From positions 1 to 42,183 of IMG/VR virus record IMGVR_UViG_3300011114_000884: 42,183 nt of DNA; one strand, given 5' to 3'. This DNA is from a virus. The notes beneath the pieces were generated by a model. The model did not search any database. It worked only from the letters and a program-made list of their open reading frames with translations, and was not told the DNA's origin. Numbering within the stretch: the stretch's first letter is position 1; each line of letters opens with the position of its first letter. This document shows, piece by piece, positions 1 through 42,183 of this stretch. A program made the translations under genes and the position numbers.

Positions 1-127
1 CGGGCTTGGAATCAGCCGACACAACGCGATAAACCCCGCCATGCTCAAAGACAATCTCATCTTTTCTGTCGCTCTTGAGCTTGAACGGCCCCTGCTTCAT
101 CCACGCGGGCAATCCATTGCACCAATC
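1..127. repeat. Terminal direct repeat, left copy (circular-assembly overlap)
   Basis: These 127 bases are identical to the last 127 bases of the window (42057-42183). Both copies lie inside the terminase large subunit gene, and joining them keeps its reading frame. A repeat of exactly 127 bases equals a k-mer size commonly used by short-read assemblers, so it is most simply an assembly overlap of a circular or circularly permuted molecule, not a biological terminal repeat. This origin is an inference; the identity itself is seen directly. Confidence 0.95.
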
Positions 128-478
128 ACGCACTTGGGTAAACATTGCAATGGCTTCTGGCCCCGTATGCAGCACACTGATTGCACACAGGTTGGCGTTG
201 AACATCACCTTCCACAAGATGTAAGACATGATTGCGCGCGACACGCCTGCACGCCGGAATTTGAGCACCATCGACGATCCATTCTTGATGAACGTGCGCA
301 ACGCGACCCGCTGCGCCCTTCTCAAGGCAAACCGCACCGTCTTTGACGTGTCTCTGTCCACGACTGGCAAGTAAGTCTTGCGGAAGTAGTTGTAATCCTT
401 CTTGCACCGCTCAAACTCTGCGCGCAAATCGGACTCTGACAGCGGGTTGTGAACTAGGGTTGCTTCAAGTTGGCTCAT
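1..478 (-). CDS. terL: Terminase large subunit, N-terminal part (continues at 42056)
   Basis: This is the first 159 codons of the packaging ATPase-nuclease; the rest is at 40825-42056 across the circle junction. The joined protein is 569 aa, normal for TerL. The start ATG at 478 gives MSQLEATLVH. Residues 72-82 (LKFRRAGVSRA) fit the variant Walker A seen in many phage terminases, where basic residues precede G-[IV]-S. They are followed by the usual strand and helix (VLHTGPEAIAMFTQVRDW, about 102-119). No gene lies in the 210 bases upstream, which separate it from a divergent + strand gene. The window cut makes the gene look split; there is no real truncation. Confidence 0.93.
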   Translation of the reverse strand, partial: MSQLEATLVHNPLSESDLRAEFERCKKDYNYFRKTYLPVVDRDTSKTVRFALRRAQRVALRTFIKNGSSMVLKFRRAGVSRAIMSYILWKVMFNANLCAISVLHTGPEAIAMFTQVRDWCNGLPAWMKQGPFKLKSDRKDEIVFEHGGVYRVVSADSKP

Positions 479-688
479 TGCCAAAAGTATTGCGCAACTT
501 GCCGTTTTGTGCGACAACAGGATTGCGACCACGCGCCTTGTGAAACGGGCAAACGTCGCGGCAAGGCATCATGCTTATCAATTTCCTGCACATAGCGCAG
601 CGTCTATCGGTTGCCCTTCACGGCTCGCCTTGCCCCGTGTTGCGCAGTTTCGCCCGATGGACGCTGCGCTATGCGTGGGAACTGCGCG
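479..688. promoter_or_regulatory. Divergent intergenic region with a 23-bp element shared with the terS start
   Basis: This is the 210-bp gap between terL (-) and the winged-helix gene (+). Positions 491-513 carry a 23-base element that begins TGCGCAA and ends CCGTTTTGTGCG. It recurs with 20/23 identity in inverted orientation at 2310-2332, over the first codons of the probable terS gene. No convincing protein gene fits here: the short frames present lack ribosome binding sites. A control role for one or both flanking genes is likely; the exact promoters are not clear by eye. Confidence 0.5.
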
Positions 689-1324
689 ATGACTAGACGC
701 TTTGCGTTATTGCCTGACGATTTAATCTGCGCACTAGACGGCCAAACCGTTCGCGTGCTTGGTTTGCTCGCAACTTACGCCGACTTCAAAACAGGGCAAA
801 ACGCCTTCCCCTCAATCAGCACACTCGCAACCCGCCTAAACGTCGCAGAAAACACCGTGCGGCGAGCGCTAAAACTTGGCGTTAAATCTGGCGCACTCAC
901 CGCGCACAAACACCACGGCAAAGGAATGCAGCAACAAACAACATCGTACGACTGCCTTTGGATACCTAGCGCAATCATTCCAAAAAAGGCACGAGGGGTG
1001 CAGCCCACTGAAGCCCTAGGGGTGCAGCCCACTGAAGCCTATCTAACTCAGAATACCTTACTCCCAGAACTCGGCCCTACGCTGACTGCGCCCGACTTTC
1101 GCAATGCACGGGCTTGGCGTGTTGCTAAAAGCGACGCTCAACAATTGATTATTGCTTGGAACGAACTCAATCCCATCGCAAAACACCCGCCGCTTGAGGA
1201 TGCTATTCCTGTTGCTTATCGCGACATTTGGGCCACGCACACGCCCGAACAGATGGTTGCGCTTTTACGCCCCGCAGCGCTTCGCGGTGACACGTTGATT
1301 GCCGCGCTGCGAAATAAAAGTTGA
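689..1324 (+). CDS. Winged-helix DNA-binding, replication-type protein
   Basis: A 211-aa protein. Residues about 15-75 form a winged helix typical of plasmid and phage replication initiators: VRVLGLLATYADFKTG, then SISTLATRLNVAENTVRRAL, then the wing SGALTAHKHHG. The middle is a linker holding two tandem copies of GVQPTEA, coded by a 24-bp direct repeat at 994-1039. Linkers of this style occur in phage replication (O-like) proteins. The start ATG at 689 is preceded by TGGGA and begins just before the fold; upstream in-frame codons to 611 lack fold content. It lies alone on the + strand between terS and terL, both on the - strand. It could be a replication initiator or a transcription regulator; the sequence does not separate these. 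Confidence 0.65.
   Translation: MTRRFALLPDDLICALDGQTVRVLGLLATYADFKTGQNAFPSISTLATRLNVAENTVRRALKLGVKSGALTAHKHHGKGMQQQTTSYDCLWIPSAIIPKKARGVQPTEALGVQPTEAYLTQNTLLPELGPTLTAPDFRNARAWRVAKSDAQQLIIAWNELNPIAKHPPLEDAIPVAYRDIWATHTPEQMVALLRPAALRGDTLIAALRNKS
994..1039 (+). repeat. 24-bp tandem repeat inside the winged-helix gene
   Basis: Two copies of a 24-bp unit (22 identical bases starting AGGGGTGCAGCC, at 994 and 1018) code for the repeated peptide GVQPTEA. The period is a multiple of three, so gain or loss of a copy keeps the frame and only changes linker length. Confidence 0.9.
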
Positions 1325-1699
1325 CCAGCGAAGATTTTTACCCGCACAGCCCAAATCCCATGATCACATTTTATCCGCTGAGGCGAGCTAAAACGGTAAG
1401 CTAGCGGGATTGTTTAGTAAGTGTGCGCAAATTAGGGTTGGTGGAGTTTGGATTGTAGCAATAATGCGGGGTTAGCTGAAAACCAGTTGGGAATTTTTTC
1501 GCGTCGATTGTCTGGGCTACAACTGCCGCGTCCCCCTACCCTGATCACACATTGCCCGCGCGCACCCCGCACCCGCTTGCCCCTTCCATTGCGCACAATC
1601 GCCTACGCTCACAGCCACTTAGCTATGCCACGCCACACCGCAAACAATCGGCTACGGGTATTGTCGCCCTATCTCTAACCCGCTTGCAAACCCGCGTAG
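1325..1699. other. Non-coding segment with a bulged hairpin and motif half-sites
   Basis: This 375-bp stretch lies between the 3' ends of two convergent genes and has no supported CDS. Positions 1375-1407 can fold into a 9-bp stem (CCGCT/AGCGG outside, AGCT/AGCT inside, 6-nt bulge) followed by GATTGTTT, a weak terminator candidate for the + strand gene. AAAACGGTAA (1390-1399) and TGCGCAAATTA (1424-1434) match the two halves of the 23-bp element found at 491 and 2310. Positions 1530-1690 are strongly C-rich on the + strand with degenerate repeats around CAATCGSCTACG. A replication origin or packaging site is possible but unproven. Confidence 0.4.
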
Positions 1700-2335
1700 C
1701 TAATCGGATTCAGGCTCAACTGTAAGCGTTCGGCTGGCGCGGTCTTCTTTAGCTATCTGCTCGATGTCATCGACAGCGGTGCGCCTGCCAGCCAAATCCT
1801 TTAGCCAATCAGCTAGATCGCCCATATCGCCACGGACTTGCACGCCTAGCAGGTTGGCGCGACGGGTTTCAATGTCCACGAGCGCGCGCTCGGCTGCAAT
1901 CTTGGTATTGTCGCTAGCTGTGGAATTGCGTGCAATCTTGCGCAGTCTGACGCGGGAGTCGTCTAGGCGGGCGGAGATAATTACACGCCATTGCTCAGCG
2001 TCCATCGCGTGGGCGAGGCGCTGGCGGTGGAGCATCGCGCGGAGATCTTGAGTAACGGTGTCCACGCCGATTTTAAGTTGTCGGGCGATTTCGCGTTGGC
2101 TGTAGCCATTGAGGCTAAGCTGTAGCACGCTCGACTGTCTGGCGGTTACCGCAATCTCCGTTGCCATACCATCGCCAGTCTGAGTTGGACGTGGCCCGAG
2201 GTTCGCAATTATCGGCTTTGCGATTGTCCGCCTTCTACCGTCTTTTACCTCGCCATTATCCGCCATACCCGTACAATCGCTGATTCTATTGCCAATTGCA
2301 AGCTCACCCCGCACAAAACGGTAATTTGCGCACAT
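1700..2335 (-). CDS. Probable terminase small subunit (HTH protein)
   Basis: A protein of 211 aa from the ATG at 2335; an internal ATG at 2167 would give 155 aa and contains all recognisable sequence. Residues about 66-92 form a clear helix-turn-helix (LSLNGYSQREIARQLKIG, then DTVTQDL). Next comes a helical region with IAAERALVDIETRRANLLGV. This arrangement, an HTH followed by a basic A/E/R-rich helix ending in LLG, is typical of phage small terminase subunits that bind pac/cos DNA and load the large subunit. The first 56 residues are low in structure and overlap the 23-bp regulatory element, which makes the longer start doubtful. A transcription regulator is the main alternative. It is separated from terL by an opposite-strand gene, which is unusual. 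Confidence 0.6.
   Translation of the reverse strand: MCANYRFVRGELAIGNRISDCTGMADNGEVKDGRRRTIAKPIIANLGPRPTQTGDGMATEIAVTARQSSVLQLSLNGYSQREIARQLKIGVDTVTQDLRAMLHRQRLAHAMDAEQWRVIISARLDDSRVRLRKIARNSTASDNTKIAAERALVDIETRRANLLGVQVRGDMGDLADWLKDLAGRRTAVDDIEQIAKEDRASRTLTVEPESD
2310..2332 (-). repeat. 23-bp element, inverted copy of 491-513
   Basis: Read on the - strand this begins TGCGCAAATTA and ends CCGTTTTGTGCG. It matches 491-513 at 20 of 23 positions, too long to be chance in 42 kb. A second GTGCGCAA lies 21 bp upstream on the same strand (2347-2354), about two helical turns away, which suggests a protein-binding site array at the terS start. Confidence 0.7.
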
Positions 2336-2486
2336 TTAACCAAACCTTGCGCACTTTATCCGATAGCTAATTTAGTAATACGCTGTTATTATTGAATGAA
2401 AAATAATGTTTCAATCTGGCATGATTCTCGCAATACACTTTGACCAGTGTCTAGATTGAATCTGCGGCGGGTTGCTGCGGAACTAA
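2336..2486. promoter_or_regulatory. AT-rich divergent control region between terS and the first leader gene
   Basis: This is the most AT-rich stretch of the early side. It holds an inverted repeat ATTGAA (2391-2396) / TTCAAT (2410-2415), a third ATTGAA inside the perfect palindrome GATTGAATC (2454-2462), and TTGCGCAC (2347-2354). Promoters for both flanking genes should lie here, but no -35/-10 pair stands out on either strand. Repressor operators and an origin are both possible. Confidence 0.4.
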
Positions 2487-2514
2487 GCCGGTGACACGGC
2501 AAGAGAGTAAAGAG
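2487..2514 (+). promoter_or_regulatory. GTGACA-loop leader hairpin, copy 1
   Basis: The stem is GCCG (2487-2490) with CGGC (2497-2500), closing a GTGACA loop (2491-2496). It is followed by the purine-rich AAGAGAG that must serve as the ribosome binding site for the ATG at 2515. The hairpin ends 14 nt before the start codon. The same loop, spacing and downstream purine tract precede the next three genes with different stem sequences. Confidence 0.7.
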
Positions 2515-3090
2515 ATGAATACAGATAAGAAAGTTACCTATCGTCCTGAGGCAATTGCCTTAGCAAGCGGTTTGGTTAGTCAGGGTAAGGGCGATATAAC
2601 GACTACGCGGGCAATCGTCGCGGAGAGTTTGGCGTGGTTGCAGTCGATTGACCCTTCTTACCGCCGCGAGTCTTTGAGCGATCAAGAGGTTGAGCGTATC
2701 GGCGAAATTCAGGGCGAACTTGACGAAGAACGACGCACTAGAGCCACGTTTGAAGTGCAGGTTAAAGAACTCCGTTCGCGGGTTGAATCGTCCGCAGCAG
2801 GGCATAGTGTTGCTTTGGGCCAAATCGACATGCTAACTCGTGACAATTTGGAACTGCGCAATCGGCTGTCCGCCGCGACTGCTGCGGTCAAGCCTGCGGT
2901 TGTCGCGCCTGTTATCCCGCCCCCGCCGATTAAGCCCGTTGCTGTCGCGCCGGTGGTCAAAGTTGCCCCTGTTGCGCAAGCGGGCAGCGTTGACCCGTTC
3001 GGACACCTGCCCGCACACATGCAGGCGTGGGCGCGCGCCAAGTCTGCCGCGACGTTTGCACCGTCCGCTCCTGGGATTGAAATCGACTAG
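2515..3090 (+). CDS. Coiled-coil protein with proline/valine-rich linker, unknown function
   Basis: A 191-aa protein I do not recognise. Residues 8-45 look like a small helical domain (YRPEAIALASGLVSQGKG). Residues about 62-120 are a charged coiled coil (EIQGELDEERRTRATFE). Residues about 123-155 are a Pro/Val/Ala linker (APVIPPPPIKPVAVAPVV), and the last 35 residues may be a small tail motif (FGHLPAHMQAWARAK). The ATG at 2515 was chosen because it sits after AAGAGAG; in-frame GTG at 2491 lies inside the leader hairpin loop. It is first in a group of four genes that share the GTGACA-loop leader, so probably the group is co-regulated at the RNA level. Confidence 0.75.
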   Translation: MNTDKKVTYRPEAIALASGLVSQGKGDITTTRAIVAESLAWLQSIDPSYRRESLSDQEVERIGEIQGELDEERRTRATFEVQVKELRSRVESSAAGHSVALGQIDMLTRDNLELRNRLSAATAAVKPAVVAPVIPPPPIKPVAVAPVVKVAPVAQAGSVDPFGHLPAHMQAWARAKSAATFAPSAPGIEID

Positions 3091-3104
3091 CAAGCTCGCA
3101 GGGT

Positions 3105-3134
3105 CAAGCCTCTCAGCGCAATCTGAGGGGCTTG
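3105..3134 (+). terminator. 12-bp stem hairpin after the coiled-coil gene
   Basis: CAAGCCTCTCAG (3105-3116) pairs over 12 positions, one of them G-U, with 3123-3134 around a CGCAAT loop. A second stem, CAAGC/GCTTG (3137-3141 with 3148-3152), closes a GATTTT loop directly after it. There is no long T tract, so it could be a weak terminator, an RNA processing site or part of the leader fold of the next gene. Confidence 0.5.
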
Positions 3135-3155
3135 CACAAGCGATTTTGCTTGACC

Positions 3156-3186
3156 GCCCCGTGACAAGGGCAAAAGAGAGGACACA
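3156..3186 (+). promoter_or_regulatory. GTGACA-loop leader hairpin, copy 2
   Basis: The stem is GCCC (3156-3159) with GGGC (3168-3171), and the loop is CGTGACAA. It is followed by AAAAGAGAGGA, a strong Shine-Dalgarno, and the ATG at 3187. The hairpin ends 15 nt before the start codon. The stem differs from copy 1 but pairing is kept. Confidence 0.75.
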
Positions 3187-4185
3187 ATGACAGCAGTTAC
3201 CAACTACGCGGGCACAACAGCCCCGATGAGCCGGTTCAAAGACGGCGCGGTTTTAATCCCCGAAGGCAGCGACCCCGGCGCTGTGATTATGGCGCACCCG
3301 ATTTTGGGCAGCGCAATTGAAACCGTCCCCATGATGTGCGCTAGTTTTCACCCACCCTATGTCCAGGACGTGGGCGATCGCCAGATCGTCCGCGTTGTCG
3401 ATTCAAAGGCATTGGGCGTCGTGGGCAAGCGTTACAAGGGTTTGAAGATCGCCAGTTTGGCTGGGTTGCTGACTAAATTGCATAAAGAATTTGGTTTGTC
3501 GTTTGAAACCGCGATGTTGCTCGAAAACGACACCACGTTTCTCACACAAGCCTCGCTGCGCACGTTTGACCTTGGCCCCCTAGCGTCAACTCAGCGTGCC
3601 AAACTGGACACCAACGGACGTGATTTGGTGAAGGGCTTCATGACGTTCGCCGACAACTTTGTTGGCAAGCGCAACGCCACTGTCGGCGCAGCGCACACCC
3701 GCGCGGTTTGTGAGAATACGGCGGCGGCGGCAATCGCCGAGTCAAAAGAATCGCTGTACGGCAAGCCAATTCGCCACACGGGCGATGTTGATTTGAAGCT
3801 TGACCAGTGGCACAAGGCGATTGAAGACAGCTTGCAAGCGCTGGCGCGGTTCGAGGAATTTGCGACGTGTGCCGCGCAAACCAAGGTGACGCACAGCGAC
3901 GCACAAGGTTTGATTGACCTGTTAATTCCGGTGCCGGTTGACGCGAGCCCAGTTAAGGCTCAAAGCAAGCGCGATGCGATTTATGCGGCTTTTGACAATG
4001 GCATCGGCAATTCAGGCCGCACCGCTTGGGATTTGTACAACGGCGTCACCGAGTACGCCAATTGGAGCGCACCCGTGCGCGGTGCTGACCCGCACAAGGC
4101 CCGCATGGAGTCGATTTTGTGGGACGGTTTGGGCGATTTGGTTCAGACCGCTGAAACACACTTGCGGATGTACCTGAGCCTTTAG
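3187..4185 (+). CDS. DUF932 / phage-plasmid-like protein
   Basis: A 332-aa protein. The C-terminal block TAWDLYNGVTEYANW (about 279-293) is the signature of the DUF932 family (phage/plasmid-like protein TIGR03299), as is the preceding region of alternating conserved aromatic and charged residues. The biochemical role of this family is not established; members are common on phages and plasmids and often highly variable. The start ATG at 3187 has an AGAGAGG site 7-8 nt upstream. It lies second in the four-gene leader group, with 96 bp of leader before and 116 bp after. Its length is typical for the family. Confidence 0.8.
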   Translation: MTAVTNYAGTTAPMSRFKDGAVLIPEGSDPGAVIMAHPILGSAIETVPMMCASFHPPYVQDVGDRQIVRVVDSKALGVVGKRYKGLKIASLAGLLTKLHKEFGLSFETAMLLENDTTFLTQASLRTFDLGPLASTQRAKLDTNGRDLVKGFMTFADNFVGKRNATVGAAHTRAVCENTAAAAIAESKESLYGKPIRHTGDVDLKLDQWHKAIEDSLQALARFEEFATCAAQTKVTHSDAQGLIDLLIPVPVDASPVKAQSKRDAIYAAFDNGIGNSGRTAWDLYNGVTEYANWSAPVRGADPHKARMESILWDGLGDLVQTAETHLRMYLSL

Positions 4186-4195
4186 CCGCTGAGGG

Positions 4196-4211
4196 GTCGC
4201 TGTGAAGCGAC
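4196..4211 (+). other. GNRA-capped hairpin in the third leader
   Basis: GTCGCT (4196-4201) pairs perfectly with AGCGAC (4206-4211) around a GTGA tetraloop, a standard stable RNA loop of the GNRA class. It lies 11 bases after the DUF932 stop codon and starts a 116-base non-coding leader. Confidence 0.6.
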
Positions 4212-4272
4212 TAAAGCGCCTGCGCTGTGCAGCCGGTCCCAAGCCCGGATAAAAAGCCAAGGGTACTACAAA

Positions 4273-4301
4273 GCGCTGTGACAAGCGCACAAGAGGGCCA
4301 A
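4273..4301 (+). promoter_or_regulatory. GTGACA-loop leader hairpin, copy 3
   Basis: The stem is GCGCT (4273-4277) with AGCGC (4284-4288), five pairs here, closing the loop GTGACA (4278-4283). ACAAGAGGG follows as ribosome binding site, then the ATG at 4302. The hairpin ends 13 nt before the start codon. Confidence 0.75.
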
Positions 4302-4457
4302 ATGATTAGCTTTAATTTCGCAGTCTGCATCACCGGTGGCACTGTCCGTTTCCAAACCTTGGCGCAAGCGATTGCTTTCTATGACAATTGCATGGCCGAT
4401 CGTCCCCGCTCGCTGTGGTACGGCAGCGAACGCTTGAACCGCGAACGCTACCTGTAG
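4302..4457 (+). CDS. Small hypothetical protein of the leader group
   Basis: A 51-aa protein (starts MISFNFAVCITGG, ends SLWYGSERLNRERYL). It is compact, with no membrane segment, and rich in aromatic residues toward the end. I do not recognise a family. The start at ATG 4302 is fixed by the AGAGGG site and by the leader hairpin at the same distance as in the other three genes; upstream in-frame codons run through the leader. It is third of four genes that share this leader. Confidence 0.7.
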   Translation: MISFNFAVCITGGTVRFQTLAQAIAFYDNCMADRPRSLWYGSERLNRERYL

Positions 4458-4472
4458 CCGATTGACTGCAAA

Positions 4473-4522
4473 GGGTTTGAAGCCCGCGCGGGGTGCAAGT
4501 CCCCGCATTGCAGCCGCGCAAT
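4473..4522 (+). other. Three consecutive small hairpins in the fourth leader
   Basis: GGGTT/AGCCC (4473-4477 with 4481-4485, one G-U), GCGGGG/CCCCGC (4488-4493 with 4501-4506, loop TGCAAGT) and ATTGC/GCAAT (4507-4511 with 4518-4522) follow one another directly. The 107-base leader is thus almost wholly paired before its GTGACA hairpin. Loops of the form GGG-T-n-AAG-CCC resemble a tRNA T-arm, but no cloverleaf or acceptor stem is present. Confidence 0.5.
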
Positions 4523-4533
4523 GTGCGCGCAAA

Positions 4534-4564
4534 GGCCCGTGACAAGGCCAAAGGCAGGAAACCC
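4534..4564 (+). promoter_or_regulatory. GTGACA-loop leader hairpin, copy 4
   Basis: The stem is GGCC (4534-4537) with GGCC (4546-4549) around CGTGACAA. It is followed by AAAGGCAGGA as ribosome binding site and the ATG at 4565. The hairpin ends 15 nt before the start codon. Confidence 0.72.
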
Positions 4565-5281
4565 ATGAGACCCGTAAAGAAAATCGACTTTGGTGAACCC
4601 ATCCGCAAGGAATTAGCGCAAGCGTTCAAATTCGCAACTGGTGAATCAGCAAACCAAACTTGGCAGCGAACGGTGTTGCTACAACGCTGCGGTGACATGG
4701 TGTTTGCCGTGACAACAAAAGACTGGAACATTCGCATCGCGCCGCTGTCGCCTGAAGTTGCGGAACAACTCTGCAACCTTATGCCGCAAAAGGTAACGCT
4801 GCCACCAATGTTGGCAGCGTTTGACGCGGACACCGCGCGATGTGTTTGGGGTGAAAGTGCGGATGAGGGTAGGGTCAAGCTGTATCGCGGGCGAACGGTG
4901 TTTAACCTGCACAATTTTGCGGAATATTGGCTTGACTGGCAAAATCTAATCCCGGCAATCGATACTGCGCCAAACTCGTTTTGGCTTGACCCAGCCCTTG
5001 TCGCGAAATCACTGAAACTAAAGGACGGCGCCGCAATGAATTGGCAGCAAAAGCTGCAATACAAAGCAATCTGCGATGTTGCGCGCGCGGCCAAAGACTG
5101 CGGCGCGAACGCATCACTGCATTACGGCGACGACAATCAATCTGCGATGGTGACTGCTGACGGCAAAACCATGCATATTTTAAGCGCAAATGCCGCGCCG
5201 TGGTCGGCTTTGGATGCCTGGTTTAAGCGTGGTGGAAATACCGCCGCGCAAGTCGATGACACCATGCGCAAAGCAGCATAG
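4565..5281 (+). CDS. Hypothetical protein, weak resemblance to sliding-clamp-like phage proteins
   Basis: A 238-aa protein, last of the leader group. The block around 118-140 (NFAEYWLDWQNLIP, then SFWLDPALVAKSLKL) and the later GDDNQSAMVTADGKTMHIL are placed like the 'pdwr..iP', 'n..ll.kvlk' and 'iv...g..HilmP' strands of beta-clamp-like proteins that some phages carry. That similarity is from memory and faint; no catalytic motif is visible, so the product is best called hypothetical. The start ATG at 4565 is favoured by AGGA upstream and the leader hairpin spacing. Codon use matches its neighbours. Confidence 0.65.
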   Translation: MRPVKKIDFGEPIRKELAQAFKFATGESANQTWQRTVLLQRCGDMVFAVTTKDWNIRIAPLSPEVAEQLCNLMPQKVTLPPMLAAFDADTARCVWGESADEGRVKLYRGRTVFNLHNFAEYWLDWQNLIPAIDTAPNSFWLDPALVAKSLKLKDGAAMNWQQKLQYKAICDVARAAKDCGANASLHYGDDNQSAMVTADGKTMHILSANAAPWSALDAWFKRGGNTAAQVDDTMRKAA

Positions 5282-5346
5282 TCGCCAAGGTTCGCTACAA
5301 TCTGTATCTAATCGGCTACAGATTGCAGCGGGCGAGAAGTGACCAA

Positions 5347-5466
5347 ATGAGCAAGAAGTTGGAGGTAATTTTCGGCGCACGTCTGCCAGTTCCGGCTGGG
5401 TCGGTAGCTCCCCGATTGTCACCAGACGTGCGCCGAAAAATGCTAACCAACGCAATCTGCTGCTGA
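5347..5466 (+). CDS. Possible 39-aa peptide read through a large inverted repeat
   Basis: The ATG at 5347 opens a 39-codon frame (starts MSKKLEVIFGARL, ends TNAICC, TGA at 5464). Upstream is GCGAGAAG, an acceptable but not strong ribosome site. Most of the frame lies inside the 17-bp inverted repeat described at 5369-5439, so the codons may be incidental to an RNA or DNA structure. It is not recognised as any family, and lies just before the 5477 promoter. Confidence 0.35.
   Translation: MSKKLEVIFGARLPVPAGSVAPRLSPDVRRKMLTNAICC
5369..5439. repeat. 17-bp perfect inverted repeat, three-way-junction fold
   Basis: TTTTCGGCGCACGTCTG (5369-5385) is perfectly complementary to 5423-5439. The 37-base interior holds two further small stems: CCAG/CTGG (5386-5389 with 5396-5399) and TCGG/CCGA (5401-5404 with 5412-5415). 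The whole can fold as a three-way junction. T and A runs sit on the wrong sides for a classical terminator on either strand. It ends 37 bp before the early promoter. Confidence 0.7.
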
Positions 5467-5476
5467 AAAAATAAAG

Positions 5477-5504
5477 TTGACATGTGTGTAAATACTGCTA
5501 GACT
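5477..5504 (+). promoter_or_regulatory. Sigma70-type early promoter
   Basis: A perfect -35 TTGACA (5477-5482), a 16-bp spacer and a -10 TAGACT (5499-5504) preceded by TGC, an extended -10 feature. It lies 32 bp before the GTG start of the first gene of a long overlapping operon and is the best promoter I see in the window. Confidence 0.75.
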
Positions 5505-5536
5505 GAATCAGGGCGCGATAGCCCGCGAGGCGTACA

Positions 5537-5779
5537 GTGGAAAACGAAATAACGGCCCGCGATTGCGACGTGGCTGAGTTTATTCGCAAATCCCGCGAGG
5601 CTGGCGTCACTGACGCAGCAATCGCGGTTCAATTTGGCGTGAATCCCACAACTTACCGCCGCTGCTGGTTGCGGCTGGTGGCTGCGGGGTTGGATTGCGG
5701 AAGCCCACGTAGGGCTGGGCAACCCCGGCATATTTTAGTGCTGCCCGACACGGAGCCAGTGCAATCGAGGTTGAAATGA
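5537..5779 (+). CDS. Small helix-turn-helix protein
   Basis: An 80-aa protein starting at GTG 5537, with GAGG seven bases upstream. Residues about 11-45 read as a helix-turn-helix (VAEFIRKSREAGVTDAAIAV, then FGVNPTTYRRCW). The C-terminal part is basic and without clear fold. It is first in the operon from the 5477 promoter, a place where phages often encode a regulator. It overlaps the next gene by 4 bases. DNA binding is inferred from the HTH pattern only. Confidence 0.6.
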   Translation: MENEITARDCDVAEFIRKSREAGVTDAAIAVQFGVNPTTYRRCWLRLVAAGLDCGSPRRAGQPRHILVLPDTEPVQSRLK

Positions 5780-6015
5780 TTACGCAAGAGGAAATTTGTG
5801 ACAGCTATCCCACTGAAGTTCACGATGCGCTGGACGCGATTGACCGGAACCGTGTGGCTCGCGCGCTTTGGCGCGACACCCCGCCACGGCCTTCAAATTT
5901 GCCCTCAGAGGCGCGTTTGTTTGCGTGGCGTGTCGTTGGCTGCCTGTTGGCGCTGGTGACAGTTTGCGGGGCGGTTGCGCTCGCGGATGCGTTGATTCAG
6001 ATGGTGGCGCAATGA
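5776..6015 (+). CDS. Small C-terminally anchored membrane protein
   Basis: A 79-aa protein with an acidic N-terminal part (TQEEICDSYPTEVHDALDAI) and one hydrophobic segment near the C-terminus (about 52-72, VVGCLLALVTVCGAVALADA), so tail-anchored in the inner membrane. Ribosome site GAGG stands nine bases before the ATG. It overlaps both neighbours by 4 bases, indicating translational coupling. The function is unknown; small early membrane proteins in phages often act on the host. Confidence 0.65.
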   Translation: MITQEEICDSYPTEVHDALDAIDRNRVARALWRDTPPRPSNLPSEARLFAWRVVGCLLALVTVCGAVALADALIQMVAQ

Positions 6016-6227
6016 CCCGCCCACCTGACCCGCCAGACAACCCGCCGTTCTACACAATCGCCGGGATGAATCGCGCATGGCGCGCAGCCTATGCCCGCGA
6101 CGGCGGGGAATTTTGGCCGCGCGACGAACAGCCGGACGCGGAGCCGGACACCGACGAAATCGCCGGTGAAATTGACCCGTGTGCGGTGCCGAGAACCTAC
6201 CCGAAACAGCTAACAATCGGAGATTGA
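6012..6227 (+). CDS. Small acidic hypothetical protein
   Basis: A 71-aa protein starting at ATG 6012, overlapping the previous stop (ATGA). The N-terminus is proline-rich (RPPDPPDNPPFY), followed by AGMNRAWRAAYARDGGEFW and an acidic tail. No membrane segment and no recognised family. The tight overlap and good composition support a real gene in the early operon. Confidence 0.55.
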   Translation: MTRPPDPPDNPPFYTIAGMNRAWRAAYARDGGEFWPRDEQPDAEPDTDEIAGEIDPCAVPRTYPKQLTIGD

Positions 6228-6228
6228 A

Positions 6229-6477
6229 ATGCTTGCTATTCTTACATATTCAGCACGATTTGACACCGACATCGACAAAATCCGCTGCGAAAGTTTTGGG
6301 CGTCCGTTGACCGTGGGCAATCTCGACACAGCGATCGAGCAGGGGCACGCGATCGAGATTAACCTTGGTGGCGGCTATTGGGTCACGCTGCCCGCATCCG
6401 AGATCGCGGCGGTCGATCACAGGCTCTACGAATCGCTGCTGCCAATTCACGCAGCGGTGGCGGCGAAAAATGCGTAA
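6229..6477 (+). CDS. Small hypothetical protein
   Basis: An 82-aa protein that starts MLAILTYSARFDTD; GGAG lies 6 bases before the ATG. The pattern suggests a small alpha/beta fold (LTVGNLDTAIEQGHAIEINL, then YWVTLPASEI). No recognised family. It follows its neighbour by one base and overlaps the next gene by 8 bases. Confidence 0.6.
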   Translation: MLAILTYSARFDTDIDKIRCESFGRPLTVGNLDTAIEQGHAIEINLGGGYWVTLPASEIAAVDHRLYESLLPIHAAVAAKNA

Positions 6478-6640
6478 CCTGCTGCAACAATGGGCAGAAC
6501 TCGACGCAGCCGAGCGTGCTTTTGCGGCGATGAGTGATGCCGCCGCCACCAAAGGCACGCGCAAGAACCAGCGCAACCGCTTGTTTTTAGCAGTGGAACG
6601 GCTGCGGAAGGCGCGGCGGGAGGTGTCACGTGCGCTGTGA
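6470..6640 (+). CDS. Small basic helical protein
   Basis: A 56-aa protein starting at ATG 6470 with a purine-rich site (GGTGGCGGCGAAAA). It is helical and basic toward the C-terminus (RNRLFLAVERLRKARREV). It overlaps the previous gene by 8 bases and the next by 11, so it is part of the same packed operon. No family recognised; nucleic-acid or protein binding would fit the charge but is a guess. Confidence 0.55.
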   Translation: MRNLLQQWAELDAAERAFAAMSDAAATKGTRKNQRNRLFLAVERLRKARREVSRAL

Positions 6641-6761
6641 TTCCTGCGGTCAATCCCGCGAAATCATATTGAACTCGGCAGGCGAGTGCTCGCGTTGCCG
6701 ACAACTGCCGTGGCGCTCGCGGCTCAAGCGGACGTTTTGGCTTTGGTGGATTCGCCACTGA
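6630..6761 (+). CDS. 43-aa zinc-ribbon peptide
   Basis: A GTG start at 6630 follows an excellent GGGAGG site by 6 bases. The 43-aa product begins MRCDSCGQSR and continues GECSRCRQLP, giving two CxxC pairs spaced as in a zinc ribbon, then a basic and Trp-rich tail (RLKRTFWLWWIRH). It overlaps the upstream gene by 11 bases. Tiny CxxC proteins are common in phage early regions. Function unknown; nucleic-acid binding is possible. Confidence 0.55.
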   Translation: MRCDSCGQSREIILNSAGECSRCRQLPWRSRLKRTFWLWWIRH

Positions 6762-6829
6762 TTCCCAACCCTTCCGCAGCGGTCAAGGATGGCTACTGCA
6801 CAACCGCGCTTCGGCGCAAGGAATTTGAA

Positions 6830-7657
6830 ATGTTTACACAAGGTCAAAGGTGCTTTTCCGATTCTGGGCGCGAAGTTGAGTATCTCGCGCCACTGCCAAA
6901 CGGATTCCACTTGGTCTACCCGTTTTTGGAGGCCGACGATTACGAATACCGTTCGCCCGAACCAACCGTTGTTGAGCGGCTTTTTGCCGAAGCGCCTACG
7001 CAAGTGAAAAATGCGGAGTTGGCTGAACTTGAAGCGCAAATCGCGAGCAAGCGCGATGAGTTGCGCATGGTCAACTCGGACATTCGCGGCATTCAAGCCA
7101 CGCGCGAGAAACTTCTCGCGAAATTACAGGATGTTCCAGAACTTCAGCGCATCGCCGATTGGCTCGACGGTAAGATCACCTGCTTTGTAGTGCATGACAA
7201 TTACAGCCTTTCATTCAAGGCGTTCAGCGAAATTGGGGAGGGAACGGACAGCGAGCGGGACATGGTGCGGCTACTGTGTTTGACCGGAGACGCCACGACC
7301 AAGGGAATATCGTGGAAATTCAACCGCTACAAGGACGGCAGCGGCAGTTGGACTGACTGCATTCCTTGCGCCGACGCCTCGGAACAAATGGCTGCGGGTC
7401 AAAAGATTGCCGATGCTTGGTGGCGGCAACGCGATCGGGACTGCGCAGAACACGTTAGAATTTCACGGATTAGAAGCTGTTTGGCGCATGGGCTTACTGT
7501 GCCGCCCGACGCCCGCGACCTGCTTGCTCGTTTTGATGTGGATCTGGCGCAAAAGAAATTGACCCACGCAAAACACGAACTTGCGTCGTATCAAGCGAAA
7601 GTGGACGCGCTCATCGCCAAATTAGCCCAGTCCAACCCGCTTGACGCCGCCCGTTGA
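6830..7657 (+). CDS. Hypothetical protein with two coiled coils
   Basis: A 275-aa protein. The ATG at 6830 is preceded by AAGGAA at good spacing; the frame is open further upstream but without a site. Residues about 58-98 form a coiled coil (LAELEAQIASKRDELRM), then a globular middle (WLDGKITCFVVHDNYSLSF), and a second coiled coil near the end (LTHAKHELASYQAKVDALIA). I do not recognise a family. The position between small early genes and the replication genes suggests an early role. Confidence 0.7.
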   Translation: MFTQGQRCFSDSGREVEYLAPLPNGFHLVYPFLEADDYEYRSPEPTVVERLFAEAPTQVKNAELAELEAQIASKRDELRMVNSDIRGIQATREKLLAKLQDVPELQRIADWLDGKITCFVVHDNYSLSFKAFSEIGEGTDSERDMVRLLCLTGDATTKGISWKFNRYKDGSGSWTDCIPCADASEQMAAGQKIADAWWRQRDRDCAEHVRISRIRSCLAHGLTVPPDARDLLARFDVDLAQKKLTHAKHELASYQAKVDALIAKLAQSNPLDAAR

Positions 7658-7785
7658 CCTGTGTTACAAACGAAACCCAGCAAGCGCCTACAACCGACTT
7701 GCAGCACCCGTTCCCAGAATCGCCCGCTGCCTCGCCCCACGACCCGCAGCACAGCGAACCGTTACCGCCCCCGACTGTGTTGTAG
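7654..7785 (+). CDS. Possible 43-aa proline-rich peptide
   Basis: A TTG at 7654 overlaps the previous TGA and opens 43 codons rich in Pro, Gln, Thr and Ser (TNETQQAPTTDLQHPFPESP). The overlap style matches other genes here, but there is no ribosome binding site. It fills most of the 163-base gap before the replication gene. Weakly supported. Confidence 0.25.
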   Translation: MTCVTNETQQAPTTDLQHPFPESPAASPHDPQHSEPLPPPTVL

Positions 7786-7820
7786 CAGTCGGCGTGGCGG
7801 ACGGTGTCAAGGAATTGGTA

Positions 7821-8681
7821 ATGCCCGATCCTGCATGGTTCCACCCAATTGACTACACCGACGTGCAAGCGCTGCGCAAATTCACGCCGTCGCAGCGCTG
7901 GACATACATCGAACTGTTCAGCGGTGAACTTGGCAGCAAACACGGGCTTGTCGAAGTCCGCAGCGCCCTTATCGCTGGCGAATTGGATTGCGAGCGAGCG
8001 ATAATCGACTTCGACATCGCCGCGCTGGACGCGGGCGGCGCGATCATTTGGGACGCAGCGAATCGGCTGGCGTACCAACTCGGCCATTTGCTCCGACATT
8101 GCCCAAACGACAGCGCGCGCGATGCTTGGCGCAAGGCTATCCGAAACCTTCCGCAAGGTTGCGCGACCAATGCTGCACTCTCTGAGCTAGACGGCACACC
8201 GTGCCCCCACCGTGGCAGCACCGTGGTGGCACCGTTCGCGCGCGTTGAACAGGAACAGGAACAGGAACAGGAACAGGAACGTAAAACAGGAACGGGAACA
8301 TCTACGGGAACAGGGTCGCCTTCGGCTCCCGCTCCCGCTCCGGCTGCGCCAGAGCAATTGATCCTTGAAGCTGGTGAGGCAAAGGGTAGGGACAAAACAC
8401 CACCCCCCTTGCCGCCCAAGACACGCAAAGACCGCTGCACTATCGCGCAAGCCACTGAATATGCAAACGAACTCAAAATGCCAACCGGCACCGGCGAGAA
8501 GTTTGTCAATCATTACGACTCTATCGGCTGGAAACGTGGTAAAGCAGCAATCCTTGACTGGAGGGCGACGATGCGAACGTGGCGGAATAACGAAAACAAC
8601 AGCGGCGATCGCTACCGAGGCAAGGTTGACAACCGCGCCCCAGTCAGAGAGATCGAGGGCGAAAACGAGGTGTTCTTTTGA
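7821..8681 (+). CDS. Replisome-organiser-like replication protein
   Basis: A 286-aa protein; ATG 7821 follows AAGGA by 7 bases. The N-terminal ~110 residues are a conserved-looking domain (WFHPIDYTDVQALRKFTPSQ). A low-complexity linker follows (EQ repeats, then TGTGTSTGTG and AP repeats, about 143-175). The C-terminal block FVNHYDSIGWKRGKAAILDW and TMRTWRNN matches the W-x-G-x-x-I-x-W-x2-x-x-W ending of phage replication proteins of the O / DnaD-like organiser type. These bind the origin and recruit the helicase loader, and the next gene is indeed a DnaC-like loader, overlapping by 4 bases. The linker length may vary because of a hexanucleotide repeat. Confidence 0.7.
   Translation: MPDPAWFHPIDYTDVQALRKFTPSQRWTYIELFSGELGSKHGLVEVRSALIAGELDCERAIIDFDIAALDAGGAIIWDAANRLAYQLGHLLRHCPNDSARDAWRKAIRNLPQGCATNAALSELDGTPCPHRGSTVVAPFARVEQEQEQEQEQERKTGTGTSTGTGSPSAPAPAPAAPEQLILEAGEAKGRDKTPPPLPPKTRKDRCTIAQATEYANELKMPTGTGEKFVNHYDSIGWKRGKAAILDWRATMRTWRNNENNSGDRYRGKVDNRAPVREIEGENEVFF
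8247..8280 (+). repeat. GAACAG hexanucleotide tandem repeat
   Basis: Five full copies of GAACAG plus GAAC lie inside the replication gene and encode an alternating Glu-Gln tract. The unit length keeps the frame if copies are gained or lost. Confidence 0.95.
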
Positions 8682-9505
8682 GCAACGATTATAATGACTA
8701 TGGCGAAACCTTCCAATCCGCCCCACGTCCGCCGCCGCTGTACGATCGGCCCGGCCACGAACTTGTCAGCACGCCAGCCGAGGCATTGGCGCAGAACTAT
8801 TGGATCTGCCGCGATGAATTGGGCTTCACTTATCCGTTTGGCAACGGCGTAATCAAACGGCCCGACGGCACAAGTTGCATCGTGACCACGGATTGCTACG
8901 GCAGATGCACGCGGCTTGAACGCGATGCCAGCGGTAGCGCCGTCAAGCCCAAGGAAATCGCCGCCGAGCATGATTCGCCGCCGTGGACGGTCAATGGCAA
9001 GCCGGTCACTGTGACGCCGGAAATCGAGCAGTGCAAACGCTGGGCTGCCGACTATCGGGCGGGCGGGCGACACGGGCTGCTGCTGAGCGGCGGAGTCGGC
9101 ACAGGCAAAAGCAATGCTGCGACCTGGATGTGCATTGACGCCGCCGCCCGCTACGAAATCGTCCAGAACTGGCTTGAATTTGTGCGGGAAATGCGCAGTG
9201 AGTACGGCAAAAGCGAACGCCAGTTTGACGATCGGATCGCCGTTGTCAGCAAAGCTGCGGTTTTGATTCTGGAAGATTTGGAAGTGCCGACCGCGAACGA
9301 CGATCGGCAACTGCTGGCGCAGATTATCGATGCCCGCTGGCGCAACAAACTGCCAACAATAATCACCTGTAACATGACGTTGCCGGAGTTGGAGAAAGCA
9401 GGGCTTGACGCGAGAGTTGCAAGCAGAATCGGCAGTTACAGCAAACTGCTGTTTCGTGGGCAGGACTTTAGACGCAGCCGAACCGCTGCAAAGGATGCGA
9501 GATGA
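8678..9505 (+). CDS. DnaC-like helicase loader ATPase
   Basis: A 275-aa AAA+ ATPase. Walker A is LLSGGVGTGKSN (about 135-146), Walker B is AVLILEDLEVP (about 194-204), sensor 1 lies at TIITCNMTLPEL (about 227-238), and an arginine-finger-type Arg lies in DARVASRI. Spacing and the LILEDL Walker B match the DnaC/IstB family, which loads the host DnaB helicase. It begins with TTG at 8678, supported by GAGG seven bases upstream and overlap with the previous stop; no ATG exists before the Walker A region. It acts together with the preceding organiser. No helicase is encoded, so host DnaB is the likely partner. Confidence 0.85.
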   Translation: MSNDYNDYGETFQSAPRPPPLYDRPGHELVSTPAEALAQNYWICRDELGFTYPFGNGVIKRPDGTSCIVTTDCYGRCTRLERDASGSAVKPKEIAAEHDSPPWTVNGKPVTVTPEIEQCKRWAADYRAGGRHGLLLSGGVGTGKSNAATWMCIDAAARYEIVQNWLEFVREMRSEYGKSERQFDDRIAVVSKAAVLILEDLEVPTANDDRQLLAQIIDARWRNKLPTIITCNMTLPELEKAGLDARVASRIGSYSKLLFRGQDFRRSRTAAKDAR

Positions 9506-9936
9506 GCCGATACCCCAACAGCAATTTATTCGGCGAGGATGTAATCATAATCCCCAACGATCCCGGTGATGCGGCCAAAGCCTACGCGGCCACAATCGCG
9601 CTGCGCCACTTCGACGTGATTGACGAACTGCTCAACACGTTCGCCGTCTCGGCGGTCAACTGCGCAAGTTTTGCCGCAGTTAACTCGCAAGGCGCACGCC
9701 CACGATGGATGCGAGACGCCATCGATGAGCGAACAGCGGCGGCAGACGCGATTGTGGCCGCGTTGCTGTCGCGTGATGGCGAAATCGCCAGCCAGCGTGA
9801 CGAATTGTCACGACTTCGCAAAGAACTTGCGGACATGACTGACAAATATCTTGAGGCGATCAAGCCACTCGACAGCCGCGAATGCCCAGCCTGCGGACAC
9901 CCGTTGTGTGATGGCGAAATCTGCACGGAATGCTAG
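9502..9936 (+). CDS. Hypothetical protein with C-terminal zinc ribbon
   Basis: A 144-aa protein, ATG 9502 overlapping the loader stop. The middle contains a coiled coil (about 90-118, DGEIASQRDELSRLRKELAD). The last 20 residues carry ECPACGHPLCDGEICTEC: four cysteines in two pairs suited to zinc binding. A metal-binding ending on a coiled coil suggests a nucleic-acid or protein adaptor. It is last in the promoter-5477 operon before a 132-base gap. Confidence 0.65.
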   Translation: MSRYPNSNLFGEDVIIIPNDPGDAAKAYAATIALRHFDVIDELLNTFAVSAVNCASFAAVNSQGARPRWMRDAIDERTAAADAIVAALLSRDGEIASQRDELSRLRKELADMTDKYLEAIKPLDSRECPACGHPLCDGEICTEC

Positions 9937-9980
9937 GGTTGAAACAGCCGTGATTGCGGGGCGATACAACTATTTTGCGG

Positions 9981-10042
9981 CGATTGCATTTATTTGCACA
10001 AATCCGCTTGACACTGCCGCCGATTGCATTATCCTGCACAAC
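9981..10042 (+). promoter_or_regulatory. Two 20-bp direct repeats flanking and covering a promoter
   Basis: CGATTGCATT begins at 9981 and again at 10021, exactly 40 bp apart. Each is followed by AT-TTTGCACAA-like sequence (ATTTGCACAA, then ATCCTGCACAA). The second copy overlaps the -10 of the promoter at 10008-10035, and the first is upstream of its -35. This is the layout of paired operators bridged by a dimeric regulator. The HTH protein coded just downstream is the obvious candidate. Confidence 0.6.
10008..10035 (+). promoter_or_regulatory. Sigma70-type promoter before the recombination module
   Basis: A -35 TTGACA (10008-10013), 16-bp spacer and -10 TATCCT (10030-10035). It lies 33 bp before the ATG of the small HTH gene and would drive the ATPase-nuclease-RecT-RusA genes. 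Confidence 0.65.
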
Positions 10043-10068
10043 AGGCCGCGAACAACGGCGGAGGGAAG

Positions 10069-10254
10069 ATGGAACTTTTGAGCTACACCGACGCCGCGAA
10101 GCTGCTGGGCGTTCACCGCAACACCGTGCATGACATGGTGAAAGACGGGAAGTTGGAGAAGGTTGTACTGCTACGAACACCCAAGATCCGACGGTCGGAA
10201 ATTGAGGCGATTTTGAACGGGACGAAAGCTGTTGAATCGGCTGAGGGAAAGTGA
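10069..10254 (+). CDS. Excisionase/MerR-like small HTH protein
   Basis: A 61-aa protein; ATG 10069 with GGAGG four bases upstream. The sequence YTDAAKLLGVHRNTVHDMVK followed by a strand and RRSEIEAIL is the classic winged MerR-type HTH of the excisionase/AlpA-like class (HTH_17). It sits behind a promoter with two direct repeats and overlaps the ATPase gene start. Autoregulation of the recombination operon is likely; excision is unlikely because no integrase is present. DNA binding is well supported, the exact role is inferred. Confidence 0.8.
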   Translation: MELLSYTDAAKLLGVHRNTVHDMVKDGKLEKVVLLRTPKIRRSEIEAILNGTKAVESAEGK

Positions 10255-11735
10255 TGAGCGTAATCAAACTGGTGAAAGCCAACAATTTTCAGCGTATTGA
10301 AGCGGTCGAAATCCATCCGCGTCCTGGCGTGCAAGTGCTGGCGGGCAAGAATGGGGCGGGCAAGACTTCGGTTTTAGACGCTATTTTCGCTGCGTTGGCG
10401 GGCAAGTCGGCATTCCCTGCCAAGCCCGTACACGGTGACGCGGCGAAGGCTGAACTTGTGCTGGAAACCGATGACGGCCTGCGCATCGAGCGGACCATCA
10501 AGCCTGATGGCAGCAACAGCCTGCGAGTGCTGCAAAACGGCGTGCAGTTGGGCGGCTCGCTTCAGGCGATGTTGGATAAGAAATTCCAGTCGATTGCGTT
10601 TGACCCGCTGGCATTCACGCGGCAGAAGCCGAAAGAGCAGGCAGACACGCTGCGCAAATTGGTGGGCGTGGACACGTCGAGGCTGGATGGCGAGCGGTTG
10701 ACCGTGACGCAGGAGCGGCTGCTTGTTGGCCGCGAGCGCGATGCCGCCCAAGGCCACGTCGATTCGATGCCGCCGCTGGTTGCGGGCGTGCCCGATACCG
10801 AGGTCTCGCTTGCCGATTTATTGGCGCAGCAGACTGCCGCGACGGAGGCCGCGAATCGCAAAGCGGCGCTTGTGCGTGAAGCGGAAGATGCTGATATGCG
10901 GCGGGGAAATAATGTCTCGAAAATTGCCGAGTTATCGGCGGAAATGGAGGGGATTGATCCCGATTCAGCACTGATGAGCCTCAACGCTGAGACCGCGCAA
11001 CAATTGGTGCGCGCAGAGGAAATGCTTGCAGAACGCATTGCGGCGCTGCAATCTCAGATTGAGCGTGAGCGCGCCGGTTCGCTTGCCCGCGCAGCCGAGG
11101 TTGGCGCGAGTTTGGCCAAGAGATGCCAGCAGATTCGCGATGATGCGACCGCGAAAACCGCAGACCTGAACGCCAAACTTATCAGCCACAGCGACCGCGT
11201 GCAGGAACTACAAGGGTTTGCTGACGCCAAGCGCGTCGAAGCCGACGCAATCGCCGTCGCCGATACCGCCGCGCTTCAGGCGCAACTCAGCGGAATCGAA
11301 ACGATAAACGCCGCTGTCCGCGCCAACGCCGCGCGAATCAAAGCAGGGATTGCCGCGCTGAAATTGGTCAACGACTACAAAGCAAAGACCGCGCGCATCG
11401 ACGCCATCGACGCCGAGCGCAAAGCCATGATTGCTGCGGCGAAATTTCCGGTGGACGGGCTTGGGTTTGGCGAGGACGGCACGCTGCAATTCAAGGGTTG
11501 GCCACTTGAGCAGGCGTCGCAAGCCGAGCAAATCCGCGTGAGTACGGCGGTCGCGATGGCGATGCAGCCGGAACTGCGCGTTTGCCGCGTGGCCGATGGC
11601 GGGTTGCTGGACGCCGACAGCATGGCGATGCTGGACGAATTGGCGGAAGCGAATCAATTTCAGGTGTTTGTCGAGTGCATCGTGCCGACGGGCGAAGGCT
11701 GCATCGAGATTGTTGACGGCAAGGTGGCGCAATGA
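10254..11735 (+). CDS. SbcC/Rad50-like AAA ATPase of the recombination module
   Basis: A 493-aa SMC-type ATPase. Walker A GKNGAGKTS at 31-39 follows the typical N-terminal strand FQRIEAVEI. A long helical coiled coil spans about 190-390. The C-terminal signature region lies near 418-428 (LEQASQAEQIRVS), followed by a degenerate Walker B, VCRVADGGLLD (about 441-451), instead of hydrophobic-DE. Such 'hydrophobic-x-DGxLLD' endings are usual in phage ATPases beside RecE-like nucleases and RecT. It probably couples ATP hydrolysis to end processing by the next gene. GTG at 10251 and ATG at 10254 are both possible starts; the ATG has GAGGG six bases upstream. Confidence 0.85.
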   Translation: MSVIKLVKANNFQRIEAVEIHPRPGVQVLAGKNGAGKTSVLDAIFAALAGKSAFPAKPVHGDAAKAELVLETDDGLRIERTIKPDGSNSLRVLQNGVQLGGSLQAMLDKKFQSIAFDPLAFTRQKPKEQADTLRKLVGVDTSRLDGERLTVTQERLLVGRERDAAQGHVDSMPPLVAGVPDTEVSLADLLAQQTAATEAANRKAALVREAEDADMRRGNNVSKIAELSAEMEGIDPDSALMSLNAETAQQLVRAEEMLAERIAALQSQIERERAGSLARAAEVGASLAKRCQQIRDDATAKTADLNAKLISHSDRVQELQGFADAKRVEADAIAVADTAALQAQLSGIETINAAVRANAARIKAGIAALKLVNDYKAKTARIDAIDAERKAMIAAAKFPVDGLGFGEDGTLQFKGWPLEQASQAEQIRVSTAVAMAMQPELRVCRVADGGLLDADSMAMLDELAEANQFQVFVECIVPTGEGCIEIVDGKVAQ

Positions 11736-12592
11736 TTACACCTTACACGCCAGAAGCGCTTGCCGCCTACGACTGGAGCAAACCGATTGCGTTCAGCGGT
11801 ATGCCTTTCTCGGATTACGCTGCGATTACAGCGCTCAATGGCAGTTTGGCCAAGAAGGCGTTGCAAAGTCCATTCAAGGCCCAGCACTACCTGAACAACC
11901 CAAGCCCGCGAACACAAGGGCTTTTGTTCGGGTCAGCTTGGCACTGCGCGATGTTGGAACCGGAGCATTTCGACAGCGTTGCCGTCGTCGCGGGGGAAGG
12001 TAAAACGACTTTCAGCACCCGCAGCACAGGCAAGGGCGCGAAGGAATGGGTTGCTGCAAACCCCTCGCTGGTTCCGTTCGACGATGAGGACCGCGAGACT
12101 TGCAACGGCATGGTCGCGCGCGTCCGAGCGGGCGGCTACCAATTCGACGGCTGGCTGGCCGAAGTTGTGATCTTGTGGGAGCGCGACGGCGTGCGGCGCA
12201 AGGCGCGGTTGGACGGCTTGCGCAAAGACTGTAAAAGCATCCTGGAAATCAAAAGCGCCGAATCCGTTGAGCCTGAAGCGTTTTCGCGCAGCATCGCGAC
12301 CTACGGTTACGACGTATCGTGCGTTCATTACATGGAGGCGGTCACGCAACTGACCGGAAACGTGCCGAGTTTCGTGTTTGTTGCGCAGGAAAAAGAACCG
12401 CCCTACGACTTCGATTGCTGGGAGCCAGATCAAACGCTGTTGGATAGCGGCGCGGCGGGCATCGAATCGGCGGCAGAAGCATGGCGGCGCTCGGAAGGAT
12501 TTACCAAGCCGGAGCTTGCGCAGATTGTGAAGGTGAGCAAAATCGGTATGCCAAAGTGGTTTACCGGACGCAATGTTAAATTTCACGTTTAA
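11732..12592 (+). CDS. RecE-like PD-(D/E)xK exonuclease
   Basis: A 286-aa protein. GSAWHCAMLEPE (about 68-78) provides the conserved His of this family. The PD-(D/E)xK core reads ARLDGL (Asp161) and LEIKS (Glu172, Lys174), and the closing helix YDVSCVHYME carries the Q/Y-type motif. This matches the RecE/DUF3799 group of 5'-3' double-strand exonucleases that make 3' tails for RecT. The start ATG at 11732 overlaps the ATPase stop and has AAGG nine bases upstream. RecT follows after 12 bases. Confidence 0.85.
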   Translation: MITPYTPEALAAYDWSKPIAFSGMPFSDYAAITALNGSLAKKALQSPFKAQHYLNNPSPRTQGLLFGSAWHCAMLEPEHFDSVAVVAGEGKTTFSTRSTGKGAKEWVAANPSLVPFDDEDRETCNGMVARVRAGGYQFDGWLAEVVILWERDGVRRKARLDGLRKDCKSILEIKSAESVEPEAFSRSIATYGYDVSCVHYMEAVTQLTGNVPSFVFVAQEKEPPYDFDCWEPDQTLLDSGAAGIESAAEAWRRSEGFTKPELAQIVKVSKIGMPKWFTGRNVKFHV

Positions 12593-12604
12593 GTGAGGAA
12601 GCTT

Positions 12605-13498
12605 ATGAGCGATTCTACTGAAATGGCGACGGCGCAGCCCGCGCCGATTGAAAGCGCACGCACCGATTCGGAGCGGAACTGGAACCTGATGCAGCGCCGC
12701 GCGAAAGCGTTGGCCGCAAGCGGTCTTGTGCCGGAAGTCTACCAGAACAATCTGCCTAACGTGCTTGTGGCACTGGACATGGCGGATCGGCTTGGCGCAA
12801 ATCCGCTAATGGTGATGCAGAACCTTGTGATTATCCACGGTCGCCCGTCGTGGAGCGCGACGTTTCTGATCGCGACGGTCAACCAGTGCGGGCGGTTCAC
12901 GCCGCTGCGCTACGAGACCCGTGGCGACGACCCGCGCAAGACCGACTTTCGCTGCCGTGCGGTGGCTCGCGACATCGCCAGCGGCGACGTGTGCGAAGGC
13001 GAGTGGATCGACTGGCCGATGGTGGACGGCGAAGGCTGGAGCAAAAAGAGCGGCAGCAAATGGAAGACGATGCCCGGCCAAATGTTCCGCTACCGAGCTG
13101 CTGCATTTTGGGCGCGCACGTTTGCGCCCGAGGTGTCGATGGGTATTTACACCGAGGACGAGGCGCGCGATGTGGCTGTTGAGCCGTTGCCAGTCGCCAG
13201 CGTTAGCCCAAGCCAACGGCTGCGTCAGATGATTGCAGCACCAGCCTACGATGCCGAGACTGGCGAGATTACTGAAGGGGCAGAATCGTCCCCGCAAGCC
13301 CCGACGCCTGAAGCGCAGACAGACGCCGCACCGAAAGCGGATATACCAGCCAGCGGCCAAGCTGCTAAGCCGACGTGCCCAAATCCGAAGTGCGGCAAGG
13401 CCGTCGATGCTGAAATGCTGGCCGAGTGCAACGAGAAGGGAACCTGCCCCGTCTGCGCGCCGAAGCCGGTTGAACCAACGGATGGCAAGTTGCTGTGA
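12605..13498 (+). CDS. recT: RecT-family single-strand annealing protein with added zinc ribbon
   Basis: A 297-aa protein. Residues about 25-190 match RecT-type annealases: LVPEVYQNNLPNVLVALDMA, then NPLMVMQNLVIIHGRPSWSA, then PGQMFRYRAAAFWARTFAPE. They anneal single strands exposed by the upstream exonuclease. After an acidic Pro/Ala linker (about 192-252) the C-terminus carries five cysteines at 258, 263, 275, 281 and 284 in a zinc-ribbon arrangement (CPNPKCGKAVDAEML, then CPVC), which is not part of the standard RecT fold. The ATG at 12605 is chosen over the GTG at 12593 because GAGGA stands five bases before it. Confidence 0.88.
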   Translation: MSDSTEMATAQPAPIESARTDSERNWNLMQRRAKALAASGLVPEVYQNNLPNVLVALDMADRLGANPLMVMQNLVIIHGRPSWSATFLIATVNQCGRFTPLRYETRGDDPRKTDFRCRAVARDIASGDVCEGEWIDWPMVDGEGWSKKSGSKWKTMPGQMFRYRAAAFWARTFAPEVSMGIYTEDEARDVAVEPLPVASVSPSQRLRQMIAAPAYDAETGEITEGAESSPQAPTPEAQTDAAPKADIPASGQAAKPTCPNPKCGKAVDAEMLAECNEKGTCPVCAPKPVEPTDGKLL

Positions 13499-13790
13499 GA
13501 ACGCAAGGTTGCGCTGTGGTCCGGCAGGATCGCCACACCAGCGCAGCCGTGCCAGCGAGGGATGGCCAATCCCCGTGGGCAGTGAGTAGGCCCCGTAATC
13601 TCACTGCTGGCGACATCGGGGCAAATTCGAGCGGGTGGTAACCGCGAGTAGTTCCGGGGAGTCGAGCCGGACGTTAGTCGCGACGAAATAAGCGGCGCGG
13701 GGATGGCCAACCCCAGAACCATAGAGCCTAAGCCAGCGAGGCGCGCGCCGGACTGGCCCGAACGAGCGCAACTGCGCAGAGGTGTTGGGG
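13499..13790 (+). ncRNA. Candidate structured RNA between recT and rusA
   Basis: 292 bases without a supported gene, dense in complementary segments. (1) 13511-13519 pairs with 13533-13537 and 13541-13544 (GCGCTGTGG arm, 3-nt bulge). (2) GGGAT/ATCCC (13559-13563 with 13569-13573). (3) CAGTGAG/CTCACTG (13580-13586 with 13600-13606), whose loop holds GCCCCG (13590-13595) able to pair with CGGGGC (13617-13622), an H-type pseudoknot. (4) GCGG/CCGC (13631-13634 with 13642-13645). (5) TCCGG/CCGGA (13653-13657 with 13667-13671). (6) GGGG/CCCC (13699-13702 with 13711-13714). Hairpins 2 and 6 share GGATGGCCAA, and GCCAGCGAGG occurs twice (13551, 13732). It matches no RNA family I can name, and the alternative is an unrecognised DNA element. 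Confidence 0.5.
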
Positions 13791-14336
13791 ATGATTGAAT
13801 TTCGCATTGATCTTGTGCCGCGTGGTCAAGGACGCGCTCGCGCCACGTCGCGCGGCAGGTTTGCCAGTGTTTACAAGCACGACGACGACGTTGCTGCTGA
13901 GTCCAGCTTTGCGGCGCTTGCATCGCGACACCGGCCCGCCGAGTTGCTGCAAGGCCCGCTGCGGGTGCGCATTTTGGCAGTCCTGCCGAGACCAGCCGCG
14001 CTTTGCGGCCTGAGCAAACGCACAGGCGATCCGCTACAAGATCCGGGACGGCGATGGCACACAGCCAAGCCCGATTCTGATAATTGTATCAAGCTATGTC
14101 TCGATTCTCTGAAGTCTTTTTGGAAGGACGACGCGCAGGTGTCGGAGGTCGCGCTTGCCAAACACATCGCGGCGCTGAATGAACCGCCGCATTGGATGGT
14201 GAAAATCGAGCAATTGCCGGAGCTTGACAGCGGATGGCGACCGGCTGAAAAACCGCTGTCGGTAAAGGCGCGGAAGCTGGCGGCAAAGACTGCGGCAAAT
14301 GTTGCTGCGGTGAAACTGGCGGATGATTTATTTTGA
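13791..14336 (+). CDS. rusA: RusA-type Holliday junction resolvase
   Basis: A 181-aa protein. The family signature is clear: KPDSDNCIKLCLDSL (93-107) with Asp95, Asp97 and Asp105, then FWKDDAQVSEV (110-120) with Asp113/Asp114, the acidic cluster that binds metal for junction cleavage. The C-terminal ~45 residues extend beyond a typical ~120-aa RusA and are basic (VKARKLAAKTAANVAAVKLA). The ATG at 13791 has GAGG eight bases upstream. It completes the recombination set and may also resolve branched DNA before packaging. It follows the structured non-coding segment. Confidence 0.88.
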   Translation: MIEFRIDLVPRGQGRARATSRGRFASVYKHDDDVAAESSFAALASRHRPAELLQGPLRVRILAVLPRPAALCGLSKRTGDPLQDPGRRWHTAKPDSDNCIKLCLDSLKSFWKDDAQVSEVALAKHIAALNEPPHWMVKIEQLPELDSGWRPAEKPLSVKARKLAAKTAANVAAVKLADDLF

Positions 14337-14365
14337 GCGGCACGCGCCGCAGCGGAGAACAGCCA

Positions 14366-15205
14366 ATGGATATGCACCGATTCGACGACCTTGACCCCGT
14401 TGCGCTAGGGGCGGTCGACGCGTCCGTCCTCGCTGGCTATATCGCGATTTTGCGCGAGCGATTCGCCGAGCTTCACACATCCATCGAAATAATCGAAGCA
14501 GACCACGCCTCGGAAATCAGAGGCTTGCAGGATTCGCTGATCAAAGCGGAGAGCAAGCGGGATAACGCCATCACAGACCTGCGTGAAAACGCATGGCGCA
14601 TGGAATCGTCACAGCGAGCGTGTAGCGAAGCCATCGGCGCTCGCGACCAGCACTGGGAGAATGCCCAAAAGCTACGCGCCGAGCTCGCCGCGCTCAAATC
14701 CGCGCCGCAAGATGCGAGGATTGCGGAACTTGAGCGGCGGGCGACGGTGGCGCGAGATGAACTCGACGTTGCCAACGCCAGTCTAATGTTTAGCAACGAA
14801 GTGCGCGGATTGGACAAGCAGGAAATCGCAACACTCCGAGCCGCCAATGCCGCGCTCACCGCCGGAATCTGCGGCGGATGTAAGCAGGCGAAGGCTGAAA
14901 TCTCCAGACTAGGGATTGTCGCAGCCAATTGCGCCACCGATAACGAGCGGCTGAACGTGCAAATCACCAACGCCGCCAATACCGCTGAAATGAGGGCGGC
15001 TGACCACGCTGCGGAAGTCACGGCATTGCGCGGGCGTATCACAACGCTGGAAACCGCCGCGCAAAATCACGCGACCAGCTACCGCGACATGGCAGAATTG
15101 CTCGCCGACGAATGCGCCAAGAAAGAGGTCGCCAGCGACGTGTGCGATGCGTTGCAAATTGTGCTGCACCGCACGCATTTGAAGTTGTTGAAGGCGGGAA
15201 AGTGA
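14366..15205 (+). CDS. Long coiled-coil protein
   Basis: A 279-aa protein; almost all of residues 30-260 predicts as coiled coil (SEIRGLQDSLIKAESKRDNA, IAELERRATVARDELDVANA). A CGGCKQAK motif in the middle has two cysteines. ATG 14366 is preceded by GGAG; a TTG at 14333 overlapping the rusA stop is an alternative. No family recognised. The rod-like shape and early position fit a scaffold for other proteins or a superinfection/host factor, but no function can be claimed. Confidence 0.65.
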   Translation: MDMHRFDDLDPVALGAVDASVLAGYIAILRERFAELHTSIEIIEADHASEIRGLQDSLIKAESKRDNAITDLRENAWRMESSQRACSEAIGARDQHWENAQKLRAELAALKSAPQDARIAELERRATVARDELDVANASLMFSNEVRGLDKQEIATLRAANAALTAGICGGCKQAKAEISRLGIVAANCATDNERLNVQITNAANTAEMRAADHAAEVTALRGRITTLETAAQNHATSYRDMAELLADECAKKEVASDVCDALQIVLHRTHLKLLKAGK

Positions 15206-15450
15206 CCATTCGCACCATCGGCCAACTACGCCAAGTCGCGGGACAAGCCAACCGGCGTGCAATGCACTGTCCTGTTTGCTGTTATCCGCGATTCGCCGAC
15301 CCCGAACTGGCGATCGGCAAAGGCCGCGTGAGGCAGCTTTGCGCTGGCCACAGCAGAGACAGGTACACCGCGAGCCATCACGCGACGCTGAAATTATTGG
15401 CGGAAGTGGCTGCGCAATTGATTGAGGTTTTGGAGGTGAATCATGGCTGA
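15202..15450 (+). CDS. Small Cys/His protein, possible zinc finger
   Basis: An 82-aa protein starting at GTG 15202 (GGCGGGAAA upstream), overlapping the previous stop as GTGA. It contains HCPVCCYPRF and later RQLCAGHSRDRYT, giving Cys and His pairs about 25 residues apart that could bind zinc. The C-terminal helix (LKLLAEVAAQLIEVLEV) is amphipathic. No family recognised. It overlaps the next gene by 8 bases. Confidence 0.55.
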   Translation: MTIRTIGQLRQVAGQANRRAMHCPVCCYPRFADPELAIGKGRVRQLCAGHSRDRYTASHHATLKLLAEVAAQLIEVLEVNHG

Positions 15451-15757
15451 CCTGAAAGAACTAGCAGCGCGTATCGGCAAAACTCAGCGGTGGCGGGATG
15501 TGACGAGCGATCGGCAGGGGATGAACATGCGCGACCCGGAGCCGCATGTGGGCGGACACCGATGGCAGGTCAACGCCCATATGCGGCAGGTGGGCGGGTG
15601 GATCGAACGATCTATTGATTACGACTACGGACCCGAAGATAGCGGCCAGCAATCCTTGCACTACGGGCGCTTGATCTCGCGATCTTGCTCGTCAACCACC
15701 GGCGCGACATTCTTGCAGCTACCCGAATTGCCGCAAATCAACGCGTCAATCCAGTAG
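15443..15757 (+). CDS. Hypothetical protein, last gene of the early strand
   Basis: A 104-aa protein beginning MADLKELAARIGKTQRWRDV; the ATG overlaps the previous stop. The first ~70 residues have good composition (PHVGGHRWQVNAHMRQVGGW). The last 32 are Ser/Thr-rich and run antisense through the last 97 bases of the convergent late gene at 15661-15882. No family recognised. The real product may end as read, in which case two genes overlap tail to tail. Confidence 0.5.
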   Translation: MADLKELAARIGKTQRWRDVTSDRQGMNMRDPEPHVGGHRWQVNAHMRQVGGWIERSIDYDYGPEDSGQQSLHYGRLISRSCSSTTGATFLQLPELPQINASIQ

Positions 15758-15882
15758 CCTACGCCGCCCAACCGCGCCCAATCTTTCGCTGGTATGCGCG
15801 GACGCACGACGACGACGAAAAAGCCAGCGACGGCGGATGCTGCTAGGCCGAGACTCTTGGCGTCCGATGTGTCGATGATCAT
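15661..15882 (-). CDS. Small single-pass membrane protein, end of late operon
   Basis: A 73-aa protein; the ATG at 15882 has GAGG eight bases upstream and overlaps the lipoprotein stop (ATGA). One hydrophobic segment at about 11-26 (SLGLAASAVAGFFVVVV) is followed by a basic and polar tail with two cysteines. It may be an accessory lysis protein since it directly follows the holin and lipoprotein genes. Its 3' end overlaps the convergent + strand gene by 97 bases. Confidence 0.6.
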   Translation of the reverse strand: MIIDTSDAKSLGLAASAVAGFFVVVVRPRIPAKDWARLGGVGYWIDALICGNSGSCKNVAPVVDEQDREIKRP

Positions 15883-16046
15883 TGACAATCCTCGTTAGGT
15901 AACCGTTTCTGCGACGTGCATTTGACAACGGGCGGTTCGCCACACGCCTTATAAAAGCCTGCGGAATCGTGGCGATAGTAGCATGGTGGCGCGCACCCAA
16001 CCGTTGCAAATAACGCAACAGTTGCAAGGGCTAGTAATCGCTTCAC
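15879..16046 (-). CDS. Outer-membrane lipoprotein, probable o-spanin (Rz1-like)
   Basis: A 55-aa protein. The GTG start at 16046 overlaps the stop of the upstream gene (GTGA) and lies behind a GGGGGAAGG tract. The N-terminus MKRLLALATVALFATVGC is a lipoprotein signal peptide: two basic residues, hydrophobic core and a lipobox-like TVGC with Cys18 as lipidated residue. The mature part is short with four more cysteines. Size, signal and position among lysis genes fit an outer-membrane spanin subunit that fuses membranes after peptidoglycan cleavage. This implies a Gram-negative host. Thr at lipobox -3 is slightly unusual. Confidence 0.65.
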   Translation of the reverse strand: MKRLLALATVALFATVGCAPPCYYRHDSAGFYKACGEPPVVKCTSQKRLPNEDCQ

Positions 16047-16237
16047 TTCCACACCTTCCCCCGAATCCGACAATCCGCAGCGACGTATCCAACAGCCGCC
16101 CGATGCAACGCAGCGACCAGCAGCAGCGACGGGCCGACCGCGACCGTGGCAGCCATGATGGCGTAACCGACCGGAATCAGCGCGAGACACACGGCTAGTT
16201 CGATGGATTCTTGGAGCTTTTGGCCCTTGGTTCTCAT
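16043..16237 (-). CDS. Two-segment membrane protein, holin candidate
   Basis: A 64-aa protein. After a charged N-terminus (MRTKGQKLQESIE) there are two hydrophobic stretches (about 14-31, LAVCLALIPVGYAIMAAT; about 33-52, VGPSLLLVAALHRAAV) and a basic tail (CRIRGKVWK). That is the topology of small class II holins. Start ATG 16237 with GAAGG upstream; the stop overlaps the lipoprotein start. Other small membrane proteins nearby (33, 73, 89 and 98 aa) are rival holin candidates. Confidence 0.6.
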   Translation of the reverse strand: MRTKGQKLQESIELAVCLALIPVGYAIMAATVAVGPSLLLVAALHRAAVGYVAADCRIRGKVWK

Positions 16238-16238
16238 G

Positions 16239-16418
16239 TTATTTCGCCTTCTTTTTTATCATTGAAAAGGCATGTGCAGCCCTCTTGCGCACTTCATCGC
16301 TACTGCCAACATGCTCAGGCAATTGACCTTGGTTTGGATACTCTCTCGCCCATCGCTTGGCAATTTCAGGGTGATTCGCGAACAGAAATCCACGCTGGGC
16401 CTCGGATTTGAATGGCAT
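16239..16418 (-). CDS. Small 'MPFKSEAQ' phage protein
   Basis: A 59-aa protein. It starts MPFKSEAQRGFLFANHPEIA and continues KRWAREYPN. This matches a very widespread family of tiny phage proteins beginning MPFxSxAQ with the block HPEIAKRW; the function is not known to me. The ATG at 16418 overlaps the previous stop (TAATG) and has a textbook GGGAGGAAAT ribosome site, so expression should be high. It is basic at the C-terminus (SMIKKKAK). It lies inside the lysis cassette. Confidence 0.8.
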   Translation of the reverse strand: MPFKSEAQRGFLFANHPEIAKRWAREYPNQGQLPEHVGSSDEVRKRAAHAFSMIKKKAK

Positions 16419-16714
16419 TATTTCCTCCCGATCTGCGAAGGCTTTGACTTCTTGCGGGTCAGTACATCCAACGCAGGCTTGTATTCCTTTGCAATCTCGC
16501 GAAATCCCTGCATCGGCTCAAATTCCGCAGCCGGATTAGGCCGTGGCGAAATGGTATCGAGTTCGGCGTGGTCACGCAATAATGATTCGCCTTTCTGACA
16601 CAGTTGCGGTTTTTCCTGCGGATTTGATTGGCTTTTGTCGGATTGTAGCAACGCGATCCAGTACGCGAATGCGCACGTCAGGAAACCGGTGATGTACGCG
16701 ATTATGTAAAGCAT
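16418..16714 (-). CDS. N-terminally anchored membrane protein of the lysis cassette
   Basis: A 98-aa protein. The ATG at 16714 was chosen because GAGG lies five bases upstream and the protein then begins directly with its membrane helix (MLYIIAYITGFLTCAFAYWI, residues 1-23). Upstream in-frame ATGs at 16744 and 16750 lack a site. The rest is polar and charged (DKSQSNPQEKPQLCQKGESL), probably periplasmic or cytoplasmic. An inner-membrane spanin (Rz-like) or accessory holin role is possible; the soluble part is not a strong coiled coil. Confidence 0.6.
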   Translation of the reverse strand: MLYIIAYITGFLTCAFAYWIALLQSDKSQSNPQEKPQLCQKGESLLRDHAELDTISPRPNPAAEFEPMQGFREIAKEYKPALDVLTRKKSKPSQIGRK

Positions 16715-16734
16715 GGTTGCCTCGGCGAAGGGAC

Positions 16735-16836
16735 TTAATTCCATAGCCATAGCACCACGCTCAAAATCACACCGCCCACGGCCACAAATCCTGCAACCAC
16801 TGGCCAGTCCGGGCGTACAATGTGCGGCGGATTCAT
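16735..16836 (-). CDS. 33-aa transmembrane peptide
   Basis: The ATG at 16836 overlaps the endolysin stop (ATGA) and opens a 33-codon gene ending at 16735. The product begins MNPPHIVRPDWPVV and has one membrane helix (AGFVAVGGVILSVVLWLWN). Translational coupling and the clear hydrophobic helix support it despite a weak ribosome site. It may be a small holin or antiholin. Confidence 0.5.
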   Translation of the reverse strand: MNPPHIVRPDWPVVAGFVAVGGVILSVVLWLWN

Positions 16837-17330
16837 GCAACACCGTTTGGCGCAACACAAACCGCGCCGTGATTCAAGAAGAATTGCACGGTATGCACGC
16901 CCCTGCGGATACCCATGCCGGTCGAGGAACAATCAGCCGTTTCGGTGGCGCTCAACACGACGCCAACGTGACCTGCATGGCGTTTGCCGTCCGCGCCAGT
17001 GTGGCCGCCATAGACAATCAGACAACCACGCACCGGCGCGTCCAACAGCCGCCACAAGTCTTGCTTGAGCGCGTGCAGACCATCGTTGACCAGCGCATCG
17101 GTATTCTGCCACGCAGCGGACGCGGGGCCGTGTTTATCCACGCCCGCGCACCAATCAGCAAACGCTGAACAGTCGCACAGATTCGCCGAATCCCACGGAT
17201 GATCAGCCGACGCGACGACGTGCCCGCCGCCCATCGCGTAAGCGTCCTTCACGTCAGGCTTGGCCCAGCACGCCCATTCTGCGCGAAGTGCGATTGCTTC
17301 TAAGGTACCGTCGTTTTTGGGCGCGCTCAT
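16833..17330 (-). CDS. Endolysin, CHAP/NlpC-P60-like cysteine hydrolase
   Basis: A 165-aa protein. NLCDCSAFADWCAG (50-63) supplies the nucleophile, Cys54, before a helix, as in NlpC/P60 and CHAP enzymes. KRHAGHVGVVLSAT (117-129) supplies the catalytic His121 with the typical HVGhV strand. The single domain fills the whole protein with no signal peptide, so export depends on a holin. It probably cleaves peptide or amide bonds in peptidoglycan. It is flanked on both sides by small membrane protein genes with overlapping stops and starts. Confidence 0.78.
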   Translation of the reverse strand: MSAPKNDGTLEAIALRAEWACWAKPDVKDAYAMGGGHVVASADHPWDSANLCDCSAFADWCAGVDKHGPASAAWQNTDALVNDGLHALKQDLWRLLDAPVRGCLIVYGGHTGADGKRHAGHVGVVLSATETADCSSTGMGIRRGVHTVQFFLNHGAVCVAPNGVA

Positions 17331-17596
17331 CCGTTCGTCCTATGCCTATGAATTTCCTCAATTTGCGCCTCAAGTCTCACAATCGACCGACCGCGCCTGT
17401 CAATCTTCGCTGCGTGCAACTCATGGACTTCTTTGTCGTCCTCGCAATGCTTGGCTAAATCCTTTTCCAACTGCGCTGCACGGCTGTCGTGGTTCGCTGT
17501 CCAGCGCGTGAGTTTGATTACGCCGCCGAGCGTGCCAGCCGAAAACAGCGTGGCGAGAATTGCGGGGACTTGGGTTGGGTCGAACTCTAAGGCCAT
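17327..17596 (-). CDS. Membrane protein with coiled coil, lysis cassette
   Basis: An 89-aa protein: one membrane segment near the N-terminus (about 9-30, QVPAILATLFSAGTLGGVIK) followed by a charged coiled coil (about 40-88, SRAAQLEKDLAKHCEDDKEV and SIVRLEAQIEEIHRH). This is the shape of an inner-membrane spanin or of DUF-type phage membrane proteins next to endolysins. The ATG at 17596 overlaps the previous stop and its own stop overlaps the endolysin start. Confidence 0.65.
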   Translation of the reverse strand: MALEFDPTQVPAILATLFSAGTLGGVIKLTRWTANHDSRAAQLEKDLAKHCEDDKEVHELHAAKIDRRGRSIVRLEAQIEEIHRHRTNG

Positions 17597-17856
17597 TATC
17601 CTACGCGCTCCTTGATTATTTCCGCGACCTTATCGGCCAAATCGTCCACATCGTTTCCGTCAAAAGGCGTCACAAGCGAGTCGTAACGTGTGCGCAAAAC
17701 CGCACGATAATCAGGCAATTCGTTGCGTTCTGTGCGTGTAACCATCCGTGTTGCGCCAATTTGGCCAGCCAAGTCAACGATGCCGACAATTGCGGAGCCT
17801 GCGTACTCGCGAGCGAGGTTGCCGTCAGGCGATGGGGCCCAGTCTTTGCGTGGCAT
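17596..17856 (-). CDS. Small hypothetical protein after the tail fibre
   Basis: An 86-aa soluble protein (starts MPRKDWAPSPDG). The central part GSAIVGIVDLAGQIGATRMV could form a beta-alpha unit and the end (DDLADKVAEIIKERVG) a helix. No family recognised. It lies between fibre and lysis genes, so it could be a fibre-assembly or virion protein. The gene sits 19 bases after the fibre stop and overlaps the next start by one base. Confidence 0.6.
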   Translation of the reverse strand: MPRKDWAPSPDGNLAREYAGSAIVGIVDLAGQIGATRMVTRTERNELPDYRAVLRTRYDSLVTPFDGNDVDDLADKVAEIIKERVG

Positions 17857-17875
17857 AGGGAACCTCCGAAAGAGA

Positions 17876-19237
17876 CTAGCCCAAGGTCAATTTAAGCACA
17901 GCCCATAAACCTGTAATGGTCGCGGTTTGTGTTCCGGTGACAACCATTTGGATTGAAACTTCATCGCCTGCGTTCAGGGAGATTGCGGCTCCCGTGTTCG
18001 CCACAGGCGTCGTGCCGCTGGCGGCAACCAATGCAACCGCCATTGTGCCGGTTTGGCTGCCGTTGACTTGAACTTTCAGCGTCAGGGTTGGCGATCCTGA
18101 CCCAGTAATTGTCGTGCCGACCTTCCCGTACATTGCGCTGATTTTGCAGGCAAACGGCACGATTAATTTCATCGTCGTGTTGGACGTTCCTGGCCCAGCA
18201 TCCCCTCGCGTGAACGGATTTAGAATGTAAGTGCCGCCGCCGCTGGTGTAATTGACCGCAAATGTGTTGCCAAAATTCATCATCGTCGGAGCGGCGCCCA
18301 CAATCGTCGCCGCAAAACTACCTGTGCCGGTGCCCGTCACATCACCGGTCAGCGTGATGGTTTGGTCGCCGGTGTTGGTGCCAGTGGAACTGCCGGATGG
18401 GCACGTGGTCGCCGTCGCAGCGTTGCCAGTGCAACTGCCAGACGATCCGCTGCAATTGCCGGTCACATTACCCGTCACGTCGCCAGTGAATCGCGTGGCA
18501 TTTGTGATGCTGTGCGTGCCCATGTCGATGTCGCCGGTCATTGCGCCGCCCGCTTTGGGCAGCGCCGCGTCCGCTTTCGCGCCTTGAGCCGTGGTTGCGC
18601 CATCGTGTGTGTGGTCGCCGCGTGCCGCGCCCAGCTCCGTGCCGACCGCCGCTGTGCCAATGGGTGTTGGCGTCGTGTTGGATAAGCCGATTGCGCCTTG
18701 CGTCCATGTCTGCGCGGTCACGCCCAGCACAGCAATAACGCTGGTCAGAATGTAGCTTGCGCCGACAAGCGAACTCGCCGCATCGGTGATGTAGGCCGTC
18801 GTGCCTTCTGGCAGTTTGGCTACAGTGTCGGCATCGGTGGCGCGCGTCCACACGGCTTTAACGCCAACTGCACCCAAAACGGTGGCGGTGTAAATGCCAT
18901 CGTACTGTGACGCCGCTTCGCCGACAACGAGAATCCGATCGCCCAATCCAACGGTCTTGCCGTTGATTGCGCCTGTTGCGCCCGTGCTGGCAGCGGTCAG
19001 GACGCCCGCGACGTATACGCAAGGCCCGTTTGGCAGCGCGGAGGTGGCTGCCGTGACAACGCCTGCCTTGACGGTCAGCCCGTTGGCAAGCGCGTCGGCG
19101 TAAGCCTTGGTTGCGGCGTCTTGGGCAGACGTGGGATCGGCCAAGTTGGTGATGCGAAATCCACCTGCATCCATGTTGGCGGTGAGCAATGCGCTGCCCG
19201 GCAACATGCCTCTGGTTAAGTCTTTGGCGTCGCTCAT
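17876..19237 (-). CDS. Tail fibre protein
   Basis: A 453-aa protein. The N-terminus carries GFRITNLADPTSAQDAATKA, the virion-attachment-type motif found in many phage fibres, and a second copy of the theme occurs later (GGAMTGDIDMGTHSITNATR). The middle is Gly/Thr/Asn/Ser-rich with repeated GDVTGNVTGN and TGTNTGDQTITLTGDVTGTG segments, typical of triple-stranded fibre shafts. The C-terminal ~110 residues look like a beta-sandwich receptor-binding tip (TLKVQVNGSQTGTMAVALVA). ATG 19237 has AAGGGGG upstream and overlaps the previous gene. It determines host binding. Confidence 0.85.
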   Translation of the reverse strand: MSDAKDLTRGMLPGSALLTANMDAGGFRITNLADPTSAQDAATKAYADALANGLTVKAGVVTAATSALPNGPCVYVAGVLTAASTGATGAINGKTVGLGDRILVVGEAASQYDGIYTATVLGAVGVKAVWTRATDADTVAKLPEGTTAYITDAASSLVGASYILTSVIAVLGVTAQTWTQGAIGLSNTTPTPIGTAAVGTELGAARGDHTHDGATTAQGAKADAALPKAGGAMTGDIDMGTHSITNATRFTGDVTGNVTGNCSGSSGSCTGNAATATTCPSGSSTGTNTGDQTITLTGDVTGTGTGSFAATIVGAAPTMMNFGNTFAVNYTSGGGTYILNPFTRGDAGPGTSNTTMKLIVPFACKISAMYGKVGTTITGSGSPTLTLKVQVNGSQTGTMAVALVAASGTTPVANTGAAISLNAGDEVSIQMVVTGTQTATITGLWAVLKLTLG

Positions 19238-19659
19238 TTATCCCCCTTCATCCAAACTTGGGCGGTGCCGTAGTTTGCGCCAGCGCTGATGCGGACAAAA
19301 AGCGCGTGCGCCGAATTGACCCGCACGGTGCGCTCCAACACGCCGATAACAGTGGTCATAGCAATCGTGCCAAAATCAGAGTCTTTGCACCACGTTGCGC
19401 TATCTTCATCCCAGCGATACAACTCGACGTTGGCTGTGAATCCAGCGCCAGCGAATTTAACCCGCACGGTCACTTCGGTAAACGGCGTGCAATCGCCCGC
19501 GTTTGCCACATCGGCAATCGTGGTCGGCGCTGCCATGTCGGCAGCAACCCCCGCGCTTGTTGGGTCGCGCGGAATAATCCGTTTGGCCGCAGCCGTGCTG
19601 TTGGTGGGGTTGACGAGGCTTTGTGGGACTTCAAAGCGTTTGATTGGCAGTTGCGACAT
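19234..19659 (-). CDS. Small virion-type beta-rich protein
   Basis: A 141-aa protein. Strands such as VTVRVKFAGAGFTANVELYR and ALFVRISAGANYGTAQVWMK suggest a beta-sandwich. It sits directly before the tail fibre gene and overlaps it, which suggests a fibre adaptor or base component. No family recognised. AGG upstream of ATG 19659 supports the start. Confidence 0.6.
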   Translation of the reverse strand: MSQLPIKRFEVPQSLVNPTNSTAAAKRIIPRDPTSAGVAADMAAPTTIADVANAGDCTPFTEVTVRVKFAGAGFTANVELYRWDEDSATWCKDSDFGTIAMTTVIGVLERTVRVNSAHALFVRISAGANYGTAQVWMKGDK

Positions 19660-19686
19660 GGAAACCTCCGAAGCGAATTGTGCGGT

Positions 19687-22600
19687 TTATTGGGTCGGCT
19701 GTAAAGCAGAACCCGTTGTGTTGAGAATTTGGCGAACAGGCTCCTGCTCACGGTCAATTGGCTGCGCGTTTGGCACTTGATCGGGCGGCGCGTTGAGCCG
19801 CTCGCTTTCAGCCTTACGCGATTCGGGTGGCGCGCCCTTCATGGCCTTCATCGCGCCCAAGGTAAGCCGCAATTGCATCTTGGCAATCCACTGCTGCACA
19901 TACATGCTTGCAGTCACATAGCTTTTCATTTCTGTGGCGATTTCGTCGTCAACCAAACCGGCGTTCTGTCCGCGCATTTTCTGCGCAAACAATTCGTCAA
20001 GGCGCTTTTTGCTGTGGTCTGACAAAGAGTGCTGCAAAGCTGCATTTGCGTTGTCAATCAGGTGTTTGGCTTTGCCTTCTGCGCCAAGTAATTGCACTTC
20101 CTTGTAGGCGTTGCCCACAAGCGAATCCAGCGCGAAGTCCCAGAAGTCGCCGACGCCCGCTTTGGTTGGGTCGCTGATTGACGTTTTCTGCCCTGTAAAT
20201 CCACTGTATTTGTTTGTTGGGTCGTTGGCCGCGACGCCAACCTTGATTGTGTCCATCGGCGTTCCGCCAATCACCGACGCCGCAAACCTGGCAAGCACGG
20301 TTGACGCGTCCGTTTTGCTGCGCGGGTCGCTGGCGTCGTTTAATCCTTTAGCCAAATCAAGCAATTGGTTGCCAGATAGCAGAAACAAATTGAGCACATC
20401 TTTCCACGTCGCAACTTGCTTGGCTTGGGTTTCTGTCCACAATCGCACACGCTTAGCAGCTTCCGGCGATTGCTTGGCCAACTCGGCCATCGAGGGCGCA
20501 TGGTTAGGGCCAACCAGCGATGCTAACCCCGCATTGCCAACACGCAGCACCAATTGAGCGCGGATGTATGGGTCTTGATTGGAAGAATCATGCACGCGTA
20601 CATGCCATTGGTCTGATCCGGGCTGCACGTCCATCGAAAGCGAACCGCCGATGCGCTCCAGCATTTCGCGCGTCACGTCGCGGTTCTGGTCAAGCCCATT
20701 GCGCACAGCGCCGGTCAATGCCGCGCGTCGCGTCGCCACTTCCAGCGCCCGCGCAGCATTGCGCGCAAGCGTGGCGGGGTTGTTGCTCTGCCAGTTGTAG
20801 TTGCCATCGAAGTCGAGCATGTTGCGGAGCAAGCCTTTTTTGCCCGGCAATTCAGTGGTTGCCCAACCCCACGACATGAACTGCGCGGCAATACCGCCAA
20901 GCGCCCCTTTGGCTCGCAATTGCTGCACCCAAAGCGGTGCGTGGGTTGGGTTGATGAAGTTGCGTTGCGCTGAATCGACTGCGCCTTTGGCGACCAAATC
21001 AGCCAGCGCATCGCTGCCATCCATGAACGTGCGGCCCATCGCTTCAAAGCCGCCGTCAATACGGGTCATTTCGATTGCACGACCGCCGCCGACACTCAGC
21101 CGCCCTTTGCTGCCAACAGGTTCAGCCAGCATGTCGCCCATATCTTGCCGGAATGCGCGGGCCGCTTCGTTGACCTTGAACGGCATATCGCCGAGCGCAT
21201 AGACCTTTTTGCCGATGTTGCTGGCGTGGTGCAGTGCGGCTTGCGGCACACCATGCGGTGACGACATGGCCCGCAACGCGCCCACTTCGCCGTCCAGTTG
21301 TGCTAAGTTGCCAAGCCCGCTGCGGCTGATCGCCTGCCACATTTGACCTTCGGGGCTGGCTTTGCCGTTGAGGTGATTGTGCAGCGCGACCGCATCGGTG
21401 ATTGCGTCATGCATTACGCCAATCGGCGTTTCGCCACGGCGAATGAACTGATGAATCAGGTTGCTGCCGATGTTGTTGATTTGGGTTTTTAGCCGATAGG
21501 CGGTCATTGCCAGCTTGGATTGTGCCGCCCATTTATCCAGCATCGTTACTTGCTTGGCTGCTTCAAGTAAGCCGACACGGCTGTTGAGCGTGGCGGCGGC
21601 GCCTTTGGCGACCCAAACAGAATCGCCGGGCGATGCGGGCATTTCGCCTAACGCGCGTTGGTGGTTGATGTAGTTTTTCAACGCTTCGGGCGCAGGCACA
21701 TAGCGCGTTTCAAATTCCTTGGCCAAATCCAACACACGGGCAGCGTCGGCTCCAGCGGGCAGTTTGTTTTCGGCGACCAGTGTGCGCAAGAATTTGCCCG
21801 CATCCACTGGATTGAACGGCGGTAGCTGCGGCATTGCTTCGCCCGCAAGCACGCGCTGCACGACATTGGCAGCATAACCCGCAGCATCTTTGACGCCGCG
21901 CGGATTGATTGAACCTGCTTTGTCTGTGGCTGGCACGATGAAGCGGTTGATTTCATTCTGCATGGACTTGGAAAGCGAGGAATCTTCAGCTTGAATTGCG
22001 AGTTGCTTGCCAACATGATCCATCGCATCGGCGCGGATTTCGTCCATCATCTTAGGTGAGTTGGCTACAACGTCGGCTAGGATTTCGGAAAGTTCGTGGC
22101 GCTTGCCGTTGGGTAGTTCGATAATCATGCTCTGCGGTTTTGGCCCAAGCGTTTCCGCGTTGAGCGCCACAAAGGCATCGTCAAGCTGTCGGCGCAACAT
22201 GGTGACGGCATCGCGGCTGAGCGCGCCTGCGCGGCCTTCAACGCCTTTGCCCCACGGCAGTGCGGAATTAGCGCCTGCGAGTTCTGTTGCCACCCTTGCG
22301 CGCATCCGTGGGCTAAACAGCAGCGACAATCCTTTGTCGTGCAGCACATCGGTAAACGCGCGGGCGAACCAGTGGCGCGGAACTGTTTGGCCTTGCGCGG
22401 TCATGGTTTCAGTGGCGCGGTCAATGGCGTGCTCAACGATTGGGTTTGTCGTGACTACGCGTTGAACGGTATTACCGCCAGTGACTTGCAGACCGCTTGC
22501 CTCGTTTAGCCCCGCCGTCCAATTGGTTGTCAGCGGGGTTGGTTCATTCACGGGTAGCGGCTGTCTGGCTTTAAGCGCCTGAGATTGTTTGCGCAAATCC

Positions 22601-24879
22601 AGCACACGTTGCCGTGCTGCGTCGAGTTGTGTTGATCCGGCGGGCGGCAGTTCAAAATTGCGCGCCGACACCTCGCGACCAACATCGCGCACCCATTGGT
22701 CGGCAACAGCTTGCGACACCTTGTTGCTTTTCAAGCCTTGTTTGATGAGCTTGATGATTTCGGATTGCGAGACACCGCTGGTTAAGCCCTCGTAAGCAAA
22801 GTTAATGTCGTCGCGGAACGCATCGAAAAGCGCACGCTGCGGGACTTTGAGTTTAAGGGCTTCGGGGCGCAGCCAATCGGGCTGTGCTGGCTTGACCGCG
22901 ACTGTGGGTTTGGCCGTGACGGCTTCGGCTTCACGACGGCCAAGCAAATGCTCGGCTTCAGATTGGGCCAACGCGTTGGTTTCTTGACCGTAAGCGACTG
23001 GATTGGTTGGTTGTGCGGTTGGCGCATTGCCGCCCTTGAGCGACCGCAAATCCTGCTTGCCTTGCGCAATCTGGTCACGCAAAGCTGTTTCGGCGTTGAA
23101 CATTTTGGAGCGGTCAAGCGATTGCGCCATTGGTGGGAACACGTCACCCAGCGCGCGGCGAATTGTCGCGGGCGCGTGATCGTCGGCTGTGGCCTTGATA
23201 AATTCGTACTCCTTTTTCAGCCGCTTGTAGTTGGCGGTTGCTGCCTGCCATTGCGGGCTTGTTTGGTCGGGACGGTTTTTGAGTTCCGCAATGTTGTCAA
23301 CAACATCTTGCGCGAGATCAACCCAACGCGCCGTGCTGGTGGCTTGCTTGCCTAATTCCGCGCGGCGTTCCACTTCGGCGATTGGCGGCAGCATTTCTCC
23401 GGTGGCGGTGATTTTGCTGACTTTGGCGATAGTGCCGGGTGTGGGTGCTTTGGGCGCGGTGGTGTCAAACACAACACGACTCGCGCGATACTCGCTCGCC
23501 GCTTGGGTGGCTAAGTCGCGGACTTCCGCTGCCGCGTTTTGTGGCGGCTCGGCGATGTTGCGCACAACTTCAGTTGCGCCAGCCGTCTCTTGTGCGACAG
23601 GATCGCTTGTTTGGCGCCTGTAAGCCGCTGCTGCCCGATTGACCACAGTTGGGTTGACCTTGCGCAGCGCAGCGCCCACAAGTGGCAATCCTGCGCCGAC
23701 AGCGGCACCTCCAATCGCGCCAATGGATGGTTCACCCAATAGCGCGCCCCATGCTGCGCCTTTGGCAACACGGGCACCTAGCGCGGCTGCGTCGGCAACC
23801 TTGGGCGACAAGTCGTGCATCGCCGCAATGGCTTGCAACGGCGTGTGTTTGTCTAGGTATTCTGCGGCTTCGGCAACGGTGAGTTTTCCGGCTTGAACTG
23901 CGGCATCCAGTTTGGCAGCCAATTCCGCACCGCCCGGATAGCCGCCAAGTTTTTTCAGTACCGTTTCGCCGACGCCGGATAACGCTTGCTGCGGATAATC
24001 AACAAGGTCTGTGCCTTTGACAATCGTGCGGCCAATTGAACCCAGCGCACCACCTCGCGCAGCGGCGGCTTCACCCGTTGCAGCCAATCCAGCGCGGGCG
24101 GCGCGGGCGGCGGGCAACAGTGTGGCAGCAAGGCTCGCTGGTTGGGTGCGCAGCGGATTGCTGGCATCGAAGTCGGCAAGCCCCTTGGTTATGTCCTTGG
24201 TGCCGCCGATTGCGCCCGCAGCCAATTGGCCGCCCTGTTCGTAGCGTCGCTTGGCTGTATCGGCTGGCGATTCGTTGGGTGGCCCTTCCATATTGGTGAC
24301 TTGGGCGATGATGCGTCCAGCGCCGCCAACTAGATCGCCAAGATCGTTGAGGACTGGCAGGCTGGTTTCTTTGCGGCCTTGGCGCACCGCGCGGTTTGCC
24401 GCTTCGGCTTCGTCAACGGCTGTGCTGGGTGGCGATTCTTTGGTTTTGGGGCCAAGGCCAAACGGATCGTTAACGGCATCGAACGCTTTGCCAACAAATC
24501 TGCCCGCAGCGGTGTCGCCGACGGTTTGCATAGCGCCCGCAGCCAATGCGGGGACACCCGCAACCGCGCCCTCCGCCCAATTGCCCAGCCTTGAACCACC
24601 ACTTGCTTGTGGGGCTGCGCCTGTGGCTGTTTTCATAAAGTCGCGAACCGGCTTCATGGTTGCAATCGCCTCATCGGACGGCTGGCCTTGGGGCTGGTCG
24701 CGGGTGTGGCTGAATGTTGGCGCTGGTTTGGCTAGCCTTTGGATTTCAGAATAGGGCGTATCCGGCAGAAAGTCTTTAACTTCCTTGCCGTATTTCGCTT
24801 TGAATGCTGAATTGATTTCGGATGCGGGCACGCCAGATTGCAAGTTCTGGATGATGCGATCCATAAGGGTTTCGGCCAT
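19687..24879 (-). CDS. Giant internal virion / DNA ejection protein
   Basis: A 1730-aa protein, the largest in the genome (12% of it). It is mostly helical and Ala-rich. The N-terminal 400 residues contain several glycine/alanine-rich hydrophobic stretches (AEGAVAGVPALAAGAMQTVG; GAALGALLGEPSIGAIGGAA-like). A region near 1130-1400 is more conserved in style (RLKTQINNIGSNLIHQFIRR; PLWVQQLRAKGALGGIAAQF). I see no lysozyme or protease motif. Size and position (last of three Q/A-rich proteins after the tail genes) match the large ejection proteins of podoviruses such as T7 gp16 or P22 gp16/gp20, which form a channel through the cell envelope. That role is inferred. Confidence 0.75.
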   Translation of the reverse strand: MAETLMDRIIQNLQSGVPASEINSAFKAKYGKEVKDFLPDTPYSEIQRLAKPAPTFSHTRDQPQGQPSDEAIATMKPVRDFMKTATGAAPQASGGSRLGNWAEGAVAGVPALAAGAMQTVGDTAAGRFVGKAFDAVNDPFGLGPKTKESPPSTAVDEAEAANRAVRQGRKETSLPVLNDLGDLVGGAGRIIAQVTNMEGPPNESPADTAKRRYEQGGQLAAGAIGGTKDITKGLADFDASNPLRTQPASLAATLLPAARAARAGLAATGEAAAARGGALGSIGRTIVKGTDLVDYPQQALSGVGETVLKKLGGYPGGAELAAKLDAAVQAGKLTVAEAAEYLDKHTPLQAIAAMHDLSPKVADAAALGARVAKGAAWGALLGEPSIGAIGGAAVGAGLPLVGAALRKVNPTVVNRAAAAYRRQTSDPVAQETAGATEVVRNIAEPPQNAAAEVRDLATQAASEYRASRVVFDTTAPKAPTPGTIAKVSKITATGEMLPPIAEVERRAELGKQATSTARWVDLAQDVVDNIAELKNRPDQTSPQWQAATANYKRLKKEYEFIKATADDHAPATIRRALGDVFPPMAQSLDRSKMFNAETALRDQIAQGKQDLRSLKGGNAPTAQPTNPVAYGQETNALAQSEAEHLLGRREAEAVTAKPTVAVKPAQPDWLRPEALKLKVPQRALFDAFRDDINFAYEGLTSGVSQSEIIKLIKQGLKSNKVSQAVADQWVRDVGREVSARNFELPPAGSTQLDAARQRVLDLRKQSQALKARQPLPVNEPTPLTTNWTAGLNEASGLQVTGGNTVQRVVTTNPIVEHAIDRATETMTAQGQTVPRHWFARAFTDVLHDKGLSLLFSPRMRARVATELAGANSALPWGKGVEGRAGALSRDAVTMLRRQLDDAFVALNAETLGPKPQSMIIELPNGKRHELSEILADVVANSPKMMDEIRADAMDHVGKQLAIQAEDSSLSKSMQNEINRFIVPATDKAGSINPRGVKDAAGYAANVVQRVLAGEAMPQLPPFNPVDAGKFLRTLVAENKLPAGADAARVLDLAKEFETRYVPAPEALKNYINHQRALGEMPASPGDSVWVAKGAAATLNSRVGLLEAAKQVTMLDKWAAQSKLAMTAYRLKTQINNIGSNLIHQFIRRGETPIGVMHDAITDAVALHNHLNGKASPEGQMWQAISRSGLGNLAQLDGEVGALRAMSSPHGVPQAALHHASNIGKKVYALGDMPFKVNEAARAFRQDMGDMLAEPVGSKGRLSVGGGRAIEMTRIDGGFEAMGRTFMDGSDALADLVAKGAVDSAQRNFINPTHAPLWVQQLRAKGALGGIAAQFMSWGWATTELPGKKGLLRNMLDFDGNYNWQSNNPATLARNAARALEVATRRAALTGAVRNGLDQNRDVTREMLERIGGSLSMDVQPGSDQWHVRVHDSSNQDPYIRAQLVLRVGNAGLASLVGPNHAPSMAELAKQSPEAAKRVRLWTETQAKQVATWKDVLNLFLLSGNQLLDLAKGLNDASDPRSKTDASTVLARFAASVIGGTPMDTIKVGVAANDPTNKYSGFTGQKTSISDPTKAGVGDFWDFALDSLVGNAYKEVQLLGAEGKAKHLIDNANAALQHSLSDHSKKRLDELFAQKMRGQNAGLVDDEIATEMKSYVTASMYVQQWIAKMQLRLTLGAMKAMKGAPPESRKAESERLNAPPDQVPNAQPIDREQEPVRQILNTTGSALQPTQ

Positions 24880-24887
24880 GCGTCACC

Positions 24888-26705
24888 CTAGAGATTTGGA
24901 ACGGGTTTTGCGCCCTGCGGGTTCGCTTCTTTGGCGCTGGCGTCGTACAAGTCAAGCAACGTCTCATCGTCACCCAATTGCTTCAACTCCTTGCGCACCA
25001 AGGCGGCTTTAGCCACGGCTGCACGCAGCGCGGGATTGGCTTCGATGATCTGCTTGGCTTGCGCCGCAGCGCCCGCTTGCGCGCCTTTCAGGTCGCCTGT
25101 CTTGCTGGCATTGGCAAGTGTGTCAACCGCAGCCTGCTGTTCTTGCGCGGAAAACTTGGCAATGTCACCAAGCGCATCGCGGTGGCGGTCGCGCAAGTCT
25201 TTCACCTGCATCCACCACTCCTTTGAACCCTTGCCGCCGGTCACATTGGTTTGATTGGGCTGGTACTTATCCACCCATCGGCTGTAACTTTTCGCCTTGC
25301 TTGTGTTCGCATTGGCGTTTTGCTGCCTTATGCCTTGATCTTCACCAATTGCCGTGGTTTGGCGCTTGGTCTTATCGATGCCTGCACGGCCTTTTTCTTC
25401 AGCTTGCGCTGCGGTAATTGCAGCCGTTGCTGCTTCAGCGCCACGCTTCGCCGCTTCAAACGCGGCTGTGGCGGGCGCATATTGCTTGGCCTGATTGTCG
25501 AGCTTGCCACCCTCAATCTTGACCGCGCCTTGCTCTATTTTCTGACCCTGCAAAGCGGGCGCAGCACCGGACTCAGCAATAATCTTCGGACGTTTCTGCA
25601 CGTTGTTTGCAGCCACTTCGGCGCGGGCCGCAATTTGCGACTCCATGTTGCGCATCCGCGACTGGTCAAGCTCGCTCATGCCGTGGCCCTTGTCGAGCAA
25701 GCCAAGCAATTCTGTGCGTGTTTTTTCCTTTGCCGACGCACCGCCGTTTAACGCATGGTCAAACAGGCTTTGCCAGTTGTTGTGCTCAGCGTCATGCAAC
25801 TGCGCATTGAGGATTGCCTTTTGCACAGCGGCGTAATCGTTCACGTCGCCAGTGCGGTGCGCAAGGCCGATGAGCGCGTGCAATTCTGGCAGCGTGTACG
25901 GACGACCCTCCTCGACGTGAACTGAGCCTTGCGATTGCTGCACGGTCGGTGGCGAGGGATTGGCGGCAACGGGCGCGGGTGCTTGTGGCGCTGGCTGTTG
26001 TGCGCCCGCCTGTGTGTGAGCGACCGGAACTTGGCCAGCCAATTGCTGCGCTTGCGCCTGCACGCCCGTTGCGGGGAGTTGTGGAACAATCGGCGCGCCA
26101 CCCGTGGACTGTCGCATTTGCTGCCAGCCGCCCATGTCTTGGGCGAACTGCGGCTGCGCGGGGGTTGGCGCTTGCGTTGGGGCTTGTTGGATTGGCTGCT
26201 GCGGTTGGTGTTCCGGCAGCCCAGGCGTTCCAGCGATGATTGGTCGGCGGTACATCTGCGGGGCAGCGACAGGCGCGTTCTGGTTGGCGGCACGCAGTTC
26301 GGGCGCGCTGTTGGCTTTATTCTCAGCCAAAGCCAACTCGGCTGCGTGCTGCATGTCAGGCGTGTTGTTGCGTCCCAATTCTCTTTGAATGTTCGCTTGA
26401 TTCTGGTCGTAAAACGGCACACGCACAGGCAATTCGTCAAGCCCAAGTTTGCCGCGCGCAGCGTTTTGCCACGCCTGCAAATCCGCTGCGTGCTTTTCTT
26501 GCGCATTGCCAGCGCTGCGCGCCTTCAGAAACGGCTCAACCGCGTTGTTGTAAATCCCGCCAACAACGTGTTCACCAAGCGCAAGCCCTTGATTTACCGT
26601 GTTCAAATCATACTGGTATTTGTCTGGCACGGGCGCATGTTGCGGCTGGAAAACCAAACCGGAACGAAATGCCTCTGCCGATGTTGGGATAATCACGCGA
26701 CCCAT
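24888..26705 (-). CDS. Internal virion / ejection-type protein
   Basis: A 605-aa protein, Gln/Ala-rich and helical, with a Pro/Gln/Ala low-complexity centre (about 165-260, PQQPIQQAPTQAPTPAQPQF). The C-terminal half is charged helices (FEAAKRGAEAATAAITAAQA). It lies between the 216-aa and 1730-aa ejection-type proteins and 8 bases from the latter. Composition and place fit a middle-sized ejection protein (T7 gp15-like in role, not in visible sequence). No enzyme motif. Confidence 0.7.
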   Translation of the reverse strand: MGRVIIPTSAEAFRSGLVFQPQHAPVPDKYQYDLNTVNQGLALGEHVVGGIYNNAVEPFLKARSAGNAQEKHAADLQAWQNAARGKLGLDELPVRVPFYDQNQANIQRELGRNNTPDMQHAAELALAENKANSAPELRAANQNAPVAAPQMYRRPIIAGTPGLPEHQPQQPIQQAPTQAPTPAQPQFAQDMGGWQQMRQSTGGAPIVPQLPATGVQAQAQQLAGQVPVAHTQAGAQQPAPQAPAPVAANPSPPTVQQSQGSVHVEEGRPYTLPELHALIGLAHRTGDVNDYAAVQKAILNAQLHDAEHNNWQSLFDHALNGGASAKEKTRTELLGLLDKGHGMSELDQSRMRNMESQIAARAEVAANNVQKRPKIIAESGAAPALQGQKIEQGAVKIEGGKLDNQAKQYAPATAAFEAAKRGAEAATAAITAAQAEEKGRAGIDKTKRQTTAIGEDQGIRQQNANANTSKAKSYSRWVDKYQPNQTNVTGGKGSKEWWMQVKDLRDRHRDALGDIAKFSAQEQQAAVDTLANASKTGDLKGAQAGAAAQAKQIIEANPALRAAVAKAALVRKELKQLGDDETLLDLYDASAKEANPQGAKPVPNL

Positions 26706-26712
26706 GATGCTC

Positions 26713-27363
26713 CTAGAAGTCTTGCGAAATCGCCAAGCTGGCTTGCTGGTTCAGGTACGCTTTGAGTGCGGGGTCGGTTTCATACTGCGCCAGCGCGTTG
26801 ATTTGCGCCGCAGCGTTGTTCTCGTCGTCGTTGAAAAAACCTTTGTTGGCCTGCTTGATTGCGGCGATCTGCTGATCATAGGCAAACTGCTTTTGCTGAT
26901 GACCTTCCGCAGTTGTGCCCATTTTGCCAATGGACTCAAGCCCTTGTTGGCCGATTTGCGCGGACTCAAGCTGCGACTGGCCAATGTCTTTGGCTAAGCC
27001 GATGTTGGCGGCGCTGCGCTGTCCTGCGATGTGCGCGTGCATTTGACCTTGGTTAAAGCCGCTGTCTTGTCCGGTCTGTAAAGCCGCGCCGTAGCCAGCA
27101 CGGCCATTGTGGCCCGCCGCTGCGCTGCCAGAAGCAAAGCCAAGTGCCGCCTGTCGGCGAATGTCGTTTGCACCTGCGGTTTCTGCTTGGTCAAAGCCGG
27201 TGTTGAGTGCAGTTTGCTGCGCCTGCAACGCGTTGGTTTGCTTGTCGGCAATTCCCTGCATGTTGGCGTAACCTTGCGCAGCTTTCTTGCGCAAAGCATC
27301 TTTGTCGTTGAGCAACAAGGAGCCTTCATCATCGGGCGGCGTGTACTGTGTCTGATTGGGCAT
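26713..27363 (-). CDS. Small ejection-type virion protein
   Basis: A 216-aa protein made of Ala/Gln/Gly-rich helices (NALQAQQTALNTGFDQAETA; ALGFASGSAAAGHNGRAGYG). Such short Gln/Ala-rich proteins are characteristic of the smallest podovirus ejection component (role of P22 gp7 or T7 gp14). It is first of three consecutive proteins of this kind. ATG 27363 has AGGAG upstream at good spacing. Confidence 0.68.
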   Translation of the reverse strand: MPNQTQYTPPDDEGSLLLNDKDALRKKAAQGYANMQGIADKQTNALQAQQTALNTGFDQAETAGANDIRRQAALGFASGSAAAGHNGRAGYGAALQTGQDSGFNQGQMHAHIAGQRSAANIGLAKDIGQSQLESAQIGQQGLESIGKMGTTAEGHQQKQFAYDQQIAAIKQANKGFFNDDENNAAAQINALAQYETDPALKAYLNQQASLAISQDF

Positions 27364-27393
27364 TGATTTTCTCCTGCAATTATTCTGCCACGG

Positions 27394-29088
27394 TTAGGCT
27401 GACACGTCACGCGGATTTCCGCACAGCGATTTCTTGCCGATGAGGAAAACCCAATGCCCGCTGTAGCCAACGTAAGTGTCGGTGGCGCTTGCGCCTGTGG
27501 CGGGAAATGGGGCCAGGTCGTTTGCGGCCATGCCGTTTACGTCCTGCATCGCCCATCGCACCTGCAACAGCGTTTCTTGGCCAGCGGTGGCGGGTGACAC
27601 GCCGTTGAGATTTGACCGACCGCTGCCGCCGAAGTTTGTGCGCCCGATGTAAATTGGATCGCCCTGTGCGTAATAGCCCACGCCGCCCGCGCCCTTGAGC
27701 GGCACGGACAAAAGCTCGTAATCCCATGCCTCACCAATAGGAACCAAGCCTTGGATGCAAATCGGCGTTGCGTTGCATTTGTCGATCATCAAATTGGCTT
27801 TGGGCGCAGCGCCACCCGCAGGCGTCCACAACGCGTAGGCCACATCAACCGCAACCAAATCGTCGGCGCGCTGCCCACCAACAAGGCTCACACCCACCTC
27901 AGAAACAAACGTAATCGACGCTGGGTGCCCGCCGCCCGTATACGCCGCATCACCCGCCGGGCTGGCGTAGGAAACAGCAGCCACCACATGATGCAAAACC
28001 CACGGGAAATTGATTGGAATGTGACGCTCATCCACGGTCTTTGCGTCGCATGGATTGACGCCCACATACGGCACCGCACCGTCTGTGCAATCGCCTGCGT
28101 GCAAAGCGCGACTTGTGCCAAAGTTTGACCACATCGGCACACAGATGATTTCATAGCAGGAATCGTCTAACAACTCCTCTTGCGTCGGCGGCAAACCCTC
28201 AGCGGTGTAGCCGCCTTCCAGTCCTTGCAAAAAACGCTGGTCAACCGTTGAGATATTGCCTTGAATGTCATCCTCTTCAATCGTGTCGTTGCCCGCAATC
28301 GCGTGCTGCGATACAGCTTTGACATTCTTGCCGCCGCCGCCAAATGCGGGCAGGTTTTGCACCGTGCGGGTCAAGTCGTCGCGTTGTGTCAATGGAGTCA
28401 GCAACTTGAGCGCAAAGGTCATGGACACAAGCGCGGTGCGCATGTTGGCTGCGATATTGAAAAGTTTAGGGCAACTCACCACAAGCATGTAGGTTTTGTA
28501 TGGGTTAAGCTGCTTGCCCATGTCAGAAAGACAAAACGGGTTGTTGCGCTCCAATCCCGCCGCAATGGTTTCGGGTGTCAGACGCATGGAAAACACTTCA
28601 CCCTCTGGCGAAAGGGATGCGGCATTGTTGAAATACCACTGAGATTTCTCGACCAGCGAGATGCTTATGTCGTATGCGCCAACACCGTCATAATTCAAAT
28701 CGCCTTCCACGCCGCCGCCGTTCCAACGGTCAGCAATGGCTGCGGGTTCACGGCGTTGGTCAAAGCTGAAGCAAAATTCATCCAGCGTAAACGGTGGCGA
28801 GTTCTGCCCAACCAAGCCTGTGCCGTCCCAAACATCTTGCAGCGCCGCCAAGGTAAACGGAATCGCAAACACGATATTGCGCAAGCCATTGCCCGCATTC
28901 TTGAAAAAATCCGAATCTAAACACGGCACTTGCAGGCTCAGCCGCGTCACACCTCGTTTTTTGATCAGATTGTCGCGGCTGAGCGCGGCTGTGCCGACAG
29001 CGGTTGCGACCGCGCCGACGGATTGCGTTACATGCTCGACCAGCAATTTGGTGCCGCGCGCCAAGCGAGGGCGGGTGATTTTACTCAT
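27394..29088 (-). CDS. Virion protein, probable tail or spike component
   Basis: A 564-aa protein, beta-rich, with many aromatic and Cys residues and no enzyme motif. ATG 29088 has GGAGG six bases upstream and overlaps the previous gene by 8 bases. The block DERHIPINFPWVLHHVVAAV (about 355) parallels DERHLAIPIPRNSRLRLAIT in the preceding 282-aa protein, so the two may share a domain. It lies between tail hub and ejection genes. The large size and beta content suggest an exposed tail or capsid-surface component, but this is inference. Confidence 0.65.
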   Translation of the reverse strand: MSKITRPRLARGTKLLVEHVTQSVGAVATAVGTAALSRDNLIKKRGVTRLSLQVPCLDSDFFKNAGNGLRNIVFAIPFTLAALQDVWDGTGLVGQNSPPFTLDEFCFSFDQRREPAAIADRWNGGGVEGDLNYDGVGAYDISISLVEKSQWYFNNAASLSPEGEVFSMRLTPETIAAGLERNNPFCLSDMGKQLNPYKTYMLVVSCPKLFNIAANMRTALVSMTFALKLLTPLTQRDDLTRTVQNLPAFGGGGKNVKAVSQHAIAGNDTIEEDDIQGNISTVDQRFLQGLEGGYTAEGLPPTQEELLDDSCYEIICVPMWSNFGTSRALHAGDCTDGAVPYVGVNPCDAKTVDERHIPINFPWVLHHVVAAVSYASPAGDAAYTGGGHPASITFVSEVGVSLVGGQRADDLVAVDVAYALWTPAGGAAPKANLMIDKCNATPICIQGLVPIGEAWDYELLSVPLKGAGGVGYYAQGDPIYIGRTNFGGSGRSNLNGVSPATAGQETLLQVRWAMQDVNGMAANDLAPFPATGASATDTYVGYSGHWVFLIGKKSLCGNPRDVSA

Positions 29089-29929
29089 CAATCGCCTCCA
29101 ACAACGTCAGCGCCGATGAAATAACCTGATTCTGCCACGGGAAAACCACGCCGCTTGGGCCTTCTGTCCAGCCGCTTGTTTTGGCCGCTGGGTACTTCGG
29201 GATGGTAATCGCTAGCCGTAGCCGCGAGTTGCGCGGGATTGGGATCGCCAAGTGTCGCTCGTCAATGGCAAGCCCGTTGAACGCGCCAAACGGGTGCGCG
29301 GGCGAACCATCGAATGTGCCAAACGGAACCGCCAGCGTGCTGTACGGTACCGCGTCCACCTTGAACTGCGTCTTGTGGATTTCCAAGTTGTCGAACTGCG
29401 CGAGCTCTTGCGCATAAGGGTTGTCGATTGCGACCGAAATTACAATGTCATCAAGTGGCGCATCGGCTGTCTTGCCTGCCGGTGGCGTACCGCCCGAAAA
29501 GGTGAGCGTGTTGGTATACTGCCCATCTACGCGGAAGTGCAGAGAAACGCCATCAAGGATGATGGGTTTGGTGAAATACATGCTCGTTGTCCAAACAAGC
29601 GCGCCATAACCCGATGCCGTATCCAAACCACTGTTGGCGGTGCCTTTGACGCGGAACTCGTTTTGAAAACCGTCTGTTGGCGGCGTGCCGACAAGTTCGC
29701 TGCTGTAGTTTTGCTCCAGCATAAACGGTAGCGTATCTTGCGCATTGGTAACGGCGGGGATCCACCCAAGCACGATTTGCGACTGCATGTGTCTTCGCGC
29801 CATATCCAAGTCGCGGATTGCGTTGGCACGCGAAACCACGTCATCAAAGGCGCGGTCAAGCCGGTTGCCGTCAATTGTCGTGCCGCTGCTGAATTGTTGC
29901 AGCGTAAGCCGCCGCGTTGATTTGCTCAT
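29081..29929 (-). CDS. Virion protein related in part to its downstream neighbour
   Basis: A 282-aa protein. The N-terminus is a helix-rich attachment-like region (RLDRAFDDVVSRANAIRDLD) followed by a beta-rich body (FTKPIILDGVSLHFRVDGQY) and the block DERHLAIPIPRNSRLRLAIT. This order, an N-terminal helix then a beta body, is common for decoration or fibre-type virion proteins. It overlaps the next gene by 8 bases and the previous by 4. Confidence 0.65.
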   Translation of the reverse strand: MSKSTRRLTLQQFSSGTTIDGNRLDRAFDDVVSRANAIRDLDMARRHMQSQIVLGWIPAVTNAQDTLPFMLEQNYSSELVGTPPTDGFQNEFRVKGTANSGLDTASGYGALVWTTSMYFTKPIILDGVSLHFRVDGQYTNTLTFSGGTPPAGKTADAPLDDIVISVAIDNPYAQELAQFDNLEIHKTQFKVDAVPYSTLAVPFGTFDGSPAHPFGAFNGLAIDERHLAIPIPRNSRLRLAITIPKYPAAKTSGWTEGPSGVVFPWQNQVISSALTLLEAIDE

Positions 29930-30501
29930 GTCGTCACAAAGATGGAAGTCACGACGCCGAGCGCCTGTCCGGTCAAGTTTGCACCAAACACGCCTACATC
30001 GCCAGCGATGCCGAGGTTGTCAATCACAGCCGCCACGGCGACAACGCCGTCAAACACGCAGCCGATGAAATGCACGCGACCTCCGGCGGCGATTGTAATC
30101 CAAGGGCCGCTGTCATTGGCACGGCGGGTGAATCGGCAGCCACGGAAAACCACAGTGACCGATGCAATATCGACCAGCGATTGCGTCACATTGTCGCTGC
30201 CGTCCACGCTAGCAAATTGCACGCCGTCAAACATCGCGTTGGCTGCAATTACGCACCGCCGCGTCACCACAGCGCCAGCCGCGCCGTCAATGCGGGTATC
30301 GGGCGCAGTCAGCCGAAAGCCGCCGTGCTGGCCCGCCTGTAGATGCAACGCGTTGTCGGCTTTCTGCTTTTCAACGATTGCATCGGCTGGCGTAACCGTG
30401 GTTTGTGCCGAGTTCTGCGTGAAGCGCACAAGTTCGTCACGCGACTTCTGGTTGAAGTTGGCGGCAACACCTTGGCTTTGCTTTGGAATTTCCCGACGCA
30501 C
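29926..30501 (-). CDS. Virion protein with right-handed repeat-like beta pattern
   Basis: A 191-aa protein starting at GTG 30501, directly coupled to the tail hub stop and preceded by GGGGG. The N-terminus is helical (VAANFNQKSRDELVRFTQNS). The remainder has short repeated strand-turn units with VVTRRCVIAANAMFDGVQFA and VVFRGCRFTRRAN, reminiscent of a parallel beta-helix. It could be a tail spike stub or a fibre adaptor. No family recognised. Confidence 0.6.
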   Translation of the reverse strand: MRREIPKQSQGVAANFNQKSRDELVRFTQNSAQTTVTPADAIVEKQKADNALHLQAGQHGGFRLTAPDTRIDGAAGAVVTRRCVIAANAMFDGVQFASVDGSDNVTQSLVDIASVTVVFRGCRFTRRANDSGPWITIAAGGRVHFIGCVFDGVVAVAAVIDNLGIAGDVGVFGANLTGQALGVVTSIFVTT

Positions 30502-33332
30502 TATCGCCCCCTGCGTCGTCGTCCACCGATATTTTCAACCACCGCTTTAGCCGATTGCAACACCAGTTTTTCAGCTTTGTCGCGGATGTGGCCAAATAGC
30601 GTATAGGAAACAAGCTCGCCCTTCACGCTGTCGCTGATTGCTTGGGTGTCCATTTGCTCATCGTCCACCAAGAAATTGCCTTGCGCCGTGTTGGCGATGG
30701 CGCTGAATTTGGGCGGGTTGGCGCTTGGGTTGTTGAAGATGCGCCCGCTGATTGCCGCAGCGCCCGCCAAGTCCTTGAACCGCGCGCGCAATCCTGGCGT
30801 TTTGGCAGCTTGCGAAACATCGCCCGTGTAATCCAGAATTTGTGAAGTCCAGTCCTTCCAATCTGACCCGATGGCTGCGTTGAGCAAGCCCCACGGCCAA
30901 GCAGCGAAGATGCCGGAACCGCCCTTGCCGTGCGACACAACACGCAAATACATGCCACGCGCCTTAACTTGGTCGCCGTCTTTGGGTGGATTAAATTGGT
31001 TGTGTGGCACCATCTGCGCGTTGATTTGCGCCGACTTGTGGCACCAATCCACCGGCTGCGCAATGTCGTCTGCGCCGTGCCGGTTCAGAACCGACGGCTC
31101 ATGCCAAACCCAAACGGCTGCGGGAACCAGTGGACTGCCGCCGACTTTGATTGTGGCGACAAGCGTTGCGGGATTAATACCCAACGACATTGCTGTGTCT
31201 TTGGCCACAACAGCGGACGGCTTGCGCCGAAATGGCAAAAACATAAGCGGGTTGAGACAGCGTGGCGATAGATTCATCGTCGGCTGAAACGCCCACGGCA
31301 CGCCAAATGTGCCGTCGAAGTTGCAAACGATCTGATTGCCGCCAATTGTGGGCAATCCTGTGCCGGAATCGTAAACCTGCACTTCAGCAAACCCAACCGT
31401 CGGCGCACCCCAACCCCAACCGTCGGACGATGAAATCCGCTCCGGCGGCAGCGTGAAGTCAACCTGCGTAGTGACGCCCGAAAGCACTGGCTGCCATTGC
31501 GTGTTGTCAAACTCAAAGATTAGCTGAATTAAATCGGGCGAATAGCCGTCGGCTGGCCGCAGCAACACCGGAAACAGATACGTCGGTACCGCACTTGTGA
31601 TGGTGAAATCCGCCGTTAGGGGCAAATACGCATAACCGTCGGGTAACAACTGTGGGTGGTCAATCACAAAAGTGGTTGTCACCGTTGGATCGCCAACTTG
31701 CTCATACCATCCAGCGAACTGGCGATTGTCCTCCGCCACATCAACGCTGCGGTCTAACGCGCCGCCGTGAGCCAACTCCACGATAAACAGGCTGCGTGTC
31801 TTGTCGTTGTGCGGCAACGGTGCGCCGCCGCGCTGTGTCTTGTCGTTTGGTGTGTACGATTCAACGCCGCCCACAGCAAACAACCGGCCAAGCGCTGTTG
31901 CAAAGTGCAAGTTGCGCAAGTTCTGCTGCACACCGACTTGGCTATTGGTGGATTGGCAAACGCTTTCCAAATTCCACACAGACCACTGCGCATCTTGCCG
32001 TGTAAGTGCAATTCCCTGCGAAGGAATCGACACCACAAGCATCCGGTTTGGCGTATCGTAAGCGACATTGACGCCGCTTTTGTCGTTGAAGTCGTAGAAG
32101 CTTTTTGGCTGCACAGCCGACAGTGTGGACTTGCCGCTGTTTTGGTAGTAAGCGGTGAGCGGATTGCTCATGCCTTCGAGGAAAAACGCGCGGAAGTCTT
32201 TGCTCAATTCCTCAATCTGGAACTGGCCTTGCGATGCCCAAATGCCGTAAGCGTCGGCCCACACAAGCTCATCGTGCGCCTTGATTTTGCATTGCGGCCC
32301 CAAGCATCCGATACTGTCGCTGATTTTTTGCAGGTTGCCGTCGGCCAACAATGCGCCGGTTCCGGGCTGAAACAAGAAGGTTTCGTTGGCGTCGGTGAAT
32401 ATCAACAGATTTGCGCTGACTTCGCCGATTGCGACGATTTTGCCTTGGCATGGCACCGGCAAAATATTGATGCCGATGATGCTGCCCGGACGCCCCGCGT
32501 CAGTGAAAAACACCTCCTGTTTGCCAGCAATCGCCAAGCGCCCGCTGATTTGCGCAGCGTCCACCGGCGACGGAAAACCCGCTGTGTCCAAGTAGGCATA
32601 GGCGTCGCGAAATAGCCCTACAGTGACCGGCACGCGAAAGACGCGGCTTGATTCGCCACGCACAGAAGCGAAGTCTGTGGAGCGGATTGCGTCAACCGTC
32701 TGCGGGATTGCACCGATGAAGTCGGCGGGCTGGTACGCCCAAAGACCTAAACTTGGGCTACCGAAAAATACAGCGTCTTGGTACTCGCAGAAAAACGCGC
32801 CGTGGCTCGCCGACACGTCGGGCGGTGCGTTCACATCGGCTGGCCCTTGGGCGATTGGCCAGTTGGCAAAATCGCTGTCTGCGTTGGTTTCAAAGCAGGC
32901 GCGCCAGTTAATGAGCGGATTTGATTCCAAATCAAGCTCGCCCGTGTGGCGGTGCAGCACTTCTTCAAACCGGCGACCCGTGGTTGCGTCCCAGATGTTC
33001 AGGGCATAGACCGTTTGCCAAACGCCGCGTGGCGCACAGCTTCCTGAAAAAGAAGTGCAGCTAAGCAGTGTTAGCACCTGCACATGGCCAAAGTCGGTTT
33101 CGATGGCAAAGCAGCCTAAAACCTCCTGATAGCCATAGGTTGATGTGTCGGCGAACATGCCTGATGGTGGATAGGCTTGGGTTGTGTCGAATTGGCCTTG
33201 TTGGCCAAGTCCGGGGCGCACCTCATCGGCTTGCTTGCGCCGCCAAAAGTTCTGCAAATAGCGACCTTTGAGCGGCGAGTCCGCCGACAGTCCGCCGGTA
33301 AGCAGTTCAATTTCTGGATGCGACGCGGCCAT
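30501..33332 (-). CDS. Tail hub-type structural protein (beta-propeller-like)
   Basis: A 943-aa protein. Segments such as VSANLLIFTDANETFLFQPG, SDSIGCLGPQCKIKAHDELV and WADAYGIWASQGQFQIEELS resemble the strand order of P22 gp10-like tail hub proteins ('initial stabilisation' beta-propellers). The C-terminal 300 residues hold further beta domains. It is coded directly after portal and head-tail adaptor, the usual place of the hub. There is no catalytic motif. The family assignment rests on pattern memory, the structural role on position as well. Confidence 0.65.
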   Translation of the reverse strand: MAASHPEIELLTGGLSADSPLKGRYLQNFWRRKQADEVRPGLGQQGQFDTTQAYPPSGMFADTSTYGYQEVLGCFAIETDFGHVQVLTLLSCTSFSGSCAPRGVWQTVYALNIWDATTGRRFEEVLHRHTGELDLESNPLINWRACFETNADSDFANWPIAQGPADVNAPPDVSASHGAFFCEYQDAVFFGSPSLGLWAYQPADFIGAIPQTVDAIRSTDFASVRGESSRVFRVPVTVGLFRDAYAYLDTAGFPSPVDAAQISGRLAIAGKQEVFFTDAGRPGSIIGINILPVPCQGKIVAIGEVSANLLIFTDANETFLFQPGTGALLADGNLQKISDSIGCLGPQCKIKAHDELVWADAYGIWASQGQFQIEELSKDFRAFFLEGMSNPLTAYYQNSGKSTLSAVQPKSFYDFNDKSGVNVAYDTPNRMLVVSIPSQGIALTRQDAQWSVWNLESVCQSTNSQVGVQQNLRNLHFATALGRLFAVGGVESYTPNDKTQRGGAPLPHNDKTRSLFIVELAHGGALDRSVDVAEDNRQFAGWYEQVGDPTVTTTFVIDHPQLLPDGYAYLPLTADFTITSAVPTYLFPVLLRPADGYSPDLIQLIFEFDNTQWQPVLSGVTTQVDFTLPPERISSSDGWGWGAPTVGFAEVQVYDSGTGLPTIGGNQIVCNFDGTFGVPWAFQPTMNLSPRCLNPLMFLPFRRKPSAVVAKDTAMSLGINPATLVATIKVGGSPLVPAAVWVWHEPSVLNRHGADDIAQPVDWCHKSAQINAQMVPHNQFNPPKDGDQVKARGMYLRVVSHGKGGSGIFAAWPWGLLNAAIGSDWKDWTSQILDYTGDVSQAAKTPGLRARFKDLAGAAAISGRIFNNPSANPPKFSAIANTAQGNFLVDDEQMDTQAISDSVKGELVSYTLFGHIRDKAEKLVLQSAKAVVENIGGRRRRGR

Positions 33333-33339
33333 TTTGCCT

Positions 33340-34026
33340 TTAAGGTCGGTAGGTCATGGACATGGCAACACTGCCGCTGAAGTCGCGACCAAGGCACATT
33401 TCGCGGTCAAGGTCTGCGGTCATTTTGGCAATCGCATCGTTGATCGGCTCTTGCTTGGCGGAATCCAAAATGAAGTAGCGCTGAGCAGCAAGAAGCGCAA
33501 TCAATTCGTGTGTTTGCTCCAAATCGTCAATGCGTTCGTTGTCGCCCGCGGTCTGTTTGCTCCAGTCCACGGACGACATTGGGCGGTAAACAACTGTAAT
33601 TGTAGCCGCTTGCGTATATGGAAAAAACAACTTTGTGCCAGCAAACAAGTAGGTGTTCCAGTTGCCCTGCGTCAATTCGTGCAGCGATTTCACGCCAGTC
33701 CACGGACAGTAGGCAAACGGCTGCACATTGACTTGTTTGGTCACGATTTCAATCAGTCGATCGAGACGCGGGCCAGTCAATCCAGCAACAGGCTTGCCAA
33801 GTAAGCGCACTGGATTGGTTGTCAACGCAAAGTCGTATTCAGTGACGTTTGACAGTACAATATCAACCACTTCACGGAAAACCGTGTTGTCGTACATTCC
33901 GATCAATTTGATTCGGTCGTTGGCCGCTAGCTTCAAAAGCGTGGTGACGTTGGCCGCGTTCAAAAACGTGTCGTCAGACTCGTCAACGTAAAGGCGAAAC
34001 AGCGCAGCAACTTCATCGACAAACAT
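33340..34026 (-). CDS. Head-tail adaptor/connector protein
   Basis: A 228-aa protein. The N-terminal part (VDEVAALFRLYVDESDDTFL and LLKLAANDRIKLIGMYDNTV) looks like the helical start of phage head-tail connectors; the middle is beta-rich (FPYTQAATITVVYRPMSSVD); the C-terminus is a helix pair (IDDLEQTHELIALLAAQRYF). It lies between portal and hub, three bases after the portal stop, with GGGG upstream of ATG 34026. Role inferred from position and general fold pattern. Confidence 0.65.
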   Translation of the reverse strand: MFVDEVAALFRLYVDESDDTFLNAANVTTLLKLAANDRIKLIGMYDNTVFREVVDIVLSNVTEYDFALTTNPVRLLGKPVAGLTGPRLDRLIEIVTKQVNVQPFAYCPWTGVKSLHELTQGNWNTYLFAGTKLFFPYTQAATITVVYRPMSSVDWSKQTAGDNERIDDLEQTHELIALLAAQRYFILDSAKQEPINDAIAKMTADLDREMCLGRDFSGSVAMSMTYRP

Positions 34027-34029
34027 CGC

Positions 34030-36015
34030 TTACCCCACCGCGCCGTTCATGCCAGCGGTGCCGCGCATGGCTTCATAAGCCCGCCCAGCCTGCGCCACTT
34101 TTGCACCGCGTTGGCGCATGTCGGCGTTGGCCCCAAGCATTTGCTGCTGAGTCTGCGGCGAATTTGGCCCACCCACCGCTTGAATTTGGTCTTGCGGTTT
34201 AGGGTCATTGCGCGGAAACACGTTCTCCGTGGACTTCTGCAAATACGCCTCCACCGGCATCCCAAACGTGTCAATGCTCACAACAACGTCGCGAATATAC
34301 TCCATAATGCCAGTGTGTCGGTCAAGCGATTCGGCGGCGCGAGGGTCGCCGGTTTGCAGCAAAACCGTGTGCGCAGCCATCGCTTTTTCATAGTATTCAG
34401 GCGATTGCATAAACTCCATGAACACTTGACGGATCGCCTCTTTGTCGTCTGTCGGGAAGATTTCGATTTCCAAACCCTTCCGGCAAGCGGCAAGTAGGTC
34501 TTGTCCGTGCGACAGCGCCACCATCTTCTTGTTGGCGTCTTGCGCGCCGATGCGAAAGCTCAATTGCTCGCGCACCTCTTTAGGCTCAGCCAACCCCATT
34601 TGCAGGGCTTCTTTGAGCTTCTCGTCGCGCTCTTGGGCGTCAATGGTAAACAAAGTGCCTTTGGTGATAAACACTTGCGGACAATCAAGCAGGTCTGTGC
34701 CCGCCAATTCCTTGTGAACAACTGTGCCGATGCTGCTGTCAAAGTAGCGAATCATCTGCGATTCTGGGATGTATTCCTTCCAGTACATCATCGCGACAAT
34801 GCAGGTATCGGCCACCGCGTCGTTGATTCCCTTGAGCGTGCTGGACAATTGCCCAAGGTCAGCGCCCTTCAGTTCCTCCATCGCCTTGCCAGACGTGACG
34901 CCAACGGCGCGCTTGCCCATTGTGGTGGAGTGCGCGCCCGACAAGTCCATCATCTCGGATTGCTTGCGGTTGGTGATTTCAAACAAATGCTGCGGCACTT
35001 GCGGTGGCGGCACACGCGTTGGCGCACCGCCCGCAACATTGTAATAAATCACATTGTTTGGCTCATTGTTGAACATGCTTTTGGGCGTGCCTGACGCGTA
35101 AGACGCCATCCACACCGGCGCGCTGTGCGCATCAGCAATGTCTAACTGCATGTTTGAATAACGATTGTACTGGCGCTGCAAGTCAAGCAGCGGCCCAAGC
35201 ATCGAAACGCCCCAAAGCTGGTCAGGCACGCGCAAGAAGCGATAAGGCACAAGCGGCATACAGTTGCCCGGCGTTGTGCCAGTCCACAGCCATTTGTCGG
35301 CGCACAGCACGCCGTGCTTGCCGTCGTTGAAGTAAATATCCCACACGTCAAGCCGATCGTCCGGCACCATCTGCCGATTGTCGATTTGCTGCGTTGCGGG
35401 CAAAGTCTTTAAGTAATCCGCAAACTTCGGGTAAGAATCCATGAGCGCATCGCGGGTGTAGACGTGGCGAATCGCCCGCCATTCCGATTCTTCGTAAGTG
35501 CGGCAGTTCTCCTCAAACAGCAAATCGTAGGCCGAAACCCCTTCTGTCACCACGCGTTTCTTCGCTGGGTCAAAATAGGTGTGCAGCGCCGCTGTGCCAG
35601 AGCAGCACAAATACTCCATATTGCGCGCAAGTACGCGATCTATCTTGTTGTCTTGCCACCAATGCGACGCCGCCTGCGTGCAAGCAAGCGCCTTGGTAAT
35701 ATCGGCCCACGACGGCGCAGCACCGGCAAAGGCAAACTGCGGCTGATTGACCTCGGCCAATCCACACACAGTCCGATAGGGCTGCAAGATTTGGTTGATA
35801 ACGGTTTGGTTGCGTCCGGGCTGCATTTGCAGCGACGACACAAATTGAATCTTTGTGCCATCATAGACGATATTTTGATCGCCCTTAAGCATCCGCGCCG
35901 TCCAATCCCACAGCATAACCTGCTGTTGGCGCTTGGTGCGCGATGCGTCGATCTTCCCCTTCATCTTGGTGGGAAAGCCGTTCTTGTCAAAGCGGTCTGA
36001 ATCGACGTAAGCCAA
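34030..36015 (-). CDS. Portal protein
   Basis: A 661-aa protein beginning with TTG 36015 behind a GGGG site. It has the hallmarks of large podovirus portals: an N-terminal helical region (RQQQVMLWDWTARMLKGDQN), a long stretch NQTVINQILQPYRTVCGLAE, the clip/stem-type VPYRFLRVPDQLWGVSMLGP and LLDLQRQYNRYSNMQLDIAD (packaging-portal 'QR-YN' helix), and a crown-like C-terminus rich in Gln/Ala (QTQQQMLGANADMRQRGAKV). It forms the dodecameric DNA entry ring with which terminase docks. Length fits the P22-like class rather than the ~500-aa class. Confidence 0.88.
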   Translation of the reverse strand: MAYVDSDRFDKNGFPTKMKGKIDASRTKRQQQVMLWDWTARMLKGDQNIVYDGTKIQFVSSLQMQPGRNQTVINQILQPYRTVCGLAEVNQPQFAFAGAAPSWADITKALACTQAASHWWQDNKIDRVLARNMEYLCCSGTAALHTYFDPAKKRVVTEGVSAYDLLFEENCRTYEESEWRAIRHVYTRDALMDSYPKFADYLKTLPATQQIDNRQMVPDDRLDVWDIYFNDGKHGVLCADKWLWTGTTPGNCMPLVPYRFLRVPDQLWGVSMLGPLLDLQRQYNRYSNMQLDIADAHSAPVWMASYASGTPKSMFNNEPNNVIYYNVAGGAPTRVPPPQVPQHLFEITNRKQSEMMDLSGAHSTTMGKRAVGVTSGKAMEELKGADLGQLSSTLKGINDAVADTCIVAMMYWKEYIPESQMIRYFDSSIGTVVHKELAGTDLLDCPQVFITKGTLFTIDAQERDEKLKEALQMGLAEPKEVREQLSFRIGAQDANKKMVALSHGQDLLAACRKGLEIEIFPTDDKEAIRQVFMEFMQSPEYYEKAMAAHTVLLQTGDPRAAESLDRHTGIMEYIRDVVVSIDTFGMPVEAYLQKSTENVFPRNDPKPQDQIQAVGGPNSPQTQQQMLGANADMRQRGAKVAQAGRAYEAMRGTAGMNGAVG

Positions 36016-36023
36016 GATAACCC

Positions 36024-36482
36024 CTAGGCAATGTTTTCAGCCGAATCGGCCAGTGATTGCAAACCTTCCTGTTGCTGCAAACCCTGCTGCGCGCCAGCCA
36101 TCTCATCGCCGACGCCGCCCTGCGACCAACCCTGCATGTTCTTTTTGTTTGCGCCAAGCCAGTCTTTACCGGCTTGCATCGACTCAACGAACCGATCGTT
36201 GGCTTCAGGGTTGCCGTCGCCAATCGCGGCCACCGTCTTGCCGCCGTGCTGGCCCCATTGCCAACCCTGCATTGCGCCCGCTGGCCCTCCAACGTATGCG
36301 CCGATAATTGCGCCCAACGCACCGCCTGCCGTGCCAAGCACAGAATCGTCTTGTGCGTAACGAGCCTTGGCTGCTTGACCAGTTTGCTGCGCAAGGCGCT
36401 GTCGCGCCGCTTGGCTGTAATCTGGCGCGTGCCCAAGGCTATTGCCTTGCTCGCCGTCCAAACCCAATCCAAAGCCAGCCAT
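36024..36482 (-). CDS. Glycine-zipper protein of the head operon
   Basis: A 152-aa protein. Residues about 47-72 form a glycine-zipper-like hydrophobic segment (GTAGGALGAIIGAYVGGPAG), flanked by Gln/Ala-rich helices. Such proteins beside portal genes are often minor virion or ejection proteins able to insert in membranes. AGGGG precedes ATG 36482. It ends 8 bases before the portal start. Confidence 0.65.
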   Translation of the reverse strand: MAGFGLGLDGEQGNSLGHAPDYSQAARQRLAQQTGQAAKARYAQDDSVLGTAGGALGAIIGAYVGGPAGAMQGWQWGQHGGKTVAAIGDGNPEANDRFVESMQAGKDWLGANKKNMQGWSQGGVGDEMAGAQQGLQQQEGLQSLADSAENIA

Positions 36483-36490
36483 GCAAACCC

Positions 36491-36742
36491 CTAATCATCG
36501 TTGCGTAAAATGCCAGAAGGTAAATCGTCAGGCCCGTGGTCGTTGAAATCCTCTATCGGCACCTGCGGAATCCTACCTATGTCCGCACTGGTCTGAATCG
36601 GAATGTGCGTTTGCGGTGTTGCACCGTGCGGCAAATCCAACTCAGCTTCAATTTGCATCGCCGTGTGTTGCAAGGCGTCTGACAGATTGCGCGCCAACAG
36701 TGCCGTCCAGCGAACCAGACGAACTATTGAGGCACTTCGCAT
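36491..36742 (-). CDS. Small hypothetical head-operon protein
   Basis: An 83-aa protein. ATG 36742 has an ideal AAGGAGG four bases upstream; it overlaps the previous gene by 19 bases. The N-terminal half is helical (SIVRLVRWTALLARNLSDAL), the C-terminal half is acidic and Pro-rich (VPIEDFNDHGPDDLPSGIL). No family recognised. Confidence 0.6.
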   Translation of the reverse strand: MRSASIVRLVRWTALLARNLSDALQHTAMQIEAELDLPHGATPQTHIPIQTSADIGRIPQVPIEDFNDHGPDDLPSGILRNDD

Positions 36743-37131
36743 CCTGCCTCCTTCAATTGCGTAATCAGTTCAGCATTTGTGCCAGTCGGCTTAATCCCAA
36801 AAGCAAGGCAAAGCCTCACAATCTCATTGCGTTTTCCCGTATTGACCACACCGCTTGAAACTTTGGGCACAACAACTACGGGCGGTTGACGTGGCGGGGG
36901 CGGCGGGATAACCATTTCCGGTGCCGCAACTTTGACGCGCGCCACCACAAGCTCAGACGGCTTGTCCGTATCCAGTTCAGGATACTCAGCTTTGCCGTTC
37001 TTGACCGTGACTGCGACAAAGCGCAGGTCGGCGGCGGGGATGCACATCCGAAGTTGCGCAATCTCATAGTCCGCATCGGTTGCAAAAACCTGTTCGCGGG
37101 TGTAACGCCCATCAGGCACGGCAAACTTCAT
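36724..37131 (-). CDS. Head-operon protein with SAP-like C-terminal motif
   Basis: A 135-aa protein. The ATG at 37131 follows GAGGG; the frame is open to 37191 but that part lies in a strong hairpin and lacks a site. The N-terminal ~70 residues look globular (YEIAQLRMCIPAADLRFVAV). A proline-rich linker (PPPPPRQPPVVVVPK) follows. The last 35 residues (NEIVRLCLAFGIKPTGTNAE, then LITQLKEAGC) resemble a SAP/LEM-like two-helix DNA-binding motif. It may be a minor virion protein that contacts DNA; that is inference. Confidence 0.6.
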   Translation of the reverse strand: MKFAVPDGRYTREQVFATDADYEIAQLRMCIPAADLRFVAVTVKNGKAEYPELDTDKPSELVVARVKVAAPEMVIPPPPPRQPPVVVVPKVSSGVVNTGKRNEIVRLCLAFGIKPTGTNAELITQLKEAGCEVPQ

Positions 37132-37149
37132 AAACCCTCGTTGGCTGCG

Positions 37150-37193
37150 GTGTGCAACCGCCCTGCGGGTTTTGTTGCAGGGCGGTTGCACAC
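37150..37193 (-). other. 17-bp perfect hairpin upstream of the SAP-like gene
   Basis: The arms at 37150-37166 (GTGTGCAACCGCCCTGC) and 37177-37193 are perfect complements, with a 10-base loop. In the - strand transcript the hairpin stands about 18 bases before ATG 37131 and just 5' of its GAGGG site. No U tract follows, so a simple terminator is unlikely. An RNase processing site, a partial attenuator or a translation-control hairpin would fit. Confidence 0.65.
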
Positions 37194-37209
37194 ACTTGCG
37201 CAGTTCAGC

Positions 37210-37662
37210 TTACGCCAAACAGACAGCCATCACAACAACATCGCCGCGACAGTCAGTGGCTTTTGTCCACGTCGCGTTGAGCGTGTCGCCGTTGTCGCCG
37301 TCGAGCAGGCACGCCGCATCATCAATGCCGGTGTTGACGATCTTGAGCTTGTCATTGATATGCAAGTCAATCGCTGCATCGAGCATTGTGGTTGCGCCGT
37401 TCAAAATGTCCAGCGTGTCGCCAGCGCCGCCATTGCCCGCAGTCTTGTAGCCCTGCACGCCGATAACGGAGAACTTCTTGCCAGCCGGAATTTTCTTGGC
37501 CTGCGTGTTGGTCGCGTTGGTCACATTGCGGAAAAAGAAACCCAGCACAACGCCGGGCGCAACATCGGTCAACGACATGGACTTGACTTGCGTGCCGTCC
37601 AGTTCGTTTGCTTGCATGGTGCCGTCGGTCACGACGGTATGCACTACGTGTTTTTGAGCCAT
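37210..37662 (-). CDS. Probable head decoration or minor capsid protein
   Basis: A 150-aa, mainly beta protein (ELDGTQVKSMSLTDVAPGVV; KKFSVIGVQGYKTAGNGGAG; AIDLHINDKLKIVNTGIDDA). It directly follows the capsid gene with a 90-base gap and is of decoration-protein size. It ends in two cysteines. ATG 37662 has GGAG eight bases upstream. The capsid-surface role is inferred from position and composition. Confidence 0.6.
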   Translation of the reverse strand: MAQKHVVHTVVTDGTMQANELDGTQVKSMSLTDVAPGVVLGFFFRNVTNATNTQAKKIPAGKKFSVIGVQGYKTAGNGGAGDTLDILNGATTMLDAAIDLHINDKLKIVNTGIDDAACLLDGDNGDTLNATWTKATDCRGDVVVMAVCLA

Positions 37663-37682
37663 GAGATTTACTCCAAAGATGC

Positions 37683-37753
37683 AGCGGTTTGGCTGCTAAC
37701 GTGGTTGAAAAGAAGCCCCGTGGAATTGGGCGGAGCCACCCCAACAAACCGCT
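37683..37753 (-). other. Inverted repeat after the capsid gene
   Basis: AGCGGTTTG (37683-37691) and its complement at 37745-37753 flank the 90-base gap between capsid stop and decoration start; the latter arm overlaps the capsid stop codon. A competing 5-bp hairpin GCAGC/GCTGC exists at 37681-37696. No clear T run. A partial terminator or processing site that sets the capsid-to-downstream ratio is possible. Confidence 0.4.
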
Positions 37754-39138
37754 TACTCGATGATCAGACCGCACAAGATGCCGTGGGCATTGGGGCGGCG
37801 CGTGAACGTGTTGTAATACCACGTCCAAGCAAATTCCATCGAGTCAAAGCCGGGCACGCGCGAAAGCATGTTGCCGTCCTCGTCAATGAAACTGCCCTTG
37901 GCGTATTCGCACAACTCGAAGTATTTGCTGGTCAAGAACAAGATGCCACCGCGCGGAACGTGGCGAGCGGTCTTGAGCGCCTTGCCCGCAAAGGTCACTT
38001 CGGTCGGCGAACCGTCCGCTTTTTCCGCGCCGCCTTTGGCTTGGTATTGCGTGGTCGCCGTCAAAATGCCAACGTAGGATTGGCGTTGCAGCGGGTGCAT
38101 GAACTGCTGGTCGGGGTCGGCTTTGCTTTTCAGGGCAATCCGGTCTTTCACGGCCTGCATCCGCTTGATCGAAATCACCACGCGGGCCTGCGCTGCAACG
38201 GCGGTGTTGTTGGGCAGAATCGTGCTTTGCAGCACGGTAAAGCCGGTCGCCGTGGTGCGGTCAACCGTGAAGTGGCTGGCGCTGCACAAGTTGCCGAAAA
38301 TGCCCTGCGGTTCCAGCGCAAAATCGACAATGGTGCCGAAGTTGTTGCCGCCGCCGTCGGTCATTTGCGTGGGGCTCAACTCCACGCTGAACGCAATCGC
38401 GCCCAACGTGCCAACCAGCGTCGTGAACGTCACGCCCGCGCCGCCAGACACATTGGCAATCGTGAGCGTGCAGGCTTCGGTGTCGAAGTCCTTGACGAAA
38501 ATCGCGTTGAGCGCGCCGCCGGAAAAGCCAATCTCAGCCAAGGTGTCGCTGCGAAACAGCCGGATGCGAACCCAGGTGTTTGTGTTCGCTTTGACCACGT
38601 TGAGAAACGGCGTCATGTCGCCGAAGTATTCCCAAACCACGTCCGCGCCATCGTTGGCCGCACCGCCCGCGACAAACGCGCCAGCGGTCGCGGTCGAAAT
38701 CTTGCGCTCGTTCAAGAAGCCCTTGGTCGGGCCACCCGAAACGGCTTGACGGTCGCAAAGGTCAACAATGTCGTCTTTGAGCCGCTCGACTTCGCCTTCC
38801 ATCCACGACAAGAAAGCGCCCGCGCCCTTGGACGGCGCAGCCTTCATCAACTGGCGCTCAACTTGGCCACGGCCAGCGACGGCCTTGTTGGTGATGATGA
38901 AATCCACATCGGTCTGTTGACCAGCCGTGGGCAGAGCGCCACCTGCGGCGATGTTGCCAACGCCCGTGTTGCGAGCGACGTGCGCCGGAACGATGAGCTT
39001 TTTGCCCTGCCATTCCAGCGTTGACTTTTTGAACCAAGACAAAATCTCGGTTTCGTTGTTGATTTGGTCTGTGACGCCGTTGGAGTCCTCGTAGGCCTCC
39101 TTCAGAATCGCCGCGTAACCGGAAAGTGTACCTGCCAT
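37753..39138 (-). CDS. Major capsid protein (HK97-fold, N4 gp56-like style)
   Basis: A 461-aa protein. The N-terminus (YAAILKEAYEDSNGVTDQIN, then NETEILSWFKKSTLEWQGKK) and the following GALPTAGQQTDVDFIITNKA and AVAGRGQVERQLMKAAPSKG resemble the arm and E-loop of podovirus-type major capsid proteins. There follows a long spine-like helix (FLSWMEGEVERLKDDIVDLC). A domain insert of beta type (VTFTTLVGTLGAIAFSVELS) may lie in the middle. The position after the scaffold and a strong GGGG site before ATG 39138 support high expression. Confidence 0.85.
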   Translation of the reverse strand: MAGTLSGYAAILKEAYEDSNGVTDQINNETEILSWFKKSTLEWQGKKLIVPAHVARNTGVGNIAAGGALPTAGQQTDVDFIITNKAVAGRGQVERQLMKAAPSKGAGAFLSWMEGEVERLKDDIVDLCDRQAVSGGPTKGFLNERKISTATAGAFVAGGAANDGADVVWEYFGDMTPFLNVVKANTNTWVRIRLFRSDTLAEIGFSGGALNAIFVKDFDTEACTLTIANVSGGAGVTFTTLVGTLGAIAFSVELSPTQMTDGGGNNFGTIVDFALEPQGIFGNLCSASHFTVDRTTATGFTVLQSTILPNNTAVAAQARVVISIKRMQAVKDRIALKSKADPDQQFMHPLQRQSYVGILTATTQYQAKGGAEKADGSPTEVTFAGKALKTARHVPRGGILFLTSKYFELCEYAKGSFIDEDGNMLSRVPGFDSMEFAWTWYYNTFTRRPNAHGILCGLIIE

Positions 39139-39173
39139 GTGAGTCCCCTAGACCCACGGCACACACCGTCGGG

Positions 39174-40133
39174 TCATTGCATACGTTGTTTAACTTGTTC
39201 GCGAATCCATTTGGCCCGCGACTCAGAATCGGAAAAATTAACACCCTCTTTGCTGCCGGTGCCTGCGCCTGTGGCGCTGCCGGTTTGGCGAGGGCGGGGC
39301 GGTGCATCACGCGCGGGCGCTGCATTTGGTGCCTGACCGTCGGCTGCCTGCTTGGCTTGGCTTCTGGTCAATCCCATTTGCATGTAGCCGTTGATTTCCT
39401 CTTGCTTTTGCTCGGCAATTGAGCGCAAGTCCTTTGCGCCAAGCGCAAGCTGTTGCACAAAATGGTCATGCGGAACATCGGGATATTGCTTACGAACATC
39501 GGCAATCGCCGCATCCATCTGCATCAACGCGCGCTCGTTGCGCAACTCTTGCAACTCGCGTTGAATCGGTGCCAAATCGCTTCGCCACGGCTGCTCTTGG
39601 CTTGCCTGCGGCGTGCCCCAGAGTTCCTCCAAGGCTCGATCTTCTGCCGATTTGTGCAGTTGCTCCGAAGGTTGCGCGCGACTGGACACCAAAAGCTGCG
39701 ACTGCAAAATCTCAATTTGACGCTGCAACTTGGCGGCTTCTGACCGTGCGCTGTCGCGCTCAGTCGTTACGCTTTTGAAGCGGTCATACGGGATTCGATG
39801 CGTCGGCTTCCACGTTTCGGGCTTGTCGGGGTCAATATCCCCCTCATCCACAACGCCTTTACTGTCCGGCAACTGCCCTTTGGTCTGCACGGTCGGCGGG
39901 GCTTTACCCTGCGTACCGGCTTTGGGCGGCGCTGCGTTGGTGTCCGTTTTGGCGAACTTGCCATCACTTGCGCGCTGTCGCTCCGTGTTTTCTGAGGCTG
40001 CGGATGTTTGCTCCGAGGTGTCGCTTGCGCTGGATTGGGTTGAATCTGAACCGCTTGAGTCCATATCGTCGCCCGAATCGTAGGCTCCGGATGCGGCACT
40101 GGCGAGGATGTCCGCTACTGATTTTACCGCCAT
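39174..40133 (-). CDS. Scaffolding protein
   Basis: A 319-aa protein. The N-terminal 100 residues are low-complexity Ser/Asp/Thr/Glu (DSGDDMDSSGSDSTQSSASD). The centre is a coiled coil (about 122-150, TTERDSARSEAAKLQRQIEI). The C-terminus is helical and basic (SDSESRAKWIREQVKQRM), the usual capsid-binding end of scaffolds. It lies directly before the capsid gene with 35 bases between. Composition, coiled coil and place together make scaffold the best call. Confidence 0.75.
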   Translation of the reverse strand: MAVKSVADILASAASGAYDSGDDMDSSGSDSTQSSASDTSEQTSAASENTERQRASDGKFAKTDTNAAPPKAGTQGKAPPTVQTKGQLPDSKGVVDEGDIDPDKPETWKPTHRIPYDRFKSVTTERDSARSEAAKLQRQIEILQSQLLVSSRAQPSEQLHKSAEDRALEELWGTPQASQEQPWRSDLAPIQRELQELRNERALMQMDAAIADVRKQYPDVPHDHFVQQLALGAKDLRSIAEQKQEEINGYMQMGLTRSQAKQAADGQAPNAAPARDAPPRPRQTGSATGAGTGSKEGVNFSDSESRAKWIREQVKQRMQ

Positions 40134-40214
40134 GTTTTCCCCTTGTTACGTCCGGTAAAGGTGACGAGCCTACTAATAATTTGCCGCCGGTTGGCGACCT
40201 GCAAATCTTGCGCG

Positions 40215-40823
40215 TTATTCCACAACAATGTCAAGTGGCTTTTTTTCAAGCTGCGGCAGTTCATTTCCAATAGCCGCAACCTTGCGGATATAAGCGTCTT
40301 GTCGCGACTTGCCGTTGCGTTCGGCGTCCTCACGCATCACGCTGCGCATTTGCCGCGTGCAGCGGATTGCACGTGAAACAAACACAGCGGCAGGCGTTGC
40401 GGGTTTGGTCATGTCGCTGTCGTCGTCGGGTTGCGGGTCGGTTGGATTTGTCTGCAACCAATCCTGCACAAGCGCACGCACAGCACGATGCCCTTTAGAT
40501 AAGGTGGCGGGGTGATAGTCACCCAGCAATTCCCACATCTGGTTAAGCAAACTGCGGTAAATGATAGAGCAAGCATGAATCTGTCGCCCTCTGGCGCGCG
40601 GCTCATTGCCTTGGTCGCGTTCAATGGCCGCATCTGGCACAGGTCTTTGAATCTGATAAGAAAGCGCGTGCAAACAGTCCTCGCACTCGCGCCAAAACTC
40701 CAACAACGCACCATCAAGCATCGCCCACGGTGGCGGCGTTGGGCGCGCGTGGTGAATTGTCGATTGTTTGCGCGGCTTTTCGACCAGCTTTGACAGCGGA
40801 TTGACCGCCAAGCGCATACCCAT
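40215..40823 (-). CDS. Hypothetical protein after terminase
   Basis: A 202-aa protein starting ATG 40823, one base after the terL stop, with GGGG upstream inside terL. A helical core (GALLEFWRECEDCLHALSYQ; SIIYRSLLNQMWELLGDYHP) is followed by an acidic spacer and a basic C-terminal region with FVSRAIRCTRQMRSVMREDA. Not recognised. The tight coupling to terL and the helical content suggest a packaging or head-assembly accessory. Confidence 0.6.
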   Translation of the reverse strand: MGMRLAVNPLSKLVEKPRKQSTIHHARPTPPPWAMLDGALLEFWRECEDCLHALSYQIQRPVPDAAIERDQGNEPRARGRQIHACSIIYRSLLNQMWELLGDYHPATLSKGHRAVRALVQDWLQTNPTDPQPDDDSDMTKPATPAAVFVSRAIRCTRQMRSVMREDAERNGKSRQDAYIRKVAAIGNELPQLEKKPLDIVVE

Positions 40824-40824
40824 C

Positions 40825-42183
40825 TTAACCCCGCTGAATTAAATCGAATGTGGACGCCATACCGCCGCCTGCGCCGCCAAACAGTTCTTCGTACCAATCG
40901 GTTTCAAAGTGGTCGCCAACGCCCGCAGTGTGTCCGGTTTGCGATTGAAAAGCCACCCGCTCCTGTAACGTGATAGGACGCTTACGCAATTGCACTTCTT
41001 CGACGCGCTGGATTTGCTGGCGACCGACAAGACACAAGCCGTCGGCGCGCACCATGTCGTCGTGGTTGCCTGCGCCTGCTTCGGCTTTGGTGCCCTCAGC
41101 CCACAAAAAGTCGTTCATCTCATGGCAAAGCCGCTGATTCACCGATGGATCTAACTTGCCGCCGTTTAGGAACTCCTGCGACAGTGCCACCAACTCCGCA
41201 TTGGCCGATGGCCCAGGCGTTCGCCCCAACCGCTCACTTGGTTTGCCTGTGGTGGAATCCTTGAACACTTCGACCCAGAACAAACTCCAACCCAACTCCA
41301 CCAAACGGCTAATCACATCGCGGCCCCACGCGTCCCGCTCGCCGATAAACAGCGCCGTGTAGCGCTTCAACGCCTCATGGACTTTGCTGGCAAACACGCT
41401 GTTTTCAATCTTGTCGTAGAAGCTGGCAACAATGCGCGGCTTTTCAGGGTCGGACACCTCTTGCACTTCAAACGCTTGGTAATCGCCGTCCTCGCCGCCG
41501 CCCGCAGCATCGCTGCCAAGCACATACAATCCATAGGGAAGCGGCGCTTCGTATTCCTCATAGCCGCGCTTAGGTTTGGCCATTGGATAGTGCGCCGTGA
41601 ACACGCGGCCTTTGGCTGTGGTAAACGCCAAGTCTGCGGTTATCGGCATTTCTTGGTGAAAGCCGCGCCAAACCGCTGCTGAATTGCCTTCTGAGTAGTT
41701 GTTGCTGCGAAGGCGTGCGCCAACCCATCTGGCTTGATCTTCTGTCAGGCCATATTTCATCGCGTAGTTGGCAACTTCTGGCCAAATCAGGTCTGCGGGA
41801 TTCTTGACGCCTTCGGCAATTGCCTTCTCGGCGGTCAACGCATACTGACCATCGAGCGTCCACGGCAAAAAGACTTTGCCCCAGCCATTCTCACCGCGCC
41901 AAGTGGTAAAGGCATGGCCCACACCTTCGGCAGTCGTTTCATAAATCGCCCGACCGTGCGCAGCCGATCCGTTTTCAATAATTCGGATAATACCTTCGGG
42001 GTCTGCGTACTTGGCAAACTCTGAATAATGCCGATACCACCAAGTTGGGCCACCAGCGGGCTTGGAATCAGCCGACACAACGCGATAAACCCCGCCATGC
42101 TCAAAGACAATCTCATCTTTTCTGTCGCTCTTGAGCTTGAACGGCCCCTGCTTCATCCACGCGGGCAATCCATTGCACCAATC
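40825..42183 (-). CDS. terL: Terminase large subunit, C-terminal part
   Basis: Continues the gene that starts at 478; bases 42057-42183 duplicate 1-127. In full-length numbering: a Walker B-like HYSEFAKY at about 169-176 (Ser-Glu instead of Asp-Glu, known in this type), the ATPase coupling motif YETTAEGVG (about 198-206), and a RuvC-like nuclease with LGSDAAGGGEDGDY (Asp342), FIGERDAWGRDVI (Glu399) and GNHDDMVRADGLCL (Asp492/493). All expected motifs are present. It translocates DNA through the portal and cuts it. The stop is one base from the next start. Confidence 0.93.
   Translation of the reverse strand, partial: DWCNGLPAWMKQGPFKLKSDRKDEIVFEHGGVYRVVSADSKPAGGPTWWYRHYSEFAKYADPEGIIRIIENGSAAHGRAIYETTAEGVGHAFTTWRGENGWGKVFLPWTLDGQYALTAEKAIAEGVKNPADLIWPEVANYAMKYGLTEDQARWVGARLRSNNYSEGNSAAVWRGFHQEMPITADLAFTTAKGRVFTAHYPMAKPKRGYEEYEAPLPYGLYVLGSDAAGGGEDGDYQAFEVQEVSDPEKPRIVASFYDKIENSVFASKVHEALKRYTALFIGERDAWGRDVISRLVELGWSLFWVEVFKDSTTGKPSERLGRTPGPSANAELVALSQEFLNGGKLDPSVNQRLCHEMNDFLWAEGTKAEAGAGNHDDMVRADGLCLVGRQQIQRVEEVQLRKRPITLQERVAFQSQTGHTAGVGDHFETDWYEELFGGAGGGMASTFDLIQRG
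42057..42183. repeat. Terminal direct repeat, right copy
   Basis: Identical to 1-127. See the left copy; together they show that the contig closes into a circle of 42,056 bp. Confidence 0.95.

Follow-up and report, generated by a model that had tools for sequence, protein, structure and literature searches.

A constant-loop RNA hairpin before four consecutive genes of a phage operon with a predicted Twister-P5 ribozyme

A short RNA hairpin with a constant GUGACA loop stands just before the start codons of four consecutive genes in a phage genome, and this raises the question of what such an element does there, and whether it acts alone or as part of a larger signal in the messages of the operon. 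The window, i.e., the whole stretch of DNA analyzed here (42,183 nucleotides, IMG/VR record IMGVR_UViG_3300011114_000884), very probably represents a complete phage genome of ~42 kb, since it carries an exact 127-bp direct terminal repeat (1–127 and 42057–42183) and the terminase reading frame runs on across the record ends. Besides the terminase, genes for a portal protein, a major head protein and a head-tail adaptor-like match were recognized. The genome is very divergent: the best matches of portal, capsid and terminase in named phages share only ~20–34% identity. Exact-peptide searches for close relatives (DUF932 and portal in IMG/VR, DUF932 in GTDB contigs) gave none among the records covered, and neither did blastn of positions 2400–5400 against phages. 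Elsewhere in the window, ~290 nt of GC-rich noncoding sequence (13502–13790) hold two GGATGGCCAA(T/C)CCC-type repeats; with a fold z of −1.75 this region is not clearly structured RNA.

All four genes preceded by the hairpin lie on the plus strand, and a known domain is found only in the second. Gene 1 (2515–3090, 191 aa) matches no family and looks coiled-coil-like by eye; a homologue is present in the closest relative found, L374 (tblastn, 34% identity over 58 aa, E 2e-10). Gene 2 (3187–4185, 332 aa) encodes a DUF932 protein (Pfam PF06067, E 2e-25) that is 53% identical to its L374 counterpart; its AlphaFold model is fairly confident (pLDDT 81) and gives no fold match in the PDB below E = 0.17. 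Gene 3 (4302–4457, 51 aa) and gene 4 (4565–5281, 238 aa) are open reading frames for which the family search returned no family. A 17-bp inverted repeat on the same strand closes the operon (5369–5439, arms 5369–5385 and 5423–5439) and is possibly an origin, attachment or boundary element; its flanks, U-rich on the 5′ side and A-rich on the 3′ side, are unlike those of an intrinsic terminator.

Four hairpins with a constant loop

The hairpins are located on the plus strand at 2487–2500 (copy 1, GCCG-GUGACA-CGGC), 3156–3171 (copy 2, GCCC-CGUGACAA-GGGC, i.e., GCCC-C-GUGACA-A-GGGC), 4273–4288 (copy 3, GCGC-U-GUGACA-A-GCGC) and 4534–4549 (copy 4, GGCC-CGUGACAA-GGCC, i.e., GGCC-C-GUGACA-A-GGCC), as supported by sequence and fold. 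An initial annotation of this DNA had placed them correctly to within a base, and its spacing of 13–15 nt between hairpin and start codon agrees with the purine-rich gaps of 14, 15, 13 and 15 nt that we measure to the ATGs at 2515, 3187, 4302 and 4565, respectively. When the copies are set in a common 16-nt register, copy 1 reads AGCC-G-GUGACA-C-GGCA, and copies 2–4 show GCCC-C, GCGC-U and GGCC-C on the 5′ side of the loop and A-GGGC, A-GCGC and A-GGCC on the 3′ side. The innermost full stem pair, C-G, is constant in all four copies, the next two pairs vary on both sides with pairing kept, and copy 1 lacks the outermost pair. A hexaloop would be closed at a position that is G-C in copy 1 and U-A in copy 3; in copies 2 and 4 it is a C-A mismatch, which leaves both with a 4-bp stem and an 8-nt loop. 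The annotated picture of paired stems around a constant GTGACA thus stands, as do the compensatory changes it described, whereas the loop of copies 2 and 4 is to be read as 8 nt and not 6, and the claim that stems differ yet always pair has to be qualified for the invariant innermost pair and for the pair absent from copy 1.

The bare hairpins fold with energies of −5.5 to −7.7 kcal/mol, the lowest value being that of copy 1. In longer contexts the hairpin still dominates the fold, leader 2 being the exception; there, a rival upstream pairing prevails once at least 30 upstream nt are included. Judged by eye, a pseudoknot between loop and upstream sequence (GUCA with UGAC) is possible in leader 2 only.

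By itself, GTGACA occurs about as often in the window as expected (19 observed versus 19.4 expected). However, none of 20,000 dinucleotide shuffles gave the four leaders one shared hexamer with stems of 3 bp or more on its flanks, and a common loop and stem in three of the four leaders came up in one of 20,000; the loop-plus-stem pattern of the four leaders is therefore not a chance occurrence. Pair counting over the four sequences gives both-sided changes in three of five stem pairs and 85% paired cells, compared with 10–50% when the partner is slid, and the covariation is 0.53 versus 0.15 in shuffled sequences (n = 4), statistics that are weak for four copies from one genome. An explanation by chance, or by simple duplication of a leader without function, would fit with there being four sequences only and no copy elsewhere; it is nevertheless highly improbable in view of the shuffles, the stems that changed on both sides with pairing kept, and the upstream leader sequences, which appear unrelated by eye. 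With four sequences, an origin of the hairpins by leader duplication and subsequent drift keeps some probability.

The initial annotation also held that no other gene in the window shows the element, and this is borne out by a covariance model of the four copies, which gives nothing else in the genome below E = 7 and no meaningful score in the L374 contig or at other DUF932 loci. The hairpins are absent from Rfam, riboswitch families included, in that no match covers them in window positions 1–10000 up to E 10. With lax filters, leaders 2 and 4 alone give only weak Rfam matches (miRNA, mascRNA and isrL), all far below cut-off, the isrL match that overlaps hairpin 4 scoring 7.4 bits against a cut-off of 35. 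A scan of IMG/VR for a twister plus GTGACA gave no match, and the GCCC-stem hairpin has six matches there, none of which is clearly a leader. Among the matches listed from scans with the loop plus ribosome site, the GCC stem and the CGC stem, those inspected look coding or scattered, e.g., one in contig L083 that falls inside a 502-aa reading frame. In contig L007, GCCCCGTGACAAGGGC (748–763) lies 11 nt before the ATG of a phage gene; this is a single match, possibly due to chance, and constitutes no evidence. The distant DUF932 genes of Appavirus, Sonali, Mx1 and Stigma have no such hairpin, at a divergence too great to count against the motif, and our search of the literature on GUGACA hairpins, or on DUF932 with ribozymes, yielded nothing relevant.

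Structured leaders and a Twister-P5 match

The leaders differ upstream of the hairpin. Leader 3 contains a predicted Twister-P5 self-cleaving ribozyme (4187–4248, plus strand), matched over the full length of the Rfam model (RF02684, positions 1–58) with 47.5 bits against a cut-off of 37.6. The match starts directly behind the DUF932 stop codon and lies just upstream of hairpin 3, and in the predicted fold the stop-codon region pairs with sequence after the twister as an outer helix. The family consensus would place its cleavage site between U4212 and A4213. The same model finds no second match in this genome, and Hammerhead_II gives no match in it up to E 10. The initial annotation had recognized the repeated leader element itself and had missed both the ribozyme lying inside its region and the ribozyme-punctuated kind of operon to which the element belongs.

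In leader 2, positions 3091–3152 of the plus strand fold into a 12-bp hairpin within CGC/GCG and CAAGC/GCUUG helices (z = −4.8), for which Rfam with lax filters offers no meaningful match. This structure resembles the P1/P2 region of twister in its CGC/GCG helix, internal loop and 12-bp hairpin, without the UAA signature. Leader 4 folds as a three-way junction with a T-arm-like hairpin, and includes a tRNA-like acceptor/T-arm fold (4467–4512, plus strand; UGCAA..CGGGGUGCAAGUCCCCG..UUGCA). Its best Rfam match, mascRNA, is weak (16.7 bits, E 0.32, cut-off 42.5), ARAGORN calls no tRNA, and the Twister-sister model, tried for the UGCAAGU loop of this leader, has no match in the leaders. The T-arm/acceptor stem could serve as a site for RNase P. 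Upstream of its hairpin, leader 1 shows little structure.

Leader signals in related DUF932 operons

L374 (IMGVR_UViG_3300011114_000676) is a 36.8-kb contig with the gene order of the window, i.e., gene 1, DUF932, a small gene, gene 4 and an inverted repeat, here of 13 bp (6013–6025 and 6084–6096). The two fourth genes have no detectable similarity, and the same applies to most other genes. Before the four genes of L374 there is no GUGACA hairpin, no twister and no Rfam match; instead, GGAGACACC(N0-3)ATG occurs exactly four times in the contig, each time before one of the same four gene positions, with the signal located at the ribosome site. Each of these leaders also has a stem of 5–7 bp that ends 12–15 nt before the ATG. 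Such stems appear individually in 13–31% of shuffles, and the product of ~0.002, with a stem definition chosen post hoc, is only suggestive of stems beyond chance. The initial annotation had held that leaders lacking a pairable stem in related phages would speak against its element, and here the comparison divides: L374 does have stems able to pair, equally far ahead of the same four genes, but the GUGACA loop is absent. Judged from the sequences, the conserved feature is the repeated per-gene leader signal and not the GUGACA hairpin sequence, because L374 has a signal of its own at the same four positions and no GUGACA. The signal is common within each phage and different between phages, and this phage specificity, together with fourth genes that lack detectable similarity, points to a function that belongs to the operon and not to the homologues of any one gene.

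A profile of distant DUF932 proteins was searched against IMG/VR, and its best 80 loci, L374 among them, do not represent a random sample; the virus records retrieved by DUF932 homology number 78. Hammerhead cores first surfaced in a k-mer look at the leaders of these other loci and were confirmed with Rfam models. Matches at E ≤ 0.01 were counted in 8 of the 78 records, seven with hammerhead II and one with Twister-P5, and 14 control genomes gave no match in the same searches. Type-II hammerheads number seven in L435 (four of them above cut-off), four in L375 (one of which precedes DUF932 itself), two each in L413 and G048, and one each in G012, G058 and G013, the last being weak. In L391, three Twister-P5 matches above cut-off flank the DUF932 gene, one of them directly behind its stop codon, as in the window; a weak Twister-P5 match in G062 (E 0.009, 17 bits) was not counted. 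Type-II hammerhead arrays, several of them below the Rfam cut-off, were noted before DUF932-operon genes in L435, L375 and L413 (G049, G002, G040). Separately, L395, L430, L444, L401 and L439 have 8-mers common to several gene leaders (e.g., AGAGACAG and CGGTGGTA), which are not hammerheads by eye and could be further leader signals.

In 12 inspected ribozyme leaders from L435, L375, L413 and L391, the ribozyme 3′ end lies ~9–25 nt before a plausible start codon, and in L435 the gap is 14 nt in three of four cases; the hairpin gaps in the window fall within this range. This placement is in agreement with published phage ribozymes. Clusters of hammerheads flank single phage genes, tandem arrays show activity in vitro, as does one array in E. 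coli, and HHphage, a halovirus hammerhead, lies 13 nt ahead of a start codon (PMC3088659); ribozymes are also known to be grouped close to other ribozymes and to Mu-like phage genes (PMC10085705). The window shares with the phage clusters of type-II hammerheads and Twister-P5 an RNA element before individual genes that ends ~13 nt before the start (PMC3088659; PMC10085705), however, the GUGACA hairpins match no ribozyme model, and a model match is present in only one of the four leaders.

The placement also bears on the suggestion that the hairpin is itself the 3′ domain of a self-cleaving or otherwise processed RNA, e.g., a derived twister-like fold. The hairpin sits where ribozyme 3′ ends sit in other DUF932 phages, its 4-bp stem and 8-nt loop are like those of the last twister hairpin with a similar ribosome site after it, and two of the three twister hairpins in L391 are directly followed by CAAGAGRGG, much as the window hairpins are followed by their own sequence; the strongly folded leader 2, with its twister-like helix, internal loop and long hairpin upstream, fits as well. 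We regard this origin as improbable all the same, since the Twister-P5 and hammerhead-II models give no second site in this genome, the hairpin of leader 3 stands apart from the full twister there, the twister pattern is missing from the loop, and leaders 1 and 4 are without the upstream fold of leader 2.

Recognition of the loop and the role of the leader module

Hairpins bound by the coat proteins of RNA phages and translational repression in T4 are known examples of phage translational operators. As in those systems, the hairpin in the window adjoins the ribosome site and might serve a common repressor, but it lies upstream of the ribosome site and does not overlap it, it precedes four genes, and no repressor was identified. 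An operator in this sense, at which a protein of the phage or its host recognizes the GUGACA hairpin and either bars the ribosome from the four genes or brings it to them, with the ribozymes incidental, is a serious possibility, though on balance a doubtful one. A constant loop speaks for its being recognized specifically, and in combination with a variable stem it is what one usually sees where a loop is read by its sequence; furthermore, the hairpin is directly upstream of the ribosome site in four of four leaders, and boxB-type phage hairpins with GNRA-like penta- or hexaloops are bound by phage peptides (PMC12550061). Against the operator stand the absence of a candidate binding protein and the other shared sequence, lacking the GUGACA loop, that L374 has before the same four genes.

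Among known structural types, the nearest is a protein-binding hairpin of the boxB kind. The boxB elements of lambda, P22 and phi21 resemble the window hairpins in being small GC-rich phage stems with several variants and a possibly GNRA-like loop; they have a pentaloop where the window has a hexa- or octaloop, for which a GNRA-like fold is possible. For nut-like antitermination elements, with boxB-like hairpins read by an N-like peptide, it can further be said that P22 boxB is a GACAA pentaloop with the C flipped out (PMC12550061) and that copy 3 reads GCGCUGUGACAAGCGC. This is a very remote explanation of the locus, as the plus strand of 2300–5400 has no boxA-like match, no small arginine-rich open reading frame with a ribosome site was found, and the four copies, one before each ribosome site, are unlike the single nut site of an operon. 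The hairpins are consequently not assigned to boxB, as boxA and an N-like gene are missing. CsrA/RsmA sites were considered as well and rejected; the loop holds no GGA and is GUGACA in all copies.

The initial annotation had proposed a phage-encoded RNA-binding regulator or a small ligand sensor acting on the four messages, and the searches that found neither a candidate regulator nor an N-like reading frame do not bear this out. Its wider suggestion of an undescribed translational control element holds insofar as the element is repeated, conserved in structure, absent from Rfam and suitably sited, and a control element common to the four genes is a sensible suggestion.

With moderate confidence, we read the hairpin as a module in the leaders of a phage operon punctuated by ribozymes, one that displays a constant loop next to each ribosome site once the message is processed. 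The four hairpins would represent a single cis-acting RNA module in four copies, each closing the 5′ leader of one gene of the operon, and the intergenic regions would serve as sites of RNA processing and punctuation. A long transcript would be cut between genes, by the Twister-P5 in leader 3 and perhaps by other structured leaders in vivo, and each processed mRNA would then carry a short constant-GUGACA hairpin right beside an open ribosome site. The hairpin most likely would stabilize and insulate each processed message at its 5′ end, and its loop, possibly GNRA-like as G-U-G-(AC)-A, may be offered to one factor that sets the translation of the four genes together. What speaks against such a leader module is that a recognized ribozyme is found in only one of the four leaders here, with leaders 2 and 4 matching no family and leader 1 being little structured upstream, that ~70 of the 78 DUF932 records have neither hammerhead II nor Twister-P5, that L374 lacks the GUGACA loop, and that duplication and drift of a leader keep some probability. 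We put forward more tentatively, as rather unlikely, that the hairpins represent a new class of phage regulatory hairpin with a constant GUGACA loop and a freely varying GC stem, which would mark each gene of the ribozyme-punctuated operon and whose copies would all be read by one factor that sets translation of the operon as a whole, and that self-cleaving or processed RNAs not described so far may lie in leaders 2 and 4.

Related phages have ribozymes or another shared signal at the same spot, so the hairpin probably belongs to a signal for mRNA processing and translation that is repeated gene by gene, and is not an isolated curiosity. The reason for ribozymes right before single phage genes was left open when the arrays were described in 2011 (PMC3088659), and such placement was still called unexplained in 2023 (PMC10085705). 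Related DUF932 operons provide interchangeable solutions at one spot, ~9–25 nt before the start codon, namely hammerheads, twisters and the constant-loop hairpin, the last of which comes after a twister in one leader of the genome described here. The comparison therefore makes the role of these pre-gene elements a testable question, with message cutting, a new 5′ end and ribosome loading as the possible answers.

Follow-up and report, generated by a model that had tools for sequence, protein, structure and literature searches.

A possible cis-acting mRNA structure in the 292-base gap between recT and rusA of an orphan phage

The recT and rusA genes of the phage in IMG/VR virus record IMGVR_UViG_3300011114_000884 are separated by 292 bases (from the recT stop at 13498 to the rusA ATG at 13791) that we tentatively read, with a probability of roughly 0.4, as a cis-acting mRNA structure that would uncouple recT from rusA at a junction unseen in relatives. 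Specifically, the 292 bases would be an untranslated part of an early polycistronic mRNA, at the site where recT and rusA were joined, and about 212 nt of it (13503-13714) would fold into a hairpin after the recT stop and then a branched domain closed by two copies of GGGATGGCCAAYCCC. The hairpin and domain might shield the exo-recT message at its 3′ end and block ribosomes from continuing from recT into rusA, and the RusA nuclease would be made separately from its own Shine-Dalgarno (SD) sequence, probably in smaller amounts, such that the levels of RecT and RusA differ. The RNA fold of the gap is probably real, though unreplicated. We infer both its formation and any effect on expression, and control of expression by the structure is purely conjectural.

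The window, i.e. the whole record of 42,183 bases, carries an exact 127-base direct repeat at its termini (1-127 = 42057-42183), and a terminase gene (40825-42168) apparently continues across the record ends; the record thus appears circular or complete, with a genome of ~42,056 bp. Early genes occupy the plus strand up to 15757 and late genes the minus strand (Table 1). The first-pass annotation had placed the gap inside an otherwise tightly packed operon. The genes from 10069 to 13498 almost abut (gaps of -1, -4 and 12), and a 292-base gap is exceptional among them; elsewhere in the genome there is another long gap (494 bases, 5282-5775). The recT-rusA gap is the largest in the co-directional early run 5776-15757 (an apparent 237-base gap before 15443 is not counted, being filled by an ORF at 15112-15450). 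An alternative ATG start for recT is possible at 12605, and rusA has its own SD sequence, GAGG (13780-13783), at a good spacing of ~7 nt from the ATG. We note that the most structured 292-nt window of the genome is the one at 5257 (z -4.19), and that a long inverted repeat, ATTTTCGGCGCACGTCTG/CAGACGTGCGCCGAAAAAT (5368-5441), lies within the 494-base gap.

Table 1 Genes and predicted elements at and around the recT-rusA gap.
Feature	Position	Strand	Details
AAA/SbcC-like protein	10254-11735	+	early block
Exonuclease VIII-like protein (exo)	11732-12592	+	early block
recT, RecT-like ssDNA annealing protein	12593-13498	+	upstream neighbour of gap; PHROG 561 E 4.9e-67, Pfam RecT
P1 hairpin, GCAAGGUUGCGCU/AGCGCAGCCGUGC plus inner 7-bp helix	13503-13552	+	-28.4 kcal/mol, z -3.79, 0/200 shuffles
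P0 5′ strand, first GGGATGGCCAAYCCC copy	13559-13577	+	partner 13696-13713; predicted 17-bp helix, mean P 0.90
S1 hairpin, GCAGUGAG/CUCACUGC	13579-13607	+	13-nt loop containing GCCCCG; P about 0.96-0.985
Candidate pseudoknot stem S2 (6 bp)	13590-13622	+	GCCCCG 13590-13595 with CGGGGC 13617-13622; H-type pseudoknot in 5/2000 shuffles
Branched arm within P0-closed domain	13609-13668	+	predicted helices 13616-13622/13651-13657 (P 0.95), 13625-13649 (P 0.81), 13631-13645 (P 0.92)
P0 3′ strand, second GGGATGGCCAAYCCC copy	13696-13713	+	predicted helix with first copy
Possible 31-aa ORF, MANPRTIEPKPARRAPDWPERAQLRRGVGDD	13703-13798	+	coding score neutral
rusA, RusA-like Holliday junction resolvase	13791-14336	+	Pfam RusA E 1.6e-16

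Taken whole, the 292-nt segment is unremarkable, with a z of about -2 (-2.1) and a rank of 12 among 146 genome windows by z, and the six local stems that had been remarked upon in it are ordinary for GC-rich sequence. The first 120 nt of the gap stand out more clearly (z -3.13, 4th among 360 windows). The excess stability is confined to the core at 13503-13714, the final 76 bases contributing nothing. This 212-nt core is predicted to fold at -103.4 kcal/mol, with a z of -3.75 that is inflated by our having set the core boundaries after the fold was seen; none of 500 shuffles (0/200 and 0/300) and none of 198 same-size genome windows was as stable. The low ensemble entropy of the core is not rare (40/300 shuffles), nor is its long-range helix (15/300 shuffles), and the difference in stability between plus and minus strands is not exceptional (129 of 638 windows are equally biased). 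The excess folding supports the presence of some RNA structure.

Nearly all of the confident pairs of the predicted fold are contained in P1 and the P0-closed domain. P1 begins 4 nt past the recT stop, and its outer helix is predicted with a pair probability of 0.98 and its inner helix with one of 0.64. (The strongest 50-nt hairpin of the genome, at -39.8 kcal/mol, lies in the 37150 region, between the late genes 36724-37131 and 37210-37662.) In P0 the two copies of GGGATGGCCAAYCCC are predicted to pair with one another and thereby to close a multi-branched domain. These repeats had been described as two related hairpins sharing sequence 141 bp apart. Both copies of GGATGGCCAA and their 141-bp spacing are indeed present, but the hairpins are not predicted: the in-context pairing probability of each is <1e-4, and the copies pair mutually instead. 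Folded on its own, copy 1 adopts a hairpin (-10.3 kcal/mol, z -1.94) and the stability of copy 2 is at chance level (z -0.12); the 15-base copies differ by a single T-to-C change that is uncompensated in copy 2 if it is read as the copy-1 hairpin. Judged by the predicted fold, the description of the repeats as a hairpin pair is misassigned, and the lesson is that repeats read as two hairpins can be both strands of one long helix. Repeat pairs equal in quality to the GGATGGCCAA copies occurred in 3 of 300 shuffles and in 6 of 144 genome windows.

The first-pass annotation had also proposed an H-type pseudoknot. Both of its stems are present, and CAGTGAG/CTCACTG extends to an 8-bp stem S1 (GCAGTGAG/CTCACTGC, 13579-13586/13600-13607); with loops of 3, 4 and 9 nt between S1 and S2, the arrangement is sterically possible, and an H-type pseudoknot as strong was found in 5 of 2000 shuffles. 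One more such stem pair exists in the genome, elsewhere and on the minus strand. S2, however, competes with a better-predicted helix, the first of the branched arm, which occupies its 3′ strand in energies calculated without a pseudoknot model. The pseudoknot is, on these predictions, possible only. We considered an HDV-like ribozyme, in which a P3 helix lies between both pseudoknot strands, and rejected it since just 4 nt (UAAU) separate 13595 from 13600 and leave no room for P3. Programmed frameshifting was likewise set aside, no slippery heptamer upstream of the pseudoknot being seen by eye.

Homology searches of the gap in Rfam and in phage and metagenomic virus records returned no homologue. 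No Rfam family scored above its gathering cut-off (two chance matches had E values of 1.5 and 4.6), and none was found by blastn and nhmmer against 93 loci, by blastn against phages and plasmids, by exact patterns in IMG/VR and GTDB, or with covariance models in ~100 loci and 398 Pseudomonadota genomes (R1 and R2) or 39 records (R1 only). These collections may omit very near records, and the empty search tells us only that none lies within reach. Three sets of candidate matches were rejected. Exact GGGGATGGCCAAYCCC occurs in 16 stretches in IMG/VR, in contexts that are mostly coding and unrelated; 25-bp matches in Pseudomonas phage loci lie in coding context ~2 kb beyond the recT of those loci; and a covariance match of 16.3 bits came from a locus (L089) that had been picked by the same motif. 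RecT relatives share about 35-59% identity. No rusA was found in the fetched flank of the viral RecT relatives, and in those in which a whole-record search did find rusA it is located elsewhere; the recT-rusA junction therefore looks private to this phage. Searches of IMG/VR with the exo, portal, AAA/SbcC-like and terminase proteins yielded no confirmed relatives, and the phage is an orphan by sequence, lacking close relatives in the collections that were searched. Its major head protein matches those of Arthrobacter phages at ~34% over 30% of its length.

Nearly as likely as a cis-acting structure is that the gap is an ordinary functionless spacer, a GC-rich remnant at a mosaic recombination junction in which stems arose by chance. 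The gap has a GC content of 65.8%, against 57.4% for the genome, and the modest z of the whole segment, the apparently private junction, the occurrence of hairpins of equal strength within genes and the finding of conservation nowhere all fit such a spacer. What speaks against it is that no shuffle reached the energy of the core, that so few contained as strong a pseudoknot, and that 292 dispensable bases would seldom be retained in a packed phage operon. In favour of a cis-acting structure we count the folding excess of the core, the z of P1, the pair probabilities of P1, S1 and P0, the lack of a clear coding frame and of a terminator or promoter consensus, the SD of rusA and the exceptional gap; against it we count the post-hoc boundaries, the z of the whole segment, the empty homology search, the non-rare entropy and long-range helix, and the ordinary strand bias.

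The gap had been described as free of genes, and no frame in it carries a clear coding signal. With genome-trained codon scores (0.29 ± 0.15 in the true frame and -0.30 ± 0.23 in the others), no coding frame was detected in 13499-13588, and the mod3=2 frame over 13588-13700 gave a weak signal (0.0-0.17) that exceeds most off-frames. An open stretch of 47 codons (13655-13795) scored 1.5, compared with an on-frame mean of 11.9 and an off-frame mean of -10.5; 9% of off-frame stretches reach this score, and only 5% of true coding stretches are as low. A small gene in this stretch is unproven. We regard as unlikely a small or decayed protein gene with GGATGGCCAA as its start region and the 31-aa peptide coupled to rusA. 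There is an 8-nt overlap between the ORF and the start of rusA, and both GGATGGCCAA copies read ATG GCC AAY CCC followed by an Arg codon (M-A-N-P-R), their differences over five codons all being synonymous (AAT/AAC, CGT/AGA); this and the weak mod3=2 signal fit a gene but do not establish one. Apart from the low score of the open stretch, such a gene is opposed by the first copy, which reaches a stop after 7 codons, and by the ORF itself, for which no SD at good spacing and no Pfam or PHROG family match was found, and for the 48-aa frame containing it no match below E 1 was found among phages. Readthrough of recT was rejected given three in-frame stops (13496, 13583 and 13652). We found no intrinsic terminator in the gap, i.e. 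no GC hairpin leading into a T run, and no promoter consensus.

Somewhat less probable still is that the two quasi-palindromic repeats make up a new structured phage RNA element that acts as a switch, in which mutual pairing that closes the pseudoknot domain alternates with two hairpins and sets rusA expression relative to that of recT. It is improbable that the near-palindromic GGGATGGCCAATCCC pair is a DNA element (an operator, origin or packaging site). For the gap, the first-pass annotation had offered an origin or packaging site alongside a cis-regulator of rusA and a new phage RNA. The only two copies of these quasi-palindromic repeats in the genome both lie in the gap, which favours such an element, but no promoter consensus lies nearby, and an origin or packaging site is disfavoured because the terminase and the iteron-like repeats are located elsewhere: the terminase apparently reads across the record ends, where pac would be expected, and tandem 21-bp repeats GGGGTGCAGCCCACTGAAGCC at 995 and 1019 (995-1039, plus strand) sit within an O-like replication gene (611 or 689-1324). 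Phage replication origins have iterons at or in the initiator gene; no iterons of this type were found in the recT-rusA gap, and from their sequence the repeats at 995-1039 are iteron-like and a candidate origin.

Least probable is a trans-acting phage RNA or a new riboswitch or ribozyme class, for which the GC-rich gap with its large and well-folded domain and the presence of one twister ribozyme in the same phage would speak, against an Rfam search empty even at E 5 but for the two chance matches, no promoter or terminator of its own, and no second example in any searched collection. The twister ribozyme (type P5, RF02684; 4187-4248, plus strand; 47.5 bits versus a gathering cut-off of 37.6) lies between genes 3187-4185 and 4302-4457, just 5′ of one GTGACA hairpin. 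A hairpin of this form, [stem]GTGACAM[stem], is common to four early-gene leaders (2487-2500, 3156-3171, 4273-4288 and 4534-4549, plus strand), 13-15 bases 5′ of the ATGs at 2515, 3187, 4302 and 4565, with a purine-rich SD region after it. It is possibly a repeated regulatory or processing element, and possibly of more interest than the recT-rusA gap.

The gap, read as a cis-acting mRNA structure, can be set beside three kinds of known system, and is currently one unreplicated candidate. The DIMPL approach draws structured RNA candidates from scans of long GC-rich intergenic regions (PMC8723152). The gap is likewise long, GC-rich and non-coding, but has no homologue, whereas DIMPL candidates rest on homologues and covariation. 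In bacterial and phage operons, structured intercistronic regions set unequal expression. Like these, the gap has a predicted strong hairpin directly 3′ of a stop codon and an SD of its own on the downstream gene; unlike them, it would form a larger branched domain. The leader pseudoknot of T4 gene 32 serves autoregulation by the gene's own ssDNA-binding protein. Among described phage leader pseudoknots it is the closest precedent; it lies 67 nt upstream of the start, and an unstructured A+U-rich run then covers the ribosome-binding site (PMC3014915). In the gap, by contrast, 168 GC-rich bases extend from the candidate to rusA in place of that spacing and A+U-rich run, and RusA is a nuclease whereas the T4 product is an ssDNA-binding protein; common to both is a pseudoknot, here a candidate, in a phage mRNA among genes for recombination proteins. 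If the fold is real, this would be another phage that balances the recombination proteins of one operon by means of mRNA structure.
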